Assembly: GCA_002928965.1 (NCBI GenBank)
Contig: PERU01000001.1
Coordinates: forward strand, 186,001-250,000
From: Methylomonas sp.
Lineage (GTDB): Bacteria; Pseudomonadota; Gammaproteobacteria; Methylococcales; Methylomonadaceae
DNA: 64,000 nucleotides
Direction: 5' to 3'
Shown: positions 1 through 64,000 of the stretch, in pieces
Numbering within the stretch: the stretch's first letter is position 1
Layout of the letters: each line of letters begins with the position of its first letter
Position numbers and translations under genes: made by a program
Notes under the pieces: model-generated
What the model saw: the letters and a program-made list of their open reading frames with translations, nothing else
Databases searched by the model: none
What the model was told of the DNA's origin: nothing

Positions 1-1
1 A

Positions 2-709
2 CCGTATGCGCAATGGCTCAGCCAACGGGGTATCAGCGCCCGCTATATCAAAATTCTGGACGATCAATACACCGGCCAAGCCTACATCACCACCGATGTA
101 GAGGACAACCAGATAACCGCCTTTCATCCCGGTGCCATGAACTTTTCGCATTTAAACGACGTGCCAGCCACACCGGAAATCACCATCGGGATTGTCTCGC
201 CTGATGGGAAGCAAGGTATGCAACAACATGCGCAACAATTTGTTGATCAAGGCATTCCGTTTATTTTCGATCCGGGTCAAGGCATGCCCATGTTCGATGG
301 TGATGAATTGCTGGCTTTTCTGGATTTGGCGAATTACGCCACTTTTAATGATTACGAGTCCGAATTAATGCAAGAGCGCACAGGGTTGAGCCTGGAGCAA
401 ATTGCCGGAAAGGTGGACGCCTTGATCATTACTTTGGGCAATAAAGGTTCAAAGATTTATACCCAGGGTAGCTGCATAGACATTCCACCCGCGACGCCAA
501 AACAGGTGCTGGATCCAACCGGTTGCGGCGATGCCTATAGAGCCGGTCTGTTGTTCGGTTTGATCAATGATTACGACTGGGATGTGACCGGTCGCATCGC
601 TTCATTGTTGGGTGCCATCAAAATCGAACACAACGGCACCCAAAACCATGTATTTACCATGGATGAGTTTAAGCAACGTTACCTGGATACTTTCGGCAGC
701 GTATTTTGA
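2..709 (+). CDS. PfkB-family carbohydrate/adenosine kinase, 3' part
   Basis: The reading frame is open from base 2 to the TGA at 707-709, so the start lies outside the window and about 235 C-terminal residues are present. The PfkB signature 2 is clear near the C-terminus (DPTGCGDAYRAG), containing the Asp of the GCGD anion hole that acts as catalytic base in ribokinase-like kinases. The segment AYITTD followed by DNQITAFHPGAM is typical of bacterial adenosine kinase-like members, which phosphorylate adenosine to AMP. The stop overlaps the TTG start of mazG, so the two genes are probably translationally coupled. The exact substrate (adenosine or a sugar) is inferred from family resemblance. 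Confidence 0.85.
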   Translation, partial: PYAQWLSQRGISARYIKILDDQYTGQAYITTDVEDNQITAFHPGAMNFSHLNDVPATPEITIGIVSPDGKQGMQQHAQQFVDQGIPFIFDPGQGMPMFDGDELLAFLDLANYATFNDYESELMQERTGLSLEQIAGKVDALIITLGNKGSKIYTQGSCIDIPPATPKQVLDPTGCGDAYRAGLLFGLINDYDWDVTGRIASLLGAIKIEHNGTQNHVFTMDEFKQRYLDTFGSVF

Positions 710-1527
710 GTTTGACTAACACCCAGGAACTGCTGGCCTTAATGGCCCGTTTGCGAGATCCGCAAACGGGTTGTGCGTGGGATCAAAAGCAGGATTTTTA
801 TAGCTTGATTCCTTATACCATCGAAGAAGCGTATGAGGTGGCTGATGCCATCGAGCGGCAGGATTTTGATGATTTGCGCGGCGAACTGGGCGATTTGTTA
901 TTGCAGGTGGTATTTCACTCCCGTATTGCCGAAGAGCGGGGTTTGTTTGATTTTGAACAAGTCGCCGCTGGCATTAGCCAAAAACTGATTACTCGTCACC
1001 CGCATGTATTTGCCGGCGTTACCTTTGATAGCGATGAGCAGCGCCAACAGGCCTGGGATGATGCCAAAGCGCAAGAGCGGCAACAAAAGCAGCCCGAAAA
1101 TAGCCCTGAAAGCGTATTGGCCGGTGTCGCCAAAACCTTGCCGGCTTTGGTAGCCTGCGAGAAAATTCAAAATCGTGCCGCCAGCCATGGCTTTGATTGG
1201 CCGGATACCGAACCGGTATTTGACAAAGTCATGGAAGAACTGCAAGAAGTCCATGAAGCTTGGCAGTCCGGCGATCAGCCCCACATCCAGGAAGAGATTG
1301 GCGATTTATTGCTGGTGGTGGTTAATCTTGCCAGACATTTGAAAGTCAATCCGGAAATTGCCTTAAAAGAAGCCAATAAAAAATTCACTCGCCGCTTCAA
1401 TTACATCGAACAGCAAGTTGATGCCTCGGGTCGGCAATTGCGGGATTGTGCATTAGACGAACTGGATGATCTTTGGAATGAAGCCAAACAGGTACAAAAA
1501 AACCATAACGCCGACCATGCTGAATAA
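706..1527 (+). CDS. mazG: Nucleoside triphosphate pyrophosphohydrolase MazG
   Basis: The protein has 273 residues, close to the E. coli length (263). It carries two tandem MazG all-alpha NTP-pyrophosphohydrolase domains. The first has the EEAYEVADAI and ELGDLLLQVVFHS helices with Mg-binding acidic residues, followed by RHPHVF. The second has EELQEVHEAW and EEIGDLLLVVVNLARH. MazG hydrolyses (d)NTPs to monophosphates and pyrophosphate, a house-cleaning role also linked to lowering ppGpp. The proposed start is TTG at 706 inside the stop of the upstream kinase gene; a second TTG at 712 is possible. Its end overlaps the start of the next gene by about 11 nt, suggesting one transcript. Confidence 0.93.
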   Translation: MSLTNTQELLALMARLRDPQTGCAWDQKQDFYSLIPYTIEEAYEVADAIERQDFDDLRGELGDLLLQVVFHSRIAEERGLFDFEQVAAGISQKLITRHPHVFAGVTFDSDEQRQQAWDDAKAQERQQKQPENSPESVLAGVAKTLPALVACEKIQNRAASHGFDWPDTEPVFDKVMEELQEVHEAWQSGDQPHIQEEIGDLLLVVVNLARHLKVNPEIALKEANKKFTRRFNYIEQQVDASGRQLRDCALDELDDLWNEAKQVQKNHNADHAE

Positions 1528-2023
1528 AAATTATGGGTATTTGATGGTTGGCCTGGGATTGGGGCTGTATGGGGCATTGGCAGATGCCGATGAACTCCTG
1601 GGGCATATTTCCGATGACACAGAGCCTAAAACCGCACTGTCTTCACCCGCAGATGAAAACGCAAATAGTGATAGAAAAATTATCTATCGTGTCATCTGTT
1701 CGCCAGCAGACGAACAATTACCGGATTGCGAAAAACCTTTTCATGATGTTGAGTCAGAAACCAAGCCGCAGCTTGCAGAGGAGGTCTCAGAACAGCCAAA
1801 AGATGCTGATCAGGCCGAATCGGCAACTGATGACAAACCGGAAAAGCCGGCGCAGACAGTCAAGCCTGCAGTGAAAGATTCACAAAAAACAAAGGCTGCC
1901 GGCAAAAAACAGCCTGACAGCAAAAAGTCCAAAGCAGCGGCAAAAAATCCCCCAAACAAAAAAGGCGTTAAAAAGACGCTGACTAAGCCCACCGTAAACA
2001 AAACGCCTGCCAAAAAGAAATAA
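1517..2023 (+). CDS. Exported protein with Lys/Ala/Pro-rich C-terminal tail
   Basis: I do not recognise a family. The ATG at 1517 is preferred over the upstream one at 1466 because it overlaps the mazG end by only 11 nt and gives an N-terminal signal-like segment (MLNKNYGYLMVGLGLGLYG, then ALADA). The predicted product has 168 residues. The middle has one short Cys-containing segment (VICSPADEQLPDCEK). From about residue 95 onward the protein is very rich in Lys, Ala, Pro and Asn, resembling the histone H1-like low-complexity tails of some proteobacterial proteins. In an exported protein such a tail could bind anionic surface polymers, but that is a guess. Confidence 0.6.
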   Translation: MLNKNYGYLMVGLGLGLYGALADADELLGHISDDTEPKTALSSPADENANSDRKIIYRVICSPADEQLPDCEKPFHDVESETKPQLAEEVSEQPKDADQAESATDDKPEKPAQTVKPAVKDSQKTKAAGKKQPDSKKSKAAAKNPPNKKGVKKTLTKPTVNKTPAKKK

Positions 2024-2042
2024 ATCAACAATTGTTTTGGCG

Positions 2043-2417
2043 TTAGCCGATAAAGCGCCGTATTAACTTGGATTTACTGAGCAAAATAACGGCCAAAGCT
2101 GCACCGATGCTGTCTGCCAGCCAATCCGCATGACTACTCTCGCGCCCAGGCACAAAGGATTGATGCCATTCATCGGTTATGCCGTAAAGACTGCAAAAAA
2201 CAAAACTGACTAAAGCCAAGGTCTTAGTAGACAAACCAAAATGCCGCAAGGCGCGCCAACTCAGAATCGCCATCACCCAATACGCGCCCGTGTGCAGAAA
2301 TTTATCCTGGAACTCGAAAGCTGTGGGCATCGGTAGTCTTTGTTGATCTGACAGCCAGAAAATCAGGCCGCAATAAGCCACTAAGGCCAAACCATCTAAA
2401 ATTTTAATCATAATCAA
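2043..2417 (-). CDS. VanZ-like family membrane protein
   Basis: This 124-residue protein has three to four predicted hydrophobic helices. It carries the VanZ-like hallmarks: FQDKFLHTGAYWVMA in the second helix region and YGITDEWHQSFVPGRESS before the last helix, with conserved Asp, Lys, His, Glu and Trp-His residues. The function of these small VanZ-like proteins is not established. The gene lies 31 nt downstream of the RegA-type regulator on the same strand and may be read through from it. It converges with the Lys-rich protein gene, with only about 20 nt between the stops. Confidence 0.8.
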   Translation of the reverse strand: MIMIKILDGLALVAYCGLIFWLSDQQRLPMPTAFEFQDKFLHTGAYWVMAILSWRALRHFGLSTKTLALVSFVFCSLYGITDEWHQSFVPGRESSHADWLADSIGAALAVILLSKSKLIRRFIG

Positions 2418-2448
2418 ACAGCCGTTAAAAGAAGCGGGTAGGGCGGGA

Positions 2449-3003
2449 TTATTCGCGAACCGGGCGTTTTTCCAGTTTTCGTTGCAGGGTACGGCGATGC
2501 ATATTCAATGCGCGTGCAGCAGCGGAAATATTGCCATCATGTTGCATCAAGACTTTTTGCAAATGCTCCCATTCCAAGCGTTTGACGGACAGCGGGTTAT
2601 CGTTGATGGCCACCGATGCATCGCCCTCATTTTTGTAGAGTGCGCTGACTATTTCGTCTGGACTGGCCGGCTTGGTCAGGTAATGAATTGCGCCGAGTTT
2701 AATGGCCTCTACTGCCGTGGCGATACTGGCGAAACCGGTCAGCATGACGATTTGGGTGTTGCTGTCCAGCGAAATCAGTTTTTTGACCATCTCCAATCCG
2801 GAATCGTATCCAATCCGTAAATCGATCACCGCATATTCCGGATCGGTTTGTTCGGCTAACTGAATCGCTGTGTTGACATCATTGGCTACCGTGACCTGGA
2901 AGTTGCGTTTTTCAAGCGCCGGTTTAAGCACCATGCAAAAGGTTTCATCATCATCCACCAGCAGTAAATTGGGCTTATCCGAAGAAATTTCTGTCATACT
3001 CAC
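2449..3003 (-). CDS. regA: Redox response regulator, RegA/PrrA/ActR type
   Basis: The protein has 184 residues: an N-terminal receiver domain and a C-terminal Fis-type helix-turn-helix with no sigma-54 AAA domain between them. The acidic pocket VDDDE is at residues 16-20, the phospho-acceptor is Asp61 and the conserved Lys is Lys111 (YLTKPAS). The C-terminal NMHRRTLQRKL is nearly identical to the RegA/PrrA/ActR DNA-recognition helix. Proteins of this class control respiratory and energy-metabolism genes according to redox state. The start overlaps the end of the histidine kinase gene by 29 nt, so the pair is co-translated. The symbol is by family; prrA and actR are used elsewhere. Confidence 0.92.
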   Translation of the reverse strand: MSMTEISSDKPNLLLVDDDETFCMVLKPALEKRNFQVTVANDVNTAIQLAEQTDPEYAVIDLRIGYDSGLEMVKKLISLDSNTQIVMLTGFASIATAVEAIKLGAIHYLTKPASPDEIVSALYKNEGDASVAINDNPLSVKRLEWEHLQKVLMQHDGNISAAARALNMHRRTLQRKLEKRPVRE

Positions 3004-4348
3004 TCTCCTTAGTTAATATCGGCAGGCTGATTTCCACACAGGCACCCCCCGCTGCAAGATTGTTAAAATAGATTGTACCGCCCAGGCGTTTGATGGTGGT
3101 ATAGGTCAGAAACAAACCCACCCCCATGCCTTGTTTATTGCTTTTTACCGGTTTTTGGCCGGCAAAATCAACCAGTTCCGGCGGCAGTCCGGGCCCAAAA
3201 TCGCGGATTTTCAAAACCAGGTTAACACTATCCCAGTTGGCATGAAATTCGATCCCGGCATTGCTATCAGTGGCTTCTGCAGCATTATTCAGAATATTGA
3301 TCAATGAATGCGTAAGAGTGCGCTCGGCTATGATTTGGGCATCCGCTTCCACATTGCCTGAAATAAACAGATTCAGCTTGGTACTGGGTTTATGGGTGCG
3401 CCATTGATTCAGCACTTGATCGATATAATCACTGACAGTCATCACCTTGCCCGATTCGGCACGCATTTCGCCTGCAGATGCTGACATGACGGACAGGGCT
3501 TGTTTGCAGCGATCCAGTTGCTGCTGGAGAATGACCAGCTTTTGATTGAGTTCAGGGAAGCGGTGTTCCGGAAAATCCTCGGCCAGATCATGGGCCAAAA
3601 TAGCGATGGTGCCTAGCGGCGTTCCCATATCGTGGGCAGCACTGGCGGCTAGCGTTCCCAGCGATACCACACGCTCGTCTCGCAAGGCACTTTCACGGGC
3701 GTCGGCAAGACTGCGTTCCCGCTCTTTAAGGGTTTTGGCCAGTGCGATGATAAAAAACGCCACCAAACCGGCACTGAACACAAAGCCAAACCACATGCCG
3801 AATACGTGCAGATTGAAATATCGCCGATCTTCCAGTAGCTGCAAGCGTAAACTCATTTCCGGCGTCAGGTTATGTAAGCTGTGATGTTCGGCATGCGGGG
3901 CCAGTGCGGGTAAAGGTACGTTATAGGCAATCAGAACGGTGTATACGCAAGACGTGATGATGACCATATTCCAGGCGTAAGACTGCGGCAACATGATGGC
4001 GGTGACAATCAATGGCAACAAAAACACCCAAATAATCGGATTGGAAGCGCCGCCGGTCAGATACAACAAATACGCCAACGCCAATACATCCATACAAATC
4101 TGCGAGAATATTTCATGCTCAGTCACCGGTTCAGGGGTGCGCAAACGGAGCCATGTATAGAGATTCAAAATCGAGATGGCAAAGATAGCCAGCCACAGCT
4201 GATTCATCGGTAGTTCTATGCCCAGACCATGCACCGCCACAAATACCGAAACCACCACCCCAAACAGCAGCAGATTTCTGAGTATGTAGAGCCAATTGAG
4301 GTTTTCGCGGATGGAAATTTCGGCTTTGGGCAGGATGTGGGAAAGCAT
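2975..4348 (-). CDS. regB: Redox sensor histidine kinase, RegB/PrrB/ActS type
   Basis: The protein has 457 residues with about six N-terminal membrane helices (residues 22-205), an H-box and an HATPase domain. Three RegB hallmarks are visible. The quinone-site-like loop GGASNP is at residues 99-104. The H-box AAHDMGTPLG has His239; most RegB proteins have HELGTPL. A Cys sits in QLDRCKQAL at residue 281, about 42 residues after the His, matching the redox-active cysteine position of RegB. The ATP-binding N box (NILNNAAEA) and G boxes (DFGPGLP, GMGVGLFL) are intact. It should phosphorylate the RegA-type partner, with membrane quinone and thiol redox as signals (known for the family). Confidence 0.92.
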   Translation of the reverse strand: MLSHILPKAEISIRENLNWLYILRNLLLFGVVVSVFVAVHGLGIELPMNQLWLAIFAISILNLYTWLRLRTPEPVTEHEIFSQICMDVLALAYLLYLTGGASNPIIWVFLLPLIVTAIMLPQSYAWNMVIITSCVYTVLIAYNVPLPALAPHAEHHSLHNLTPEMSLRLQLLEDRRYFNLHVFGMWFGFVFSAGLVAFFIIALAKTLKERERSLADARESALRDERVVSLGTLAASAAHDMGTPLGTIAILAHDLAEDFPEHRFPELNQKLVILQQQLDRCKQALSVMSASAGEMRAESGKVMTVSDYIDQVLNQWRTHKPSTKLNLFISGNVEADAQIIAERTLTHSLINILNNAAEATDSNAGIEFHANWDSVNLVLKIRDFGPGLPPELVDFAGQKPVKSNKQGMGVGLFLTYTTIKRLGGTIYFNNLAAGGACVEISLPILTKESEYDRNFFG

Positions 4349-4527
4349 GGTAAACCGGCGGCAAAAAAAGGTGGGTTATGTTAACTCTGTTTGGGTTTGG
4401 GTAATGAAATTTTGAAAGCGTCAAGCGGTTTGGCACGGCGAGAGCCGGTTTTTCCGCGTCCATCCTTCCATAGACTCAGGACGATCCAGAAAATCCTTTT
4501 CAGCCGAAACAGGGGAATTATGTACAC

Positions 4528-5724
4528 TCATATCCTGAGGTTAGACAAACAGCTCTGCGCCTGAATGGCGATTTCCAATTCTTCCTGGGTGTTTATCACC
4601 AACACTTTAACCTTTGAATCATCCGCATGAATAGCGCCACAGGGGCGGGCCGGCTGCTTATTTTGAATCTCATCGACACAAATGCCCAAGCCACTGAGGT
4701 TGTTGCAGGCCTGCTGTCTCAACCAGTGATCATTTTCGCCAATGCCACCGGTAAATACCAAGGCATCCACTTTGCCCAGTACAGCAAAGTAGGCACCGAT
4801 ATATTTCTTGATGCGGTAAGCATACATCTGCAAAGCCAGTTTGGCCCGGGCATCGCCCGCATCTGCCATGCTGTGGATGGTACGCATATCGTTTTCACCA
4901 CAGACGCCTTTACAACCGCTTTCTTTGTTCAACAAGGTTTCGATGGCGTCCAACGGCAGGCCGAGACTGCGACTCAGGTAAAAATGCAAAGCCGGATCGA
5001 TGTCGCCGCAACGGGTTCCCATCATCAAGCCTTCCAGAGGGGTCATGCCCATAGAGGTATCGATGCTCTGGCCCTTCTCGATAGCGGTGACACTGGCACC
5101 ATTGCCTAAATGCAAGCTGATCAGATTGAGTTGCTGCAGAGGTTTACCCAAAAACTCGGCGGCCTGTTTGGCTACATAACGATGTGAGGTGCCATGAAAG
5201 CCGTAACGGCGCACACCTTGATGTTGATAAAGCGATTCAGGCAGAGGATAACGATAGGCGTAATCGGGCAGGCTTTGGTGAAAAGCTGTGTCGAATACCG
5301 CTACCTGAGGTGTGTTGGCCATCAGTTGCATGGTGGCTTCTATGCCGAGCAAGTTGGCCGGATTATGCAAAGGCGCTAACGGCACCATCCCGGCAATCTG
5401 CCGGATCACTTCGGCATCTATACGGACTGGTTGCTGAAATAACTCACCACCATGTACCACACGGTGACCTATGCAACTTAAATCTGCATGGTTGATGAGA
5501 CCGCTGCTGGAGAGTGTCTCGAACAATACGTTTAAGGCATGTTGATGATCGGCTATGACTTGTTCAGAACGAGACACCTCCTGATTCAACAGTTGATAAC
5601 GATGTAAAGCCAGAGGCTCGCCAATTCGTTCAATAAGACCACTGAGCAGTGTGCTGTGATCTGCCATGGCAAATAAACTGTATTTGATGGAGGAACTACC
5701 GGCGTTCAGAACCAGAATTTTCAT
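4528..5724 (-). CDS. ackA: Acetate kinase
   Basis: The protein has 398 residues, the usual acetate kinase length. The N-terminal phosphate-binding signature LNAGSSSIKY is at residues 6-15. Further family signatures GHRVVHGGE, GFHGTSHRY and FTGGIGEND follow in order. The enzyme interconverts acetyl phosphate plus ADP with acetate plus ATP in the cytosol and pairs with phosphate acetyltransferase, encoded about 0.9 kb upstream on the same strand. Between the two lie a small exported-protein gene and about 420 bp of repeats, so ackA may have its own promoter. Such a pathway would support acetate overflow or fermentation. Confidence 0.96.
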   Translation of the reverse strand: MKILVLNAGSSSIKYSLFAMADHSTLLSGLIERIGEPLALHRYQLLNQEVSRSEQVIADHQHALNVLFETLSSSGLINHADLSCIGHRVVHGGELFQQPVRIDAEVIRQIAGMVPLAPLHNPANLLGIEATMQLMANTPQVAVFDTAFHQSLPDYAYRYPLPESLYQHQGVRRYGFHGTSHRYVAKQAAEFLGKPLQQLNLISLHLGNGASVTAIEKGQSIDTSMGMTPLEGLMMGTRCGDIDPALHFYLSRSLGLPLDAIETLLNKESGCKGVCGENDMRTIHSMADAGDARAKLALQMYAYRIKKYIGAYFAVLGKVDALVFTGGIGENDHWLRQQACNNLSGLGICVDEIQNKQPARPCGAIHADDSKVKVLVINTQEELEIAIQAQSCLSNLRI

Positions 5725-5823
5725 GCGCGTAGTGGGGTTGGCTAAGAGGAAAGTTTGGGTTTTGTCTGCCTAAGGAAGCGCTGAACACATCGATTTTGCT
5801 CATACTCTCTGGGGCACAAGTGG

Positions 5824-5931
5824 TTCGACAAGCTCTCGGCAACTGCTCCTGTGTTGCTCTAACTCTTCTGCATCCATGCGGTCGACCACGAACGGAATCA
5901 GACACTTACCGTTCGCCCTGAGCCTGTCGAA
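5824..5931. repeat. Inverted-repeat intergenic element (TTCGACAAGCTC family)
   Basis: The ends are inverted: TTCGACAAGCTC at 5824-5835 and GAGCCTGTCGAA at 5920-5931, with one mismatch. The inner part has GTTCGCCCTGAGCC. A related element with the same core (GTTCGCCCTGAG..GTCGAAG) lies at 32280-32380, so this is a dispersed intergenic family. No coding potential is apparent. Confidence 0.6.
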
Positions 5932-5978
5932 GGGGTTAATCAGCGCTTCCCTAATTCTACTTTGACATAGTCAAAACG

Positions 5979-6140
5979 GCCGTCATGCCCGTTGGGAAGC
6001 GGGCATCCAGCGCCATGGATGGTAAGCTTCAATCCATTCATGAGAGCTGGATTCGCTTCGCGGTCTTCGGCTCCGGCAATCCCTTGGTGTCCCAGAAGGT
6101 ATGCCGGAATGACGAGTATCTACGCCAATCGGACATAGTA
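5979..6140. repeat. Dispersed intergenic repeat, about 160 bp, copy 1
   Basis: The sequence GGGAAGCGG..CATCCAGCGCCA..GG, then GAGAGCTGGATTCGCTTCGC, GGTCTTCGGCTCCGG and GGAATGACGAGTA recurs with high similarity at 8925-9085. The short ends GCCGTCAT and ATGACGAG are roughly inverted. It lies between ackA and the small exported-protein gene, just downstream of that gene's stop. It resembles the CGTCATTCC-ended intergenic repeats common in proteobacteria. No reading frame or transposase is present. Confidence 0.7.
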
Positions 6141-6143
6141 GAA

Positions 6144-6668
6144 CTAATGGACCGGTAATTTTCGCGGTGGCGGTGGTGTATACCGATTTTCCAGCTGCGC
6201 ATCGATTTTGTCAGCCAGTGTTTCCACGGCTTTGATAACCAATTCTGAGTTGGGACCTTTGGATTCGGTGATGAAACTGGCTATCTGTTTTTGGTTATCC
6301 ACTTTAATTAGGTGTCCCATCAGATAGGCAAACAAAAAGCTGGGTTTATGCAAGCGGCCGACCAACACATAATCGGCGCCAAATTGTTTACCCAAGCCGG
6401 CTGCCGTGTCCGCATGATCGAATAAGTAACCGACACCGCTGTCGGCTGCATGTTGTGCGGCAAGTGGTATATCTATGATTGTGTAACCTGCCGAAGCCAG
6501 CTCCTTTTGAAGTAAGGGCTGAATGGACGCTGTGCGCTGAATTTCGGCAGGAATGCCGGGGGCCAGAGTTAAATCTTTCAGCTCAAAATCCAGAATGGCA
6601 ATCCGTGGCTCAGCGTTAAGCGTCGCGCTGATCAGGCAAAACAGTGCGCTTAGAAATAGTTTCATCAT
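6144..6668 (-). CDS. Small exported protein, DUF2380/DUF3280-like
   Basis: The protein has 174 residues with a clear signal peptide (MMKLFLSALFCLISATLNA) cleaved before EPRIAILDFELKDL. The IAILDFELxDLT start, the ADYVLVGRLHKPS segment and the AVETLADKIDAQL helix resemble a family of periplasmic proteins annotated DUF2380/DUF3280 in methylotrophs; I am not certain of the number. The C-terminus is Pro-rich (PPPPRKLP). The start overlaps the pta stop by 4 nt (ATGA), so it is probably translated with pta, although a link to acetate metabolism is not evident. Confidence 0.75.
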   Translation of the reverse strand: MMKLFLSALFCLISATLNAEPRIAILDFELKDLTLAPGIPAEIQRTASIQPLLQKELASAGYTIIDIPLAAQHAADSGVGYLFDHADTAAGLGKQFGADYVLVGRLHKPSFLFAYLMGHLIKVDNQKQIASFITESKGPNSELVIKAVETLADKIDAQLENRYTPPPPRKLPVH

Positions 6669-8794
6669 AGTTCCCCGGTTTCTTGGGCCTGAATGGCGGT
6701 AATAACGATGGTACTGACAATATCAGGCACAGTGCAACCCCGACTCAAGTCGTTCACAGGTTTATTCAGGCCTTGCAGGATCGGACCGACGGCTATGGCG
6801 CCGGAAGAGCGCTGTACGGCTTTGTAAGTATTGTTGCCGGTGTTGAGGTCTGGAAAAATAAACACACTGGCCTGACCACCAACTTCACTGCCTGGCAGCT
6901 TGGTTTTGGCGACACCAAAATCAACGGCGGCGTCATATTGCATGGGGCCTTCCAGTTTTAAATCCGGGCGCAAGGCTTGGGCGATTTTTACCGCATCCCG
7001 AACCTTGTCTACGGACTCGCCTTTACCTGAATTGCCTGTCGAATAGGACAGCATGGCCACACGAGGTTCGATATTGAACATTTTGGCAGTGTCTGCCGCG
7101 CTAATGGCAATGGCTGCCAATTCTTCAGCGTTGGGATTTGGATTGACCGCGCAATCTCCGTATACCAACACCCTGTCTTCGAGGCACATAAAAAAGATGC
7201 TGGAGACAATGGCCGTGCCCGGTTTGGTTTTGATGATTTCGAATGCAGGACGGATGGTGTGCTGGGTGGAATGTACCGCGCCGGATACCATGCCATCTGC
7301 AAAGCCAAGGTGAATCATCATGGTCCCAAAATAACTGACATCCGCCATCAAATCGAAAGCGGTGGCGTAGATGATGTTTTTATGTTTTCGCGCTTCGAAA
7401 TAGGCCTGAGCAAACAGCGGACGCAGTTCCGATGTCATCGGGTCAATCACATCAACTTCCGGCAGCTTGAGCGCCAGTGTCTGTATTTTTTGGCGGATCT
7501 CCGCTTCATTACCCAACAAGGTAATCTTTACCACATCACGCAATAACAATATTTCCGCTGCACGCAGAATCCGTTCTTCGGTGCCTTCAGGCAGCACAAT
7601 GTGTTGTTTTTTGGCCTTGGCACGCTGTAGTTGATCGTATTCAAACATCAGCGGCGTCATTTTATGGGTGACTTGGCTGAGCATGCGCTGCCGCAATTCC
7701 GGTATATCGATATTGCTTTCCAACAAGCCCAGGGCTTTGGCGATTTTTCTATCATCTTGCGAATGCAGGCGAGCTGGCACCTGACTAACCCGCATGGCGG
7801 TAGTAAAGGTGTCCGAATCCACCCCGAGCACCGCAAAAGGCAGATCGCCCAATCCTTCGATCAAGGCCTTGACTTGTGGGCCGGGTTCCTGATGACCGGT
7901 TAACAACAAGCCGGAAATTTGCGGGTAGTTGGTTGAATGGTAGGTCAGCAAACTGGCCAGAATGATGTCTGAACGATCGCCCGGCGTGATGATCAAGTCA
8001 CCGGCTTGTACATAATTGAGAAAGTCCGGTACCAACATGGCTGCTACCTTGTAATGATAGACTTCGCGGCCAAGTTTAGTGTTGTCCGAGGTAAACATTT
8101 TGGCGTCCAGCGCATGAGCGATGTTGCCGATGGTGGGCTTGTCCAGAGACTGCTCGGCAGGTACCACGTAAATCGGAAAACTGCCGGGATTGCCCAAGGT
8201 GGAACGCAGTGTTTCTATGTGTTTGAAATTAACACCATTAATCACCACGGCCAGCACATCGTTATCGTGTTCGTTTAATTCGTATTTTAAGCTGGCAAGG
8301 TTGTTTAATGTTTGTAGATTGTCCATATCGCCGGCCGGCATGACCGGCAACATCAAACAATCCAGATTATTGGCAACCTGGGCGTTAAAATCAAATTCAA
8401 ACATCGAGTCGCCATGTCGGTAATCCGAACCTATGCACAATACGTAATCGCACTGGCTTTTTAAGGCGCGATACTTAGCCAGAATGATTTTATGCAATTC
8501 ATCGGATTGCTCGTTAGCCAATAATTCACGGGCTTCATGACTTTGGCAACCGTAAAGAGATTCGTAGGGCAAATCCAGTTGGTAGCGATAAAGAATAAAC
8601 TGGATCAGTTCGTCTTTTTTATCGCCCGATTGAATGATTGGGCGGAAAAAGCCGATTTTGCCGGCATTGCCCATCAACAGCTCCATAATGGCCAGCATGA
8701 TGATGGACTTACCGCTGTTGCGATTGGTACCTGTGATATAGATGTTTTTCGCTAGTAACGATTGTTCTTCGGTTTCAGGTACGGAAGTATTCAT
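6665..8794 (-). CDS. pta: Phosphate acetyltransferase, long form
   Basis: The 709-residue protein matches the long (E. coli-like) Pta. It has an N-terminal BioD-like P-loop domain (ITGTNRNSGKS near residues 20-30), a central DRTGG-type domain with SDIILASLLTYH, and a C-terminal PTA_PTB catalytic domain starting at about residue 390 (QHIVLPEGTEERIL). Catalytic-domain hallmarks include SGAVHSTQHTIRP, ARVAMLSYSTGNSGKG-like text and QDLSRGCTVPDIV-like text near the end. It converts acetyl-CoA plus phosphate to acetyl phosphate. The start is ATG at 8794. It is the first gene of a minus-strand cluster continuing to the exported protein and then ackA. Confidence 0.96.
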   Translation of the reverse strand: MNTSVPETEEQSLLAKNIYITGTNRNSGKSIIMLAIMELLMGNAGKIGFFRPIIQSGDKKDELIQFILYRYQLDLPYESLYGCQSHEARELLANEQSDELHKIILAKYRALKSQCDYVLCIGSDYRHGDSMFEFDFNAQVANNLDCLMLPVMPAGDMDNLQTLNNLASLKYELNEHDNDVLAVVINGVNFKHIETLRSTLGNPGSFPIYVVPAEQSLDKPTIGNIAHALDAKMFTSDNTKLGREVYHYKVAAMLVPDFLNYVQAGDLIITPGDRSDIILASLLTYHSTNYPQISGLLLTGHQEPGPQVKALIEGLGDLPFAVLGVDSDTFTTAMRVSQVPARLHSQDDRKIAKALGLLESNIDIPELRQRMLSQVTHKMTPLMFEYDQLQRAKAKKQHIVLPEGTEERILRAAEILLLRDVVKITLLGNEAEIRQKIQTLALKLPEVDVIDPMTSELRPLFAQAYFEARKHKNIIYATAFDLMADVSYFGTMMIHLGFADGMVSGAVHSTQHTIRPAFEIIKTKPGTAIVSSIFFMCLEDRVLVYGDCAVNPNPNAEELAAIAISAADTAKMFNIEPRVAMLSYSTGNSGKGESVDKVRDAVKIAQALRPDLKLEGPMQYDAAVDFGVAKTKLPGSEVGGQASVFIFPDLNTGNNTYKAVQRSSGAIAVGPILQGLNKPVNDLSRGCTVPDIVSTIVITAIQAQETGEL

Positions 8795-8924
8795 GTCGCT
8801 ATTTTAGACAGTGGTGGCTGAATCGATTTTACTGTAAATTCGGCACCATGAGCGCTTTTAAGGAAGGAAAATATTCATACATTTAAAGCTGATTGGTTGC
8901 TTCTACTTTGTTATGTTTAAAAAC

Positions 8925-9085
8925 TGCCATCATACTCGCCGGGAAGCGGCGCATCCAGCGCCAGGGGTAGTAAGATTCAATCCATCCATGAGATCTGGAT
9001 TCGCTTCGCGGTCTTCGGCTCCGGGCAATCTAATTGTGCCCCAGAGGGTATGTCAGAATGACGAGTACCTGCGCGAATCTGACAA
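8925..9085. repeat. Dispersed intergenic repeat, about 160 bp, copy 2
   Basis: This is the second copy of the element at 5979-6140, in the same orientation. It shares GGGAAGCGG, GCATCCAGCGCCA, GGATTCGCTTCGCGG, TCTTCGGCTCCGG and GAATGACGAGTA. It sits in the divergent space (8795-9210) between pta and the FHA gene, which otherwise holds only A/T-rich promoter-like DNA. No reading frame is seen. Confidence 0.7.
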
Positions 9086-9210
9086 AAGTTTACAGGCCGT
9101 TGTAAATGAGAACTCAATCTGTGAAATTAAAAATAATGTTGGAGAAATCGGCAAGCCTTGGCTCAGCGACTATACTACTGTCGGTTGCAGGGATTATTTA
9201 GATAACTCAA

Positions 9211-9858
9211 ATGGCAAAACTTACCCTTTATTTTAAAGATAAACCTATATTTTCAGGTATTTATGATACCGGTGTGATTCATATCGGCCGGGATGATACC
9301 AATGAAATTGTGGTCGATAGCTTGGCGGTTGCCCCTGCGCATGCTGCCGTGGTGATAAAGGATGGCAGCTGCATGATCAAGCAGTTGAACGAGAAATTTC
9401 CACTGTTAATCAATAATCTGGCTGTAAAAGAATGGGCGCTGCAAAACAATGATGTCATCAATGTTGGTAAACATTACATTACCTTCTCCGTCACTGAAAC
9501 GTTTTTGAACAATCAGCCTCAAAATCCACAGGCAACTGCTGAAAAAGATCCGGATGTGCTGGCACTGAATCATAAGCTGGATCAATCCGTGCAACAACAG
9601 GAAGCCAATCTGCAAATCATGGATGGTCCGCATATCGGACGCATTTTACCGCTGAAAAAAGCCATGACCCGCTTGGGACACGAAGGGGCAGGCGTCGTCG
9701 TGATTGCGCGTCGAAAAAATGGCTATTTTGTGTCTGCCCTACAAGGTCACGAAGGCTTGGCTGTCAACAAGCAGCCTTTAGGCGAAACTACGGTGTTATT
9801 GAAACACAACGATATTATCGAAGTAGACAAAACCCCCATGCAGTTCTTTTTGGAGTAA
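9211..9858 (+). CDS. FHA-domain protein
   Basis: This 215-residue cytosolic protein has an N-terminal forkhead-associated domain (residues about 18-95). The phosphothreonine-pocket pattern is visible as IHIGRDDTN..IVVDS..VAPAHAAV, followed by LNEKFPLLINNLAV. A second, weaker beta-rich FHA-like segment begins near residue 130 (LQIMDGPHIGRILPLKKAMTRLG) and ends with KHNDIIEVDKTPMQFFLE, so this may be a tandem FHA protein. FHA domains bind phosphothreonine peptides. The next gene, a PilZ protein, starts 7 nt downstream, suggesting a two-gene operon joining phospho-peptide and c-di-GMP signalling. No kinase gene is adjacent. Confidence 0.85.
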   Translation: MAKLTLYFKDKPIFSGIYDTGVIHIGRDDTNEIVVDSLAVAPAHAAVVIKDGSCMIKQLNEKFPLLINNLAVKEWALQNNDVINVGKHYITFSVTETFLNNQPQNPQATAEKDPDVLALNHKLDQSVQQQEANLQIMDGPHIGRILPLKKAMTRLGHEGAGVVVIARRKNGYFVSALQGHEGLAVNKQPLGETTVLLKHNDIIEVDKTPMQFFLE

Positions 9859-9865
9859 AAGTCTT

Positions 9866-10234
9866 ATGACGGAAACAGTGCACGATCAACGACATTTTCA
9901 ACGCATTTTCTACAATGCAGAAGCGGTTATTTCGGATAGCATTTCTTCATTGGCGTGCAAAGTGGTGGATATTTCCCTGAAAGGTTGCTTGCTTGACTTT
10001 GGCGTTCCTTGGCCCGGTAAGCATGATGCACGCTATGAACTGGTTTTAAGATTGTCTGAAGACGTTACCATCAACATGGTGCTCAAGTTTGCTCATGGTG
10101 CGGGTAGTCAAGTCGGCTTCAAATGCGAACACATCGATATTGACAGCATCACCAACTTACGCAGATTGGTTGAATTGAATCTCGGCAATTCCGAGATGCT
10201 GGAAAGAGACTTACAGGCGCTATCAGGTTTGTAA
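9866..10234 (+). CDS. PilZ-domain protein, probable c-di-GMP receptor
   Basis: This 122-residue protein consists of a single PilZ domain. Both halves of the c-di-GMP binding signature are present: RHFQR (RxxxR, residues 9-13) and DISLKGC (D/NxSxxG, near residue 34). PilZ proteins bind c-di-GMP and alter motility, attachment or polysaccharide export through partner proteins. It is separated by 7 nt from the FHA gene, so the two are likely co-expressed. A hairpin terminator follows. The partner is not evident from the sequence. Confidence 0.88.
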   Translation: MTETVHDQRHFQRIFYNAEAVISDSISSLACKVVDISLKGCLLDFGVPWPGKHDARYELVLRLSEDVTINMVLKFAHGAGSQVGFKCEHIDIDSITNLRRLVELNLGNSEMLERDLQALSGL

Positions 10235-10247
10235 CTAAAAATTGTAA

Positions 10248-10270
10248 ATAAAGCCAGAAACTGGCTTTAT
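10248..10270 (+). terminator. Hairpin terminator after the FHA-PilZ pair
   Basis: A perfect 10-bp inverted repeat (ATAAAGCCAG, AAA loop, CTGGCTTTAT) sits 14 nt after the PilZ stop. The A/T-rich arm ends make it usable from both strands, and the facing gene at 10295-10570 ends just beyond it. Confidence 0.65.
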
Positions 10271-10294
10271 GTTGTGTAGGATAAATATTCTGTA

Positions 10295-10570
10295 TTACAT
10301 CTGTGGTTGATTCCAGCCACGGTTTTTATCTACCCATTTCATGCTCAGCCAATACCACAGCGTCATGGGCAGCATCATCGCAAACCATTCCCAATCGTCG
10401 ATCAAAAACAACTGCGAAACCCAGGGTATATCGTTAAAAAATAACGGCCAAGGTACGCAATACACAGAAAAAATCACACTGCTCCATATCAAAATCAACG
10501 CGCCTTTGCGCGTTTCTATACTTGAAAAAGCCAAAAAAACCCACAGCGGCATACTGCTATCTTTTTGCAT
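10295..10570 (-). CDS. Small membrane protein of unknown function
   Basis: The ATG at 10570 is chosen because GGAG lies 7 nt upstream; an in-frame ATG at 10582 would start before that site. The product has about 91 residues, rich in Trp, Phe, Leu and Met. It has two to three hydrophobic segments (MPLWVFLAFSSIE, ILIWSSVIFSVYCVPW, MMLPMTLWYWLSMKWV) and a charged C-terminus. I do not recognise a named family, though small Trp-rich inner-membrane proteins of this shape are common. It converges with the PilZ gene. Confidence 0.65.
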   Translation of the reverse strand: MQKDSSMPLWVFLAFSSIETRKGALILIWSSVIFSVYCVPWPLFFNDIPWVSQLFLIDDWEWFAMMLPMTLWYWLSMKWVDKNRGWNQPQM

Positions 10571-10582
10571 CGAATTCTCCAT

Positions 10583-10810
10583 TTAGTGTTGAGCAGGGTT
10601 ATTGTGAAAGTTATTTAAATCGATAACCCAATAATAATGCCATCTTACTGTGAGAACAGACAAGCCAAATTGGTTTTACTGTGAAAGTTACCTTGGGAGC
10701 GATGCTGAGCTTTCAAGCACGTTAGGCAGAAAAACTAGTTATTCGTTAATTTAATGTATTCTGATTAAATAATAATAAAAACCATATAAATCAAGTGTTT
10801 ATATGTATCT
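10583..10810. other. A/T-rich intergenic spacer
   Basis: No gene is seen here. The stretch carries A/T-rich promoter-like DNA and joins the start of the duplicated unit at about 10811. Further on, a hairpin GCGCTAA/TTAGCGC lies near 10933-10963 in copy 1 but is not conserved in copy 2. Confidence 0.4.
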
Positions 10811-11005
10811 AAGTGTGGCATTTGAGGCTGAAGAGTTTGTTGTTTAACATAGATTAATTACAAAACCATTTGATTAAGTATATTAGGAAATAATTTAAAT
10901 TTATGATTCCTAGTATTTTACTCGGTTTTGGCGCGCTAATTGTTATCAACACTGTGTTAGCGCATCAACTGTCATGAAAATCCAATAATTAGCATGGTAG
11001 AGGAT

Positions 11006-11105
11006 GCCGTTAACGTAGCCACACCCGTCGCGAGGCGGGGCCGGAAAGCTGCGGGTCTCATGCCTTTGAGATGGCCGGGCCGCCTCCTGTAGTGATGGGG
11101 AGGTC
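11006..11105 (+). ncRNA. c-di-GMP-I (GEMM) riboswitch-like leader, copy 1
   Basis: Pattern match to the c-di-GMP-I aptamer. The P2 hairpin CCCGTC-GCGA-GGCGGG has a GNRA tetraloop. It is followed by GGAAAGC and a P3 hairpin GCGGGTCTCA..TGAGATGGCCGG. By alignment to the well-known Vc2 aptamer, G20 is G11018, A47 is A11045 and the G21-C46 pair is replaced by C11019-G11044, a covariation. Retained G20 favours c-di-GMP over cGAMP. GAGGCGG of P2 could alternatively pair with CCGCCTC just after P3, which itself can pair with GGGGAGG downstream, a possible switch. It lies about 70 nt before the ATG of the PEP-CTERM gene. Confidence 0.82.
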
Positions 11106-11174
11106 AAGGCAAGTGCGGGGGAACTGCTTTGGACATGACTGTTAACTATTACCGTAACAGTAAAGAGGACAATT

Positions 11175-12095
11175 ATGAAAAAAAATATATTAGCCGCATT
11201 GGCAATAACCCTTGCCGGTTTTTTATCGATCCAAAATGCATCGGCTCATGTTGGTTGGGTAGGTCGTGACTTAATGACCGACGCCACATCGTCTACCGTT
11301 AACCCGAATGGCTCGACTACCTATGTTTATGATCGTGGTAACGTCACCGGCAATTGGGGATGGGCCGACGGTTTGACGGGTGCTTTGGCGCCAAATCCCG
11401 CATTCAATGATCAAGGGGATAGTCATCGTGTGCGTTTCACCAAGTTTTACTTGGGGACTACCTCTTTTGTTGATTTGACGGTGAAGGCGCAAGATTTTTC
11501 TCGTAATACCGCAGACAACAACACCGTAACGCGTTTGGGTGACTTGAACCCAGGCTTCTCGATCTATTCCGGCAGCGGTACCTTGAATAATCCATTGAAT
11601 CCAGCAACGAATGTTTATGAGGCTTGGCGCGATCACGACTTGGTGCCACAAGCGGTTCATGATTGGGCGGTGAATCCAAATGCTGCTGCGTTAGGTTTTG
11701 AAGGTTCGTTTAATGCCAATGGCAACATTACCATGGGTAACAACAATGGCCAGATTAATACACAAGTTTTCACTGGTCATCTTGCCTCCAATTCGACTGG
11801 CAATTCCGTAAGTCTGTCGAATCTTGTTCTAGGCCCAGGTTGGTATTCCGTTGTCGTGGGTGGTTCGTTGTTAGACGGTATTGAGTATCTTACAAATCCA
11901 GCGGCTACTCATGACCCCAATATCGTAGCTGGAACGACTTTCCCTTATCTAGGTGCTCACGCTGTTTTGGATAACCAAATCCGCGGTTTTGGTGTTGAGC
12001 TAACCGTCAGACCTGTGCCGGTTCCAGGTGCTGTTTGGTTGTTTGGTTCAGCCATTGCCGGTTTGATTGGTTTTGGCCGTCGTAAAGCCGCGTAA
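11175..12095 (+). CDS. PEP-CTERM-type surface protein, His-Val N-terminus (paralog 1)
   Basis: The protein has 306 residues. A signal peptide (residues 1-24, ending NASA) is followed by His25-Val-Gly-Trp. The C-terminus has a PEP-CTERM/VPLPA-type sorting tripartite: VPVPGAVWLFGS, a hydrophobic helix and GRRKAA. Such tails are recognised by an exosortase and anchor or release proteins at the outer surface. The internal motifs GW-x-x-G, GDSH (His84), GNITMGNN and LGPGWYSVVVGG are shared with the proteins at 12793, 14096 and 16501. I know of no named function for this body. The start has a good ribosome site (AAGAGGA). The riboswitch-like leader implies c-di-GMP control. Confidence 0.85.
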   Translation: MKKNILAALAITLAGFLSIQNASAHVGWVGRDLMTDATSSTVNPNGSTTYVYDRGNVTGNWGWADGLTGALAPNPAFNDQGDSHRVRFTKFYLGTTSFVDLTVKAQDFSRNTADNNTVTRLGDLNPGFSIYSGSGTLNNPLNPATNVYEAWRDHDLVPQAVHDWAVNPNAAALGFEGSFNANGNITMGNNNGQINTQVFTGHLASNSTGNSVSLSNLVLGPGWYSVVVGGSLLDGIEYLTNPAATHDPNIVAGTTFPYLGAHAVLDNQIRGFGVELTVRPVPVPGAVWLFGSAIAGLIGFGRRKAA

Positions 12096-12151
12096 TCAAG
12101 CGACTTGAGTTTCTGGATTTTATTGGGATTGCATATGAACAAGGATGTTCT

Positions 12152-12170
12152 GGAGCAAGGAAGCTCCTTT
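12152..12170 (+). terminator. Weak hairpin after paralog 1
   Basis: GGAGC and GCTCC arms with a 6-nt loop are followed by TTT. The same structure recurs after paralog 2 at 13872-13891, where the T-run is four. Confidence 0.4.
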
Positions 12171-12327
12171 GAATTTCGGGGATTTAGTGGTTTGTCTTCA
12201 TAGTCGTAATTGTTCACCACTTCGTTTGTAAAAGGAGGCATGGGGATTTATTAAATAAAATCTCCCCCTAAATGCCCTTTTCCAAGAGGGATATTGAACG
12301 TTAATAATAGTCGGATGATTCACTTGT

Positions 12328-12404
12328 TTGGGTACGGATCAAGTAAACAACGTATCCCATACGTTAAATCAATATTAGGCCATGGCTGGGTTGAAGGAAC
12401 AGAA
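12328..12404 (+). pseudogene. Remnant of the gene now intact at 14096
   Basis: This DNA closely matches codons about 29-53 of the gene at 14096-14929. Read in frame it gives LGTDQVNNVSHTLNQY, then a TAG stop. A one-base indel follows, after which the next matching codons (GW-V-G-T) continue in another frame. The signal-peptide region (about 130 bp in the intact copy) is deleted, joining GATTCACTTG directly to TTTGGGTAC. Downstream, the DNA passes straight into the leader of paralog 2. This indicates that a two-gene unit was duplicated and the second gene of the first copy was lost. Confidence 0.8.
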
Positions 12405-12624
12405 AATAGGAAAGCAGTTATATCTTTCAAAGTGTGGCATATGAGGCTAAGGATCAGGTTACTTAACATAGATTAATTACAAAACCATTTGATTAAGTAT
12501 ATTAGGAAATAATTTAAATTGATGATTCCTAGTATTTTACTTGGTTTTGGCTCGATACTTGTTATAAACGCTGTGTTAGCGCACCAACTGTCATGAAACT
12601 TTAATAATTAGCATGGTAGAGGAT

Positions 12625-12724
12625 GCCGTTAACGTAGCCACACCCGTCGCGAGGCGGGGTCGGAAAGCCACGGGTCTCATTTTTTTGAGATGGCCGGGCC
12701 GCCTCCTGTAGTGATGGGGAGGTC
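12625..12724 (+). ncRNA. c-di-GMP-I (GEMM) riboswitch-like leader, copy 2
   Basis: This is nearly identical to the leader at 11006-11105. The differences fall in the P3 loop (CATTTTTTTG in place of CATGCCTTTG) and as compatible changes around the P3 base (GCCACGGG in place of GCTGCGGG), which preserve pairing. The GNRA-capped P2, the GCC/CGGAAAG ligand-pocket bases and the GGGGAGG downstream arm are retained. It precedes paralog 2 by about 70 nt. Confidence 0.82.
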
Positions 12725-12792
12725 AAGGCAGGTGCGGGGGAATTGCTTTGGACATGACTGTTAACTATTCCGTAACAGTAAAGAGGATCATT

Positions 12793-13815
12793 ATGAAAAA
12801 AAATATCGCACTATCATTGCTTGCTTTGGCTGGCCTGCTCTTGGGTAGTCAGGCATTTGCGCACGTGGGTTATGGCACGTCTTTGTACGACCAAGCTACC
12901 AATACCTACGCTGGTGCGGGTACCGGTGGTTTGAATCCCACCGTTTCCAGCAATGCGGGATGGATTTCCGGTTTGAGCAACAATGGCGTCAATCGTACCG
13001 CTACTACGGATACTTACGGTGACAGTCATAACAACCGTTTCCGTTCTTTCACCCTGACTCAACAATCCCAAGTCAGCTTCACAGTCACTGGTGCTGCCAA
13101 CAGCAACGGTGCTTCTGTTTTGAACCCTGGCGTATCGATTTTCAGTGGTTTGGTGCCTGCTTCTTCGCATGATGGCGTAGGTGACCTTAACGGCTTGTCT
13201 CCAGCAGTGGCAGCAGGTCTTACCGGTTCCGCAGCAACGCAAGCGTACTTGGCTTCATTGCCGGGCTTTGCCTCCTGGTCGCCATTTTATGACGCCAACG
13301 ACGAAATCCTGGCTGCTGGCGGTGCCGCAGATGTTCCGGGCAACCGCGACAAATGGGGTGTGTTCAAATCGGATGGAAACTTCACCATGGGTAACAACAG
13401 TGGTTTAGTGAACGGTGTGACCTTTATTGATGCGGTAGCAGACGCGGCTTCCGGCGCTTACGCTGACGGCAACGTGGATAACAGCGTTAGCTGGAGTGGT
13501 TTGCTCGGCCCTGGCACTTACACCATGACGATTGGTGGAGCCAGTTTGGCTGATTTGACTGCATTGTTTGCAGCGGTTCAAGAAGGTACACCTGGCGCTG
13601 CTTCTGTCGATTGCACATCATTTGGTGCAGCTGGCTGTAATGGTACTCAGTGGCCGGGTGTAAATACCACTCCAGGTACTTACTCTAACCTGCGCTTAGC
13701 CCGTAACATGAACATCGCGTTCAATGTTCAAGCGGTGCCGGTTCCAGGTGCTGTTTGGTTATTCGGTTCAGCCATTGCCGGTTTGATTGGTTTTGGCCGT
13801 CGTAAAGCCGCGTAA
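12793..13815 (+). CDS. PEP-CTERM-type surface protein, His-Val N-terminus (paralog 2)
   Basis: The start at 12793 is preferred over an in-frame upstream ATG at 12748. It has the same AAGAGGA ribosome site as paralog 1 and gives a normal signal peptide (MKKNIALSLLALAGLLLG, then SQAFA). The 340-residue product would begin at His24-Val-Gly-Tyr when mature. The motifs GWISG, GDSH (His79), LNPGVSIFSG, GNFTMGNNSG and LGPGTYTMTIGG are present, then VPVPGAVWLFGS, a helix and GRRKAA as the sorting tail. The last 26 codons and the flanks nearly match paralog 1 at DNA level, whereas the middle is strongly diverged. A surface role is inferred from the tail; biochemical function is unknown. Confidence 0.85.
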   Translation: MKKNIALSLLALAGLLLGSQAFAHVGYGTSLYDQATNTYAGAGTGGLNPTVSSNAGWISGLSNNGVNRTATTDTYGDSHNNRFRSFTLTQQSQVSFTVTGAANSNGASVLNPGVSIFSGLVPASSHDGVGDLNGLSPAVAAGLTGSAATQAYLASLPGFASWSPFYDANDEILAAGGAADVPGNRDKWGVFKSDGNFTMGNNSGLVNGVTFIDAVADAASGAYADGNVDNSVSWSGLLGPGTYTMTIGGASLADLTALFAAVQEGTPGAASVDCTSFGAAGCNGTQWPGVNTTPGTYSNLRLARNMNIAFNVQAVPVPGAVWLFGSAIAGLIGFGRRKAA

Positions 13816-13871
13816 TCAAGCGACTGGAATTTCTGGATTTTATTGGGAATTGCATATGAACAAGGATGTCC

Positions 13872-13891
13872 GGAGCAAGGACGCTCCTTTT
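13872..13891 (+). terminator. Weak hairpin terminator after paralog 2
   Basis: GGAGC/GCTCC arms with a 6-nt loop are followed by TTTT. It is the copy of the hairpin at 12152-12170. Confidence 0.4.
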
Positions 13892-14095
13892 AATTTGGGG
13901 GATTTAGTGGTTTGTCTTCATAGTCGTAACTGTTCACCAACCCCTTTGTAAAAGGGGGCGTGGGGGATTTATTAAATAAAATCTCCCCCTAAATTCCCTT
14001 TTCCAAGAGGGTCACTGAACGTTACTAATAGTCGGATGATTCACTTGAATTAACATCAGCGTTATTAATTATTAAACATTAATGAGACATTCATT

Positions 14096-14929
14096 ATGAT
14101 CATCATCAGTCGTTTGTTTGCTGTATGCAGTATTTTGCTGTTCAGTTTTGCCGCTCAGGCGCATGTATCATTTACTGATTTGGGTACAGACCCGGTCAAC
14201 ACAGTATCCCATACACTAAATCAATATAAGGCCTATGGCTGGGTTGATGGAACCGATGCCGATTTGGGTGACAGTCATGCGATTGGTGGCGTTTCAGCTC
14301 GCTGGTATCGTTTCACCTTAACTCAGGCATCAAACGTAGACATCAGCTTCATTCAAAATACCTCAGGTCTGGATCCTGCCTTCACCCTATATAAAGGGGC
14401 TTTTTATCTAGGCGCGCACGACTGGGCCGAATACGACTACGTCAATCCGGTTGACGACGATTTTAATTACATTGCCAGCCCGACCGATAGCGACCCCAGC
14501 GGCTTGTATCTCAAACATTCAGGTTATCGCGATACGGCCAACATCGAATACGAAGGCCAATTCGATGCTTTCGGTGACTGGAGCATGGCCAATTACGCCG
14601 ATCAGTGGACCACCATTCAGTACGTCATTGCAGTTTCCGGCACTTCCGACTCGGATCCGTCACGCGGACTGGTCTGGGGCGGTAACGGCAATCATTCGAC
14701 TGCAATTGGTACTGGCGAAACACTGTCAAACTTTTTACTAGGCCCGGGTGTTTATTCCATCGCCGCCGGCGGCGAACGCTGCAATACTTCTGCAGCCTCC
14801 TGTACCTCGCCCAATTACAGAGCAACCCTGTCGTTAACCGTTCGTCCGGTGCCGGTGCCAGGTGCGGTGTGGTTGTTTGGTTCCGTATTGGCGGGTTTTG
14901 GAATGCGCTGCCGCACGCGCAACGCTTAA
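14096..14929 (+). CDS. PEP-CTERM-type surface protein, His-Val N-terminus (paralog 3)
   Basis: The 277-residue protein has a signal peptide (residues 1-22, ending AAQA) and predicted mature start His23-Val-Ser-Phe. The shared motifs are GWVDG, GDSH (His61), LDPAFTLYKG, AHDWAEYDY, GDWSMANY and LGPGVYSIAAGG. The C-terminus carries VPVPGAVWLFGS, a hydrophobic helix and a basic end (RCRTRNA), a slightly altered sorting tail. A disulfide is possible (ERCNTSAASC). The gene lies 38 nt before the PQQ-type dehydrogenase gene and is probably co-transcribed with it. No riboswitch directly precedes it, so expression may come from read-through of paralog 2 or its own promoter. Confidence 0.84.
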   Translation: MIIISRLFAVCSILLFSFAAQAHVSFTDLGTDPVNTVSHTLNQYKAYGWVDGTDADLGDSHAIGGVSARWYRFTLTQASNVDISFIQNTSGLDPAFTLYKGAFYLGAHDWAEYDYVNPVDDDFNYIASPTDSDPSGLYLKHSGYRDTANIEYEGQFDAFGDWSMANYADQWTTIQYVIAVSGTSDSDPSRGLVWGGNGNHSTAIGTGETLSNFLLGPGVYSIAAGGERCNTSAASCTSPNYRATLSLTVRPVPVPGAVWLFGSVLAGFGMRCRTRNA

Positions 14930-14967
14930 CCGAGTGTTTGCTACTGTTGCTCATTGAGGTCTAAACC

Positions 14968-16404
14968 ATGACTACAAAACATAACTTATATAAATGCTTG
15001 ATGATCGGGACGGTTTTTGCCGTGTCAACGGCGCACGCGCAAATCGTTTCCAATCCGTTCGATCCCTACGATCCTTTTCCGCAGGCTATTGGTCAAAGTG
15101 CTATTTCCATCCATTTACACTCTATTGCCTCCGGTTTCACTGCGCCCAATCTGTTGACTCATGCCAATGATGGTAGCGACCGGTTGTTTGTACTTGATCA
15201 GAAAGGCAGTGTGCAGTTGATCAAAAATGGCGTGGTGCAAGCCAATCCGTTTCTTAACGTTAGCTCCCGCTTGGTTAACTTGAATCCGAATTACGATGAA
15301 CGCGGCTTTCTGGGGTTTGCCTTTCATCCCGATTACGCCAATGTCGGCACGGCGGGATACGGCAAGGTGTACACATACACCAGCGAACCCCGGATAGCGG
15401 GCAGTGCAGATTTTTCGGTGCCCTTGCAATCGCCGTCACCGAATTATAACCACCAATCTGTCGTGGCCGAGTGGCAAGTCAACCCGCAAAATCCGGACGT
15501 GATCAATCCTGCCTCAAGGCGTGAAGTGATGCGTATCGACCAACCGCAATCCAACCATAATGGCGGTATGTTGGCATTTGGTCCTGATGGTCATCTATAC
15601 ATTTCCCTTGGAGACGGCGGTAGTGCCAACGATGTCGGAAATGGTCATGGCACTATTGGTAATGGTCAGAATGCCGGCAATATTTTGGGCAGCATTGTGC
15701 GCATCGATCCCACTGGCACCAACAGCGCCAATGGAAAATACGGTATCCCAGGTGATAATCCATTTGTTAACGACCCGGCAAAACTGGATGAAATCTATGC
15801 TTACGGTTTACGCAACACTTGGCGATTCAGCTTTGATAAAAGTACCGGACAAATGGTGGCTGCCGATGTCGGCCAAGGTTCGGTGGAAGAGGTCAACCTG
15901 ATTACTGCCGGTGGTAACTATGGTTGGAATCTCAAAGAAGGCCAGTTCCGCTTCGACCCGGCAACGGGTTTGGTCAGCAACAATCTGAGCGGTCTGCCAG
16001 CCGATCTGATAGACCCCGTGTTGCAATACGACCATACCGAAGGTTTTTCGATCACCGGTGGATTTGTCTATCGCGGTTCGGACATTCCTGAGTTATATGG
16101 CAAATATGTATTCGGCGACTGGGGCTCGTTCGGCTTTCCGAGTGGGCGGATTTTCGTCGGCGATCTGACCAACGGCATCATAGAGGAGCTGAATATCGCC
16201 AATATGACGGATTTGTCGATGTGGATACTGGGCTTCGGCGAAGATGCACAAGGCGAACTTTATGTACTGGGCAGCAGTCAGCGTGGGCCAGGCGGCTTCA
16301 CGGGACAGGTATTCAAATTGGCTGCGGTGCCCTTGCCGTCAGCGTTTTGGCTATTGGGTAGCGGTTTGCTGATGTTGTATCGCAAGCGGTTGCTCATGGG
16401 TTGA
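14968..16404 (+). CDS. PQQ-dependent sugar dehydrogenase-like protein with PEP-CTERM tail
   Basis: The 478-residue exported protein has a signal peptide ending STAHA and a six-bladed propeller of the soluble glucose/aldose dehydrogenase family. Family hallmarks include RGFLGFAFHPDY, HNGGMLAFGPDGHLYISLGD, YGLRNTWRFSFD and ADVGQGSVEEVN. The C-terminus ends VPLPSAFWLLGSGLL plus basic residues, a classic VPLPA/PEP-CTERM sorting signal, which is uncommon in this enzyme family. It may oxidise sugars or other polyols at the cell surface, but substrate and PQQ use are inferred. It lies 38 nt after paralog 3 and 96 nt before paralog 4, suggesting a surface-protein operon. Confidence 0.86.
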   Translation: MTTKHNLYKCLMIGTVFAVSTAHAQIVSNPFDPYDPFPQAIGQSAISIHLHSIASGFTAPNLLTHANDGSDRLFVLDQKGSVQLIKNGVVQANPFLNVSSRLVNLNPNYDERGFLGFAFHPDYANVGTAGYGKVYTYTSEPRIAGSADFSVPLQSPSPNYNHQSVVAEWQVNPQNPDVINPASRREVMRIDQPQSNHNGGMLAFGPDGHLYISLGDGGSANDVGNGHGTIGNGQNAGNILGSIVRIDPTGTNSANGKYGIPGDNPFVNDPAKLDEIYAYGLRNTWRFSFDKSTGQMVAADVGQGSVEEVNLITAGGNYGWNLKEGQFRFDPATGLVSNNLSGLPADLIDPVLQYDHTEGFSITGGFVYRGSDIPELYGKYVFGDWGSFGFPSGRIFVGDLTNGIIEELNIANMTDLSMWILGFGEDAQGELYVLGSSQRGPGGFTGQVFKLAAVPLPSAFWLLGSGLLMLYRKRLLMG

Positions 16405-16500
16405 TTTCATAGTGTAAATTTTCCCCACGCTTGCTTTTGATCTGGGAAATTGCCGGGTCAAGGTTAAACAAATTTTTTAATTTCATTCAGGATATAAACA

Positions 16501-17250
16501 ATGAACAAGAAACTGATTTTAGCCGGTGCCATCGGCCTGAGTATTTTCGGCTCGTCTAGTGCCTTCGCGCATGTGGACTATGGCGATTTGAATGCATTTC
16601 CTACTCAAAGCACTACTTTTCTACGCAAAGGCTGGTTTGCGGGTACCGATACCCCTCTTAGCGGCTGTGGTTTGGACGGCACTGCGGAATGTCTTGGTGA
16701 CAGCCATCAGTTACAATTTTTTAAATTTAGTTTGGCGCAAGATTCGCTGATTAACTTAAGTTTTACTTCAATTCAGAATGGACTGAATCCTGCCTTTTCC
16801 CTGTATCGTGGTTTACTGCCGGACGAAGCGCATGATGACACATCCACTGATCCATTAAATGCCGTGGATGGCAATTTCGATCCGATATCTCATCCTACTG
16901 ACTCAGCGTATTGGGACAGCAACAATATCCGTGAAGGTCAGTTCAACGCATTCGGCAACTGGAGTATGGCCAACGACGATGAAGCTTGGGCAGAGATTGT
17001 GTATATCACCCATAAAAACGATTTTTCTGCCTCCAGTGTGGGTAGTGTCGAGGCTTTGACCAATTATTTCCTGCAGGCCGGCAGTTATACAGTCGCTGCA
17101 GCCGGTGCAACCAGTAGTGGCCCTTCGGCGCTGTTGCAAGGAACTATTGCATTCAGTGCCTCACCTGTACCGGTTCCAGGCGCAGTGTGGTTGTTCGGTT
17201 CGGCTATTGCCGGCTTGATCGGTTTTGGCAAGCGTAAATCTGCAGTTTGA
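16501..17250 (+). CDS. PEP-CTERM-type surface protein, His-Val N-terminus (paralog 4)
   Basis: The 249-residue protein has a signal peptide (residues 1-23, ending SAFA) and predicted mature start His24-Val-Asp-Tyr. The motifs GWFAG, GDSH (His69), LNPAFSLYRG, AHDDTS and GNWSMAND are shared with paralogs 1-3, most closely with paralog 3. Cys56 and Cys64 flank CGLDGTAEC just before the GDSH motif and could form a disulfide. The sorting tail is VPVPGAVWLFGS, helix, GKRKSAV. A strong intrinsic terminator follows at 17354-17392. The function is unknown; a surface location is inferred. Confidence 0.84.
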   Translation: MNKKLILAGAIGLSIFGSSSAFAHVDYGDLNAFPTQSTTFLRKGWFAGTDTPLSGCGLDGTAECLGDSHQLQFFKFSLAQDSLINLSFTSIQNGLNPAFSLYRGLLPDEAHDDTSTDPLNAVDGNFDPISHPTDSAYWDSNNIREGQFNAFGNWSMANDDEAWAEIVYITHKNDFSASSVGSVEALTNYFLQAGSYTVAAAGATSSGPSALLQGTIAFSASPVPVPGAVWLFGSAIAGLIGFGKRKSAV

Positions 17251-17353
17251 CGGATACTCAGGACGGGATAGCCTAACGGAATCGGGCGCACGGTTTGAGC
17301 AGGCGTAGCTAAACACAGGGATGTCAACGGATTGACCCGACAAGGAGGTAAGT

Positions 17354-17392
17354 AACCCCGAATCACGGAATGGAGCCGGTTCGGGGTTTTTT
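17354..17392 (+). terminator. Intrinsic terminator after the PEP-CTERM cluster
   Basis: The arms CCCCGAA and TTCGGGG enclose a 17-nt loop and are followed by six T. Nearly the same element follows the gene at 20190-20993 (21101-21139), showing that the 3' flanks of these genes are related. Confidence 0.85.
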
Positions 17393-17404
17393 ATGGCTTA
17401 ATGC

Positions 17405-17568
17405 TAGGAGCCTGTCCGAGAATAGGAATCGTCGCGAGGGAAAGCTATTTTGAGTTAGATTTGTTGATCATTTGAGGCGAATAGTGGTGCTATTTAACGA
17501 AAATGAGCGGGAAATCTGGCCAAAAGGGCTTTTCCGTAGCAGGTTCTCTATTCTCGGACAGGCTCCTA
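17405..17568. mobile_element. MITE-like element, 164 bp, copy 1
   Basis: Perfect 22-nt-class terminal inverted repeats bound it: TAGGAGCCTGTCCGAGAATA at the left and its exact reverse complement at the right end. It encodes no transposase. A second copy of identical length lies at 19241-19404 in opposite orientation. Single ends occur at 24620-24640 and 32223-32239. The transposase that moves it is not in the window. Confidence 0.85.
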
Positions 17569-17599
17569 GCCATTGGCCTTCACTTATTGATTTGAATTT

Positions 17600-19171
17600 A
17601 TGGCAAAGAAACACTCAACTCAGCGCCATGTGGCGCAACATGCCCGTCTGCTGACACCCGGCAAGTCACTGTTACTGACGACGGTGACCCTCAGCGGTGG
17701 CGCGGTGATGATCCTGGAATTATTGGGTACCCGTATCATTGCACCGTATTATGGTGCCAGCTTATATGTGTGGTCCGCACTGATTGCGGTGACAATGATT
17801 GCTTTGGCGTTGGGTTACTATTTGGGCGGATATTTGGCCGACCGATACCCCAAATTGCGTTTGGCGCATGTGCTGATGTTCGCCGCTTTGGCGACCAGCG
17901 TAATCCCGTTTAGCAGTGCAACAGTGCTGCATCTGACCAATGCTTTGGGGATGCGAGGTGGGGCATTTTGCAGTGCCTTGTTGTTGTTTGGCCTGCCGTT
18001 GACCGCGTTGGCCATGGTAGGGCCATTTGTGATCAAATTAGCCACAGAAACCCTGGAAGATGTCGGTAGCACCGTGGGTGCCGTGTATGCCATCAGTACG
18101 GTCGGCAGTGTCGTAGCCACCCTGTTGTTGGGTTTTGTGCTGTTGCCTTGGTTGGGTACCCGCAGCATAATTTTCTCGCTGGCGCTAATCTTGGTGCTGA
18201 TGGCCGTGGTGTTGATGTGGCGGGACCGGCAAGGGTTCCCCGCCAACAGGGGCGTGATGCCGGTGATTTTTTTAGGGCTGCTTTCCTCTTTGCTCAGCGT
18301 CAAAGGCTACGCCAGCCCCGAAAAAACCAATGCCACCATGCGGGTATTGCATCAAGCCGAAAGTATTTATGGCTGGGTCAGGGTGGTGGATAACCAAACC
18401 AGCGACGCGCGACTGCTGTTATCCGATGCTTCGGTGTTAAGCGCCATGTCCTTATCCAGCGGCCAAACCCTGTTGCATTATCAAACCATTATCGCTTCTC
18501 TGCCAGTCTTGCGACCTGCGGCCAGCGATGCGTTATTGGTGGGTTTGGGCGGCGGACATATTGCACGGGAATTAAAAGCCAAAGGTCTGGCCACAGACAC
18601 CATAGAAATCGACCCGGTGGTGGCGCAGGCTTCGCTGGATTATTTTGGTTTTAAACCCACTGGTGAGTTTATCGTTGGCGATGCCCGCTACGAAGTCAAA
18701 AAACTCAACAAGCAATACGATTTCATCATCCATGATTGTTTTACCGGCGGTTCCGAACCGACCCATTTATTAACGGTGGAAATGCTGAGTGATTTGCGCA
18801 GATTATTAAAACAAGACGGCATTCTGGCGTTGAACTATGTCGGCTTTACCCGAGGTGAGGGCACAGAAGCCGTAGCCTCTGTCTACAAAACACTGAAAAG
18901 CGTGTTGCCTAATGTGAAGGTGTTCATTACCGAAAAAACCGAAATGACGGATTTCATCATGCTGGCATCGAATTCGGCGATTGAATTGGATGCGAATAGC
19001 CGCGATCAGCGTAGCCAATGGTTGACGGATCACCAATATGCTTTAAGTGAACAAGGGGGAATATTGATTACAGACGACTACAACCCGATGGAAAGCATGC
19101 AACTCAGAAAAGCCGAAGCCTATCGAGACATATTTCTCAAACGGGTAGCACCTGAACTTTTGCTGATCTGA
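17600..19171 (+). CDS. Membrane-fused spermidine synthase-like protein
   Basis: The 523-residue protein has about seven N-terminal membrane helices (residues 20-225: GGAVMILELLGTRIIAPYYG, then several Leu/Val/Ala-rich helices). A C-terminal Rossmann-like SpeE domain starts near residue 245. The domain shows the SAM/dcSAM-binding motif VGLGGGHIARELK, EIDPVV and DARYEVKK, with HDCFTGG where true spermidine synthases have a catalytic Asp. It matches the class annotated 'fused MFS/spermidine synthase', whose substrate is unclear. The gene sits between two inverted MITE copies, and the left one ends 31 nt before its ATG, so its promoter may come from that element. Confidence 0.85.
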   Translation: MAKKHSTQRHVAQHARLLTPGKSLLLTTVTLSGGAVMILELLGTRIIAPYYGASLYVWSALIAVTMIALALGYYLGGYLADRYPKLRLAHVLMFAALATSVIPFSSATVLHLTNALGMRGGAFCSALLLFGLPLTALAMVGPFVIKLATETLEDVGSTVGAVYAISTVGSVVATLLLGFVLLPWLGTRSIIFSLALILVLMAVVLMWRDRQGFPANRGVMPVIFLGLLSSLLSVKGYASPEKTNATMRVLHQAESIYGWVRVVDNQTSDARLLLSDASVLSAMSLSSGQTLLHYQTIIASLPVLRPAASDALLVGLGGGHIARELKAKGLATDTIEIDPVVAQASLDYFGFKPTGEFIVGDARYEVKKLNKQYDFIIHDCFTGGSEPTHLLTVEMLSDLRRLLKQDGILALNYVGFTRGEGTEAVASVYKTLKSVLPNVKVFITEKTEMTDFIMLASNSAIELDANSRDQRSQWLTDHQYALSEQGGILITDDYNPMESMQLRKAEAYRDIFLKRVAPELLLI

Positions 19172-19240
19172 TAGCAAAATATCACCCTAACGATCATGAA
19201 CGCTCGGCATCAGCCCGCTTATGAAAGTTGGGGAGCGATG

Positions 19241-19404
19241 TAGGGGTCTGTCCGAGAATAGAGAACCTGCTACGGAAAAACCCTGTTGGCCAGATTTCCC
19301 GCTTATTTTCGTTAAATAGCACCACTATCCGCCTCAAATGATCAACAACTCTGACTCAAAAGGGCTTTTCCTCGCGACGATTCCTATTCTCGGACAGGCT
19401 CCTA
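19241..19404. mobile_element. MITE-like element, 164 bp, copy 2 (inverted)
   Basis: The reverse complement matches the element at 17405-17568 with few differences. The left end is slightly degraded (TAGGGGTCTGTCCGAG) whereas the right end is intact. With copy 1 it brackets the membrane spermidine-synthase-like gene as a composite-like arrangement. No transposase is present. Confidence 0.85.
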
Positions 19405-19452
19405 GTCGCGATTCTATGACCTTCGTTTCGCGACTGGCATCGCTTCAACGAT
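19404..19452. repeat. Short dispersed repeat (CGCGATTCTATGACCTTCG)
   Basis: The segment GCGATTCTATGACCTTCG..TTCGCGACTGGC..CGATG recurs at 32442-32490 with a few changes. Both copies lie next to other intergenic repeats. Confidence 0.55.
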
Positions 19453-19522
19453 GAATTTCAGCATAATCTCGGGGTGGGGTGGCATACATTCAACCCAATG
19501 GTCGCGCCATGTCTACAGGTTT

Positions 19523-19640
19523 TTGAATAGCCTCTTTAAGTACTATCAAAGTCATGGTATGGCCGCCGTTTAAAGCCGTGTTTGGTGGCTTCATTCAAAC
19601 ACGCATGACCATTGGCAACCGGGCGGATTTTACTGTATTT
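19523..19640 (-). pseudogene. Fragment of radA (3' end)
   Basis: About 115 bp resemble the radA gene at about 23179-23299. The best block is TTTAAAGCCGTGTTTGGTGG, then CTTCATTCAAACACGCATGA and CCATTGGCAACCGGGCGG, against the matching radA DNA with scattered substitutions. The fragment is in the same orientation as radA (coding on the minus strand) and covers codons near the C-terminal Lon-like domain. It has no start and cannot encode a working protein. It is likely debris from a duplication or rearrangement. Confidence 0.75.
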
Positions 19641-19930
19641 AGGTTGATAGCATTGTTCCGCACTAGAGGAAGTTTTGGGCTTCTGGCTGAATAATTACAT
19701 TTGTTTTATTGAAAAACAGTGAGTTAGTTTTTGTAAAAGTATGTTATCTGCCTAGCAAGAATAATTCAAATAACATAGATTAATTAATAAACTCCCTGTT
19801 TAGTCAATTAAAAAAGTGTTCTAGTAATTGATTCTTATGGTTTTTGTCTGTTTTGGTTCAAAACTTGTTATAGGTTCTTGGTTATCCCAGCAACGATCAG
19901 AGGAAATGACGATAATTTTCATTGATCTTC

Positions 19931-20030
19931 CTGGCGTTAACGTTGCCACACCCGTCGCGAGGCGGGGTCGGAAAGTTATGGGTCTCAAGGGTTTGAGATA
20001 GCCGAACCGCCTCCCGACCTGACGGGGAGG
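19931..20030 (+). ncRNA. c-di-GMP-I (GEMM) riboswitch-like leader, copy 3
   Basis: This is the same architecture as at 11006 and 12625 but more diverged. The GCGA-capped P2 (CCCGTCGCGAGGCGGG) is followed by GGAAAGT, then P3 (ATGGGTCTCA..TGAGATAGCCGAAC). The pocket bases GCC and CGGAAAG are kept. The switching elements GAGGCGG, CCGCCTCC and GGGGAGG are all retained. The upstream A/T-rich DNA (ACATAGATTAATTA) also resembles the other leaders. It lies about 160 nt before the ATG of the PEP-CTERM gene at 20190. That spacer contains CAACG followed by seven T and a hairpin AAACAG/CTGTTT, which could act in termination control. Confidence 0.8.
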
Positions 20031-20189
20031 ATGGAAGCGATGGTTGTGAGCAAGGAGCGCTGAGAACATCACTATTAACAACGTTTTTTTAAACAGTCAT
20101 TGTTGCTGTTTGATTTTGGATATTTTTTTATGCTGCCGATATTTTCTTGGCAGTGTGACATTTTTTTTTGATTTTTAGTGGGTCTACAA

Positions 20190-20993
20190 ATGAACAAAAA
20201 ACTAAATAAAGCCATTGCCGGTTTGTTAGGTGTGGTGGCTCTTTCTGCTGTATCTTCTCAAGCCAGCGCTTTCTCAGCCACTTCTTTGGGGACGTTTACT
20301 GGCGCGACAATTACCCGAAATGACGCTACGCCTTTCAAATCCTGGTCGGATTATGGTGCCAACATCAATTTTGGCTGGGTACACACAGCTGACTGGTTCA
20401 AGCTGCAAGTCGGTTCATCTGCAGACATTACTGCTGGAAACACCTTTAATGTCGGGTTTAAATTGACTGGCCGCGGCACGTCACAACCCTTAAACACAGG
20501 TGGCTTCAGCATATGGACTAGTGGTACTGCTGCAACAGTTGAGGGAGGTGGTTTTCACGAATACAACCAAGTACGTGGGCCTAATGATGGCGGTAAAACA
20601 ACCAACAACAACATAGGCAATGTCATCAGTGGCAGCAATGGCTGGGTGGGTTATGCCCAAAACGGCTTGAGCTTTACCAATGGCGATGGTGACCCGGTTG
20701 CCAACGGCGGTGCTTGGAACACCAGTTCTCCCTATCTAACCGGCGGTGCAGCCAGTTCGGTCGGTGGAGCAACACTTGATTTGTATGGTTTGAAAGCGGG
20801 TTATTATCTGATCGGTTTAGGTGGTGTCTGCCCGGATAACAATGCAGGATGTATCTCGACTAGTCCCGCATCAAGACATTATACGTTCAGCGTGTCCACT
20901 GCAGCACCTGTCCCTGTACCTGGCGCAGTTTGGTTATTTGGCAGTGCGATGGCGGGTTTGGTCGGCTTCAGCAGACGCAAGCTGGCTGCTTAA
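20190..20993 (+). CDS. PEP-CTERM-type surface protein (different body)
   Basis: The ATG at 20190 gives MNKKLNKAIAGLLGVVALSA and a signal peptide ending SQASA; the in-frame GTG at 20178 is less likely. The 267-residue product ends VPVPGAVWLFGS, helix, SRRKLAA, the same sorting tail as the cluster upstream. Unlike paralogs 1-4, the mature end begins Phe-Ser and there is no GDSH motif. The body is rich in Gly, Asn, Ser and Thr, with one possible disulfide (VCPDNNAGC) near residue 220. A riboswitch-like leader precedes it and a strong terminator follows, so it is a stand-alone c-di-GMP-controlled surface protein candidate. The function is unknown. Confidence 0.83.
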   Translation: MNKKLNKAIAGLLGVVALSAVSSQASAFSATSLGTFTGATITRNDATPFKSWSDYGANINFGWVHTADWFKLQVGSSADITAGNTFNVGFKLTGRGTSQPLNTGGFSIWTSGTAATVEGGGFHEYNQVRGPNDGGKTTNNNIGNVISGSNGWVGYAQNGLSFTNGDGDPVANGGAWNTSSPYLTGGAASSVGGATLDLYGLKAGYYLIGLGGVCPDNNAGCISTSPASRHYTFSVSTAAPVPVPGAVWLFGSAMAGLVGFSRRKLAA

Positions 20994-21100
20994 CTGAAAT
21001 CTAGGAAAAATGGAACGCCCAAAGGGAACAGGCACAAGGTTTTGAACAAGGACAATCAAAATTAAGGATGTTGAAGGATTAAACAGGCATGGAAGCGTAT

Positions 21101-21139
21101 AACCCCGAATGACGGAATGGATCCGGTTCGGGGTTTTTT
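21101..21139 (+). terminator. Intrinsic terminator after the PEP-CTERM gene
   Basis: CCCCGAA and TTCGGGG arms are followed by six T. It is the near-copy of the terminator at 17354-17392. Confidence 0.85.
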
Positions 21140-21465
21140 ATGGGTAAAATTTTAGGTATGCCCATGTCAATTCAGTGATTAAAATTGATGGCAAACGTAT
21201 CAGCGTCAAAAGCAGGATTTACAACAGCCGGTTGAAGCGCTCAATTCTACTAATTACTCTGCCATCACGGGTGGTGTAGCGCTAGTTTTCGAATTGCTGG
21301 ATACTCTGATTATTGCTGCGTATCGGGCTGATTGGTCATGAATTGCCTTAGGCAAAGCAGGCGCTATTGTCATTCCCCTTCGCTGGGAAGCATGCGGGTT
21401 AGAAACGCCGAACCTTATCCGGATGATTTTTCTTAAACGGTTTTCGCCGGAATTAATTGTTTATT
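21140..21465. other. Intergenic spacer without a recognisable gene
   Basis: No open frame with a ribosome site or recognisable protein is seen on either strand. There are no inverted repeats of note. Some stretches look like degraded coding DNA, but I could not identify a parent gene. Confidence 0.4.
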
Positions 21466-23121
21466 ATGATTTCACCTATAAAAACCCATCGAAATGCGCA
21501 GTGCCCTTGCGGTAGCGGCAAGAAATACAAAGCATGCTGTGCTGGCATAGCAAGCGCTAACCCCGCGGATTCTAAAATTGACATCGAAGCAGTGCATTGC
21601 TTGGCAAATAACGCCATTGCCCGCGCCGATTTTTTGGAAGCGGAACAGTGTTTTCGGAAATTGGCTGAAGCCAAACCCAAAGACGCGTATTTTCAAGCAA
21701 GCTTGGGGCAAGCTCTTTGCTGGTTAAGGCGAAAAAAAGAAGGTGTCAGTCATTTAATGCAAGCCGCTAAACTGCTGGAACGACAAGCCAATAAAAGCCG
21801 AGATCCGAAATTTTTGGTCGACCTATCCGCACAATTGATGCATTGGGGTGAAGTGGGCATGGGTGAAAAGCTGGCTCGTCTCGCCGTTGCAATGGCCCCT
21901 AATTCTCCCAGTGTGTTAAATAATCTGGTGCTCTGCCTGACGCGGGTAAATCGAAATGCAGACGCTTTACCGCTCTCGCAGAAGGTGTGTCGGCTAATAC
22001 CCGAGCATCCGGGTTGTAATATTGTCTTGGCAATGCTGGAAGCCCAGCTAGTCAATACAGAGCAAGCATTGACCAGGTTAAATAGCGTTATTGAACATAA
22101 CCTTGATCCTGAACAAACCGCGCGCGCATGGTTGGAAAAAGCAGTGATTCTGGATAAAAGCGCCGCTTACGACGACGCTTATTTTGCCATGATCAAAGCC
22201 GGTGAAATGCATGCTGCGCTATCACCCTACACCCCCGCACAGCGCGAATTAATATTTGATACCTTAGAGCGTAATCGCGTTGGATTTGATCGGAATTTAT
22301 TAAACCAGTGGCCCGTTCAAAACTTGATCGACGATGAATTGCCTGTGCCGGTCTTTTTGCTGGGTTTTTTGCGTTCTGGAACCACCTTGACTGAGCAAGT
22401 ATTAGGCACTCATCCCCAGATTATCGCGACAGACGAGAGCGCTATTATTCATGAGGTGACGGTAGAGCTGGAAAAAATGAGCCAGATTAGCGGGGACCAT
22501 GCCAAGGCCTTGTCCGCGCTAAAGGTCTCGCAAATCAAGCAGCTCAGGCAGTTCTATTGGCGACGAATGCGCGAGGAATATGGCGAGGAGGTTATGTCGC
22601 GGCAAATGGTTGATAAAAATGCGCTTAATACGATCGAGTTAGGTGTTATCAGCGTTATTTTTCCAGAAGCGAAAATATTATTTGCGCTACGCGATCCGAG
22701 GGACGTCTGTCTAAGTTGTTTCATGCAATCTTTTAGCCCATCACCAGCGACCGCAAACATGACGTCATTGCCGAATATTGCCAGACAATACGCGGAAGTT
22801 ATGGGGTATTGGTTAGCATTGCGAGACCGGATGCAACCCAAGTTTCTAGAATTGCGTTATGAAGATACTGTCAGCAATTTTGAAGTCACTTTCCGACAGG
22901 TATTTGCTTTTATTGGCGTCGACTGGCACGAATCTGTGATTAAATTTCATGAGCGAGCCAAAGGACGATATATCTCAACCCCGAGTTTTGCAGCTGTTTC
23001 GAAGCCGGTTTACAACTCGGCAATTAAACGTTGGCTTAATTATGAACCGCATTTCGAAGCGATACAGCCTCAGCTTCAACCGTTTATCGACGAGTTTGGC
23101 TATAACGAAAACCGTTTATAA
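21466..23121 (+). CDS. SEC-C motif, TPR and sulfotransferase fusion protein
   Basis: The ATG at 21466 is chosen over a TTG at 21457, giving 551 residues. The N-terminus is a SEC-C zinc-binding motif (CPCGSGKKYKACC, residues 13-25), usually found at the C-terminus of SecA. A helical TPR-like region follows (residues about 40-270). A C-terminal P-loop sulfotransferase domain comes next. Its PAPS-binding loop is FLLGFLRSGTTLTEQVL and the 3'-phosphate motif is RDPRDVCLSCF. The TPR-sulfotransferase fold is known from putative peptide or glycan sulfotransferases; the acceptor is unknown. The gene overlaps the convergent radA gene by 6 nt. Confidence 0.85.
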   Translation: MISPIKTHRNAQCPCGSGKKYKACCAGIASANPADSKIDIEAVHCLANNAIARADFLEAEQCFRKLAEAKPKDAYFQASLGQALCWLRRKKEGVSHLMQAAKLLERQANKSRDPKFLVDLSAQLMHWGEVGMGEKLARLAVAMAPNSPSVLNNLVLCLTRVNRNADALPLSQKVCRLIPEHPGCNIVLAMLEAQLVNTEQALTRLNSVIEHNLDPEQTARAWLEKAVILDKSAAYDDAYFAMIKAGEMHAALSPYTPAQRELIFDTLERNRVGFDRNLLNQWPVQNLIDDELPVPVFLLGFLRSGTTLTEQVLGTHPQIIATDESAIIHEVTVELEKMSQISGDHAKALSALKVSQIKQLRQFYWRRMREEYGEEVMSRQMVDKNALNTIELGVISVIFPEAKILFALRDPRDVCLSCFMQSFSPSPATANMTSLPNIARQYAEVMGYWLALRDRMQPKFLELRYEDTVSNFEVTFRQVFAFIGVDWHESVIKFHERAKGRYISTPSFAAVSKPVYNSAIKRWLNYEPHFEAIQPQLQPFIDEFGYNENRL

Positions 23122-24486
23122 ATCATTCAACACTGCCAACGCTTCTTGAATATTGCTCACCGCATGAATCTGCAAGTTTTGAATACTGTCTTTGGGTTTG
23201 TTGCTTTTGGGGATGACGGCGCGTTTAAATCCGTGTTTGGCGGCTTCATTCAGACGCGCATGACCATTGGCGACCGGACGGATTTCGCCGTTTAAACCGA
23301 TCTCGCCAAAAAACACCGTGTCGTAAGGAATGATGCGGTCTTTCAAGCTGGATACTACCCCCACTAAAATTGCCAAATCGGTGCTGGTCTCGCTGACCTT
23401 GATGCCGCCGACCACATTGGCGTAAATCTCGTCGTTGCCGGTGAAAATGCCGCCATGGCGGGACAGCACCGCTAATAACATCGCCAACCGGTTTTGATCC
23501 AACCCCACTGCCAGTCGACGCGGATTGCCGTATTGGCTTTCGGTGACCAGCGCCTGAATCTCCACCAACAAAGGCCGCGTCCCTTCCCACAACACCGTCA
23601 CCACGCTTCCCGGTGAAGGCTTTTCCGCCCGCGATAAAAACATCGCTGAGGGGTTTTTCACTTCCTTCAAGCCGCTGCTTTCCATAGCAAAAAAACCCAG
23701 CTCGCCGACGCTGCCGAAGCGGTTTTTATCGGCCCGTAGCACCCTAAACCGCGAATCATCGGTGGACGACAACACCACCTGCGCATCGACGATATGACTC
23801 AAGGTCATCGGCCCGGCCAACGATTGATCCTTGGTAACATGGCCCACCAAGAAAAACGACACGCCGCTGCGTTTGGCGTATTGGGTCAAGTAACTGGCCG
23901 ATTCTCTGACTTGCGAGACAGAACCGGGTGCCGATTCGGAATCAGCGGTGTACATCACCTGAATCGAGTCAATGATTACCACCTGCGGCTGTTCGTCATC
24001 CAAGACTTGGCAAATCTGCTGCACCGAGGTTTCTGCCAGCATTTTGATGCCGATGGTTTTTAAGCTCAAGCGATGGGCGCGTTCAGCGATTTGCTGTAGT
24101 GACTCCTCGCCGGATACGTACAATACCGACATGCGCTCGCCGATACGCGCAATGGCCTGCAACAGAATGGTGCTTTTTCCCGCCCCCGGCGCACCGCCGA
24201 TCAACACCACGCTGCCGGTAACGATGCCGCCGCCCAACACCCGGTCGAATTCTGTCAGTCCGGTAGAAATGCGTTCGGCTTCGGCGAGATTGACGTCCGA
24301 TAGCAAACGTACTTCGCTGCGGCTACCGGCATACCCTGTGTGTTCTCTGCCGGGTTTCGCGGCGCTGCCCAGCCGCACTTCTTTGATCGTGTTCCACGCG
24401 CCGCACTGATTACACTGTCCGGACCAGCCGGGATAGTCAGCGCCGCATTCGGTACAGACAAAGGCGGATTTTTGTTTTTTTGCCAT
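23116..24486 (-). CDS. radA: DNA repair protein RadA
   Basis: The 456-residue protein matches RadA/Sms. A C4 zinc finger lies at residues 11-29 (CTECG..CNQCG). The RecA-like ATPase has Walker A GGAPGAGKST at about 97-106, the RadA-specific KNRFG motif follows, and the C-terminus is Lon-like. RadA is a branch-migrating helicase-like ATPase that helps process recombination intermediates. The ATG start at 24486 gives MAKKQKSAFVC, which is typical. A fragment of this gene's 3' part occurs near 19523-19640. Confidence 0.95.
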   Translation of the reverse strand: MAKKQKSAFVCTECGADYPGWSGQCNQCGAWNTIKEVRLGSAAKPGREHTGYAGSRSEVRLLSDVNLAEAERISTGLTEFDRVLGGGIVTGSVVLIGGAPGAGKSTILLQAIARIGERMSVLYVSGEESLQQIAERAHRLSLKTIGIKMLAETSVQQICQVLDDEQPQVVIIDSIQVMYTADSESAPGSVSQVRESASYLTQYAKRSGVSFFLVGHVTKDQSLAGPMTLSHIVDAQVVLSSTDDSRFRVLRADKNRFGSVGELGFFAMESSGLKEVKNPSAMFLSRAEKPSPGSVVTVLWEGTRPLLVEIQALVTESQYGNPRRLAVGLDQNRLAMLLAVLSRHGGIFTGNDEIYANVVGGIKVSETSTDLAILVGVVSSLKDRIIPYDTVFFGEIGLNGEIRPVANGHARLNEAAKHGFKRAVIPKSNKPKDSIQNLQIHAVSNIQEALAVLNDL

Positions 24487-24525
24487 AACTTAGGTCAGGT
24501 TTTCTTATTCAAAAAGTCAGCCCGT

Positions 24526-24605
24526 GTAGCTCCGATTAGCGAAGCGTAATCGGAGGAACGAAGATTCAACATGCGTCCGATTACGCTATCGCTAATCGGA
24601 CCTAC
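24526..24605. repeat. Palindromic intergenic repeat, 80 bp
   Basis: Two near-perfect arms form a large hairpin: GTAGCTCCGATTAGCGAAGC at the left and its reverse complement ending GCTAATCGGACCTAC at the right, each about 29 nt with a 21-nt loop. A related small palindrome GCGATTA..TAATCGC lies at 24698-24720. It stands between alr and radA and could act as an attenuator or a REP-like element. Confidence 0.75.
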
Positions 24606-24619
24606 GGCTCTGTCGTTCC

Positions 24620-24640
24620 TATGTTCGGACAGACTTCTAG
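24620..24640. repeat. Solitary MITE end
   Basis: TATGTTCGGACAGACTTCTAG resembles the right terminal repeat of the 164-bp MITE at 17405 and 19241. No second end is found nearby, so it is a remnant. Confidence 0.5.
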
Positions 24641-24745
24641 TATAGATCAGGTAACCAGAGCCAATGTTGGCAGGCATCACGGAAAATCAGCGTTCCTGCG
24701 ATTATGCATTGCTAATCGCGGCTACGTGGGCTGATTGGCTTGTTG

Positions 24746-25852
24746 TCATGCCTGCTCCACAATCTGCACCCGCTGAGTAATCCCACAGAGCAAGGTATAC
24801 GGAATGGTTTCTGCATGGTGGGCGATTTCTTCTATCGGCAGGTTCTTGCCCCATAAGGTGACGGGGTCGCCGGGCTGGGCGTTGGGCTGACTGTTTAAAT
24901 CCACGGTGATCATGTCCATGGATACCCTGCCAATCAAGGGCACCCGCAGGCCGTTGACCAGGACCGGCGCGCCGCTGCGGGTGGCGCGGTGATAACCGTC
25001 GCCGTAGCCGATAGACGCCACGCCCAAGCGGGTGTCTGCTTTGCATTGCCAAGTGCCGCTGTAACCGACGGTTTCACCGGCGCTGACGTTTTTAACGGCA
25101 ATCAACCGAGAATGCAGGCTCATCACCGGTTTTAAACCAAAATCTGCGCCAGTTTTGCCGGAAAAAGGCGAACAGCCATAGAGCATCAGGCCGGGTCTGA
25201 CCCAGTTACTGTGCATCTCTTGAGACGTCGCAATGGATACATTCGGCCAACCGATGATGCCTGCGGAATTGGCGATGCTGCGTTGGCCTGGATAGTCTTT
25301 GACGGCATCGGTGAACAAATCAATCTGCTGGCGGGTTTTGTCGTCCAGTAAATCGTCGGCGTTGGCAAAATGGGTGATCAGGTTGATGGGCTGGTTGATA
25401 ATCGGGCAGGCCAGCAGTTGCTGATAGGCGGCATTGAAATCACTGCCTTTAAAACCCAGCCGATTCATGCCGGTGTCCATTTTCAGCCAGATTGAGAGCG
25501 TCGAAGGCCAACTGTTTTGTTGCTGCAAAATCTCGATTTGCATGGGTGTGTGAATCACAGCATCCAGCTGGTGTTGCAGCATTAACTGCAATTCATCGAC
25601 GCAGACAAAACCTTGTAATACGGTGATCGGTTGGGTAAAGCCAGCTTGGCGCAAACGCACACCTTCGTCTACTCGCGCCACCGCAAAGGCGTCGGCCTGA
25701 TCCAGCATCTGGGCGATGCGGGTCATGCCGTGCCCGTAGCCATTGGCTTTAATGACGGCCATGATTTTATGGTTGGGGGCATAGCGTTTGACTTGTGACA
25801 GATTATGCCGGGCCGCGTCCAGATCCAGATGCACGTAGGCAGCAGGCGTCAT
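24746..25852 (-). CDS. alr: Alanine racemase
   Basis: The 368-residue protein is a fold-type III PLP enzyme. The PLP-binding lysine is Lys35 in AVIKANGYGHG, and the second catalytic tyrosine lies in ETVGYSGTW. It makes D-alanine for peptidoglycan. The start overlaps the dnaB stop by 4 nt (ATGA), a common arrangement in gammaproteobacteria that implies translational coupling. Confidence 0.96.
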   Translation of the reverse strand: MTPAAYVHLDLDAARHNLSQVKRYAPNHKIMAVIKANGYGHGMTRIAQMLDQADAFAVARVDEGVRLRQAGFTQPITVLQGFVCVDELQLMLQHQLDAVIHTPMQIEILQQQNSWPSTLSIWLKMDTGMNRLGFKGSDFNAAYQQLLACPIINQPINLITHFANADDLLDDKTRQQIDLFTDAVKDYPGQRSIANSAGIIGWPNVSIATSQEMHSNWVRPGLMLYGCSPFSGKTGADFGLKPVMSLHSRLIAVKNVSAGETVGYSGTWQCKADTRLGVASIGYGDGYHRATRSGAPVLVNGLRVPLIGRVSMDMITVDLNSQPNAQPGDPVTLWGKNLPIEEIAHHAETIPYTLLCGITQRVQIVEQA

Positions 25853-27243
25853 TCGTAGTCCTCGCTGCCGGTATAAATGCCGGCAAAATTTTCAAAGCGG
25901 GTGTATTGGCCCAAAAAGGTCAGTCGCACGGTGCCCAATGGGCCGTTCCGCTGTTTGCCGATGATGACTTCAGCGATGCCTTTGTCCGGGCTGTCTTCGT
26001 TATACACTTCGTCGCGATAGACAAAGATGATCAAATCCGCGTCCTGCTCAATCGCGCCGGATTCGCGCAGGTCTGACATCACTGGGCGTTTGTTGGGGCG
26101 TTGCTCCAGATTCCGGTTCAGCTGCGACAGGGCTATTACTGGAACATTGAGTTCTTTGGCCAACGCTTTCAGACCACGGGAAATATCGGAAATTTGTTGC
26201 ACCCGATTATCGCCGCTGGATGGCGATTGCATTAGCTGCAAGTAGTCCAGCACGATCAAGCCTAACTGGCCGTGTTCCCGGGTCAAGCGTCGTGCACGGG
26301 AGCGCACTTCGGTGGGGGTGAGGGCAGGGGTGTCGTCAATGAACAGTTTGGTTTCGGCCAGCATATTGATTGCCGAGGTCAGTCGTGGCCAGTCATCATC
26401 ATCCAGTTTACCGGTTCTGACTTTATGCTGATCGATACGCCCTAAAGAGGACATCATCCGCATCGCCAGCGCCTCGCCCGGCATCTCCATACTGAATACG
26501 GCCACCGGCATACCGCTTTTCAAAGCCACGTTTTCGGCCATGTTCATGGCTATGGTTGTTTTACCCATCGACGGCCTACCGGCCACAATGATCAAATCAG
26601 ACGGTTGCAAGCCGGAGGTTTTTTCATCCAGATCGGTAAAGCCGGTGCTGGCACCGGTGATGTCGCCGTCTTGCTCGTAGAGCATTTCGATTTTATCGAC
26701 GGCTTTGGCCAGCAGGGATTTGATGGAGTTAAAACCGCCTTGGCCGCGTTGACGTTGTTCGGCAATTTCAAACACGCGACGTTCGGCATTTTCCAGCAGG
26801 TCGGCGGTTTCCCGGCCTTCGGTGCTGAAAGCGGAATCGGAAATTTCGGTGCCGACATGGATTAATTGCCGCAATACCGAGCGGTCACGGACGATGTTGG
26901 CATAAGCTACGATATTGGCGGCGCTGGGGGTGTCTTTAGCCAGCATCCCTAGATAAGCCAAGCCGCCCACATCCTGCAATTCACCAGTACCTTCCAATAC
27001 TTCGGATAAGGTTACGACATCGAACGGATCCTGTTTTTCGGCCAGTTGGGCGATGGAACGGAAAATTAACTGATGATCGCGGCGGTAAAAATCGGTTTCT
27101 ATGACTTTATCTGCCACCGAATCCCAGGTTTGATTGTCCAGCATCAAACCGCCCAGTACCGATTGTTCGGCCTGGATGGAGTGGGGGGGTACTTTTAAGG
27201 ATTCAACGGCGTGGTCGTGATCGAAATAATAGTCTTCGGACAT
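25849..27243 (-). CDS. dnaB: Replicative DNA helicase DnaB
   Basis: The ATG at 27243 gives 464 residues (E. coli has 471); a TTG at 27258 would add five. An N-terminal domain (HSIQAEQSVLGGLMLD) is followed by a RecA-like motor with Walker A AGRPSMGKTT at about 221-230, Walker B LIVLDYLQLM and the QISDISRGLKALAKEL region. It unwinds DNA at the replication fork as a hexamer. No intein is present. It is followed by alr and preceded by the HD-GYP gene on the same strand with a 73-nt gap. Confidence 0.97.
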   Translation of the reverse strand: MSEDYYFDHDHAVESLKVPPHSIQAEQSVLGGLMLDNQTWDSVADKVIETDFYRRDHQLIFRSIAQLAEKQDPFDVVTLSEVLEGTGELQDVGGLAYLGMLAKDTPSAANIVAYANIVRDRSVLRQLIHVGTEISDSAFSTEGRETADLLENAERRVFEIAEQRQRGQGGFNSIKSLLAKAVDKIEMLYEQDGDITGASTGFTDLDEKTSGLQPSDLIIVAGRPSMGKTTIAMNMAENVALKSGMPVAVFSMEMPGEALAMRMMSSLGRIDQHKVRTGKLDDDDWPRLTSAINMLAETKLFIDDTPALTPTEVRSRARRLTREHGQLGLIVLDYLQLMQSPSSGDNRVQQISDISRGLKALAKELNVPVIALSQLNRNLEQRPNKRPVMSDLRESGAIEQDADLIIFVYRDEVYNEDSPDKGIAEVIIGKQRNGPLGTVRLTFLGQYTRFENFAGIYTGSEDYE

Positions 27244-27316
27244 CAGTGGTTTAAGCAAAGGCGATGGTTATCAGTAACGATAAATTATAACGCATCGGCT
27301 CGACCGAATTTTTAAT

Positions 27317-28543
27317 CTACTCGCCGCGTGCCAGTTGGTAATAGTCTTCGGCGTGTTCCGCCAATTTGCTCACGACTGCGGCATCGAGCTCGCCAATCTC
27401 AACCCGATGTTGCAGGTCGTTCATAATGGCGGCTAAATCCATGCTGGCGCGATAAGGCCGATTTTGTGCCAGCGCCTGAAAAATATCGGCCACGCTGATG
27501 ATGCGGCACTCCAGGTCTTGCAAAGCGCCGCTGGATTTAAAGGGGTAACCTTCGCCGCGTAAATTTTCGTGATGAAAGCCGGCCCAGATAGGAATTTTGG
27601 TATCGGCAAACACCCGCTGCAGAATCCGGTAGGTATCGTAACTATGTCGCTGCATGCAGGCGCGTTCGTCGGCAGTCAATTTGCCGGGTTTATCGATAAT
27701 CTCTTCGGATACCCGCAGTTTGCCGATGTCATGCAGCAGGCCGGCAATCTCGATCTGCTGCAGTTCCTGACCGGCAATGCCAAACTCAATTGCCAGCTGC
27801 CGGGTGATTAATGCCACGCACTCGGAATGTTGCTCGGTATAAGAGCTTTTGGCATCCACCACCCGGGAAAACAACCGCGCCAGTTCGCGTTGCGCGGAAA
27901 AATCAACAGTCACCGGTGAGACTTTTTTACCCACATCGCGCAGATCTTCATCCAGATAATCCGGGTCCATGGCCAGCCAGAAGGATTGGCTCTTGGCGAT
28001 TTGGGCAAAAGCCGCCAGCAAATCTGGCGAAAACAAGCTGCCAGCTAAGGCGTGCAAGCGGGTGATGATGCTCGGTGCGGCAAGCAGAATTTTTTCACTG
28101 TTGATATAGGGTGCTTGTAAAACGTCGATTCGATCGGCCAGATACAATAAATTGGCGCGATCGCGGGTGCGTTGATCCAGCGGCAATTGAAGCAGTTCTT
28201 CCCAGCGGGTATGGTGATAACGAATTTCGCTGGACAGATGTGCCAAAGGTGGGCAGGCGGCTAAATACTCAGCACCACGGATGGCATGGGCCTCTGCGCC
28301 GTCCCATTCCAGAGTTTCGGTGAGATGCCTGTGCTCGCGGATTTGCGAAACCCCGCAATCGTGTAGCATCCCGGCATGCAGAATACTCAGACATTCCGCG
28401 TCAGGCCAGTTCAATTCTTTTGCAATGTGGAAAGCCATGATGGCAACGCGTTTGCCATGCTTTACTTCGTCGATACCGACCAGATCCAGCGCGCAACTGA
28501 GTGCGGTAATGGCACTATGTAAATCAATATCCTGAGATTGCAT
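27317..28543 (-). CDS. Tandem HD / HD-GYP phosphodiesterase
   Basis: The 408-residue cytosolic protein has two HD domains and no receiver. The first (about residues 20-150) has LHAGMLHDCGV and an HH pair in IRYHHTRW. The second (about 225-400) is an HD-GYP domain with LLHDIGKLRVSEEI, KPGKLT, MQRHSYDTY and HHENLRGEGYP. The metal-binding HD and the GYP triad are intact, so it is a credible c-di-GMP phosphodiesterase giving GMP via pGpG. The usual Arg-x-Asp-Gly of HHExxDGxGYP reads NLRGE here. It is one of several c-di-GMP proteins in the window. Confidence 0.87.
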   Translation of the reverse strand: MQSQDIDLHSAITALSCALDLVGIDEVKHGKRVAIMAFHIAKELNWPDAECLSILHAGMLHDCGVSQIREHRHLTETLEWDGAEAHAIRGAEYLAACPPLAHLSSEIRYHHTRWEELLQLPLDQRTRDRANLLYLADRIDVLQAPYINSEKILLAAPSIITRLHALAGSLFSPDLLAAFAQIAKSQSFWLAMDPDYLDEDLRDVGKKVSPVTVDFSAQRELARLFSRVVDAKSSYTEQHSECVALITRQLAIEFGIAGQELQQIEIAGLLHDIGKLRVSEEIIDKPGKLTADERACMQRHSYDTYRILQRVFADTKIPIWAGFHHENLRGEGYPFKSSGALQDLECRIISVADIFQALAQNRPYRASMDLAAIMNDLQHRVEIGELDAAVVSKLAEHAEDYYQLARGE

Positions 28544-28735
28544 GGTGGAAGGGCTCCAAAAATATTTATACGGATGCTACCGTAAATAGCCTGAAAGTAC
28601 ACAATTCTTGCTATTTAACAGCGCCTAATGAGCAGCGGAATTTATCAGGGCTGAGTCCGTCGTTGCCCAATCAAGCATGGACCGCAATAAGCAGGCAAGG
28701 CACAATACCCACATTCTGAATTCTACCGATTGTTC

Positions 28736-31700
28736 ATGCTTGCTACCCTGATCCGCTTTTCTATCCGCTATGCCGGTACTGTTGCCGTGTTGGCTGTATT
28801 GTTTTTAATCTATGGCAGTTTGCGGTTTGTGGATGCCGGCCTGGATATTTTTCCGGAGTTTTCGCCCAAGCGGGTGATTATTCAAACCGAAGCGCCAGGA
28901 TTGTCGGCTGAACAAGTTGAAATGTTAGTCACCCAGCCCATCGAAACCACAGTCAGGCCGCTGATCAATCTGGAAAATTTACGCTCGGAATCCATTCAAG
29001 GCTTATCCATTGTCACGGCGACCTTCTCGGAAACCAGCGATATTTATCTCAACCGTCAGCTGGTCAGTGAACGACTGGCCAGTTTAGGTCAAAAACTGCC
29101 TGCGGGGATAGGGACGCCAGTCGCGGTGCCATTATCATCCTCATCGGCCACAGTGCTGACGATTGGGCTGAGTTCCGACAGTAAATCGTTGATGGCATTG
29201 CGCAGTTTGGTGGACTGGACCTTGGTGCCGCGTTTATTGGCTGTGCCGGGCGTGGCGGATGTGAATGTGTTTGGCGGCGATGTGCAGCAATTGCAGGTGC
29301 AAGTCAAGCCGGAGGCTTTGCAGCGTTTTAATCTGACACTGGAGGATGTTGTCAACGCTGCCACTTCGGCAACTGATATTCGCGGCGCAGGTTTTATCGA
29401 GAACAACAATCAGCGTTTTACCTTGCAAGTAACCGGACAGCCAGCCAATCCCGCACAATTTAAAGCGTTGGTAGTGAAGCGGCAGGAGGGCAGCACCATC
29501 ACGCTGGCGGATGTGGCGGATCTGCAATACGCTGCAGAGCCGCCAATCAGTGCCGCGCAAATCATGGGCAAACCCGGCATTGTGATGATGATCATCGGCC
29601 AGTTTGGTGCGAATACTTTGTCGGTATCTCGACAGGTCGAGTCGGTGTTGGCGGGATTTGAGCCATTATTAAAGCAACAGGGCGTTGATTTTTATACGCA
29701 CTTGTTCCGCCCTGCCGATTATATCGAAGCCTCATTGCATAACTTATCCGGGCATTTGCTGTTTGGCGGTTTGTTTGTGCTGTTGGTTTTATATGGATTT
29801 TTGTTCAACCTCCGTAGTGCTTTTATCGCTGCTTTGGCCATTCCATTGTCATTGATGGCGGCAGTGATTGTGTTGCTGGAGTTGGGCGTTAATCTGAACG
29901 TGATGGTGTTGGGCGGTTTGGCGATTGCGCTGGGGGAAGTGGTGGATGATGCAATTATCGATACCGAAAATATTTTCCGGCGCTTGCGGGAAAATCAGCT
30001 TAAACAAAACCCTGATAGCATTTCCGGCGTCATTCAGCAGGCGTCGCTGGAGGTAAGGGGTTCGGTGGTATACGCCAGCTTTATCGTGGCGCTGGTGTTC
30101 GTGCCTTTACTGACTTTGAACGGTGTCGCCGGCAGATTGTTTGCGCCGTTGGGCTATGCCTATATTCTGGCGATAATGATGTCTTTGTTGGTGGCATTGA
30201 CACTGACGCCAGCATTGTGTCGGTTGTTGTTGCAGCGCAATCTACCGCCAGCATTGGATCCGCCATTGATCAAATGGCTTAAACCCGTCTATGCCCACGC
30301 ATTTAATTGGGTTATCAACTATTTTAAAACGGTAGTCGCTATCAGCTTGCTGCTGTGCCTGTTGGGTATTGCCGGCTTTTTGCGTCTGGATCACAAGTTT
30401 CTTCCAGAACTGCGCGAAGGGCATTTCATCGTGCATACCGCCAGTGTGCCGGGTACGTCTTTGCAGGAATCGATTAGAGTCGGTGGTTTGCTGACGGAAC
30501 GATTTTTACAGATCGACCATGTCGACAGTGTGTCGCAATGGGCCGGACGGGCTGAGCGTGGCGCCGATACTTACGGTAGCCATTACAGTGAATATGAAAT
30601 ACGTCTGAAGCCCACTTCGGGTGAAGCACAGCAACAGGTGCTAAATCAATTGCGACAGGTACTGAATGCATTTCCGGGTATTGTTTCTGAAGCCAATACG
30701 TTTTTGACTGAGCGGGTGGATGAAACCATTTCCGGCTATACCGCGCCGGTGGTGGTGAATATTTACGGTAATGATTTGGCCGAGCTGGATATCAAAGCCC
30801 AGCAAGTGGCCAAGGTCATGCAAACCTTACCGGGTGCTGTTGACGTGCAACTCCGTTCACCCCCAGGCACGGCCATGCTGGATGTACGCTTGAATCTGGA
30901 TCAGCTGAAGTTTCGCGGCATCAGTCCGGCGCAAGTGATGCAAACACTGGAAACGGCTTATGAAGGGCATGTTGTAGGTAAAAACATCCAGGGTAATCGC
31001 AGTATCAATGTGGTGGTGACCTTGCCCACCGTGATGAAGACCCGTGCAGAGTCCTTGCAACAACTGGCCATGAAAAACGCCGATGGCGAACGGGTGTTAC
31101 TGGGGCAGGTCGCTGATATCAGGCATACCGAAGGTCGTTACAACATTCTGCACCAGGGGGCTTTGCGGGCGCAGACCATCACCTGCGATGTTGAAGATCG
31201 CGATATGGATGCATTTATGCAGCAGTTGAAAAGACGTTTGCTGTCAGAGATTACCTGGAGCAGCGAACAATATCCGGAGTTTATCGGCGCGGCTCTGGAA
31301 CAGGCCAAAGCACGGCATACCCTGATTGTACAGTCGCTGTTTGCCGGTGCGGTGGTGTTGATTTTCATTTATATCGCTTTGGGTAGCGTGCGACATACCG
31401 CTTTGACTTTGGTGAATCTTCCGTTTGCGCTGCTGGGTGGGGTTTTGTCCGTCATCGTCACCGGGGAGTCGTTGTCGGTGGGTTCTTTCGTGGGGTTTGT
31501 GACCTTGTTTGGCATCACGGTGCGCAATTGCATCATGCTGATGTCGCACTACCAGCATTTAATTGAACAGGAAGGGCAGCACTGGTCGGCAGCAACCGCA
31601 CTGCGCGGCGCTCAGGAACGCTTGCCGTCCATTTTGATGACGGCATTGGTCACGGCTCTGGCGATGTTGCCGCTGGCCATCGATAGCGATAATCCAGGCC

Positions 31701-31828
31701 GGGAAATCATGGGGCCTATGGCGGCGATTATTATCGGCGGCTTGGCCTCGTCGACAATACTCAACTTACTGCTGCTGCCGGCAATTTTGTTACGTTACGG
31801 GCGATTTGAGCGTGGGGTAAATCAGTGA
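28736..31828 (+). CDS. CusA/CzcA-type RND efflux permease
   Basis: The ATG at 28736 is preferred over TTG at 28730, giving 1,030 residues. It is a full RND inner-membrane pump with 12 predicted helices and two large periplasmic loops. Heavy-metal-type features are FPEFSPKRVIIQTEAPGLSA near the N-terminus and LGEVVDDAIIDTENIFRR in helix 4, which has the paired acidic residues of the proton relay. Such pumps export metal cations with a fusion protein and an outer-membrane channel, but neither gene is adjacent. The substrate (Cu, Ag, Zn, Co or other) cannot be read from sequence. The next gene starts right after the stop. Confidence 0.9.
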   Translation: MLATLIRFSIRYAGTVAVLAVLFLIYGSLRFVDAGLDIFPEFSPKRVIIQTEAPGLSAEQVEMLVTQPIETTVRPLINLENLRSESIQGLSIVTATFSETSDIYLNRQLVSERLASLGQKLPAGIGTPVAVPLSSSSATVLTIGLSSDSKSLMALRSLVDWTLVPRLLAVPGVADVNVFGGDVQQLQVQVKPEALQRFNLTLEDVVNAATSATDIRGAGFIENNNQRFTLQVTGQPANPAQFKALVVKRQEGSTITLADVADLQYAAEPPISAAQIMGKPGIVMMIIGQFGANTLSVSRQVESVLAGFEPLLKQQGVDFYTHLFRPADYIEASLHNLSGHLLFGGLFVLLVLYGFLFNLRSAFIAALAIPLSLMAAVIVLLELGVNLNVMVLGGLAIALGEVVDDAIIDTENIFRRLRENQLKQNPDSISGVIQQASLEVRGSVVYASFIVALVFVPLLTLNGVAGRLFAPLGYAYILAIMMSLLVALTLTPALCRLLLQRNLPPALDPPLIKWLKPVYAHAFNWVINYFKTVVAISLLLCLLGIAGFLRLDHKFLPELREGHFIVHTASVPGTSLQESIRVGGLLTERFLQIDHVDSVSQWAGRAERGADTYGSHYSEYEIRLKPTSGEAQQQVLNQLRQVLNAFPGIVSEANTFLTERVDETISGYTAPVVVNIYGNDLAELDIKAQQVAKVMQTLPGAVDVQLRSPPGTAMLDVRLNLDQLKFRGISPAQVMQTLETAYEGHVVGKNIQGNRSINVVVTLPTVMKTRAESLQQLAMKNADGERVLLGQVADIRHTEGRYNILHQGALRAQTITCDVEDRDMDAFMQQLKRRLLSEITWSSEQYPEFIGAALEQAKARHTLIVQSLFAGAVVLIFIYIALGSVRHTALTLVNLPFALLGGVLSVIVTGESLSVGSFVGFVTLFGITVRNCIMLMSHYQHLIEQEGQHWSAATALRGAQERLPSILMTALVTALAMLPLAIDSDNPGREIMGPMAAIIIGGLASSTILNLLLLPAILLRYGRFERGVNQ

Positions 31829-31829
31829 C

Positions 31830-32207
31830 ATGAGAGATTTGGATGGGTTGTTTATGGCCTTGGCAAAATCCCGCTTTCGCAGTCAATTTCGCTTGCAGGC
31901 TAAAGATTTAAGTTACCTGTTGAGCAAGGGCTTACCGGTCATTTGCCAGCATGGTCAGGATTTTATCGAAAAACGTCTGGCCGCCGCCCATATCCCCAAC
32001 GACGGCAGGCAAACGCCTTTTCATGGTCATCCGGTATTTGTGGCACAGCATGCGACTGCCTGTTGCTGTCGAGGCTGTTTGCAAAAATGGCATTTAATCC
32101 CACAGGGTCGCGAACTGACCGAACAGGAAAAAGACTATCTGCTTGAGGTGCTGGAGCGCTGGTTATGTCTGGAAATGCAGCGAAACATTCAGTCTAATGA
32201 ACATTAA
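31830..32207 (+). CDS. DUF4186-like protein
   Basis: The 125-residue protein shows the conserved core of the DUF4186 family: FIEKRLAAAHIPNDGRQTPF, then GHPVFVAQHATACCCRGCLQ and KWHLIPQG. The Cys-rich HATACCCRGC with a nearby His could bind a metal. The ATG lies 1 nt after the RND pump's stop, so the two are likely co-transcribed. The function is unknown; a link to metal handling is suggested by neighbour and cysteines only. Confidence 0.8.
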   Translation: MRDLDGLFMALAKSRFRSQFRLQAKDLSYLLSKGLPVICQHGQDFIEKRLAAAHIPNDGRQTPFHGHPVFVAQHATACCCRGCLQKWHLIPQGRELTEQEKDYLLEVLERWLCLEMQRNIQSNEH

Positions 32208-32222
32208 AGCGCGGCATTACCT

Positions 32223-32239
32223 AAGAGCCTGTCCGAGAC
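32223..32239. repeat. Solitary MITE end
   Basis: TAAGAGCCTGTCCGAGA matches the left terminal repeat of the 164-bp MITE (17405, 19241). The rest of the element is absent. Confidence 0.5.
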
Positions 32240-32279
32240 CAATAAACCTAAAAAGGGCAGTTGGGCTATGAAAAATGCT

Positions 32280-32380
32280 GTTCGCCCTGAGTTGGTCGAA
32301 GGGCGGGCGGGATTTTTTCATTCACCCAGCGGGTGCTTGTGTGGTATGTCGTCCATGCTTCGACATGGCTCAGCACGGAC
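32280..32380. repeat. Inverted-repeat intergenic element, second copy
   Basis: Ends GTTCGCCCTGAGTTGGTCGA and TTCGACATGGCTCAGCACGG are imperfectly inverted. It is the same family as the element at 5824-5931. Confidence 0.6.
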
Positions 32381-32441
32381 GGCCTACAACAAACGCAAAC
32401 GGCTCTTTTGTAGGATAAACATTGGGATAGGACCATACCAG

Positions 32442-32490
32442 CCGCGATCCCATGACCTTCGGTTTGCGACTGGCGCCGCTCACACGATGA
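32442..32490. repeat. Short dispersed repeat, second copy
   Basis: GCGATCCCATGACCTTCGG..GCGACTGGCG..ACGATG matches the segment at 19404-19452. Together with the MITE end and the inverted repeat it fills the space between the DUF4186 gene and the carbonic anhydrase gene. Confidence 0.55.
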
Positions 32491-32589
32491 CTTTCACTGT
32501 AACGAACTAACAAACCCCGGTGTCGGAGCATGATTCAACGCAGAGTCAAGGGATTAGCTGTAACCCTGCGTTGAGCCGATGGCATAATT

Positions 32590-33168
32590 TTAGCTGGCCC
32601 GACCGGCTTCGGTTGCTTCGGGAACTTCGACTAAACTGCCGGTTTTAACGTCGTATACATAGCCGTACACAGGAATATTGCTGGGAACCAGAGAGTGGGC
32701 TTTGATGCGTTTGACATCTTCCAGCACGCTGTCAGCCATATTTTTGATGGTCAGCCAATTGATATATTTACCGTCTGTAGAGCCTGGGCCTGCACCATTA
32801 TCATGCCAACCTGAGGCATCGACGCTGGACGTTTCCAAACTGCTGGCCAGCAAATCACTCATGATTTCGTTGGTGAAGGTTTCCATGCCGCAATCGGTAT
32901 GGTGAATTACAAACCACTCTTTTGTACCCAACAGTTTGTAAGAAATGACCAGCGAACGAATGGCGTCGTCACTGGCACGGCCACCGGCGTTACGGATGAC
33001 ATGCGCATCGCCTTCGGATAAGCCGGCGTATTTAGCTGGGTCCAGGCGGGCATCCATACAGGTCAAAATGGCAAATTGACGTGCTGGGGGCATGGCCAGA
33101 TCACCTTTATTGAAATCAGCCACGTAATTACGATTGGCTAACAGTACTTCGTTCAGGATTTTGCTCAT
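32590..33168 (-). CDS. Beta-class carbonic anhydrase
   Basis: The 192-residue protein has the beta-carbonic anhydrase zinc ligands and dyad: CMDARLDP (Cys, Asp-Arg) and HHTDCGM (His, Cys). Conserved VIRNAGG lies between. It interconverts CO2 and bicarbonate in the cytosol, supplying bicarbonate for carboxylation. No signal peptide is seen. No operon partner is present; the upstream 570 bp hold no convincing gene. Confidence 0.93.
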
Positions 33169-33737
33169 AAAAACCTCGGTTGCTAAAAAAATGTCCGCTC
33201 AGCTATGCCAGAGCAGACTTTGTAATTATGGTGGTACAAGCCGGATTGTATACAGGGCTGTTTCTGGTTTAAAGATATTGTTTAGTTTATAAATAATAAA
33301 CTCTGAGTTTATTAAGCTTGCTGACTGGTCTGTCTAAGCCAATGTTTTGAATGCTGAGCCATTGATCCCTTCCACGGTATACAGACGATCGCCGCTTGGA
33401 ATCGACCTGTCCACTTCCGACCGTGCATACCATTCATTGTTGTCAGCACTTGGTCATTAGCTTCACAACCAAGGAATACGCATGAAACAAGTGCGCCAGA
33501 TGAAGGTGTGAATTCATTCGCATGTGCGGATAAATCCGCACTTACACCGAGCGCTTGCATTAGTTATCTTGTTTGTACTCCCAAGTTATTCAGAAACAAA
33601 ACAAAGACAGCGAAAAAATCGAAGCCATGACTAACGATAAAGTCATGCGGACTTTGATTTACAGGGGGCGAGTTTTTATGAACAATAGGGTTAACTTGGT
33701 CAAGTACATCAACCAGCCTAAGCCCATTGTGCAGCGG
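33169..33737. other. Intergenic spacer, no convincing gene
   Basis: A minus-strand frame (33312-33560, 82 codons) has no clear ribosome site and no recognisable family. Its first half (MQALGVSADLSAHANEF) is not obviously secretory. It may be a decayed gene. No tRNA or mobile element is seen. Confidence 0.4.
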
Positions 33738-36700
33738 TTAGACGAATGGCGATGCCTCGCGCAGCAATTGTTCCAGGTTTTCAATCGATACCGGGCGGCT
33801 GAACAAATATCCCTGATAGTGAGTGCAGCCGAGGTTTTGCAGAATTTGCAGTTGCTCCGTTGTTTCTACCCCTTCGGCAATGACATTCAGATTCAAACTG
33901 GTTGCCATTGCAATAATGGTGCGGACGATCGCTTGATCTTCTTTATCAATGGCAATTTCCCTGATAAATGACTGGTCAATCTTCAGTTGAGACAAGGGTA
34001 ATTTCTTAAGATACTGTAAAGAAGAATATCCGGTTCCAAAGTCGTCCAAGGAAAACTGCACACCGATTTCGCCCAAGGTATTCATGATCGCAATGGTATC
34101 TTCGATGTTCTTGATCAAAATACTTTCAGTTAACTCCAGTTTCAATAAGCCGGGGTTAATGGCATGCTGTTGAATACAGGCATGTACTTGCGCGGCGAAA
34201 TCTGACTGGAAAAACTGCTTGGCGCTGACATTCACCGATAGCACCAGTCCCTTGGTCAGTGTGTTTTGTTGCCATAGGGCCAATTGGGCGCAAGCGCAAT
34301 CCAAGACCCACTGCCCAATGGGCAGTATCAAGCCGGTTTCTTCCGTCAAAGGGATGAATTCGGCTGGGGAAATCATGCCCCGTTCGGGATGAAACCAGCG
34401 CAGCAAGGCTTCCGCTCCCTGTGCATGCCCCAAGCTATCCGCCTGAATCTGGTAATACAATTGAAACTGTTGGTTGGCTAACGCCTTGCGCAAGTCGTCT
34501 TCCAGCGATACACGAGCGCTTATCAGTTGCTGCATCTGCGGGTCGAAAAAGCGCAGGGCATTGCGTCCCGAGGTTTTGGCTTGATACATGGCAATATCTG
34601 CGCGTTTCAACAACTCGTCGGAATGCTCGTGGCCGTCGAACAAGGCTATGCCTATGCTGGAGGTGCTTAAATATTCCTGTGTGCCAAGCAGGAAGGGCTG
34701 ATTGGTGGTTGTGAGGATTTTCTGAGCAATGGTTTCGGATTGATTTAATGCCCCATAAGTCAGCTCGCTCAAATCTTCCAGCATGATCACAAATTCGTCG
34801 CCGCCCAGCCGCGCGACAGTATCGTTTTCCCGGACACAGACTTGTAAACGCTCGGCAACCTGTTGCAGTAACAAATCCCCCATATCGTGCCCCAGTGTGT
34901 CGTTGAGTGCCTTGAAGTTATCCAGATCGATAAACAACAGCGCACCTTTTAGGCCGCTGCGATGGCTTGATGTCAAGGCGGATTTCAGGCGTTCCTGAAG
35001 CAGTCGCCGGTTTGGCAGTTGAGTCAGCGGGTCATAAAATGCCAAGCGTTCAATTTCTTCTTCACTGGCTTTTCTGAGGGTAATGTCCGTTAGCGTGCCG
35101 ACAAAATGGGTGATGATGCCCTTGGCATTTCTGACGGCGGCAATTGCCAGATATTCTGGATAGATTTCACCGTTTTTCCGGCGGTTCCAGATTTCTCCCT
35201 CCCAGGTTCCGGTTTTGAGTAAATTGGCCCACATTGCCTCATAAAACCCTTGATCATGCAGTCCCGATTGCAGTAATGCCGGTTTTTTGCCGACGACATC
35301 CGTTGCCGTGTATCCGGTGATACGGGTAAAGGCTTTGTTTACGCGCAGGATGATTTGATTGGCATCAGTGACCATCATGCCTTCCTGGGATTCAAATACG
35401 GTGGCGGCAATACGCAATTGATGTTCGGCCTGTTTGCGCCCCTGAATATCGCGGGTCACGCCGAGATGGACTACTTGCCCGTCGGCTTCCGTCATCGGTA
35501 CCGCATGGGTATCCACCCAGCGTCGACCACCTTTGATACCAATGATTTCATATTCCAGTTGTGCGGTTTCTCCGGCAATGACGCGGTCATGCAGTTCGGC
35601 AAACGCTTCGCGGTGTTCCGGGGCAATCAGATCGAGCACGTGTTGACCAACGGCCTGTTCAATATGATCTGCTTCGATCATCCGCAGGCCAGCCGGATTC
35701 ATCTGAACCAAGCGCCCTTCGGCATCCAGAATCTTGATACATTCCGGTTCATTCTCGATGATGGTGCGCAGACGGGACTCGCTATCTTTCAGTCTGGCTT
35801 CCATCTGCTTGCGCTCGGTTATGTCATTCATCACCACTAGCACATGCATGCCATTGTCGTCATGCGAGCATTGGGTTGTGTGCAGTTCCACGATACGCTG
35901 GTCACCGGTTTTACGGGTGACCGTCCATTCTTCGCCATGCAGATGTTTGCCATTACCTATGCGGGTCATCAGCTCGCTGACCGAATTATTCAGGTCGGGA
36001 TCAAGAACCAACAACGGCTGCCAACCCAAACGGTTGATTTCCTCAAGACTGTACCCGGTGAGATGTTCCATGCTCCGGTTCCATACGGTGAAGCGGACAT
36101 AAGGCGCTTCGTTAATTGCATGACAAACCGCGATGCCGTTGATTTCGGCATCGATGATGGATTGGGTAAACACCAACTGTTCCGACAATTGACGTTCCAG
36201 GCGTTTGCGTTCGGTAACATCTTCCTTGATGCCCAAATAGTGACTGATTGTGCCATCGGCCTGATGAACCGGTGAAATCAGCGCCAGTTCGATAAATTCG
36301 CTGCCATCTTTACGTCTGTTGACGAATTCGCCTTTCCAGACTTCACCGGCACGTAATTTGGTCCACATGTCTTGGTAAGTCTGCTGGGGTGTTTTACCGG
36401 AATGCAGAATTTTGGGGTTTTGGCCAATGGCTTCTGTGCGGCTATAACCTGTTGTTTTAACAAAGGCTTCGTTTACAAATTCGATCTTAGAGTCAAGGCC
36501 GGTAATCACGATAGCGGTCGGGCTTTGTTCAATTGCCAGCAGCAACTGTTTTAATGAGGCTTCATCGCGTCTGTGCTCCATGATCTCCCGCATTAAATGC
36601 AACGTGTTGGATGACAGACTTTCATAGATGGACAGAATAATGTCGATTAAGGTTTTAGATGAGCCACTCATTTTGGCAGTGGCGCTGAGCTTGGCATCGG

Positions 36701-37172
36701 CTAGCGACATGCCTTGTTGTTTAGCCAGTACCACCATGGCCAGATAGCGATCCTTTTCCAGGATATGAGATACCAACCAGCGGGTCAGAAATGCCAGCAT
36801 GTCATTGATGATGATTTGTTCCGGTTTGGTGGTGCCATCGCCTCTCAAACGAATCACATTGTCAATAAAATCAGCGTGGGTATCCTGATGGTTTAGTTCC
36901 AGCGTGTCGCCGGGAAAGTGCTCATGCCAAATGGCTTCCTCGGTTTGAAAATGATGAACGGCATAGTCCGATAATTCATCGAAAATGTCGTTCAAAGCAG
37001 GAATATCCGCTTCGAAAGCCACATGACTCGCCAGCAAGTTTAGTAACTGCACCAGCTTGCGATGTTGCTCGTCGATTTGAGTGACACCGGTAATAAAATT
37101 TTCGTTCCAGGGAAATATATCAATCGATTTCACACGGCTTTCCTTATTGAACATGTCATTGAATTCGTGCAA
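33738..37172 (-). CDS. Hemerythrin-PAS-GGDEF-EAL signalling protein
   Basis: The protein has 1,144 residues from the TTG at 37172, or slightly fewer from ATG at 37154. Residues about 15-155 are a bacteriohemerythrin with the di-iron ligand pattern DEQHRKL, HFQTEE, HQDTH and HILEKD. Four PAS/PAC units follow (about 205-700), then GGDEF (RLGGDEFVIML) and EAL (AEALLRWF). EAL catalytic motifs are complete: ELTES, DDFGTGYSS, LKID, EGVE. Both enzymatic halves look active by motif, so net direction is unknown. O2 or redox sensing through hemerythrin is established for related proteins and would suit a methanotroph. No membrane helices are present. Confidence 0.93.
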   Translation of the reverse strand: MHEFNDMFNKESRVKSIDIFPWNENFITGVTQIDEQHRKLVQLLNLLASHVAFEADIPALNDIFDELSDYAVHHFQTEEAIWHEHFPGDTLELNHQDTHADFIDNVIRLRGDGTTKPEQIIINDMLAFLTRWLVSHILEKDRYLAMVVLAKQQGMSLADAKLSATAKMSGSSKTLIDIILSIYESLSSNTLHLMREIMEHRRDEASLKQLLLAIEQSPTAIVITGLDSKIEFVNEAFVKTTGYSRTEAIGQNPKILHSGKTPQQTYQDMWTKLRAGEVWKGEFVNRRKDGSEFIELALISPVHQADGTISHYLGIKEDVTERKRLERQLSEQLVFTQSIIDAEINGIAVCHAINEAPYVRFTVWNRSMEHLTGYSLEEINRLGWQPLLVLDPDLNNSVSELMTRIGNGKHLHGEEWTVTRKTGDQRIVELHTTQCSHDDNGMHVLVVMNDITERKQMEARLKDSESRLRTIIENEPECIKILDAEGRLVQMNPAGLRMIEADHIEQAVGQHVLDLIAPEHREAFAELHDRVIAGETAQLEYEIIGIKGGRRWVDTHAVPMTEADGQVVHLGVTRDIQGRKQAEHQLRIAATVFESQEGMMVTDANQIILRVNKAFTRITGYTATDVVGKKPALLQSGLHDQGFYEAMWANLLKTGTWEGEIWNRRKNGEIYPEYLAIAAVRNAKGIITHFVGTLTDITLRKASEEEIERLAFYDPLTQLPNRRLLQERLKSALTSSHRSGLKGALLFIDLDNFKALNDTLGHDMGDLLLQQVAERLQVCVRENDTVARLGGDEFVIMLEDLSELTYGALNQSETIAQKILTTTNQPFLLGTQEYLSTSSIGIALFDGHEHSDELLKRADIAMYQAKTSGRNALRFFDPQMQQLISARVSLEDDLRKALANQQFQLYYQIQADSLGHAQGAEALLRWFHPERGMISPAEFIPLTEETGLILPIGQWVLDCACAQLALWQQNTLTKGLVLSVNVSAKQFFQSDFAAQVHACIQQHAINPGLLKLELTESILIKNIEDTIAIMNTLGEIGVQFSLDDFGTGYSSLQYLKKLPLSQLKIDQSFIREIAIDKEDQAIVRTIIAMATSLNLNVIAEGVETTEQLQILQNLGCTHYQGYLFSRPVSIENLEQLLREASPFV

Positions 37173-37529
37173 GCTGATAGAGGCTTGACAGGAATAAAGT
37201 TAACTATGCAAGTCGAAATTATTTTTGGCTTTCACCCGTCGTTTTGAAACAGCCTGTAAAGCTGAAGCAGCTTTAAAATCAGGGGAAAAACTGGCAATCA
37301 TTCTTACAAAAATAGACTAAAAATTATATCGTACTGAAACAAACCGATTTAGAAGCGATGAGAAACCTGACACAGATCAGCCTGTAATGTGTCCGCGTAT
37401 CGCTTAAGAATCCACAAGACTCAAGCCTGATAGCAACCAGATTAAGGGGTGTTTTCTTTAAAAGGCCGGTTTTTTTGTAATCCATTCAGGTCGTGGAAAT
37501 GCCGATATGTTTGGTGGGCACCAGAGGCG
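37173..37529. other. Intergenic spacer
   Basis: No gene is seen. The stretch separates the hemerythrin-GGDEF-EAL gene from the end of the GH30 gene. It contains A/T-rich DNA near 37300-37350 that may hold the promoter of the former. Confidence 0.4.
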
Positions 37530-38903
37530 TCAAATGTGACGCTCCGGCCAGACAAAAGTGGCGACGCTGCCGGCGGGCATTATGGCGGTCGCGCTGCGGC
37601 CTTGATGGACGATGTTAAAGGCTTGCTGTGTCTCTGTGTCATTCAACACGATCAAAACCAGTTGTTTGTCTGTGGTGAGAAACCCTACATTGGCTAAAAG
37701 TGCGCTATGGGTGTGTATGCGAACTGAACCCGGCTTCACCCATTTGGCGGCGTGGGCGATGATGTAGTAGGCCACGTTACGAAAAACCTGCTCGCCATTG
37801 ATGGTCAGTGCGCCGACGCAACGGGCTTCGCCGCCAGCCGTATGCGGGCAGCAGAACGGGTCGGCGGCCAGATTCCATTCCAGAACCAGCCGGCTCCAGT
37901 GGCGGGTTGAACCTATTAGTACATGGCGGATGTGCCAGAGTAAGTCACCGCCAAACTGACCATCCGAGCCGACCCATTGCTCGGTGAAATACAGTTTCAT
38001 CTCAGGATAGGCGGCATGTACCTCCGATAACACGGCAATATCACCGCCGTACAAATGCCAAGCCGAACCGCTTAGATACTGTCTGGCGCCTGCATCGGCA
38101 AATACTTCTAATGGGTACTCTTTAACATCGCAGTTATGATCCCAGCAAAACAATTCCACATCCTGCAAACCTGCTGCCAACAGTGCGGGTCCCAAATAGC
38201 TTTTAATGAACTCAGCCTGATCGGCGGCCTGCATTACCATGCTGGGATCGTTTTTATGATTTAAGGGTTCGTTTTGCGGGGTGATGGCGTGAATGATGAT
38301 GCCGTTATCACGCATGCTGTGCAGGTATTTGACCAGATAGTTTGCGTAAAGCTCGTAGCAAGCCGGTTTGAGTTCTCCGCCGACAAAACTGTGGTTGGTT
38401 TTCATCCAGGGTGGGGCAGACCAAGCTGTGGCGATGATTGTGATATCCGGATTGATCGCCAGGATGTCTTGTAACAGCGGGATCACTTCCTTATCGCCAG
38501 CCTCAATATCGAAGTGCTTTAGCTCGAAATCGGTTTGACCGGGCGCTAAATCGTCATAGGTATAACTGCGTTCGCTTAAATCAGAAGCGCCGATGCTTAA
38601 ACGCAAACAACTGACGCCGATACCATTATCATCTGACAGAAATAATTCGTTTAGCAGGCCTTGCTTGATAGGCTCAGGCAAGCGACTGATCAACATCGCG
38701 CTACCGCCGGTCAATGAAAAGCCGAAGCCTTCCATGGTTTGATAGGGCGTTTGCGCGTCTACAATGATGGTGGGCAGATCGGAAGGATGATTAACAAAAC
38801 TGATGTTTTGAGCTTGCTGGGTCAATACATGCGACTGATCGGCACTGGTCAGCCAGACCTGAATGTCATTAATGTGGAAGTCGGCAGTGGAGGTATTTGA
38901 CAT
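37530..38903 (-). CDS. Glycoside hydrolase family 30
   Basis: The 457-residue protein resembles GH30 (glucosylceramidase/beta-1,6-glucanase). Signature parts are MEGFGFSLTGGSAML near the N-terminus, WSAPPWMKTN, the acid/base Glu in TPQNEPLNH and the nucleophile Glu in LYFTEQWVG. A beta-sandwich C-terminus is suggested by LVLIVLNDTETQQAF. No signal peptide is visible, which is odd for an enzyme acting on extracellular glycans, so it may act in the cytosol on a beta-glucoside. The product specificity is not predictable here. No operon partner is seen. Confidence 0.88.
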   Translation of the reverse strand: MSNTSTADFHINDIQVWLTSADQSHVLTQQAQNISFVNHPSDLPTIIVDAQTPYQTMEGFGFSLTGGSAMLISRLPEPIKQGLLNELFLSDDNGIGVSCLRLSIGASDLSERSYTYDDLAPGQTDFELKHFDIEAGDKEVIPLLQDILAINPDITIIATAWSAPPWMKTNHSFVGGELKPACYELYANYLVKYLHSMRDNGIIIHAITPQNEPLNHKNDPSMVMQAADQAEFIKSYLGPALLAAGLQDVELFCWDHNCDVKEYPLEVFADAGARQYLSGSAWHLYGGDIAVLSEVHAAYPEMKLYFTEQWVGSDGQFGGDLLWHIRHVLIGSTRHWSRLVLEWNLAADPFCCPHTAGGEARCVGALTINGEQVFRNVAYYIIAHAAKWVKPGSVRIHTHSALLANVGFLTTDKQLVLIVLNDTETQQAFNIVHQGRSATAIMPAGSVATFVWPERHI

Positions 38904-39136
38904 GTGGTTCTCTGGTTGGCGCGAGCGAGATTATTTAATTGGGATTTATAAGGCAGTTTTTGCAGATCGGCAACCCTGGGACATGCGAACTGCGGGCATG
39001 CAATTATTGATGGGCATATTGCATGCCTGAGGATGATTTTCTGTTTATTCTCCCACCCAGCGCTATAGTACAATCGCTTTCATGGCTAATGCCCAAAAAC
39101 TCCCCCTTTCCCCTTACACAAGATAGACAGGTTCTA

Positions 39137-40066
39137 ATGATGAAAACGATGGATGACAGAGACGGTTGGATATGGCTGGATGGACAATGGGTTGAATGGC
39201 GTGATGCCAAAGTCCACGTGCTGACTCACACTCTGCACTATGGCTGCGGCGTATTTGAAGGTCTGCGTGCTTATCAAACCGATGCCGGCACCGCGATTTT
39301 CAAACTGGCAGAACATACAGACCGCCTGTATCGCTCGGCGCATATCATGAACATGAAAATGCCGTTCAGTAAAGATGAGATCAATCAGGCTCATCGCGAC
39401 GCAGTGGCCAAAAACAATCTCGATTCTGCGTACATTCGCAGCATGGTGTTCTTTGGTTCCGAGGGTATGGGTTTGCGGGCAGATAACCTGAAAGTGCATG
39501 TGATGATTGCTGCCTGGACTTGGGGCGCCTATCTGGGCGCGGAGAACATGGAGAAGGGCATCCGCATCCGCACGTCGTCTTACACCCGCAACCATGTCAA
39601 CAGCACCATGTGCAAAGCCAAGGCTAACGGTAACTACATTAATTCGATTCTGGCCTTACAGGAGGCTTTGTCCACCGGTTACGACGAAGCGTTGTTACTG
39701 GATCATGAAGGTTTTTGCGCTGAGGGTAGCGGCGAGAATCTGTTCATCGTTCGTAACGGTAAGATTTACACGCCGGAAACGACTTCCGCTTTGGAAGGCA
39801 TTACCCGCGATACCTTGATCACCGTTGCCCGCGAACAAGGCTACGAAGTAATCGAAAAACGTATCACCCGTGACGAAGTCTATGTCGCCGACGAGGCTTT
39901 CTTTACTGGTTCTGCCGCAGAAGTAACGCCGATTCGTCAATATGACAACCGTGACATTGGTTCCGGCAGTCGTGGTCCTGTCACCGAGAAACTGCAAAGC
40001 TTGTATTTTGATTATGTACAAGGTCGCCGCGCCGATCATAAGGAATGGCTGACGCTCGTTTCCTAA
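39137..40066 (+). CDS. ilvE: Branched-chain amino acid aminotransferase
   Basis: The ATG at 39137 gives 309 residues, the usual IlvE length; an upstream frame extension to 39023 is not needed. It is fold-type IV PLP aminotransferase, with HTLHYGCGVFEGLRAY near the N-terminus, the PLP lysine in KAKANGNYINS and the EGSGENLFIV and TGSAAEVTPI signatures. It catalyses the last step of Leu, Ile and Val synthesis. The stop is directly followed by the GTG start of waaF. Confidence 0.95.
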   Translation: MMKTMDDRDGWIWLDGQWVEWRDAKVHVLTHTLHYGCGVFEGLRAYQTDAGTAIFKLAEHTDRLYRSAHIMNMKMPFSKDEINQAHRDAVAKNNLDSAYIRSMVFFGSEGMGLRADNLKVHVMIAAWTWGAYLGAENMEKGIRIRTSSYTRNHVNSTMCKAKANGNYINSILALQEALSTGYDEALLLDHEGFCAEGSGENLFIVRNGKIYTPETTSALEGITRDTLITVAREQGYEVIEKRITRDEVYVADEAFFTGSAAEVTPIRQYDNRDIGSGSRGPVTEKLQSLYFDYVQGRRADHKEWLTLVS

Positions 40067-41071
40067 GTGACTGAGTGGCCTTATAAAATACTGATCATCG
40101 GCCCGTCCTGGGTCGGTGATATGGTGATGGCGCAAAGTCTGTTCATCGCGCTGAAACAACAACATCCCGATTGTCTGGTTGATGTGCTGGCGCCCAGCTG
40201 GTCGCTACAGCTGTTGCAACGTATGCCGGAAGTCAATCAGGCAATTGCCATGCCGTTCGGTCACGGCCAATTTGATCTGCTGGGTCGAGTACGGTTTGGA
40301 CGCAGTCTGCAAGCCTGTCAGTATGATCAAGTTATCGTGTTGCCGAATTCATGGAAATCGGCGCTGATTCCGTTTTTTGCTGGTATTCCAAAACGCACCG
40401 GTTATATCGGCGAAATGCGTTGGGGACTATTGAACGATGCTCGCCAGCTGGATAAGGACCTGTTGACGATGACTGTGCAACGGTTTGTGGCGTTGGCGGA
40501 TGCCGCCGTTTCTGAGTATGAATTTCCAAAGTTGTCGATCACGCTGGCGCAGCAGCACGCAGTCATTGAAAAATTTTCAATTCCTGACAATCAAAAAGTA
40601 CTGGCGCTATGTCCTGGTGCTGAGTTCGGCCCTGCCAAACGCTGGCCCATCGAACATTTTGCCGCCGTGGCTAGGCAAATGGCTGACAAGGGCTGGCAGG
40701 TGTGGCTGATGGGTTCAGATAAAGACCAGCCGGTGACAGCGCAAATCAATGTCTTGTCAAATCAGGTATGCCGTGATTTTGCCGGTCAAACCTCGCTGGC
40801 CGAGGCGGTAGATTTGCTGTCGTTGACAGATGTGGTGATCAGCAATGATTCCGGCTTGATGCATGTCGCAGCGGCTCTGGATAAACCGCTGATTGCGCTT
40901 TATGGCTCTTCTGATCCCGGCTTCACGCCACCCTTGCATGCGGATGCCACAATCATCAATCTCAACCTGGATTGCTCACCGTGCTTTAAACGCGACTGCC
41001 CGTTGGGACATACTAACTGTTTGGTTGGCATTAGACCTGAACAGGTGGTTGCTGCGATTGGCGTAAATTGA
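40067..41071 (+). CDS. waaF: ADP-heptose-LPS heptosyltransferase II
   Basis: The 334-residue GT9 glycosyltransferase starts at GTG 40067, immediately after ilvE. The signatures are IIGPSWVGDMVMAQSL at the N-terminus, CPGAEFGPAKRWP in the middle and DVVISNDSGLMHVAAAL near the C-terminus, with KDPGF-like SSDPGFTPP after it. It adds the second heptose to the LPS inner core. The start of waaC overlaps its stop (TGATG), so the two are coupled. Confidence 0.94.
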   Translation: MTEWPYKILIIGPSWVGDMVMAQSLFIALKQQHPDCLVDVLAPSWSLQLLQRMPEVNQAIAMPFGHGQFDLLGRVRFGRSLQACQYDQVIVLPNSWKSALIPFFAGIPKRTGYIGEMRWGLLNDARQLDKDLLTMTVQRFVALADAAVSEYEFPKLSITLAQQHAVIEKFSIPDNQKVLALCPGAEFGPAKRWPIEHFAAVARQMADKGWQVWLMGSDKDQPVTAQINVLSNQVCRDFAGQTSLAEAVDLLSLTDVVISNDSGLMHVAAALDKPLIALYGSSDPGFTPPLHADATIINLNLDCSPCFKRDCPLGHTNCLVGIRPEQVVAAIGVN

Positions 41072-42072
41072 TGAAAATCGCCATCGTCAAGTTATCTGCC
41101 ATGGGCGACATTGTGCATGCCATGGTGGCGTTGCAGTTTATCAAAGCCGGGTTGCCGGATTGCCAAATCGATTGGGTGGTGGAGCAGGGTTTCGTCGGTG
41201 TTCTGGCCGACAATCCGCATATCGACACTATCTTGCCGGTGAACTTAAAGGCGCTGAAAACCGATAAATTGCGTGTTTTCGAGGAAATTGCCAAGGTGCG
41301 TAATTATGCGCAAAACGGCTATGACTTGGTGATTGATGCCCAAGGGCTGATTAAATCCGCTGTGGTAGCCCGCTTGCTGGCTGCACATTGCGTCGGTTTT
41401 GATAAGGACTCTATCCGCGAAAAATGGGCGGCATTGTTATATGCCCAGTCGATTGCCTACCCATATGATGCCAATACTATCGATCGTAATGTGGCTGTGT
41501 TAACCCAGGCATTGGGTCTAACCGTTACCAGTGAGCAAATCCTGGCCAAGCAGCCCTTTTTATATTTTCGGCCACCACAAATCGAATTGGATGACTATAT
41601 CTCTGACAAACAAGCCAATATAGTGCTGGTGGTCGGCTCGACATGGCCTAGTCGAAATTATCCGCTGGAAAAATATTTGCAGCTTATTTTTCGCCTGGAA
41701 GCTAATTTTCTGATTTGCTGGGGTAACGAAAAAGAGCACTGGATGGCGCAATGGCTGGCCGAACATAGTCTGGCACGGGTTTTACCAAAAATGAGCCTGA
41801 ACGATTTGAAAGCGACCATCGCCAGAGCGGATTTGCTGATCGGCAATGATACCGGCCCTACGCATATGGCTTGGGGATTGAACAAGCCTTCAATAACCCT
41901 GTTTGGACCCACCCCGGTGAGTCGGGTCTATCAAACCGACATCAACAAGGTGTTGAAATCACCGTCCGTGGTTGATCCATTCAAATTAAACAAGCAGGAT
42001 TTTTCGATCAAGCACATTGATGTTGATCAGGTTGTTGCTTTAGCCAAATCCTTGCTTCAAATAGTGTCGTAA
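41071..42072 (+). CDS. waaC: LPS heptosyltransferase I
   Basis: The 333-residue GT9 enzyme starts at ATG 41071, overlapping the waaF stop by one base. N-terminal KIAIVKLSAMGDIVHAMVAL and C-terminal ADLLIGNDTGPTHMAWGL with GPTPVSR are WaaC hallmarks. It adds the first heptose to Kdo. The TTG three bases upstream is a less likely start. It converges with the RND pump gene, with only 3 nt between stops. Confidence 0.94.
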   Translation: MKIAIVKLSAMGDIVHAMVALQFIKAGLPDCQIDWVVEQGFVGVLADNPHIDTILPVNLKALKTDKLRVFEEIAKVRNYAQNGYDLVIDAQGLIKSAVVARLLAAHCVGFDKDSIREKWAALLYAQSIAYPYDANTIDRNVAVLTQALGLTVTSEQILAKQPFLYFRPPQIELDDYISDKQANIVLVVGSTWPSRNYPLEKYLQLIFRLEANFLICWGNEKEHWMAQWLAEHSLARVLPKMSLNDLKATIARADLLIGNDTGPTHMAWGLNKPSITLFGPTPVSRVYQTDINKVLKSPSVVDPFKLNKQDFSIKHIDVDQVVALAKSLLQIVS

Positions 42073-42075
42073 AGT

Positions 42076-45000
42076 TTAAATCCGCTTTATTGAAATTTCG
42101 GACTCAGCAATCTCTGCTTTGGTTTGAAAGACGCGAGTCCAGACCCTTATGCAAGCAGTTTTGAAATCGTCCAGATAAGTATAGGCTACCGGAATCACCA
42201 ACAAACTGAGAAAGGTGGAGGTCACTAGGCCGCCAATCACTGCCACTGCCATTGGGCTCCGGAATGACGAATCGGCATCACCGGCACCCACTGCAATCGG
42301 TAACATGCCGGCACCCATCGCAATAGTTGTCATCACGATGGGTCGGGCGCGTTTATGGCAGGCATCCAACAGCGCCTCCATCCGATTCATGCCATGTTCG
42401 CGACGGGCAACGATGGCGTATTCGACCAATAGTATGGAGTTTTTGGTGGCAATGCCCATCAGCATGACCAGACCAATCAGCGACGGCATGGAGAATGCCT
42501 TGCCGGTCAGCAATAGCGCTACAAAACCGCCGCCGAAAGCCAGCGGCAAAGCCGCCAGGATGGTGATTGGCTGCATAAAATCTTTAAAGAGCAACACCAG
42601 TACAATGAATATGCATAACACGCCGGTCAGCATAGCCAAGCCAAAGCTACTGAATAACTCGCCCATCATTTCTGCATCGCCAATATTGATGCGTTTGACA
42701 CCGGCTGGCAGGTTTTTGATGCTGGGCAGATTTTCTACCGCGGTGGTGACGTCACCTAACGGCAGGTCGGATAATTCGATTTCAAAATTGATATTGCGTG
42801 AGCGATCATAACGATCGATAACTGCCGGCCCACTGGAAAGCTCCAGTTTAGCCACTTGACTGACCATCACAGAGCCAGTTCGGCTTTTTGCGGACGGCAC
42901 GGCCAGTCGTTCCAATACCGCCAGATCCTGTCGTCCGTAAGCGGCGAGTTTAACCACCATCGGCACCTGTCGCTGGGCCAGATTCAGTTTGGACAATGAC
43001 CAATCGTAATCGCCAAGCGTAGCGATACGCAGTGTTTCAGCCAGCGATGCGGTGGTTACCCCCAGGTCTGCTGCGCGGGCAAAATCCGGGCGGACAGCGA
43101 TTTCCGGGCGTACCAGGGCGGCGCTGGAGGCGATGCTGCCCAGGCCGGCAATGCTCCGCAGATCCCGTTCTACATTTCGGGCTGCGGTGTTCAGGGCTTG
43201 CGGATCATCGCCACTCAAAACCAGCACATATTTCTCGCCGGAAGCACCGAGTCCTACTTTAGTGCGCACACCGGGTAATTTTTGCAAGGCCTGACGAATA
43301 TTGTGTTCGATGGCCTGTTTTCGTACCGGTCTATCCTGGCGATTGGCTAAGGTAATCGTCAGCGTGGCCTTGCGCACTTCGCCGCTGCCTTGGTTGCTCG
43401 CCATTGGATCGTTTCCTGCTGAACCGCTGCCGATGGTGGTGTAAACCGTTTTCACATAATCGATACCGGCGATCAATTGTCTGGCCGCTTCGGCAGAGGC
43501 TTTGGTTTGTGCCAGACTGGAACCGGGCGGCAATTCCACAAAAACCTGGGTTTGCGGATTGTCATCAGCCGGGAGAAAGCCAGTCGGCAACAACGGAATC
43601 AATAACAGCGATCCAATGAAAAACGCTGCAGCGCCGCAAATCGTTATTAGTCGATGTTGTAGACACCAGCCTGCCAATTGCATGTAACTGCGCATGATGA
43701 ATCCATCTTTTGACTCCGCATGGCCGGTGTTTTTTAACATATAAGCCGCCATCATCGGCGTCAACATCCTGGCAACAACCAACGAGGCCATCACTGCCAA
43801 TGCAGCCGTCCAGCCAAATTGTTTGAAAAATCGTCCAGGTATTCCACTCATGAATGCAGTGGGTAGAAAGACCGCCACCAGTGCAAAGGTAGTGGCTACC
43901 ACAGCCAGACCGATTTCATCGGCAGCTTCCATTGCCGCTTGATAAGGGGATTTGCCCATTCGCAAATGGCGGACAATATTTTCTACCTCGACGATGGCGT
44001 CGTCGACCAATATGCCGATCACCAGTGATAAAGCCAAAAGTGTTATTACATTCAGCGAGAAGCCTAAATAGTCCATGCCCAGGAATGCGGGAATGACCGA
44101 TAATGGCAGGGCAACTGCGGAAATAAAGGTGGCTCGCCAGTCGCGTAAAAATAGCCAGACCACCAAAACCGCCAGTAGGGCACCTTCATAAAGCATGGTC
44201 ATCGAGCCATGAAACTCTTCTTCTACAGGTTTAACAAAGTTAAAGGCTTCGGTGAATTCGATGTCCGGATTGCTGGCTCGCAATTCAGTCAGGGCATTTT
44301 GTACCCCGGCACCGACCTCGACTTCGCTGGCGCCTCTGCTACGGGTCACTTCGAAACCGACCACCGGATGACCGTTCAGCATGGCTGCCGCGCGGGGTTC
44401 AGCGTAAGTATCGTCAATTTGGGCCACTTGATCCAGCCGAATATGCCGACCGTCTGCCAAAGATAATTGCAACGGCCGCATTTCTTCGACAGACGACACG
44501 TTTGCCAGCGTGCGGACGGGTTGTTCACCACTGCCCAAATCAATGCGGCCACCGGCACTCTCGCGTTGCATTTGCCTTAATTGGCGGGAAATATCCGCCG
44601 CCGTTGCGCCCAGTGCCTGGAGTTTGATCGGGTCCAGTGAAATGGTGATTTCTCGGCTGACACCGCCGACCCGATTCACAGCACCTACGCCGCGCACGGC
44701 CAATAACCGTCTGGCAACGGTGTCTTCAACAAACCATGATAGGGCTTCATCGTCACGTTGTGCGGAACGGACTGTAAAGGCAAAGATTGGCGAACCAGCC
44801 AAATCCAGTTTGGTGACGATCGGGTCGCGCATATCACCTGGTAGATCCGCGCGTACTTTGGAAACAGCGGAGCGCACATCGTCCAGTGCTTCCTGAACCG
44901 GTTTCTCCAGTCTAAATTCCGAAGTAATGGTGACGTTGCCATCCTGTACTTTGCTGGTGATATGTTTCAAGCCTTGTAAGGTGGCGATGGCATTTTCTAT

Positions 45001-45198
45001 CTTTCGTGCCACTTCGGCTTCCAGCTGGGCAGGCGAAGCGCCGGGCAGGGAGGCTGAAACCGTGATGGTCGGCAGATCAAGATCCGGAAAGTTCTGGATT
45101 TTCATGCTTTTAAAACTGAGCATGCCGGCAAAACTCAGCAACACGAACAGCATCATGGCGGGGATGGGGTTGCGAATACACCAAGCCGAAACGTTCAT
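42076..45198 (-). CDS. RND multidrug efflux permease (HAE1 type)
   Basis: The 1,040-residue protein has 12 predicted helices and two large periplasmic loops. The N-terminus has FPDLDLPTITVSASLPGASP, helix 4 has VDDAIVEVENIVRHL with its paired acidic proton-relay residues, and the C-terminus has GIATKNSILLVEYA. It is of the AcrB/MdtB/MexB-like class that exports hydrophobic drugs or lipids. Its start overlaps the fusion-protein gene end by 4 nt. No outer-membrane channel gene is adjacent, so it may share a TolC elsewhere. Confidence 0.93.
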   Translation of the reverse strand: MNVSAWCIRNPIPAMMLFVLLSFAGMLSFKSMKIQNFPDLDLPTITVSASLPGASPAQLEAEVARKIENAIATLQGLKHITSKVQDGNVTITSEFRLEKPVQEALDDVRSAVSKVRADLPGDMRDPIVTKLDLAGSPIFAFTVRSAQRDDEALSWFVEDTVARRLLAVRGVGAVNRVGGVSREITISLDPIKLQALGATAADISRQLRQMQRESAGGRIDLGSGEQPVRTLANVSSVEEMRPLQLSLADGRHIRLDQVAQIDDTYAEPRAAAMLNGHPVVGFEVTRSRGASEVEVGAGVQNALTELRASNPDIEFTEAFNFVKPVEEEFHGSMTMLYEGALLAVLVVWLFLRDWRATFISAVALPLSVIPAFLGMDYLGFSLNVITLLALSLVIGILVDDAIVEVENIVRHLRMGKSPYQAAMEAADEIGLAVVATTFALVAVFLPTAFMSGIPGRFFKQFGWTAALAVMASLVVARMLTPMMAAYMLKNTGHAESKDGFIMRSYMQLAGWCLQHRLITICGAAAFFIGSLLLIPLLPTGFLPADDNPQTQVFVELPPGSSLAQTKASAEAARQLIAGIDYVKTVYTTIGSGSAGNDPMASNQGSGEVRKATLTITLANRQDRPVRKQAIEHNIRQALQKLPGVRTKVGLGASGEKYVLVLSGDDPQALNTAARNVERDLRSIAGLGSIASSAALVRPEIAVRPDFARAADLGVTTASLAETLRIATLGDYDWSLSKLNLAQRQVPMVVKLAAYGRQDLAVLERLAVPSAKSRTGSVMVSQVAKLELSSGPAVIDRYDRSRNINFEIELSDLPLGDVTTAVENLPSIKNLPAGVKRINIGDAEMMGELFSSFGLAMLTGVLCIFIVLVLLFKDFMQPITILAALPLAFGGGFVALLLTGKAFSMPSLIGLVMLMGIATKNSILLVEYAIVARREHGMNRMEALLDACHKRARPIVMTTIAMGAGMLPIAVGAGDADSSFRSPMAVAVIGGLVTSTFLSLLVIPVAYTYLDDFKTACIRVWTRVFQTKAEIAESEISIKRI

Positions 45199-46304
45199 GG
45201 CGTTACCACTCTGACGTAATCGCCATCAGCCAGAAAGGAGGCGCCACCCGCTACCAGCCGTTCATCCTGATTCAGCCCGGACAGTATTTCCATTAAGTCG
45301 CCGTTTCGGCGGCCTAGTTGCACTTTGACTTGCTGTACTCGTGCTTGATCGCCGGATTGTTCAATCAGACGAAATACATAACTGAAACCTTCTCTTAACG
45401 ACAGGGCGTCTTGCTGTACGGTCAAAACTTGGCTGCTGCCCAGTTGGAATTGGCCATGCGCAAACATACCGGTACGCAAGCCGCTTGGTACGGCATTGGG
45501 CAAATCCACATAGACCAAGCCATATCGGTTCTGTTCGTTCAATGTCGGAGCCAAAACGCGGACATTGCCGGTTATGCTGGCCACATTAGGCACTTCCACT
45601 AGGACACTCATACCCGGTTTGAGTTGCGTCATTTCGGCGGCAGTGACTTCGCCTCGCCATTCCAGACGGTTTTGTCGGATTAACCGAAACAATTCCTGGC
45701 CTTTGGCAGCGACTGCGCCCAAAGTGGCGCTACGAGAGGAAATTACCCCGTCGTCACTGGCTAAGACCTTGGTGTATTTAAGGCGTAGTAATTGAGAATC
45801 CAATTGCGCTTTGGCTAAATGCATCTTGGCATTGGCGGTTTTCTCAGTAGTCAGGTATTGGTCTACCTGTTGATGACTTAAAGCTTTGCTGGCGAGTCGT
45901 GTTGCGCGTTCTGCGTTGATTTTTGCATCGGCCAAGTTGGCTTCAGCTTCAGCCAGAATGGCCTGAGTTTGCGCGACATCGGCCAGCACACTTTCATCGC
46001 TAAAAACGGCCAGTACCTGTCCCTTTTTAACCGTGTCTCCCACTTGTACGTTGATGGCATTTAAGCGCAAATCACCGACTTCTGCGCCGATAATGGCTTC
46101 CTGCCAAGCCGCGATGGAACCGTTTGCTGTTAAGGTGATAGGCATGTCATGCAGTTGCGGGCGAATTACAGACACGCTGAGGGCTGGGTTTGAAGTGGCA
46201 GCAATTGACGGCTGCGGTGTTTCTTCGTCCCTATTGATAATTACCCCAAGACCGACCAGTAAAACCAAGCCGCCGATGAGCGCAGCAATTTTTCCGTTAG
46301 TCAT
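45195..46304 (-). CDS. RND efflux membrane fusion protein
   Basis: The 369-residue protein has one N-terminal membrane anchor (IAALIGGLVLLVGLGVI), a barrel-sandwich lipoyl-like motif (AIIGAEVGDLRLNAINVQVG, then KKGQVLAVFSDE) and a coiled-coil hairpin at about 100-165. It links the inner-membrane pump with an outer-membrane channel. It sits between the TetR gene (60 nt upstream) and the pump gene (4-nt overlap), forming a regulator-MFP-RND operon. Confidence 0.93.
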   Translation of the reverse strand: MTNGKIAALIGGLVLLVGLGVIINRDEETPQPSIAATSNPALSVSVIRPQLHDMPITLTANGSIAAWQEAIIGAEVGDLRLNAINVQVGDTVKKGQVLAVFSDESVLADVAQTQAILAEAEANLADAKINAERATRLASKALSHQQVDQYLTTEKTANAKMHLAKAQLDSQLLRLKYTKVLASDDGVISSRSATLGAVAAKGQELFRLIRQNRLEWRGEVTAAEMTQLKPGMSVLVEVPNVASITGNVRVLAPTLNEQNRYGLVYVDLPNAVPSGLRTGMFAHGQFQLGSSQVLTVQQDALSLREGFSYVFRLIEQSGDQARVQQVKVQLGRRNGDLMEILSGLNQDERLVAGGASFLADGDYVRVVTP

Positions 46305-46363
46305 GTTTTACTCCGTTAAAAATAGCATGGTATAGAAATGAACGAGTTGGCTGGTGCAACAGG

Positions 46364-47044
46364 TTATCCTTCATGAATAGTTCCTTGTTTGCGACGCATG
46401 GCTTCGGATTCGATCATGGCCGAGGCATAGCTGGCCAATCGCTCAGCCAGCACATCAATGTTTTTGGGGGTGTGCAAAAGTTGCGGTGATATAACCGAAA
46501 CGACATCTTGCCCGACGTAAAAGTACACGGCCATGCCGATCAAGGAGAAAGCCAATCTGTGTAAATCGGCATCGACGCGTTGTAATCCCAAATGCTCTTT
46601 AAGCACAGAAACCAGTGTGTCGTGTTGCGGTTTGATCTCTGCATCGATTTCCCGCTGCCAAGCCCCGGTTGGCTCAATCATTTCCCTGTAATGCAGTTTC
46701 ATCACCAGTCCGAACTGTTCACCTTTTTTAAGTGGTTCGAGAAACTCAGCGAAAAATTTGCTTAATAATTCCGGTAAAGCCATGTGTTTATAGTTGGTGA
46801 TATTGGTGCCACAGGGGGAATCGCCCATAGGCTCTGTAAAGGCGGCACGGTAAAGGCCGGCCTTATCACCGAAGTAGTAGCGAATAGCCGAAATATTCGC
46901 GCCTGCAGCGTCACAGATTTGTCGGGTAGAAGTGGCTTTATAGCCTTTTTCGGCAAACAGTCGCAATGCCGACAGTACCAGTCGGCTACGCGCGTCAACG
47001 GTCTCGTAATCGGTTTTTTGATGGGGAACCATGTTGAATCGCAT
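46364..47044 (-). CDS. TetR-family repressor, CecR/YbiH-like
   Basis: The 226-residue protein has an N-terminal TetR helix-turn-helix (residues about 20-65; ALRLFAEKGYKATSTRQICD, then AIRYYFGDKAGLYRAAF) and a C-terminal ligand domain resembling the CecR/DUF1956 class. A perfect palindrome pair at 47062-47103 lies 18 nt upstream of its ATG, an evident autoregulatory operator. It should repress its own operon with the efflux genes, released by an unknown ligand. Confidence 0.9.
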   Translation of the reverse strand: MRFNMVPHQKTDYETVDARSRLVLSALRLFAEKGYKATSTRQICDAAGANISAIRYYFGDKAGLYRAAFTEPMGDSPCGTNITNYKHMALPELLSKFFAEFLEPLKKGEQFGLVMKLHYREMIEPTGAWQREIDAEIKPQHDTLVSVLKEHLGLQRVDADLHRLAFSLIGMAVYFYVGQDVVSVISPQLLHTPKNIDVLAERLASYASAMIESEAMRRKQGTIHEG

Positions 47045-47061
47045 GAGTATGGGTTAATATA

Positions 47062-47103
47062 AATCAATCGTTTGATTTAACATTATCAATCAAACGATTG
47101 ATT
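47062..47103. promoter_or_regulatory. Double operator of the efflux operon
   Basis: AATCAATCGTTTGATT at 47062-47077 and its exact reverse complement AATCAAACGATTGATT at 47088-47103 are separated by 10 nt. Each half is itself nearly palindromic (ATCAA..TTGAT), so two TetR dimers could bind. It lies between the TetR gene and the divergent cupin gene. Confidence 0.8.
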
Positions 47104-47251
47104 GTCAATCATGAGTTTTTGCTTTGGTATTGAAGCTGTCAGCCCACGTGCTGAAAAGGGGAAAGTAGGGATGCTTTCCTAATCAATCTGGCAGTCAGGT
47201 TTGTAAGGATGTTAAAATTAAGCCTTAAATCACGTTACTTAAAGGAAAATC

Positions 47252-47542
47252 ATGAGCCAGATTAAAATTGAACATAACCCTAGCGAAGAACGTTTGAAAG
47301 AGCTTGGGGTTTCCAGTTGGGCGATTTGGGAAAAAGAAGTATCCAAATTTCCGATTGATTTTGACGAAACCGAATGCGCTTATGTCCTTGATGGCGAAAT
47401 TTTAGTCACGCCAGCAGGCGGCGAGCCAGTTCGTATTTTGCCTGGGGATTTGGTTGTATTTCCAGCAGGTTTGGATAGTCAATGGGAAGTGGTCAAGCCA
47501 CTGCGTAAGCATTATAGCTACGATTTTCCGAACGGCATTTAA
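47252..47542 (+). CDS. Small cupin-domain protein
   Basis: The 96-residue protein is a single cupin of the DUF861/cupin_3 type, with ECAYVLDGEILVTPAGGEPV, RILPGDLVVFPAGLDSQWEV and a final HYSYDF. No catalytic role is established for this family. The ATG has AAAGGAAA upstream. A strong terminator follows. It is divergent from the TetR gene and could share its operator region. Confidence 0.88.
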   Translation: MSQIKIEHNPSEERLKELGVSSWAIWEKEVSKFPIDFDETECAYVLDGEILVTPAGGEPVRILPGDLVVFPAGLDSQWEVVKPLRKHYSYDFPNGI

Positions 47543-47561
47543 AGGCTTATTTCCCGCTATG

Positions 47562-47588
47562 AAAAGGCATCCTGGTGATGCCTTTTTT
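47562..47588 (+). terminator. Intrinsic terminator after the cupin gene
   Basis: AAAGGCATC and GATGCCTTT arms with a short loop are followed by a T-run (TTTTTT). Confidence 0.85.
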
Positions 47589-47780
47589 ATGGAAAATCAA
47601 AGCTTATCAGTAATGACTTTTCACCAACTTATCAAATGCAAGGTAGTTAAAGCCGTAAGGTAGGATTAGACGGGTTTCTGCGGATTTTTTGCTTTATTCT
47701 TGCAGGGTGCGCGAAAACATTCGAAAAAATCAACACGCTCACCGGTCAAGCGCTAAATCATTCGATGGTGTTGTTTGTGG

Positions 47781-48044
47781 CTAGTCTTCGATTGCTTCGC
47801 CGGGTTTGGGGTCTGCTTTTTTCACGCGGATTTTGTTGCCATCTACATCTTGACCGTTGAGGAGTTTAATTGCCGCCTTGGCTTCTCCGGCTTTGGGCAT
47901 CTCGACAAAACCAAAACCTTTGGAAGTGTTAGTGTCTTTGTCCATGACCAATGTGCAGGATTGAACTGTGCCGTGTGCTACAAACATTGCTCTAAGCGCT
48001 GGCTCAGTGGTGGTGCGGGCAAGATTTCGGATCAATATTTTCAT
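47781..48044 (-). CDS. RRM RNA-binding protein
   Basis: The 87-residue protein is one RNA recognition motif. RNP2 is ILIRNL at residues 3-8 and RNP1 is KGFGFVEM near residue 42. These small bacterial RRM proteins (Rbp-like) bind single-stranded RNA and are often cold-induced. It precedes the RhlE helicase gene end by a 286-nt gap and shares its strand, so both may serve RNA remodelling at low temperature. Confidence 0.92.
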   Translation of the reverse strand: MKILIRNLARTTTEPALRAMFVAHGTVQSCTLVMDKDTNTSKGFGFVEMPKAGEAKAAIKLLNGQDVDGNKIRVKKADPKPGEAIED

Positions 48045-48244
48045 CGGAAGGTTTGGTATGCTTAAGGTTTGAAACTATACAACGGATATGAAAATCCTTC
48101 ACAATTAATAGTGATTTTTTGCTGAAACCATTGCTTGTTTCGTTCAGAGGGAAAGACTTTTGGCCGGTTATCAAAAAAACCGCGACATTTTTGTTCCGTT
48201 CGGAACTTTAGTTTAATTGAAAAGTCTCTTATAGCGGAGATAGT

Positions 48245-48298
48245 AAATCGTCGGTATCTTTGTGGTGAAAACTGCAGAGCTACCGACGATTTTTTTTT
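48245..48298 (+). terminator. Strong hairpin with T-run on the plus strand
   Basis: AAATCGTCGGTA and TACCGACGATTT arms of 12 bp enclose a 24-nt loop and are followed by T-run to 48298. No plus-strand gene lies upstream. A sigma70-like box pair, TTGAAA at 48217 and TAGTAA at 48241 (18-nt spacer), sits just before, so this may terminate a very short RNA. On the minus strand it follows rhlE but has only a three-T tail. Confidence 0.6.
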
Positions 48299-48330
48299 GC
48301 ACTGTTTATAACGGAGTTTGGCCGACCATG

Positions 48331-49461
48331 CTAAAAACCGCTGATTTGTTCGCGATTGATTTTGCTCCCAATTAATTTTTCAACCAGCTTTAACGCTGGT
48401 TGTTCATCCTGCGAAACCAGAGAAATGGCTTGGCCCATTTTTCCAGCGCGACCAGTTCTACCTATGCGATGAACATAATCGCTGGATGAGCGCGGTAATT
48501 CATAATTTACTACAAAGGGCAGGTGGGCAATGTCGATGCCGCGCGCGGCCACATCGGTTGCTACCAATACCCGGATTTCACCCGCTTTAAAACCGGCCAG
48601 CGCACTGGTTCTGGCGCCTTGGCTTTTATTGCCGTGAATAGCGGCTGCCTTGATTTCTGCAGTATTGAGTTTTTCGGTGAGTTTATTGGCGCCGTGTTTG
48701 GTGCTGGTAAATACCAACACTTGTTGCCAGTTTTTGGTTTTAACTAAATGGGTTAATAAGGCCGTTTTGGCAGTTTTATTTACCGTATAGACGATTTGGT
48801 CTATGGTGTCTGCAGTGGCATTTTCGGCGGCGACTTCCACCGTAACCGGCTTAATCAACAGCCCCTCTGTTAATTTGCGGATTTCTGCAGAGAAGGTGGC
48901 TGAAAACAACAGGTTTTGGCGTTGTTTAGGCAATAAGGCCAGGATTTTTCGAATGTCTTTGATAAAGCCCATATCCAGCATACGGTCGGCTTCATCAAGA
49001 ACCAATATTTCCACCTTGTCCAATCTGACAGCGTTTTGATTGATCAAGTCCAATAAACGACCGGGTGTAGCGGTTAAAATATCCACCCCGCCACGCAGAC
49101 GCATCATTTGCGGATTGATTTTTACGCCGCCAAAAACCACTTCGGATTTTAAACGTGGCTGTTGGTGAGTGCCGTATTTCAGTACAGATTCACCGACCTG
49201 CGCAGCCAATTCACGGGTGGGGGTCAGAATTAATGCACGCACTGGGCGATTTCGACTGTAGCTTGTTTGGGCCAGTCTTTGCAAGATAGGTAAGGTAAAG
49301 CCCGCAGTTTTGCCGGTACCGGTTTGTGCTGCAGCTAATAGATCACGGCCAGTTAAAACAGCTGGAATGGCTTTTTGTTGTATCGGGGTTGGTGTGGTGT
49401 AACCGGAATCTTGGATAGCGTGGAGCAATTCGGCAGACAAGCCGAGGTTGGAAAATGACAT
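48331..49461 (-). CDS. rhlE: DEAD-box RNA helicase RhlE
   Basis: The ATG at 49461 gives [13 protein letters not shown], the typical RhlE N-terminus; upstream in-frame ATG codons at 49473 and 49494 are alternatives. The 376-residue product has motifs Q, I (AAQTGTGKT), II ([12 protein letters not shown]), III (SATF), V and VI ([10 protein letters not shown]). The C-terminus is short. It unwinds RNA duplexes in ribosome assembly and mRNA decay. Confidence 0.92.
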
Positions 49462-49663
49462 TAAGGTACTCATAGAAAAGAAGAGAGGTGTCACTGTAGT
49501 CGGCGTACATTTATGTGATGTGGCGTTTTGTAATGACTTTTAGATTGTATCACTGCTGACTAATAAGCGTTTAAAAACCATGTTTTAGACCATGCAGGGA
49601 TTTATTGTAGAGCATTGCAAAATCAATAGTTGTGTAATTTAGTGATCAAAAACTTTCAAAATA

Positions 49664-49691
49664 TTGACAAAATAAAAAAAATTATTATAAT
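49664..49691 (+). promoter_or_regulatory. Sigma70 promoter of tRNA-Leu
   Basis: A consensus TTGACA at 49664-49669 and TATAAT at 49686-49691 are separated by 16 nt. Transcription would begin around 49698, about 20 nt before the tRNA. Confidence 0.85.
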
Positions 49692-49717
49692 GCCGAAAGT
49701 AAGCTATTAATCGAATA

Positions 49718-49804
49718 GCCGAGGTGGTGAAATTGGTAGACGCGCTAGCTTCAGGTGCTAGTAGGGGTAACCCTGTGGAGGTTCAAGTCCTCTCCTCGGC
49801 ACCA
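49718..49804 (+). tRNA. tRNA-Leu (anticodon CAG)
   Basis: Acceptor arms GCCGAGG and CCTCGGC pair over seven bp. The anticodon stem CTAGC/GCTAG encloses loop TTCAGGT, giving anticodon CAG, which reads CUG. A long variable arm (TAGGGGTAACCCTG) is present, as expected for class II tRNA-Leu. GTTCAAGTCC marks the T arm. The 3' CCA is encoded (49802-49804). Confidence 0.97.
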
Positions 49805-50003
49805 TTAATATCAGTAAATACAAATGGTTATGATATTAATGATGTAGTTTTGATATAACATAATTCCTATCTTATTTGCTTTATTGCAAAGCCACTGACC
49901 AAAGTAAATATTTTGGCTTGGGAAAATTAGTATGGGACTATCCTCATGCATATTGAGTTGCCACGGCTAAATCAATTGGTCATTGTCCTCTATCAGTGTT
50001 TGA

Positions 50004-52337
50004 TCACTGAATATCTGAAATAGAACATACTTTATTACGCCCAGTTTTTTTGGCTTCGTAAAGAGCCTTGTCTGCTAAATCCAATAATAACTCCAATTCC
50101 TTGCTACGGTTTGTCAATGATGTCACGCCGACTGAAATTGTGAATTTTAATGGAGGGTTATCTTCCATATTCAGATTAGCAAGGTTTACCGCTTTTCTTA
50201 AACGCTCTGCAACTTCAAATGCTTCCTTGCTATCTGTTTCGGGTAACAGCAGCGCAAATTCTTCACCGCCTAGTCGGCCGATAATGTCTACTTCACGTAA
50301 AGTCTGCATACATATTTCTGCCAGTTTTTGCAAAACCCGGTCACCGGTATGATGGCCGTAGCTGTCATTTACACGCTTGAAATAATCAATATCAATCATC
50401 AAAATGGATAAGGGGTTTTGATAGCGGATAGTCCGATTCAACTCCATTTCGGCTAATGCCATGAAATGACCACGATTATTCACCCCAGTGAGGAAATCGA
50501 TATGTGCTTGGCGCTGTAATTCGTTTTCCAGTTGTTTAATTGCGGTGATGTCGATATTAGTACCGAGCATGCGCAGTGCTACTCCATGTTCATCACGAAA
50601 AACTTTTGCTACTGCCTTGATGTAGCGAATTTCGCCGTTTGGCCATAGCACACGAAACTCGGTATCAAAGGGCATCTTCTCCATAATCGAAGCCTCAAGT
50701 TCCTTATTTAAGCGTTCACTATCATCCGGGTGCAAGGATGTCTGCCATGCATCGATGGCTCCGGAAAACTCGTCACGCTGCATTTGATACAGAGCAAACA
50801 TTGAATCATCCCAAACCATTTCGAGTGTCCGTAAGTTCCAGTCCCAGATGCCCACGCCATTGTGAATAGTGGCCAGGGTTAGGCGTTCTTCAGTTTCTCT
50901 ATGTAGGCGTTCAGCATACTTCTGTTGGGTAATATCCCTTGAGATATTTGCGTAACCTATAACTTTACCATTGCTATCAACTACCGGTGAAAAGGTTGCG
51001 GAAATGTCCAGTAACCTACAGTCACGATGCAAACGAGTTGTCTCAAAATGTTCAATGGCTTCGCCTCGGGCTATACGCGCCATATTATCGAGTTCTTGAT
51101 GGATGAGCCCGGGAGGGATCAGTACGTTGTTTGACTTATCCACTATTTCGTCAGCTTTATAGCCGAATATAATTTCGGCGCCGCGATTCCAGCTGACAAT
51201 CAATCCATCTAGGGTTGTGCTGATAATGGCATCAGCACTAAAGTCGACAATCGCTTTAAACTCACGTAATACCAAAGCTGCCTCGAGCATGCGCAAATGA
51301 CCCAGCACCAGAGTTTTGACCAGGATAGTGAATACTAAAGTGAGCAATGCTCCGCTAAACAAGATTATTGATTCTGTTCCGGCACTGCCTTTGATAAAAC
51401 CCGGTAGGCTTTGTGCCTTTATAGTCCATGTTTGCCCCGCCAGCTGCAGTTGGCGGACTTCTTGAATACTCTGTTCGCTAGGTGTTTCCGAAAATTGGCT
51501 GGTAAATAATAGTGATCCTGCCGTGATCACAGGTCCATCATAGATTGCGATGCCAATGCGGTCGATAAAATCGGCATGTTTTTGAATTAACATGTTACCT
51601 ATCAAGTCCTGCATTCTCAGTGGTGAATATGCCCACCCCAAGAATTGTTGATGATCATCGGTCGTTTGATAGATAGGTGTATATAGCAGAACGCCTGCTT
51701 GCACATCTTGTTCGGTTTCCTGGACTAAAATCACTTTGCCGGACAAGGCGGATAATCCGGTATCCCGTGCCTGCACCATGGCTTTTTGGCGCATGGGTTC
51801 AGAATACATGTCATAACCGAATGCACGCTGATTTCTCCAGTCGAAAGGCTCCAGATAAACAATGGAGGTATATATGTCGCGTTGTGCTGATGGCGTAATT
51901 TTAAAGTTGGTAAAGCCCTCATCCCGCACCGATTGTATGAACTGTGTTAATTGGTCCGGAGGAATCCACTTGGAAAATCCAATGCCTTGAATGCCTGGAT
52001 AGCGTTCCGCAATTTTTAAAGCATCAAAGTAGGTTTTAAATTCCTGACGGCTTACGTCCTTACTGGCTTTAAATAGCCCTGAGATACCTAGCAGCACCTG
52101 TTCGTTGGATTTGATTTGGTTTTCTGTTGTTTGAATTAAACGATCCAGCAATAGATTGAATTCGATTTTTTGATTTTGCAGCGTTTTGATAGTTAGAGCA
52201 TACCAATAGACCAGCACCAATAACATGCCTGATAAAAAAACCAGCCAATGCAATATGCCCAAAAACCAAGGCTGCTTGGCTTGAAATTCAAAGGTGGATT
52301 TGTGATATACCATTATCGAATAGTACGTGTTCGACAT
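50004..52337 (-). CDS. CHASE-PAS-GGDEF diguanylate cyclase
   Basis: The 777-residue membrane protein has a first helix (WLVFLSGMLLVLVYWYALTI) at about 30-50, a periplasmic CHASE domain (about 70-300; YPGIQGIGFSKW, EPMRQKAMVQARDTG, LYTPIY), a second helix near 325-345, two PAS/PAC units and a GGDEF domain. The active-site motif reads GGEEF (RLGGEEFALLLP), which is functional in many cyclases. No EAL follows, so this is a likely net c-di-GMP producer from 2 GTP. The signal for CHASE is unknown. Confidence 0.93.
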   Translation of the reverse strand: MSNTYYSIMVYHKSTFEFQAKQPWFLGILHWLVFLSGMLLVLVYWYALTIKTLQNQKIEFNLLLDRLIQTTENQIKSNEQVLLGISGLFKASKDVSRQEFKTYFDALKIAERYPGIQGIGFSKWIPPDQLTQFIQSVRDEGFTNFKITPSAQRDIYTSIVYLEPFDWRNQRAFGYDMYSEPMRQKAMVQARDTGLSALSGKVILVQETEQDVQAGVLLYTPIYQTTDDHQQFLGWAYSPLRMQDLIGNMLIQKHADFIDRIGIAIYDGPVITAGSLLFTSQFSETPSEQSIQEVRQLQLAGQTWTIKAQSLPGFIKGSAGTESIILFSGALLTLVFTILVKTLVLGHLRMLEAALVLREFKAIVDFSADAIISTTLDGLIVSWNRGAEIIFGYKADEIVDKSNNVLIPPGLIHQELDNMARIARGEAIEHFETTRLHRDCRLLDISATFSPVVDSNGKVIGYANISRDITQQKYAERLHRETEERLTLATIHNGVGIWDWNLRTLEMVWDDSMFALYQMQRDEFSGAIDAWQTSLHPDDSERLNKELEASIMEKMPFDTEFRVLWPNGEIRYIKAVAKVFRDEHGVALRMLGTNIDITAIKQLENELQRQAHIDFLTGVNNRGHFMALAEMELNRTIRYQNPLSILMIDIDYFKRVNDSYGHHTGDRVLQKLAEICMQTLREVDIIGRLGGEEFALLLPETDSKEAFEVAERLRKAVNLANLNMEDNPPLKFTISVGVTSLTNRSKELELLLDLADKALYEAKKTGRNKVCSISDIQ

Positions 52338-52552
52338 TGGTACAGCAAGTAGGGGGATTTAAATTGTCTTATTTAAAAATAGCTGAGGAGCAAACTGTTT
52401 CAGTCAAACCAAAAATGGCCGTTATGTGGGTAATTTCTGTCACTAGGGTACTCAGTATCAACAATTTGGGATTACTGCAATTCCCGACTAAATAACGGCT
52501 TACAGGGATGGGTCTTTTAACAGGAAAAATTAAGCCAATAAGGGTCAGCGGT

Positions 52553-53188
52553 TTATTGCAAGCCTACAAATGGATTGCTACGCATTTCATCTGCAAAAGT
52601 GGAGGTAGGTCCATGACCGGGGATAAATGTGATATCACCCCCCAGTGGCCATAGTTTCAGCTGTATGGAGTCGATTAAAGTTTGGTAATCGCCACGAGGA
52701 AAGTCGGTACGCCCGATAGAGCCTTTAAATAATACGTCCCCCACTATCGCCATACGATCTTCTGAGTTAAAAAATACCACATGACCAGGAGTATGGCCGG
52801 GGCAATGGATGACCTGCAGCACCTGTTGGCCGACTAGAACGCTATCACCATCGCTTAGCCAGCGTGTGGGTTTGAATGCCTGAGAAATTGGAAAGCCGAA
52901 CATTCTGCACTGCTCCGGCAAGCTTTGTATCCAGAAATTATCTTCTTGCTGCGGGCCAATGATGGGCAGACTTAATTGCTTAGACAGTTCCGCAACCCCC
53001 CCAATATGATCCATATGGCCGTGGGTGAGCAAAATAGATTCCAGTTCAACAGCTTGCAACGCCACTTCTTGCAATAAAACATCCAGATCACCACCCGGAT
53101 CGACAAGAGCAGCTTTTTGGCTATGTTCGCAAACCAGTAGGGTACAGTTCTGTTGATACGGGGTGACCGGGATAATGGTGTAACGCAT
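52553..53188 (-). CDS. Metallo-beta-lactamase fold hydrolase (GloB-like)
   Basis: The 211-residue protein has the zinc motif LTHGHMDHIGG, the second site PGHTPGHVVF and a third FIPGHGP. It is of the YcbL/GloB-type group of small hydrolases, resembling type II glyoxalase. The exact substrate (glutathione thioester or other) is not determined. No close operon partner is present; sucB lies 56 nt upstream of its start. Confidence 0.9.
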   Translation of the reverse strand: MRYTIIPVTPYQQNCTLLVCEHSQKAALVDPGGDLDVLLQEVALQAVELESILLTHGHMDHIGGVAELSKQLSLPIIGPQQEDNFWIQSLPEQCRMFGFPISQAFKPTRWLSDGDSVLVGQQVLQVIHCPGHTPGHVVFFNSEDRMAIVGDVLFKGSIGRTDFPRGDYQTLIDSIQLKLWPLGGDITFIPGHGPTSTFADEMRSNPFVGLQ

Positions 53189-53244
53189 GGCGGGATTAAA
53201 AATTTAAGCATGCGCCGGATTCTGGCCGGCGCACTGAAAAGACA

Positions 53245-54441
53245 TTATATGTTCAGTAGCAAATGTGCCGGCGACTCCAGGCACTCTTTGATGATACCCA
53301 GAAATTGTACTGCTTCCTTACCGTCTACCAAGCGATGATCATAAGACAGGGCCAAATACATGATAGGGCGAATCACAATTTCGCCGTTTTCAACTACGGG
53401 CCTGTCCTTGATGGCATGCATGCCTAAAATGGCGCATTGAGGTGGATTAAGTATCGGTGTCGAAAGCATGGAACCAAAAATGCCACCATTGGTAATCGTG
53501 AAGGTTCCGCCGCTCAAATCTTCCACACTGATTGATCCATTACGGGCTTTGCTGCCAAAATCATGAATGCCTTTTTCAATGCCGGCAAAATCCAGCTGAT
53601 CGGCATCGCGTAAAATCGGTACGATAAGCCCACGCTGAGTCGTTACCGCTATACCAATATCATAATACCCATGGTAAATGATGTCATTGCCATCAATAGA
53701 CGCATTAATGGCAGGGAAGCGTTTGAGTGCTTCGATGGACGCCTTCACAAAAAACGACATGAACCCCAGTTTGACATTGTGTTTGGTTTCGAATCTCTCT
53801 TTATACTGATTGCGCAATTCAATAACAGCCGACAAGTTAACTTCATTGAAGGTAGTCAACATGGCGGCGTTTTGTTGAGCCTGCAATAATCGTTCAGCAA
53901 CTTTTGCCCGTAAACGGGTCATTGGAACGCGCTGTTCGGGGCGTAAACTGGCAACAGCAGTTGCGGATAACGGCGCATGGCTGGTTTCTGCCGTGACAGC
54001 TGATGTGATGGTGGGTGTTGGTTCGGTCGGTATTTGTTGATCGTTCAAATATTCCAGAACATCGGTTTTCAAAATTCGCCCATGTTTGCCCGATCCACTG
54101 ATGCCGGTCGGATCAAGTTCATTTTCTGCAACCAGCTTGCGTACCGAAGGGCTTAAAGCCGGCTCTTGATTTTGAACGGTTTTAGCAGGGGAGGGACTTG
54201 ATTTTTGTATGTCCAATTTAGCGAGTAACTCTCCACTGACCACCGTTTCACCGGCGGCACGAATTATTTCTAACACAACACCACTGGAAGGTGCCGGGAC
54301 TTCCAGTATCACTTTATCGGTTTCGAGATCAGCCAAGTTTTCGCCTGCTTCGACCCTGTCACCGGGTTGTTTGTGCCATAGCACCAACGTGGCATCAGAT
54401 ACCGATTCAGGAAGACTTGGGACCAGAATGTCAAAACTCAT
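53245..54441 (-). CDS. sucB: Dihydrolipoyl succinyltransferase, 2-oxoglutarate dehydrogenase E2
   Basis: ATG 54441 has a strong ribosome site (GAAGGA, 7-8 nt upstream) and gives the standard [13 protein letters not shown] start, 398 residues. A lipoyl domain (lipoyl-Lys in [12 protein letters not shown]) is followed by a peripheral-subunit-binding domain and the catalytic core ending [16 protein letters not shown]. It forms the E2 core and makes succinyl-CoA. The start overlaps the sucA stop by 11 nt, so the pair is co-translated. The E3 gene is not adjacent. Confidence 0.96.
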
Positions 54442-57268
54442 GTTTTTTTCCTTCTTTGCTGCCGTATAAGGCGGTTTGGATGACTGTTTTTTGTTCACTT
54501 AAGTGGGTTTTGTAGCTACCGACTGCAGGCGCGGCCGACGCCATGCGGCCAGCGTAAATGATCGGTATTGACTCATCAAGCAGTTCGTAGAAATGATGTT
54601 TGCTTTGATACCACGCCCCTTGATTTTTGGGTTCTTCCTGACACCAAACCACAACTTCCAGGTTGGGGTATTTGAGGATTTCATTTTTGAAACATTCGAC
54701 AGGAAATGGATAGAGTTGTTCAATCCGAATAATGGCTATGTGTTTCACATTGTCTTCACGCCGGGCTTCCAGTAAATCGTAAAATACTTTGCCGCTGCAG
54801 AGTATCAAACGAGTAACATGGAAGGGGTCAATATCATCGGTTTCCCCAATCACAGGCATGAAGCTGCCATCTGTTAGTTCTTTTAAATGGGAAACCGCCA
54901 TTTTATGTCTGAGCAGGCTTTTAGGGCTCATCACCACCAGTGGTTTACGAAAATGCCGAATTAATTGTCTGCGCAGCAGATGAAAAATTTGTGCCGGCGT
55001 GGTGGGGTAACAAACTTGGATATTCTGATCGGCGCAAAGCTGTAGGTAGCGTTCCAATCGGGCAGATGAATGTTCAGGCCCCTGGCCTTCAAAGCCATGA
55101 GGAAGAAGCATGACCAAGCCGCTGAGTTTGCCCCATTTGGTTTCGCCCGAGCTGATAAATTGATCAATTACCACTTGGGCGCCGTTGGCAAAATCACCGA
55201 ATTGAGCTTCCCAAATGACCAGTTTATCCGGGACTGTCGAACTGTATCCGTATTCAAAACCGAGAACACCGGCTTCAGAAAGTAGAGAATTGAAAATTTG
55301 CACACGCCCCTGATTGGCTGTCAGGTGCTTGAGCGGGATATAGTTGTCGCCGTTTGCTTGATTCAACAGAATGGCATGACGATGCGAGAACGTGCCGCGT
55401 CCCACGTCTTGACCCGTTAATCTGACAGGATAGCCTTCGGTTAACAAAGTGGCGTAAGCCATATTTTCAGCAAAGCCCCAATCCATCGGTATTTCGCCAT
55501 TTGCCATCTTATTGCGATCTTCCAGGACTTTGATGACACGAGGATGTAATTCAAAACCGGCCGGTAAATCCTGTAAGCGTTGGTTACAAAACTGAATGCT
55601 CTCTACAGGAACGGATGTGTCTGCAGGTTGATCCCATTCTTTATTCAAGTATCTTTCCCAGCGTGCTGAGTAGGAGTAATTATCATTGACTACAATTGGC
55701 CGGGAAACCACTTGGCCTTCGCTGAGTTTTTGGTAGTAGTCTTCCTCCATGTTTAGCACGGCTTCCGGGCTAAGCACACCTTCATTAATCAATGTTTGGG
55801 CATACAACTGCCGAGTAGAGGGTAGACTGCGTATCTTTTGATACATCATCGGTTGAGTCGCTGCCGGCTCATCCGCTTCGTTATGACCAAGGCGACGATA
55901 GCAAATCAAATCAATCACTACGTCTTTATGAAAATTTGTACGGTAATCCAGTGCTAGTTGAGTGATGAATGCTACAGCTTCAGGATCATCGCCGTTGACA
56001 TGAAACACCGGTGCCTGAATCATGTTGGCGACATCGGTGCAATAAAGTGTGGAGCGGGCGTCGAAAGGGTTGCTGGTGGTAAAGCCAATCTGATTGTTGA
56101 TGACGATGTGCACCGTACCGCCAGTATGAAATGCGCGGGTTTCCGACATATTGAGCGTTTCCATGATAATGCCTTGGCCGGCAAAAGCCGCATCGCCATG
56201 AATGAGCACCGGAATAATAACGTTTGATCCACCTATGCCGTGTCTGTCCTGTCTGGCTTTGACAGAGCCTTCCACCACAGGATTAATGATCTCTAAATGA
56301 GATGGGTTGAAAGCGAGGGTCAGGTGAATCGGTCCCCCAGGCGTGGCAATGTTGGAAGAAAATCCCATGTGATATTTGACGTCACCGGTTAAAACGCCGG
56401 GCGAGGACGTATGTGTGCCTTCAAACTCGCCAAAAAGTGCTGCGGGACTTTTGCCCAAAATGTTGACAAGCACATTTAGTCGGCCACGATGGGCCATGCC
56501 AAGTACAATTTCCCTAACCTTGTTTTCACCGGCGCGTTGAATCAGTTCGTCAAGAATCGGAATTAAGGATTCGCCTCCTTCCAGCGAAAAACGCTTCTGG
56601 CCGACATATTTACGGTGCAGATATTTTTCCAGGCCTTCAGCGGCGGTAAGCAGTTTGAGCAGACCAATCCGTTTTTCAGGGTGGCTGGTGTAGTCCGGTT
56701 TTGCTCCTTCCAGCTTGCTTCTGATCCAGTTTTTAGATTCGGCATCGACGATGTGCATGAACTCGCTACCGATACTGCCGCAATAAATCTCTTCCAGTGT
56801 ACTGATGATGGCGTGTAATGGCAGTCTGTCGATACCGCATAGGCCACCGGTATCAAATACAGTTTTCATATCGGCATCAGTCAGGCCGTAGTAAATGGGT
56901 TCAAGATCTGATGGCGTTGCGCGTGTATTACCGAGTGGATTGTTTTTGGCAATCTGATGGCCTTTTACACGGTAGTGATTGATCAGTCGCGCTACGGCTG
57001 ATTGTTTTTTGACGCTTTGCTCGGTAAAGCCCTGCATTTTGGCCAGTTTACCGGGTTCGGAAATGGCCAGCTTTTCGAAGCGATCGATAATGACACTGTG
57101 AGGCGTGTCATCCGTAGAGCCGCAGTGAATATTATCGAAATGTTGTCGCCAATTCTCGGATACCGTTGCAGGGTCGCTTAAATACAACTCGTATAGATAC
57201 TCGATGTAATGAGCGTTACCGCCATAGTATGCCGAGGTTTCTTCAAACAGTTTTCGCAGATTGCTCAT
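54431..57268 (-). CDS. sucA: 2-Oxoglutarate dehydrogenase E1
   Basis: The 945-residue thiamine-diphosphate enzyme has the conserved N-terminus [20 protein letters not shown], an E1 core with [31 protein letters not shown] and a C-terminal domain ending [12 protein letters not shown]. It decarboxylates 2-oxoglutarate and passes succinyl to the E2 lipoyl group. Type I methanotrophs were long thought to lack this activity, though genomes often hold the genes. It is the first gene of sucAB. Confidence 0.96.
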
Positions 57269-57412
57269 ACAACATCCTGGTTTTTCAGCAAGTGATGCTC
57301 TTTATGGTAGAGCGAAAATGGTATATTATCAAGTGAAAAATACAGTAAACACATGCACTCATAGCTATTAAGCCAGAGTTGCTCCCTAAGTCATAAAAGG
57401 ATGAGAAATTGC

Positions 57413-58090
57413 ATGGCGGATAATCGGGTTGTTATTAAAATTAATTATGATAAAGATAAACAAAGAAAGGAACTAATTGACCCTAAAATGGTCACCGTCT
57501 GGCATGTGCGCAGAATTTACTCTGCGGTCGCCATATTGTTACTGCTAGTAGCGTTGTTCGTACTATGGATTTACCCTGAAAACGACGATGAAAAAACTCT
57601 GAAACCCACGCTGATTATAAATGGTAATACCGGGGACGACGCTGCGGCTGTTCATCAAGTAGCATCAGAGCGGGTTGTTGATAAATCCGAGGCCTCTCAA
57701 ACTCAAATTGATACCAAGAAACCCTTGATTGTCAAACGTCCCGCAGCCATCATTTACGATAGGCAGGTTGTAAGGGCTGCTCTAACAACAGAGCCTAAAA
57801 AAAATGAGCCCGGCGAAGCAGTCAATTTACCTGTGTCGATTGTTCAAAATCAAATCCTGGAATTGTTTTATTTCAGCCAGATTAAAAACCCTAAATCAAG
57901 TATTTTATTCCACCGCTGGTATAAAAATGGACAATTGATTTTTAAAAAGCAATTTGAAGTCAAAAAAGATCATGCCACGCTTATCTCCAGTAAAAAATTC
58001 ACATCTAAAGACATAGGGGATTGGCAAGTGTTGCTTGTTGATAAGAATGGTAAGTCGTTAAGTGAGATTAATTACTCTGTAAATCAATAA
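57413..58090 (+). CDS. DUF2914 membrane-anchored protein
   Basis: ATG 57413 is preferred since GAG lies 7 nt upstream; the ATG at 57401 abuts its AGG. The 225-residue product has a cytosolic N-terminus, one helix (SAVAILLLLVALFVLWIY, residues about 38-58), a linker and a C-terminal DUF2914-like domain (LELFYFSQIKN, ILFHRWYKNGQLIFKKQF, IGDWQVLLVDKNG). The function is not known. It is divergent from sucA. Confidence 0.82.
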   Translation: MADNRVVIKINYDKDKQRKELIDPKMVTVWHVRRIYSAVAILLLLVALFVLWIYPENDDEKTLKPTLIINGNTGDDAAAVHQVASERVVDKSEASQTQIDTKKPLIVKRPAAIIYDRQVVRAALTTEPKKNEPGEAVNLPVSIVQNQILELFYFSQIKNPKSSILFHRWYKNGQLIFKKQFEVKKDHATLISSKKFTSKDIGDWQVLLVDKNGKSLSEINYSVNQ

Positions 58091-58159
58091 ATAAGTGTTT
58101 ATTATTAATTTAATTAAAGTTACAATTAAATTGCTTTTTTTGATTTAACGAGGAAAAAA

Positions 58160-58474
58160 ATGACTGACTTTAATAATCTCTCTGAGACAGAAATACAAGC
58201 GCTTATTGAGAATGCTGAGAAAGCTTTGAAAGAAAAGCAATCCAGTAAACGCAAGGAAGTGATCGCAAAGATAAAAGAATTAGCCGCTTCAATTGGTGTG
58301 AATGTCGAAATAAGCGAAGGCGATAAAAGAGCTGACAGGAAAATAGGTAAAGTCGCTGCTAAATATCGCAATCCTGCCGATGCATCCCAAACCTGGACCG
58401 GAAGAGGTCTTGCTCCTAAATGGATGCAGGATTTAACAGCTGCAGGGCGTGATCGTTCAGAATTTGAGATTTAA
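58160..58474 (+). CDS. H-NS-family histone-like protein
   Basis: The 104-residue protein has an N-terminal coiled-coil oligomerisation region (residues about 5-45) and the H-NS C-terminal DNA-binding motif (KYRNPADASQTWTGRGLAPK, then WM). The ATG has AACGAGG upstream. It is likely a nucleoid protein silencing A/T-rich, often foreign, DNA. An apparent terminator follows at 58621. Confidence 0.93.
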   Translation: MTDFNNLSETEIQALIENAEKALKEKQSSKRKEVIAKIKELAASIGVNVEISEGDKRADRKIGKVAAKYRNPADASQTWTGRGLAPKWMQDLTAAGRDRSEFEI

Positions 58475-58620
58475 TATTCATTAAACATCTTAACCCTTTC
58501 GATTGGGCGCAATATTTTAGACGTTAATCCTCTCAGGTTTAATTGCTAGTAAAAACTGTTTATAGCTTGCGTTTAAATTTAAATTGTACTTTTCGTTTAT
58601 TTTGAACGGCAACTGAACGA

Positions 58621-58652
58621 CAGGGGCGACAATGCTGTCGTCCCTGCTTTTC
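58621..58652 (+). terminator. Hairpin downstream of the H-NS-like gene
   Basis: CAGGGGCGACA and TGTCGTCCCTG arms (one bulge) with ATGC loop are followed by CTTTTCC. It is the only notable feature in the 303-bp spacer to the next gene. Confidence 0.55.
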
Positions 58653-58777
58653 CATACTGTATGTAATATCCATTTTTAATCTCCGACTTTAGCAGGGTTG
58701 CTGCTAACGATATTGCACTGACTATCAAAAACATCCTCTAATATGTTTTCTTGTTAAAAAATTTAGCGGAGTATATT

Positions 58778-60076
58778 TTGCAAGTACAGGTTCCCAAACT
58801 GACTTCCCAGAAAATAGCGGCTAATGTTTTAGCGGCAGTCATTGACTTTATAAAGCGATTGTCGATAGCAATATTTCGTGAGTATCAAGAAGGTGGCTTG
58901 CGCTTACGTGCCATGAGTTTGGTGTATATCAGCTTGCTTTCGCTTGCACCTTTACTGGCAGTGAGTTTTTCAATTCTCAAAGGCTTTGGTGTGCATAACC
59001 AGATCGAGCCGTTACTGCTGGAGTTACTTGCTCCGTTAGGTAATAACGGCAAAGAAATTGTGGCTAACCTAATATTTTTTGTTGAAAACATAAAAGTTGG
59101 CGTGTTGGGGTTTGTTGGTTTTATTATGTTGTTTTACACCGCCATATCGTTGTTAGCTCAAATTGAGGATTGCTTTAATCATATCTGGCGCGTTAGTAAA
59201 CCTCGTTCGCTATACCGACGATTTACTGATTATCTGAGTGTGATATTAATTGGACCGGTGCTTTTGTTTTCCGCCATCGGTATCACTGCATCCATGAGTA
59301 ATTCCGATTTTGTTAAAAGCTTGATGCGTTTGGAGCCATTTGGCACAGTCTATTACAGTATCGTTTTGCTCTTGCCATATGTATTGATCATTGCCGCATT
59401 CAGTTTTGCCTATGCATTTATCCCAAACAGCAAAATTAAGCCGTTACCTGCTTTGGCAGGGGGTGCAGTGGCCGGATTGCTTTGGAAATCAACCGGAGTT
59501 TTGTTTGCGCAATTTATTGCCGGTTCGTCACATTACAGTGCAATTTACTCAGGTTTCGCGGCACTATTACTGGCGATGATTTGGTTATATCTCAGTTGGT
59601 TGGTGTTGCTGATGGGTAGCGTTATCGTTTTTCACTTGCAGTACCCCAATTATCTGTGTTTTGCCAAGCGTCGTCCGCATTTAAGTATTGAATGCCAGGA
59701 AAACTTGGCCATTATATTAATGGTATTGATTGGTCAGCGTCATGTAAAAGGCGGAGAGGCGTGGACGCTGCAGCAGTTGGCGGATAGCGTCAATATGCCT
59801 TGGGAGGCTGTAGTCGAGGTTTTACATGCATTGCAGCATGATGGTTTATTGATGACACTGGAGGATGATGCTGGATTTGTTCTGGCTCAAGATACCGATG
59901 CTATTTTACTGAGTGCAGTAGTGCAGGCCATCCGGTCTGCTGGCGACCATTCCAGCTTAAATGCCGAACGGATCAATGCGGGGAAACTAACTCAACAGCT
60001 TTTGCATGATTTGGCTCGGCATCGAGTCGATTTTTTGCGGCAGCGTAGTTTGAGAGAGTTACTTTTTGAAAGCTGA
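58778..60076 (+). CDS. YihY/BrkB-family membrane protein
   Basis: TTG 58778 is chosen since GCGGAG lies 7-8 nt upstream; an in-frame TTG at 58751 has none. The 432-residue protein has six to seven helices in its first 290 residues, typical of the YihY/BrkB (former 'RNase BN') family, with EGGLRLRAMSLVYISLLSLA and WKSTGVLFAQFIAGSSHYSA. A cytosolic C-terminal winged-helix part (WTLQQLADSVNMPWEAVVEV) is seen. The function of the family is not settled. Confidence 0.9.
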   Translation: MQVQVPKLTSQKIAANVLAAVIDFIKRLSIAIFREYQEGGLRLRAMSLVYISLLSLAPLLAVSFSILKGFGVHNQIEPLLLELLAPLGNNGKEIVANLIFFVENIKVGVLGFVGFIMLFYTAISLLAQIEDCFNHIWRVSKPRSLYRRFTDYLSVILIGPVLLFSAIGITASMSNSDFVKSLMRLEPFGTVYYSIVLLLPYVLIIAAFSFAYAFIPNSKIKPLPALAGGAVAGLLWKSTGVLFAQFIAGSSHYSAIYSGFAALLLAMIWLYLSWLVLLMGSVIVFHLQYPNYLCFAKRRPHLSIECQENLAIILMVLIGQRHVKGGEAWTLQQLADSVNMPWEAVVEVLHALQHDGLLMTLEDDAGFVLAQDTDAILLSAVVQAIRSAGDHSSLNAERINAGKLTQQLLHDLARHRVDFLRQRSLRELLFES

Positions 60077-60105
60077 CGCTGTTTGTTATTGGTTTGCTGA
60101 ATGGC

Positions 60106-60137
60106 TCAGAAACGCATGGCTTGGCATGCGTTTCTGA
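60106..60137. terminator. Bidirectional terminator hairpin
   Basis: TCAGAAACGCATG and CATGCGTTTCTGA arms form a perfect 13-bp stem with a 6-nt loop between two convergent genes. Confidence 0.75.
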
Positions 60138-60145
60138 TTTAGCAC

Positions 60146-61885
60146 TTATTCTTCTTTGTTTTTGCCGCGTTTTGATGTTGAACCAACCCGCTTTTTACTT
60201 TTGTCTTTTTTAACCAAACTTGGGTCAAATTTAGAAATATTGATTGCTTTGCCAGCGACCCTGACTTTTTTTAATGCCTGGAATAAGTCTTTCGGCATGC
60301 CTGCAGGTAGTTCGACCGTGCTGTAATGCTCTTCGATTTTGATGCGGGCAATGTGGTCGCCATCAATGCCGGTTTCATTGGCAATGGCACCGACAATATT
60401 ACCGGGCTTAACCCCATCACTATGACCGACTTCAATGCGGAACAATTCCATTTCTACCGATCCAGATCTGCCTCGTTCACGTTTTGGGCTTCGATCAGCT
60501 CGGTCATTATCTTTACCGCGCGATTTTTCATCAGCATCTTTACGTGGCTTTCTGGCGGCATCTTTCATCAACAACGGCGTGTCACCTTGCAGCAATTTGG
60601 CCAGTGCAGACGCAATATCGATGGCGGGTACATCGTGTTCAACCTGATATTGATTGATCAGTTGATTATAAAAACTTAGTTCTTCCGCAGCCAAGGTGTC
60701 GGTGATGCGTTGTTTGAAGCGATTGACACGGGCATTGTTGATGAATTCGGTCGAAGGTAATTGCATTTCCTCGACTTTTTGTTTGGTGGCTTGTTCAATA
60801 TTGGCGAGCAATCGTTTCTCGCGCGGTGAAACAAATAAAATCGCATCGCCGGTTCGGCCAGCGCGTCCAGTTCGACCGATGCGATGTACATACGATTCGG
60901 TGTCATAAGGAATGTCGTAATTGACGACATGCGTGATGCGGTCGACATCCAGGCCACGGGCGGCAACATCAGTGGCAATCAATATGTCCAATTTGCCGCT
61001 TTTCAGATTGTCGATGGCGCGTTCGCGTAAAGCTTGAGACATATCGCCATTGATAGCAGAGGCAGAAAAGCCGCGGGCTTCCAGTTTCTCGGCAACTTCA
61101 ATAGTGGCGGTTTTGGTTCTAACAAAAATAATCATGCCATCGAAATTTTCGGCTTCCAGGATGCGGGTAAGGGCATCCATTTTGTGTAAACCGCTGACAA
61201 ACCAGTAACGCTGACGAATATTGGCAGCGGTCGTGGTTTTGACTTTAATGGTGATTTGTTCCGGATTATTCAGATATTTTTGAGCAATCTTGCGAATTTC
61301 CGTCGGCATGGTGGCCGAGAACAGTGCAGTTTGTCTGGTGGATGGCGTTTGTTCCAAAATCCATTCCACATCGTCGATGAAGCCCATTCGCAGCATTTCA
61401 TCGGCTTCGTCCAAAATCAGGGTTTTAAGTTGATCCAGCTTTAAAGTGCCTCGACGCATGTGGTCCATCACACGGCCTGGTGTACCGACTACCACATGCG
61501 CGCCTCGACTTAGTTGGCGCAGCTGTACGTTGTAATCCTGGCCGCCGTAAATGGGCAATACATGAAAGCCTTTGATGTGAGCAGCGTAACTTTGGAAGGC
61601 TTCCGCTACCTGAATCGCCAACTCGCGGGTTGGTGCCAGCACCAGTACCTGCGGGTCTTTTTGCTTAATGTCGATTTTGGTCAATACCGGCAGGGCAAAC
61701 GCAGCTGTTTTGCCGGTACCGGTCTGAGCTTGTCCGAGTACATCGCGGCCAGCCATCACGAAAGGAATTATTTGCGCTTGAATCGGGGAGGGTGTCTCGT
61801 AACCAATTGTTTGCAGCGCGTTTAAAACCGGTTCGGATAAAGCTAAATCTTTGAAAGAAGGCGTGATGACGGGGGTTTCTGACAT
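60146..61885 (-). CDS. deaD: DEAD-box RNA helicase DeaD/CsdA
   Basis: ATG 61885 gives MSETPVITPSFKDLALSEPV; an in-frame ATG at 61930 would add 15 residues. The 579-residue product has motif I AQTGTGKT, motif [32 protein letters not shown] and a C-terminal DbpA-type RNA-binding domain (RIEVGHSDGVKPGNIVGAIA). A charged RG/K-rich linker lies between. It acts in ribosome assembly and cold adaptation. The second RNA helicase in the window is rhlE at 48.3 kb. Confidence 0.95.
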   Translation of the reverse strand: MSETPVITPSFKDLALSEPVLNALQTIGYETPSPIQAQIIPFVMAGRDVLGQAQTGTGKTAAFALPVLTKIDIKQKDPQVLVLAPTRELAIQVAEAFQSYAAHIKGFHVLPIYGGQDYNVQLRQLSRGAHVVVGTPGRVMDHMRRGTLKLDQLKTLILDEADEMLRMGFIDDVEWILEQTPSTRQTALFSATMPTEIRKIAQKYLNNPEQITIKVKTTTAANIRQRYWFVSGLHKMDALTRILEAENFDGMIIFVRTKTATIEVAEKLEARGFSASAINGDMSQALRERAIDNLKSGKLDILIATDVAARGLDVDRITHVVNYDIPYDTESYVHRIGRTGRAGRTGDAILFVSPREKRLLANIEQATKQKVEEMQLPSTEFINNARVNRFKQRITDTLAAEELSFYNQLINQYQVEHDVPAIDIASALAKLLQGDTPLLMKDAARKPRKDADEKSRGKDNDRADRSPKRERGRSGSVEMELFRIEVGHSDGVKPGNIVGAIANETGIDGDHIARIKIEEHYSTVELPAGMPKDLFQALKKVRVAGKAINISKFDPSLVKKDKSKKRVGSTSKRGKNKEE

Positions 61886-62003
61886 TAAAAATACCTGTAG
61901 AGAATAAAGAGATCGGTCTGCAGGGCGCAAACACAGTGGGCATTGTACCGCAAGTCAACGGTTCAGTGCTTAACTGATTGATAATCTGAATAAAACTAAG
62001 CGG

Positions 62004-62978
62004 TTAAGGGTGAGTTTGGCGGTTGGCGTAATGTAAACAAATAAACAGAAAAAATTGTGTACCAAATATTAAATTAGCCATCAGCAAATGGATTGGTTGC
62101 GAAACGGCCGGAAAGCCGAGTCTATCAAGGCTTACTCCAGCCAAAATGGCCGTCACGATTAAACCGATCAATAGGTAAGCTACTTTTAACAACAAACTGT
62201 TTTTTTCAACGTGTTTATGAATTGTCCAAATCAGCCATAAATTGGTAAACAAAATCAGCGATGAAAAGGAGCGATGTACGTAAAAAATAATCGGGAAGCT
62301 ATCTCTCCAGTATTCGCGATCAATATAGCTATGTTCATGCGCGATAAAATCCACAGCTTCACGCACTTGTGTACCCATGGCGACTTGTATCAGTGTCATG
62401 GTTATGGCGATTTTGAGTACCAGTCTAAACCGTGGACTGACCCAGTCGGCATTGATGGTTGACAATAGCGGTTTCTGTGAGCGACTGATGGCGTAAATCA
62501 GTAAGGCCACAATGAATAGGGCTAACAACATGTGCAGGGTAATCATTAATGGCTTTAAATTGCTTGCTACCACAGCCGACCCCAGCCATCCTTGAAAACC
62601 GACTAGCAAAAAAGCCAATACAGCCAGATAAAAAGTAGGCTTATCTGCTTTCAAATAAATACGGGATGACCAAGCGGTCAGGAATATCAGAAAGCCAATA
62701 GAGACTCCAACGAGTCGATTTGCATATTCCGTCCAGGTTTTAACAGGATTAAAGGTGGTGTTTTCATAGCCGTGGGCATAGATTTCGTGATAATTGGCTG
62801 GTAATTGCGATTCGTCGGTGGGTGGTACCCATTGACCAAAACAGGTTGGCCAGTCAGGGCAGCCCATGCCGGCTCCTGATGCGCGAACAATGCCACCGGC
62901 CAGGATCACAAGGTAAACCGCAAAAATGGTCAGGGTGCCTAAACGACGAAAACGAGTAGCGGCTTGTGGATCTATCAT
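62004..62978 (-). CDS. ctaA: Heme A synthase (COX15/CtaA family)
   Basis: The 324-residue protein has eight predicted helices. Conserved heme-ligand His residues occur in HEIYAHGYE, TLHMLLAL, VHRSFSSL and QPIHLLMANL; ASGAGMGCPDWPTCFGQW is a family hallmark. It converts heme O to heme A for aa3-type cytochrome oxidases. The oxidase and ctaB genes are not in the window. It lies 5 nt downstream of the HDOD gene on the same strand. Confidence 0.94.
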   Translation of the reverse strand: MIDPQAATRFRRLGTLTIFAVYLVILAGGIVRASGAGMGCPDWPTCFGQWVPPTDESQLPANYHEIYAHGYENTTFNPVKTWTEYANRLVGVSIGFLIFLTAWSSRIYLKADKPTFYLAVLAFLLVGFQGWLGSAVVASNLKPLMITLHMLLALFIVALLIYAISRSQKPLLSTINADWVSPRFRLVLKIAITMTLIQVAMGTQVREAVDFIAHEHSYIDREYWRDSFPIIFYVHRSFSSLILFTNLWLIWTIHKHVEKNSLLLKVAYLLIGLIVTAILAGVSLDRLGFPAVSQPIHLLMANLIFGTQFFLFICLHYANRQTHP

Positions 62979-62983
62979 GACGA

Positions 62984-63826
62984 TTATAAAAACATGGATT
63001 GAGCGAGTTCAATTTCTTCCGAAACACCTTCAATTTCCAGGATTTCAGCATCGGCTTGTAATCCCAGTTTGGCAAAGGCAGGTACAGTAGCCCAGTCGAC
63101 ACGGCAAGCAGGATGGTCTGTACCGGCTATGCTTTGTAAAAAAGCAACCTGTACAAGATCGACATAATCGGCAGGGCCATCGTGTTCGCGTTGAAAATCG
63201 ACATATTCGGATGCAACCAGTTTCAACTCTTTCGGAAAATTCCAGGTTTCCATGATCAGTTTGCCGACGTGAGGATGTGCTTTTTCCAGGAGTTTTTCCA
63301 GTCTTGATGGGCTGTCTTTGAACTCAGGTATTTTTTCGACCAGGGTTAAGATCGGTAGTTTGCCGATTTGATGAATCAAGCCGGCCAACATGGCTTCATC
63401 GGGATTGAGTTGTGGCACAAAAGCAGCCAAAGCTCGGCTGATTGCAGAAACGTTGACCCCTTGTTCCCAAATAGTCCGAAAATAGTGTTCTAAGGTTGCT
63501 GTCGTCGGTTTGAACATCTGTTGCATCACCAGGCTGGTGATCAAAGTTCGGATGGTGCTGTTACCCAGTCGTGTTACTGCCATCTGAATGTTTTTGATTT
63601 CATTGGCACCCCGGTAAAGTGGGCTATTGGCAACCTGAATCAAGCGGGCAGACAAAGCAGGGTCTGTGACAATCATATCAGCCAATTCAGCGGCAGAAGC
63701 ATCGCCTTTGGAAACGGAATCTCTCACCTTCAATGCAATGTCGGGCAACGTAGGGAGTATCAGTCGGTTAGCTTCTAATTCGGTTTGGACGTGAACCAGG
63801 AAGTCTTGAACAGATTTAAATTGCAT
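62984..63826 (-). CDS. HDOD-domain protein
   Basis: The 280-residue cytosolic protein is an HDOD domain (residues about 15-215), with LPTLPDIALKVRDSVSKGDA, DPALSARLIQVANSPLYRGA and MLAGLIHQIGKLP. HDOD proteins resemble HD-GYP proteins but usually lack catalytic residues; here IHQIG replaces the HD pair, so catalysis is unlikely. They are found in signalling and motility control. It lies 5 nt from the ctaA start and 15 nt after the unknown gene upstream. Confidence 0.9.
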   Translation of the reverse strand: MQFKSVQDFLVHVQTELEANRLILPTLPDIALKVRDSVSKGDASAAELADMIVTDPALSARLIQVANSPLYRGANEIKNIQMAVTRLGNSTIRTLITSLVMQQMFKPTTATLEHYFRTIWEQGVNVSAISRALAAFVPQLNPDEAMLAGLIHQIGKLPILTLVEKIPEFKDSPSRLEKLLEKAHPHVGKLIMETWNFPKELKLVASEYVDFQREHDGPADYVDLVQVAFLQSIAGTDHPACRVDWATVPAFAKLGLQADAEILEIEGVSEEIELAQSMFL

Positions 63827-63841
63827 GCTTGCTCTTTCCGG

Positions 63842-64000
63842 CTATTGAAAAGCGATTAAGTTGATTGGGGTGTGGTCATGATTATCCAGTATAAGGGTTT
63901 TTAAACTGTCATCAATAGTTTGTAGCACTATCAGCATGCGGGTATTTTGGTCTAAGCCCTGCATAGCTACAATGTCTCCACATTTCGTTTGTTTTTCCGC
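63842..64000 (-). CDS. Unknown protein, C-terminal part
   Basis: A frame open from the window edge ends at TAG 63842-63844, giving 52 residues that include CGDIVAMQGLDQNTRMLIVL and end HTPINLIAFQ. The spacing to the HDOD gene is 15 nt, so it is probably the upstream gene of that operon. I cannot name a family from this fragment. Confidence 0.65.
   Translation of the reverse strand, partial: AEKQTKCGDIVAMQGLDQNTRMLIVLQTIDDSLKTLILDNHDHTPINLIAFQ

Follow-up and report, generated by a model that had tools for sequence, protein, structure and literature searches.

PEP-CTERM proteins of Methylomonas related to CorA and MopE: a candidate copper site with a free N-terminal histidine in place of kynurenine

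Copper acquisition by methanotrophs for their methane monooxygenase is only partly understood. CorA and MopE combine copper binding with copper-repressed expression and an adjacent di-heme peroxidase (CorB/SACCP), and their copper site relies on an unusual oxidized tryptophan. The window analyzed here, a stretch of 64,000 nucleotides from a Methylomonas sp., raises the question of what four PEP-CTERM-type proteins encoded in its region 11175-17250 might do with the histidine that signal-peptide cleavage would leave as their first residue.

Four PEP-CTERM-type proteins and the conservation of their histidines

All four ORFs were found on the forward (+) strand. Protein A (11175..12095) has a signal peptide (11175-11246), a mature domain (11247-12014), and a PEP-CTERM-type tail from 12015; the codon of its predicted mature N-terminal histidine (H1) lies at 11247-11249 and that of the histidine in its GDSH motif (His60) at 11424-11426. 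Protein B, which starts with the ATG at 12793 and is entered in the ORF list from an upstream TTG at 12748, extends over 12793..13815 (signal peptide 12793-12861, mature domain 12862-13734, tail from 13735), with H1 at 12862-12864, GDSH His56 at 13027-13029, and a further histidine in an SHD motif (His103) at 13168-13170. In protein C (14096..14929; signal peptide 14096-14161, mature domain 14162-14848, tail from 14849), the corresponding codons are H1 14162-14164, GDSH His39 14276-14278, and AHD His86 14417-14419. Protein D (16501..17250; signal peptide 16501-16569, mature domain 16570-17166, tail from 17167) carries H1 at 16570-16572, GDSH His46 at 16705-16707, and AHD His88 at 16831-16833. 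Unlike B-D, protein A has an SIYSG segment without an immediate His-Asp, and a later VHDW provides its third histidine in the homolog alignment.

The signal-like N-termini of A-D end in ASA, AFA, AQA, and AFA and are followed by HVGW, HVGY, HVSF, and HVDY; the GDSH histidines at precursor positions 84, 79, 61, and 69 correspond to mature residues 60, 56, 39, and 46. These features confirm the first-pass annotation, which had described four PEP-CTERM ORFs with a His-Val mature start. Its list of shared motifs holds for GW-x-x-G and GDSH, both invariant in A-D, and for G[ND]-x-[ST]-M-[AG]-N, which fits all four, but not entirely for LGPG, found in three of the four proteins and replaced by LQAG in the fourth. 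The C-terminal tails read VPVPGAVWLFGS..., with R/K at the end. Pfam PEP-CTERM scored below cut-off in three of the proteins and was unlisted for the fourth; each displays the signal peptide, C-terminal motif, TM segment, and basic end of PEP-CTERM proteins, and an EpsH-type exosortase is encoded in the same genome (E 3.4e-73). Protein D is matched at 50 places of this genome at E<=1, chiefly via the tail.

The expectation that both histidines would be conserved was borne out by an alignment of 54 non-redundant homologs with a median identity of 28%, collected with a profile from which the N-terminal columns had been left out. The histidine at the predicted +1 position is present in 54/54 and the GDSH histidine in 52/54, while the residue following H1 is variable (V, I, L, W, N). 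A cleavage rule blind to the next residue could be applied to 78 core homologs and put His at +1 in 77; for other PEP-CTERM ORFs of the same loci, the figure is 14 of 146 (redundant counts in both cases). Since so few of the latter carry it, sorting does not require H1. The sole core exception, L175, has A-F-A-H just downstream. A second rule, under which 8 of 94 homologs were left out as having no readable signal peptide, placed His at +1 in 85 of 86 core homologs, the exception, L204, having T-L-A-H downstream. In both counts, the cleavage site is a rule-based prediction.

The two histidines do not always occur together. In L171 and L180, Asp replaces the GDSH histidine and the N-terminal histidine is the only one of the mature domain, so H1 is conserved there without a GDSH-His site. 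Two other proteins, L260 and L261, were considered as D-x-H proteins devoid of an N-terminal histidine and rejected as counter-examples, because the alignment puts W-G-M at the D-x-H position. A third histidine (AHD/SHD) is present in 41 of the 54 homologs and absent from 13, at a median distance of 49 residues from the GDSH histidine (42-84, n=41), and the acidic residue adjoining its position is retained in 54/54. Many homologs sit in tandem clusters, and the four window genes are paralogs.

Relation to CorA, MopE, and tryptophan-bearing relatives

AF2 models were obtained for protein D (pLDDT 77.4, pTM 0.80) and protein B (pLDDT 61.6). In Foldseek searches against the PDB, the D model matched CorA (4bz4, E 5e-6) and MopE (2vov, 9e-6), with the next match at 3.3e-3, and the B model likewise matched CorA (2.9e-6) and MopE (5.9e-5), with the next match at 0.027. 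For both models, CorA and MopE, which bind copper(I), are the only PDB matches at E<=1e-3, in agreement with the resemblance to methanotroph copper-binding surface proteins that had been suggested from the sequence. The TM-scores to CorA/MopE are modest, at 0.52-0.56 for D and 0.36-0.40 by query length for B. A BFVD fold search returned no useful matches.

Profile comparisons point in the same direction. With hhalign, the family scored 95.3% against 16 CorA-type proteins, with GDSH aligned on GWTH, and 97.2% against Trp-bearing PEP-CTERM relatives, which themselves scored 96.9% and 97.4% against CorA; another PEP-CTERM family scored 0.15%. The N-terminus-free family profile picked up W-x-H CorA-type proteins among 468 ORFs by hmmsearch (best E 9.7e-12), and both methods align the GDSH histidine with the CorA ligand His64. 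The column of CorA Trp62 holds D in 41, N in 11, S in one, and T in one of the 54 homologs, and Trp in none. The third histidine lies outside the profile alignments of the family and is matched to CorA His114 by its spacing; in CorA-type proteins, the distance between the W-x-H and HxY histidines is 44-58, mostly 49-51 (26/28 proteins). CorA was reached via its orthologs beside SACCP genes; it was not found by the family-profile search of PDB sequences, nor with profiles A4 or A5 or one relative. Pfam Cu_bind_CorA (PF18252) exceeded its cut-off in 0 of 23 members, with one sub-cut-off match (E 0.013), and was unlisted for A-D. PMC3912023 gives Kyn62, H64, and H114 as the copper ligands of CorA, positions that we confirmed on the 4bz4 sequence, and also describes CorA as calcium-binding.

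Taken together, the predicted folds and the profile alignments make homology well supported and indicate that A-D belong to the CorA/MopE superfamily, as a branch that has diverged. They would therefore not constitute an undescribed family, as had first been supposed.

A relative that keeps the tryptophan is encoded in the window itself. This PEP-CTERM-type neighbor (20190..20993, + strand) contains GW-V-H, with the Trp codon at 20376-20378 and the His codon at 20382-20384, and FHEYNQ, with its His codon at 20556-20558; it is devoid of an N-terminal histidine. Its family profile (A5) scored 97.4% against CorA orthologs, FHEYNQ falling on CorA GHAYKQ. Among 66 W-x-H proteins selected by a motif rule, a few of them doubtful (e.g., L106:9807 and L083:9428), +1 His occurs in 10, CorA orthologs included. 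Because these 10 relatives keep the Trp and also have H1, H1 is not purely a Trp replacement. The CorA family is further widened by such Trp-bearing PEP-CTERM proteins.

Gene neighborhood and genome distribution

Between C and D (14968..16404, +) lies the gene of a protein that resembles glucose/sorbosone dehydrogenase (GSDH) and carries a VPLPSAFWLLGS tail, and a similar GSDH gene occurs within a similar cluster at L193. Downstream of D, a membrane protein is encoded that matches both MFS and spermine/spermidine synthase (17600..19171, +), homologs of which were found at 16/41 family loci and 2/54 control loci. DUF3570 was also more frequent near the family (13/41 versus 6/54 control loci, P 0.019; the loci are not independent). 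When the regions upstream of the genes were each compared with themselves, a single 11-base repeat pair was found.

SACCP, the CorB-type di-heme peroxidase, was matched by tblastn at 4/41 family loci versus 14/54 control loci (P 0.064), and not in positions 3001-27000 of the window. A comparison of W-x-H proteins with SACCP in control loci was not significant (7/22 versus 7/32, P 0.53). Viewed from SACCP, a secreted W-x-H protein is nearby in 13/30 loci (flanks of about 1.5 kb), and a CorA-type protein is present in 16/20 chosen SACCP regions.

Across 237 family genomes, 31 match the GDSH-family profile, 45 have a strong CorA, and none has both, where 5.9 would be expected (P 0.0009, uncorrected for kinship, by which this genome-level exclusion is confounded). 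Two of the 31 genomes (G518 and G523) owe their match to proteins that bear the Trp or are more distant; one (G009) has a weak Cu_bind_CorA match besides its family match. MbnP (PF20243) was found in 0/121 genomes, a null result that is uninformative because the controls were also unmatched.

The proposed copper site, its alternatives, and known systems

We consider it fairly probable that A-D form a surface-sorted PEP-CTERM branch with a CorA/MopE-type copper site in which a free N-terminal histidine takes the place of kynurenine. After export, the signal peptidase would expose His as residue 1, and the exosortase-type tail would sort the protein to the cell surface, as the motifs imply. The mature domain is predicted to be a CorA-like beta sandwich, in which the GDSH histidine would stand where CorA has His64, Asp/Asn where it has the kynurenine-forming Trp62, and the AHD/SHD histidine, if present, probably at the His114 position. 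We infer that H1, through its amine and imidazole, fills the third ligand position; copper would then be held by H1, the GDSH histidine, and usually the AHD histidine, brought close together, and tryptophan oxidation would not be needed. A likely role would be to catch scarce copper at the surface and pass it onward in genomes without a clear CorA.

The loss of the modified-Trp ligand together with a histidine at the predicted free start suggests a second way to build a CorA-type copper site. On the broader proposition, we are evenly divided: that methanotrophs have a second, cofactor-free CorA/MopE site design, with the free N-terminal histidine serving as copper ligand once the Trp had been lost, and that a multi-copy surface-anchored family replaces CorA in Methylomonas and relatives with no tryptophan-oxidizing peroxidase required. 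If true, a fold that kept one or two histidines and swapped Trp for a free N-terminal histidine would illustrate the rebuilding of a copper site and connect that of CorA with histidine-brace chemistry. Copper handling would be explained for those Methylomonas genomes that yielded no clear CorA, and simple recombinant testing would be possible, a modifying enzyme being unnecessary.

It is rather unlikely, on our assessment, that the CorA fold serves here as a copper-free structural or binding (PPC-like) surface module, with H1 and the GDSH histidine acting in folding, in binding calcium or another metal, or in partner docking. Two of 23 members match Pfam PPC (best E 0.0015), the weaker fold matches include PPC and C2-like sandwiches, and L171 and L180 carry a PPC-like DDVxWY instead of GDSH with their single histidine. 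The invariant acidic residue by the third histidine could also be a calcium ligand, CorA itself being described as binding calcium in PMC3912023. Against this stand the conservation of the two histidines, which few residues of the family surpass and which in one case become exposed solely by signal-peptide cleavage, and the alignment of the GDSH histidine on a CorA copper ligand. A plain PPC module was rejected, as the Pfam support is weak and the CorA/MopE fold matches are stronger.

A strict histidine-brace protein (LPMO, CopC, or PmoB), in which H1 and the GDSH histidine would carry out mono-copper redox chemistry, is improbable. It would account for the free N-terminal histidine, the second conserved histidine, and the 13 homologs missing the third, and the D-x-H at the second histidine is reminiscent of CopC. 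However, the Asp of D-x-H is Asn in 11/54, and the kinship to CopC, LPMO, and PmoB raised by the first-pass annotation is not supported by the fold searches, in which the best 50 PDB matches listed for the B or D model include none of these chains and the E<=1e-3 matches are CorA and MopE. That H1 is a mere by-product of descent and signal-peptide or sorting constraints fits the paralogy and tandem clustering but is highly improbable given its invariance at 28% identity before a variable residue and its rarity in other PEP-CTERM ORFs.

Returning to the CorA/MopE-type site, A-D can be set beside the known systems. Histidine-brace proteins have a His at the mature N-terminus, as predicted for A-D, but their LPMO, CopC, and PmoB folds are absent from the best 50 PDB matches listed for the B and D models. 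The PPC domain (PF04151) resembles the GDSH family as a generic beta sandwich, but it has no conserved N-terminal His or GDSH and is a weaker fold match (5sv5, E 6.7e-3). MopE of Methylococcus capsulatus has W-T-H at the same place as GDSH; unlike A-D, it is larger, keeps the Trp, oxidized to kynurenine, and has no N-terminal His in the sequence compared. The W-x-H PEP-CTERM proteins of Methylomonadaceae have the same tail type and are related, by profile, to CorA as well as to the GDSH family, but they keep W-x-H plus the second His, and their N-terminal His is uncommon. CorA of Methylomicrobium album BG8, a methanotroph of the same family, is the top fold match of both models and shares with A-D a signal peptide and, as His64, the GDSH histidine; its His114 may correspond to the third histidine, which lies at a similar spacing in 41 of the 54 homologs. 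CorA differs in having Trp62 (kynurenine), a mature end of Ala-Thr by the -3/-1 rule, non-covalent surface attachment without a PEP-CTERM tail, and a place beside CorB, whereas in A-D the Trp is replaced by Asp/Asn, residue 1 is predicted to be His, and the protein ends in a PEP-CTERM-type tail.

Conservation of the histidines in the GDSH family

The four PEP-CTERM-type proteins of the window (starts 11175, 12793, 14096 and 16501; genome G000 of 4.03 Mb, contig C1, 186001-250000) all carry the motifs described for them in the first-pass annotation, as confirmed on the sequence. A signal peptide, GW-x-x-G, GDSH, G[ND]-x-[ST]-M-[AG]-N and a PEP-CTERM-type tail are common to the four, and the predicted mature start is H-V in each. 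Their mature domain receives no Pfam or NCBIfam name above cut-off; NCBIfam floc_PepA gives weak matches that extend over the tail and into the domain's C-terminal half.

Using a profile built from 23 mature domains (A2), matches were obtained in 31 of 237 genomes of the taxonomic family (9 of 29 genera). The class sample (369 genomes) and the phylum sample (398) each yielded two, the window's own genome and G382, and one further genome of the same order, G060, contains the GDSH family. A variant of A2 from which the N-terminal columns were removed gave 107 unique cores; of the 94 at E<=1e-15, eight were dropped (six without usable upstream sequence, plus L178 and L182). Among the 86 cores with a readable signal peptide, the +1 residue is His in 85, the sole exception being a mis-set cleavage, compared with 14 of 146 other PEP-CTERM ORFs of the same loci under a similar cleavage rule; most of these 14 are [H]xxYN proteins, found to be related.

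Reduction at 70% identity left 54 sequences with a median pairwise identity of 28%. In their alignment, the N-terminal His (H1) is present in 54/54 and the GDSH His in 52/54, so that the proposed invariance of both residues holds up; a third His (AHD/SHD) occurs in 41, followed at its position by an acidic residue in all 54. Two residues ahead of the GDSH His, 41 sequences have D, 11 have N, and one each has S or T. Two homologs (L171, L180) lack the GDSH His: they show DDVxWY where other members have GDSH, and their mature domains contain no His besides H1. At locus L212 of G060, from another family of the order, three large ORFs (5687-8839, 8407-10602 and 12966-15602; 732-1051 aa) start with the GDSH-family domain and keep the predicted mature His, with the usual tail absent.

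Relationship to CorA and MopE

The CorA-type proteins used for comparison are located beside di-heme peroxidase genes and match the methanotroph copper protein CorA (PDB 4bz4) in phmmer at 1e-63 and 9e-35; the 4bz4 sequence contains W62-T-H64 and G-H114-A-Y, in agreement with PMC3912023. With hhalign, the GDSH family aligns to them at 95.3% over 54 columns, ending short of His114, with GWTH under GDSH. It aligns at 97.2% to PEP-CTERM proteins that keep the CorA-type Trp and His (W-x-H PEP-CTERM proteins), which in turn align to the CorA-type proteins at 96.9% and 97.4%, while controls with another PEP-CTERM family gave 0.15% and 12.9%, the latter spanning signal peptides. When 468 ORFs from SACCP (CorB-type di-heme peroxidase) and CorA loci were searched with the N-terminus-free variant of the family profile, W-x-H CorA-type proteins took the top ranks (9.7e-12, 6.5e-10 and 5.7e-9), and lGdSH sits over lGWTH in the alignments of L278, L279, L248 and L254. 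The PEP-CTERM protein at L278:425-1198 carries GWTHTSNW, VPAFTLWRG and FHTYQQ and scored over the cut-off of the Pfam CorA model when genomes were searched; it forms a bridge between CorA and its PEP-CTERM relatives.

For the AlphaFold2 model of protein D (20 rows, pLDDT 77.4, pTM 0.80), the PDB matches at E<=1e-3 are three CorA chains and a single MopE chain (5e-6 to 9e-6), with the next match at 3.3e-3. The poorer model of protein B (pLDDT 61.6) retrieves only the same four chains at this threshold (2.9e-6 to 5.9e-5; next match 0.027), the two models being not fully independent since both use the same 20-sequence set. Taken together, we consider it highly probable that the GDSH family is homologous to CorA.

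PEP-CTERM proteins with W-x-H and a second His are found in the window at 20190-20993 and at L231, L217-L221, L226, L228-L230 and L240. The W-x-H PEP-CTERM proteins are profile homologs of CorA, several adjoining SACCP-type genes, and are likely unrecognised kynurenine-type copper proteins. Two secreted proteins near SACCP-type genes (L260:5877-6869 and L261:2068-3120) have W-G-M at the CorA W-T-H position and possibly represent a Met-ligand variant.

Genomic distribution and neighbouring genes

Cu_bind_CorA matches 50 of the 237 family genomes, 45 of them strongly (E<1e-15). None of these 45 is among the 31 A2 genomes, versus 5.9 expected (hypergeometric P 0.0009, kinship ignored), a comparison based on a limited number of candidates scored per genome in both searches. 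Both kinds occur within genera g12, g283, g290 and g292, but in different genomes; G518 and G523 enter the A2 set through distant proteins, and G009 is in both lists once weak CorA matches count. The window's own genome gave no Cu_bind_CorA match among the candidates scored, and has SACCP-type genes on C38 and C4, the former adjoining a W-x-H protein.

With loci that are not independent, an MFS/spermidine-synthase-like gene lies near the family in 16/41 loci versus 2/54 controls, DUF3570 in 13/41 versus 6/54, and SACCP in 4/41 versus 14/54. The first recurs at window 17600-19171 and at L174, L177, L193, L203, L207 and L212; DUF3570, thioredoxin-like or ApbE genes are seen near family clusters at L174, L177, L183, L186, L204 and L207. 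These three gene types constitute a known extracytosolic flavin redox system, as described in PMC8238504; to connect it with copper reduction would be speculative.

Comparison with the CorA copper site

PMC11784148 reports that copper limitation induces CorA in M. alcaliphilum and that an M. buryatense corA mutant grew more slowly under mineral limitation. Searches of the open-access literature found no paper that joins PEP-CTERM with the histidine brace or with MopE, and the accessible portion of PMC13274458 does not mention PEP-CTERM.

CorA copper is held by His64, His114 and water, with kynurenine 62 close by (PMC3912023). The GDSH family retains His64 and has lost the Trp; a His at His114-like spacing is usual, at a median of 49 residues on, compared with mostly 49-51 in CorA-type proteins. 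H1 is invariant in the family, but among 66 W-x-H proteins only ten have His at +1, and each of these ten is of the xxYN type. This conservation pattern is what H1 replacing kynurenine would leave; it does not prove the replacement, because those ten W-x-H proteins have H1 alongside Trp. The family assignment of the first-pass annotation is to be corrected to the CorA/MopE superfamily, and the reading that we favor, by a modest degree, is that of a PEP-CTERM branch with a putative copper site in which the N-terminal His would take the place of the CorA kynurenine.
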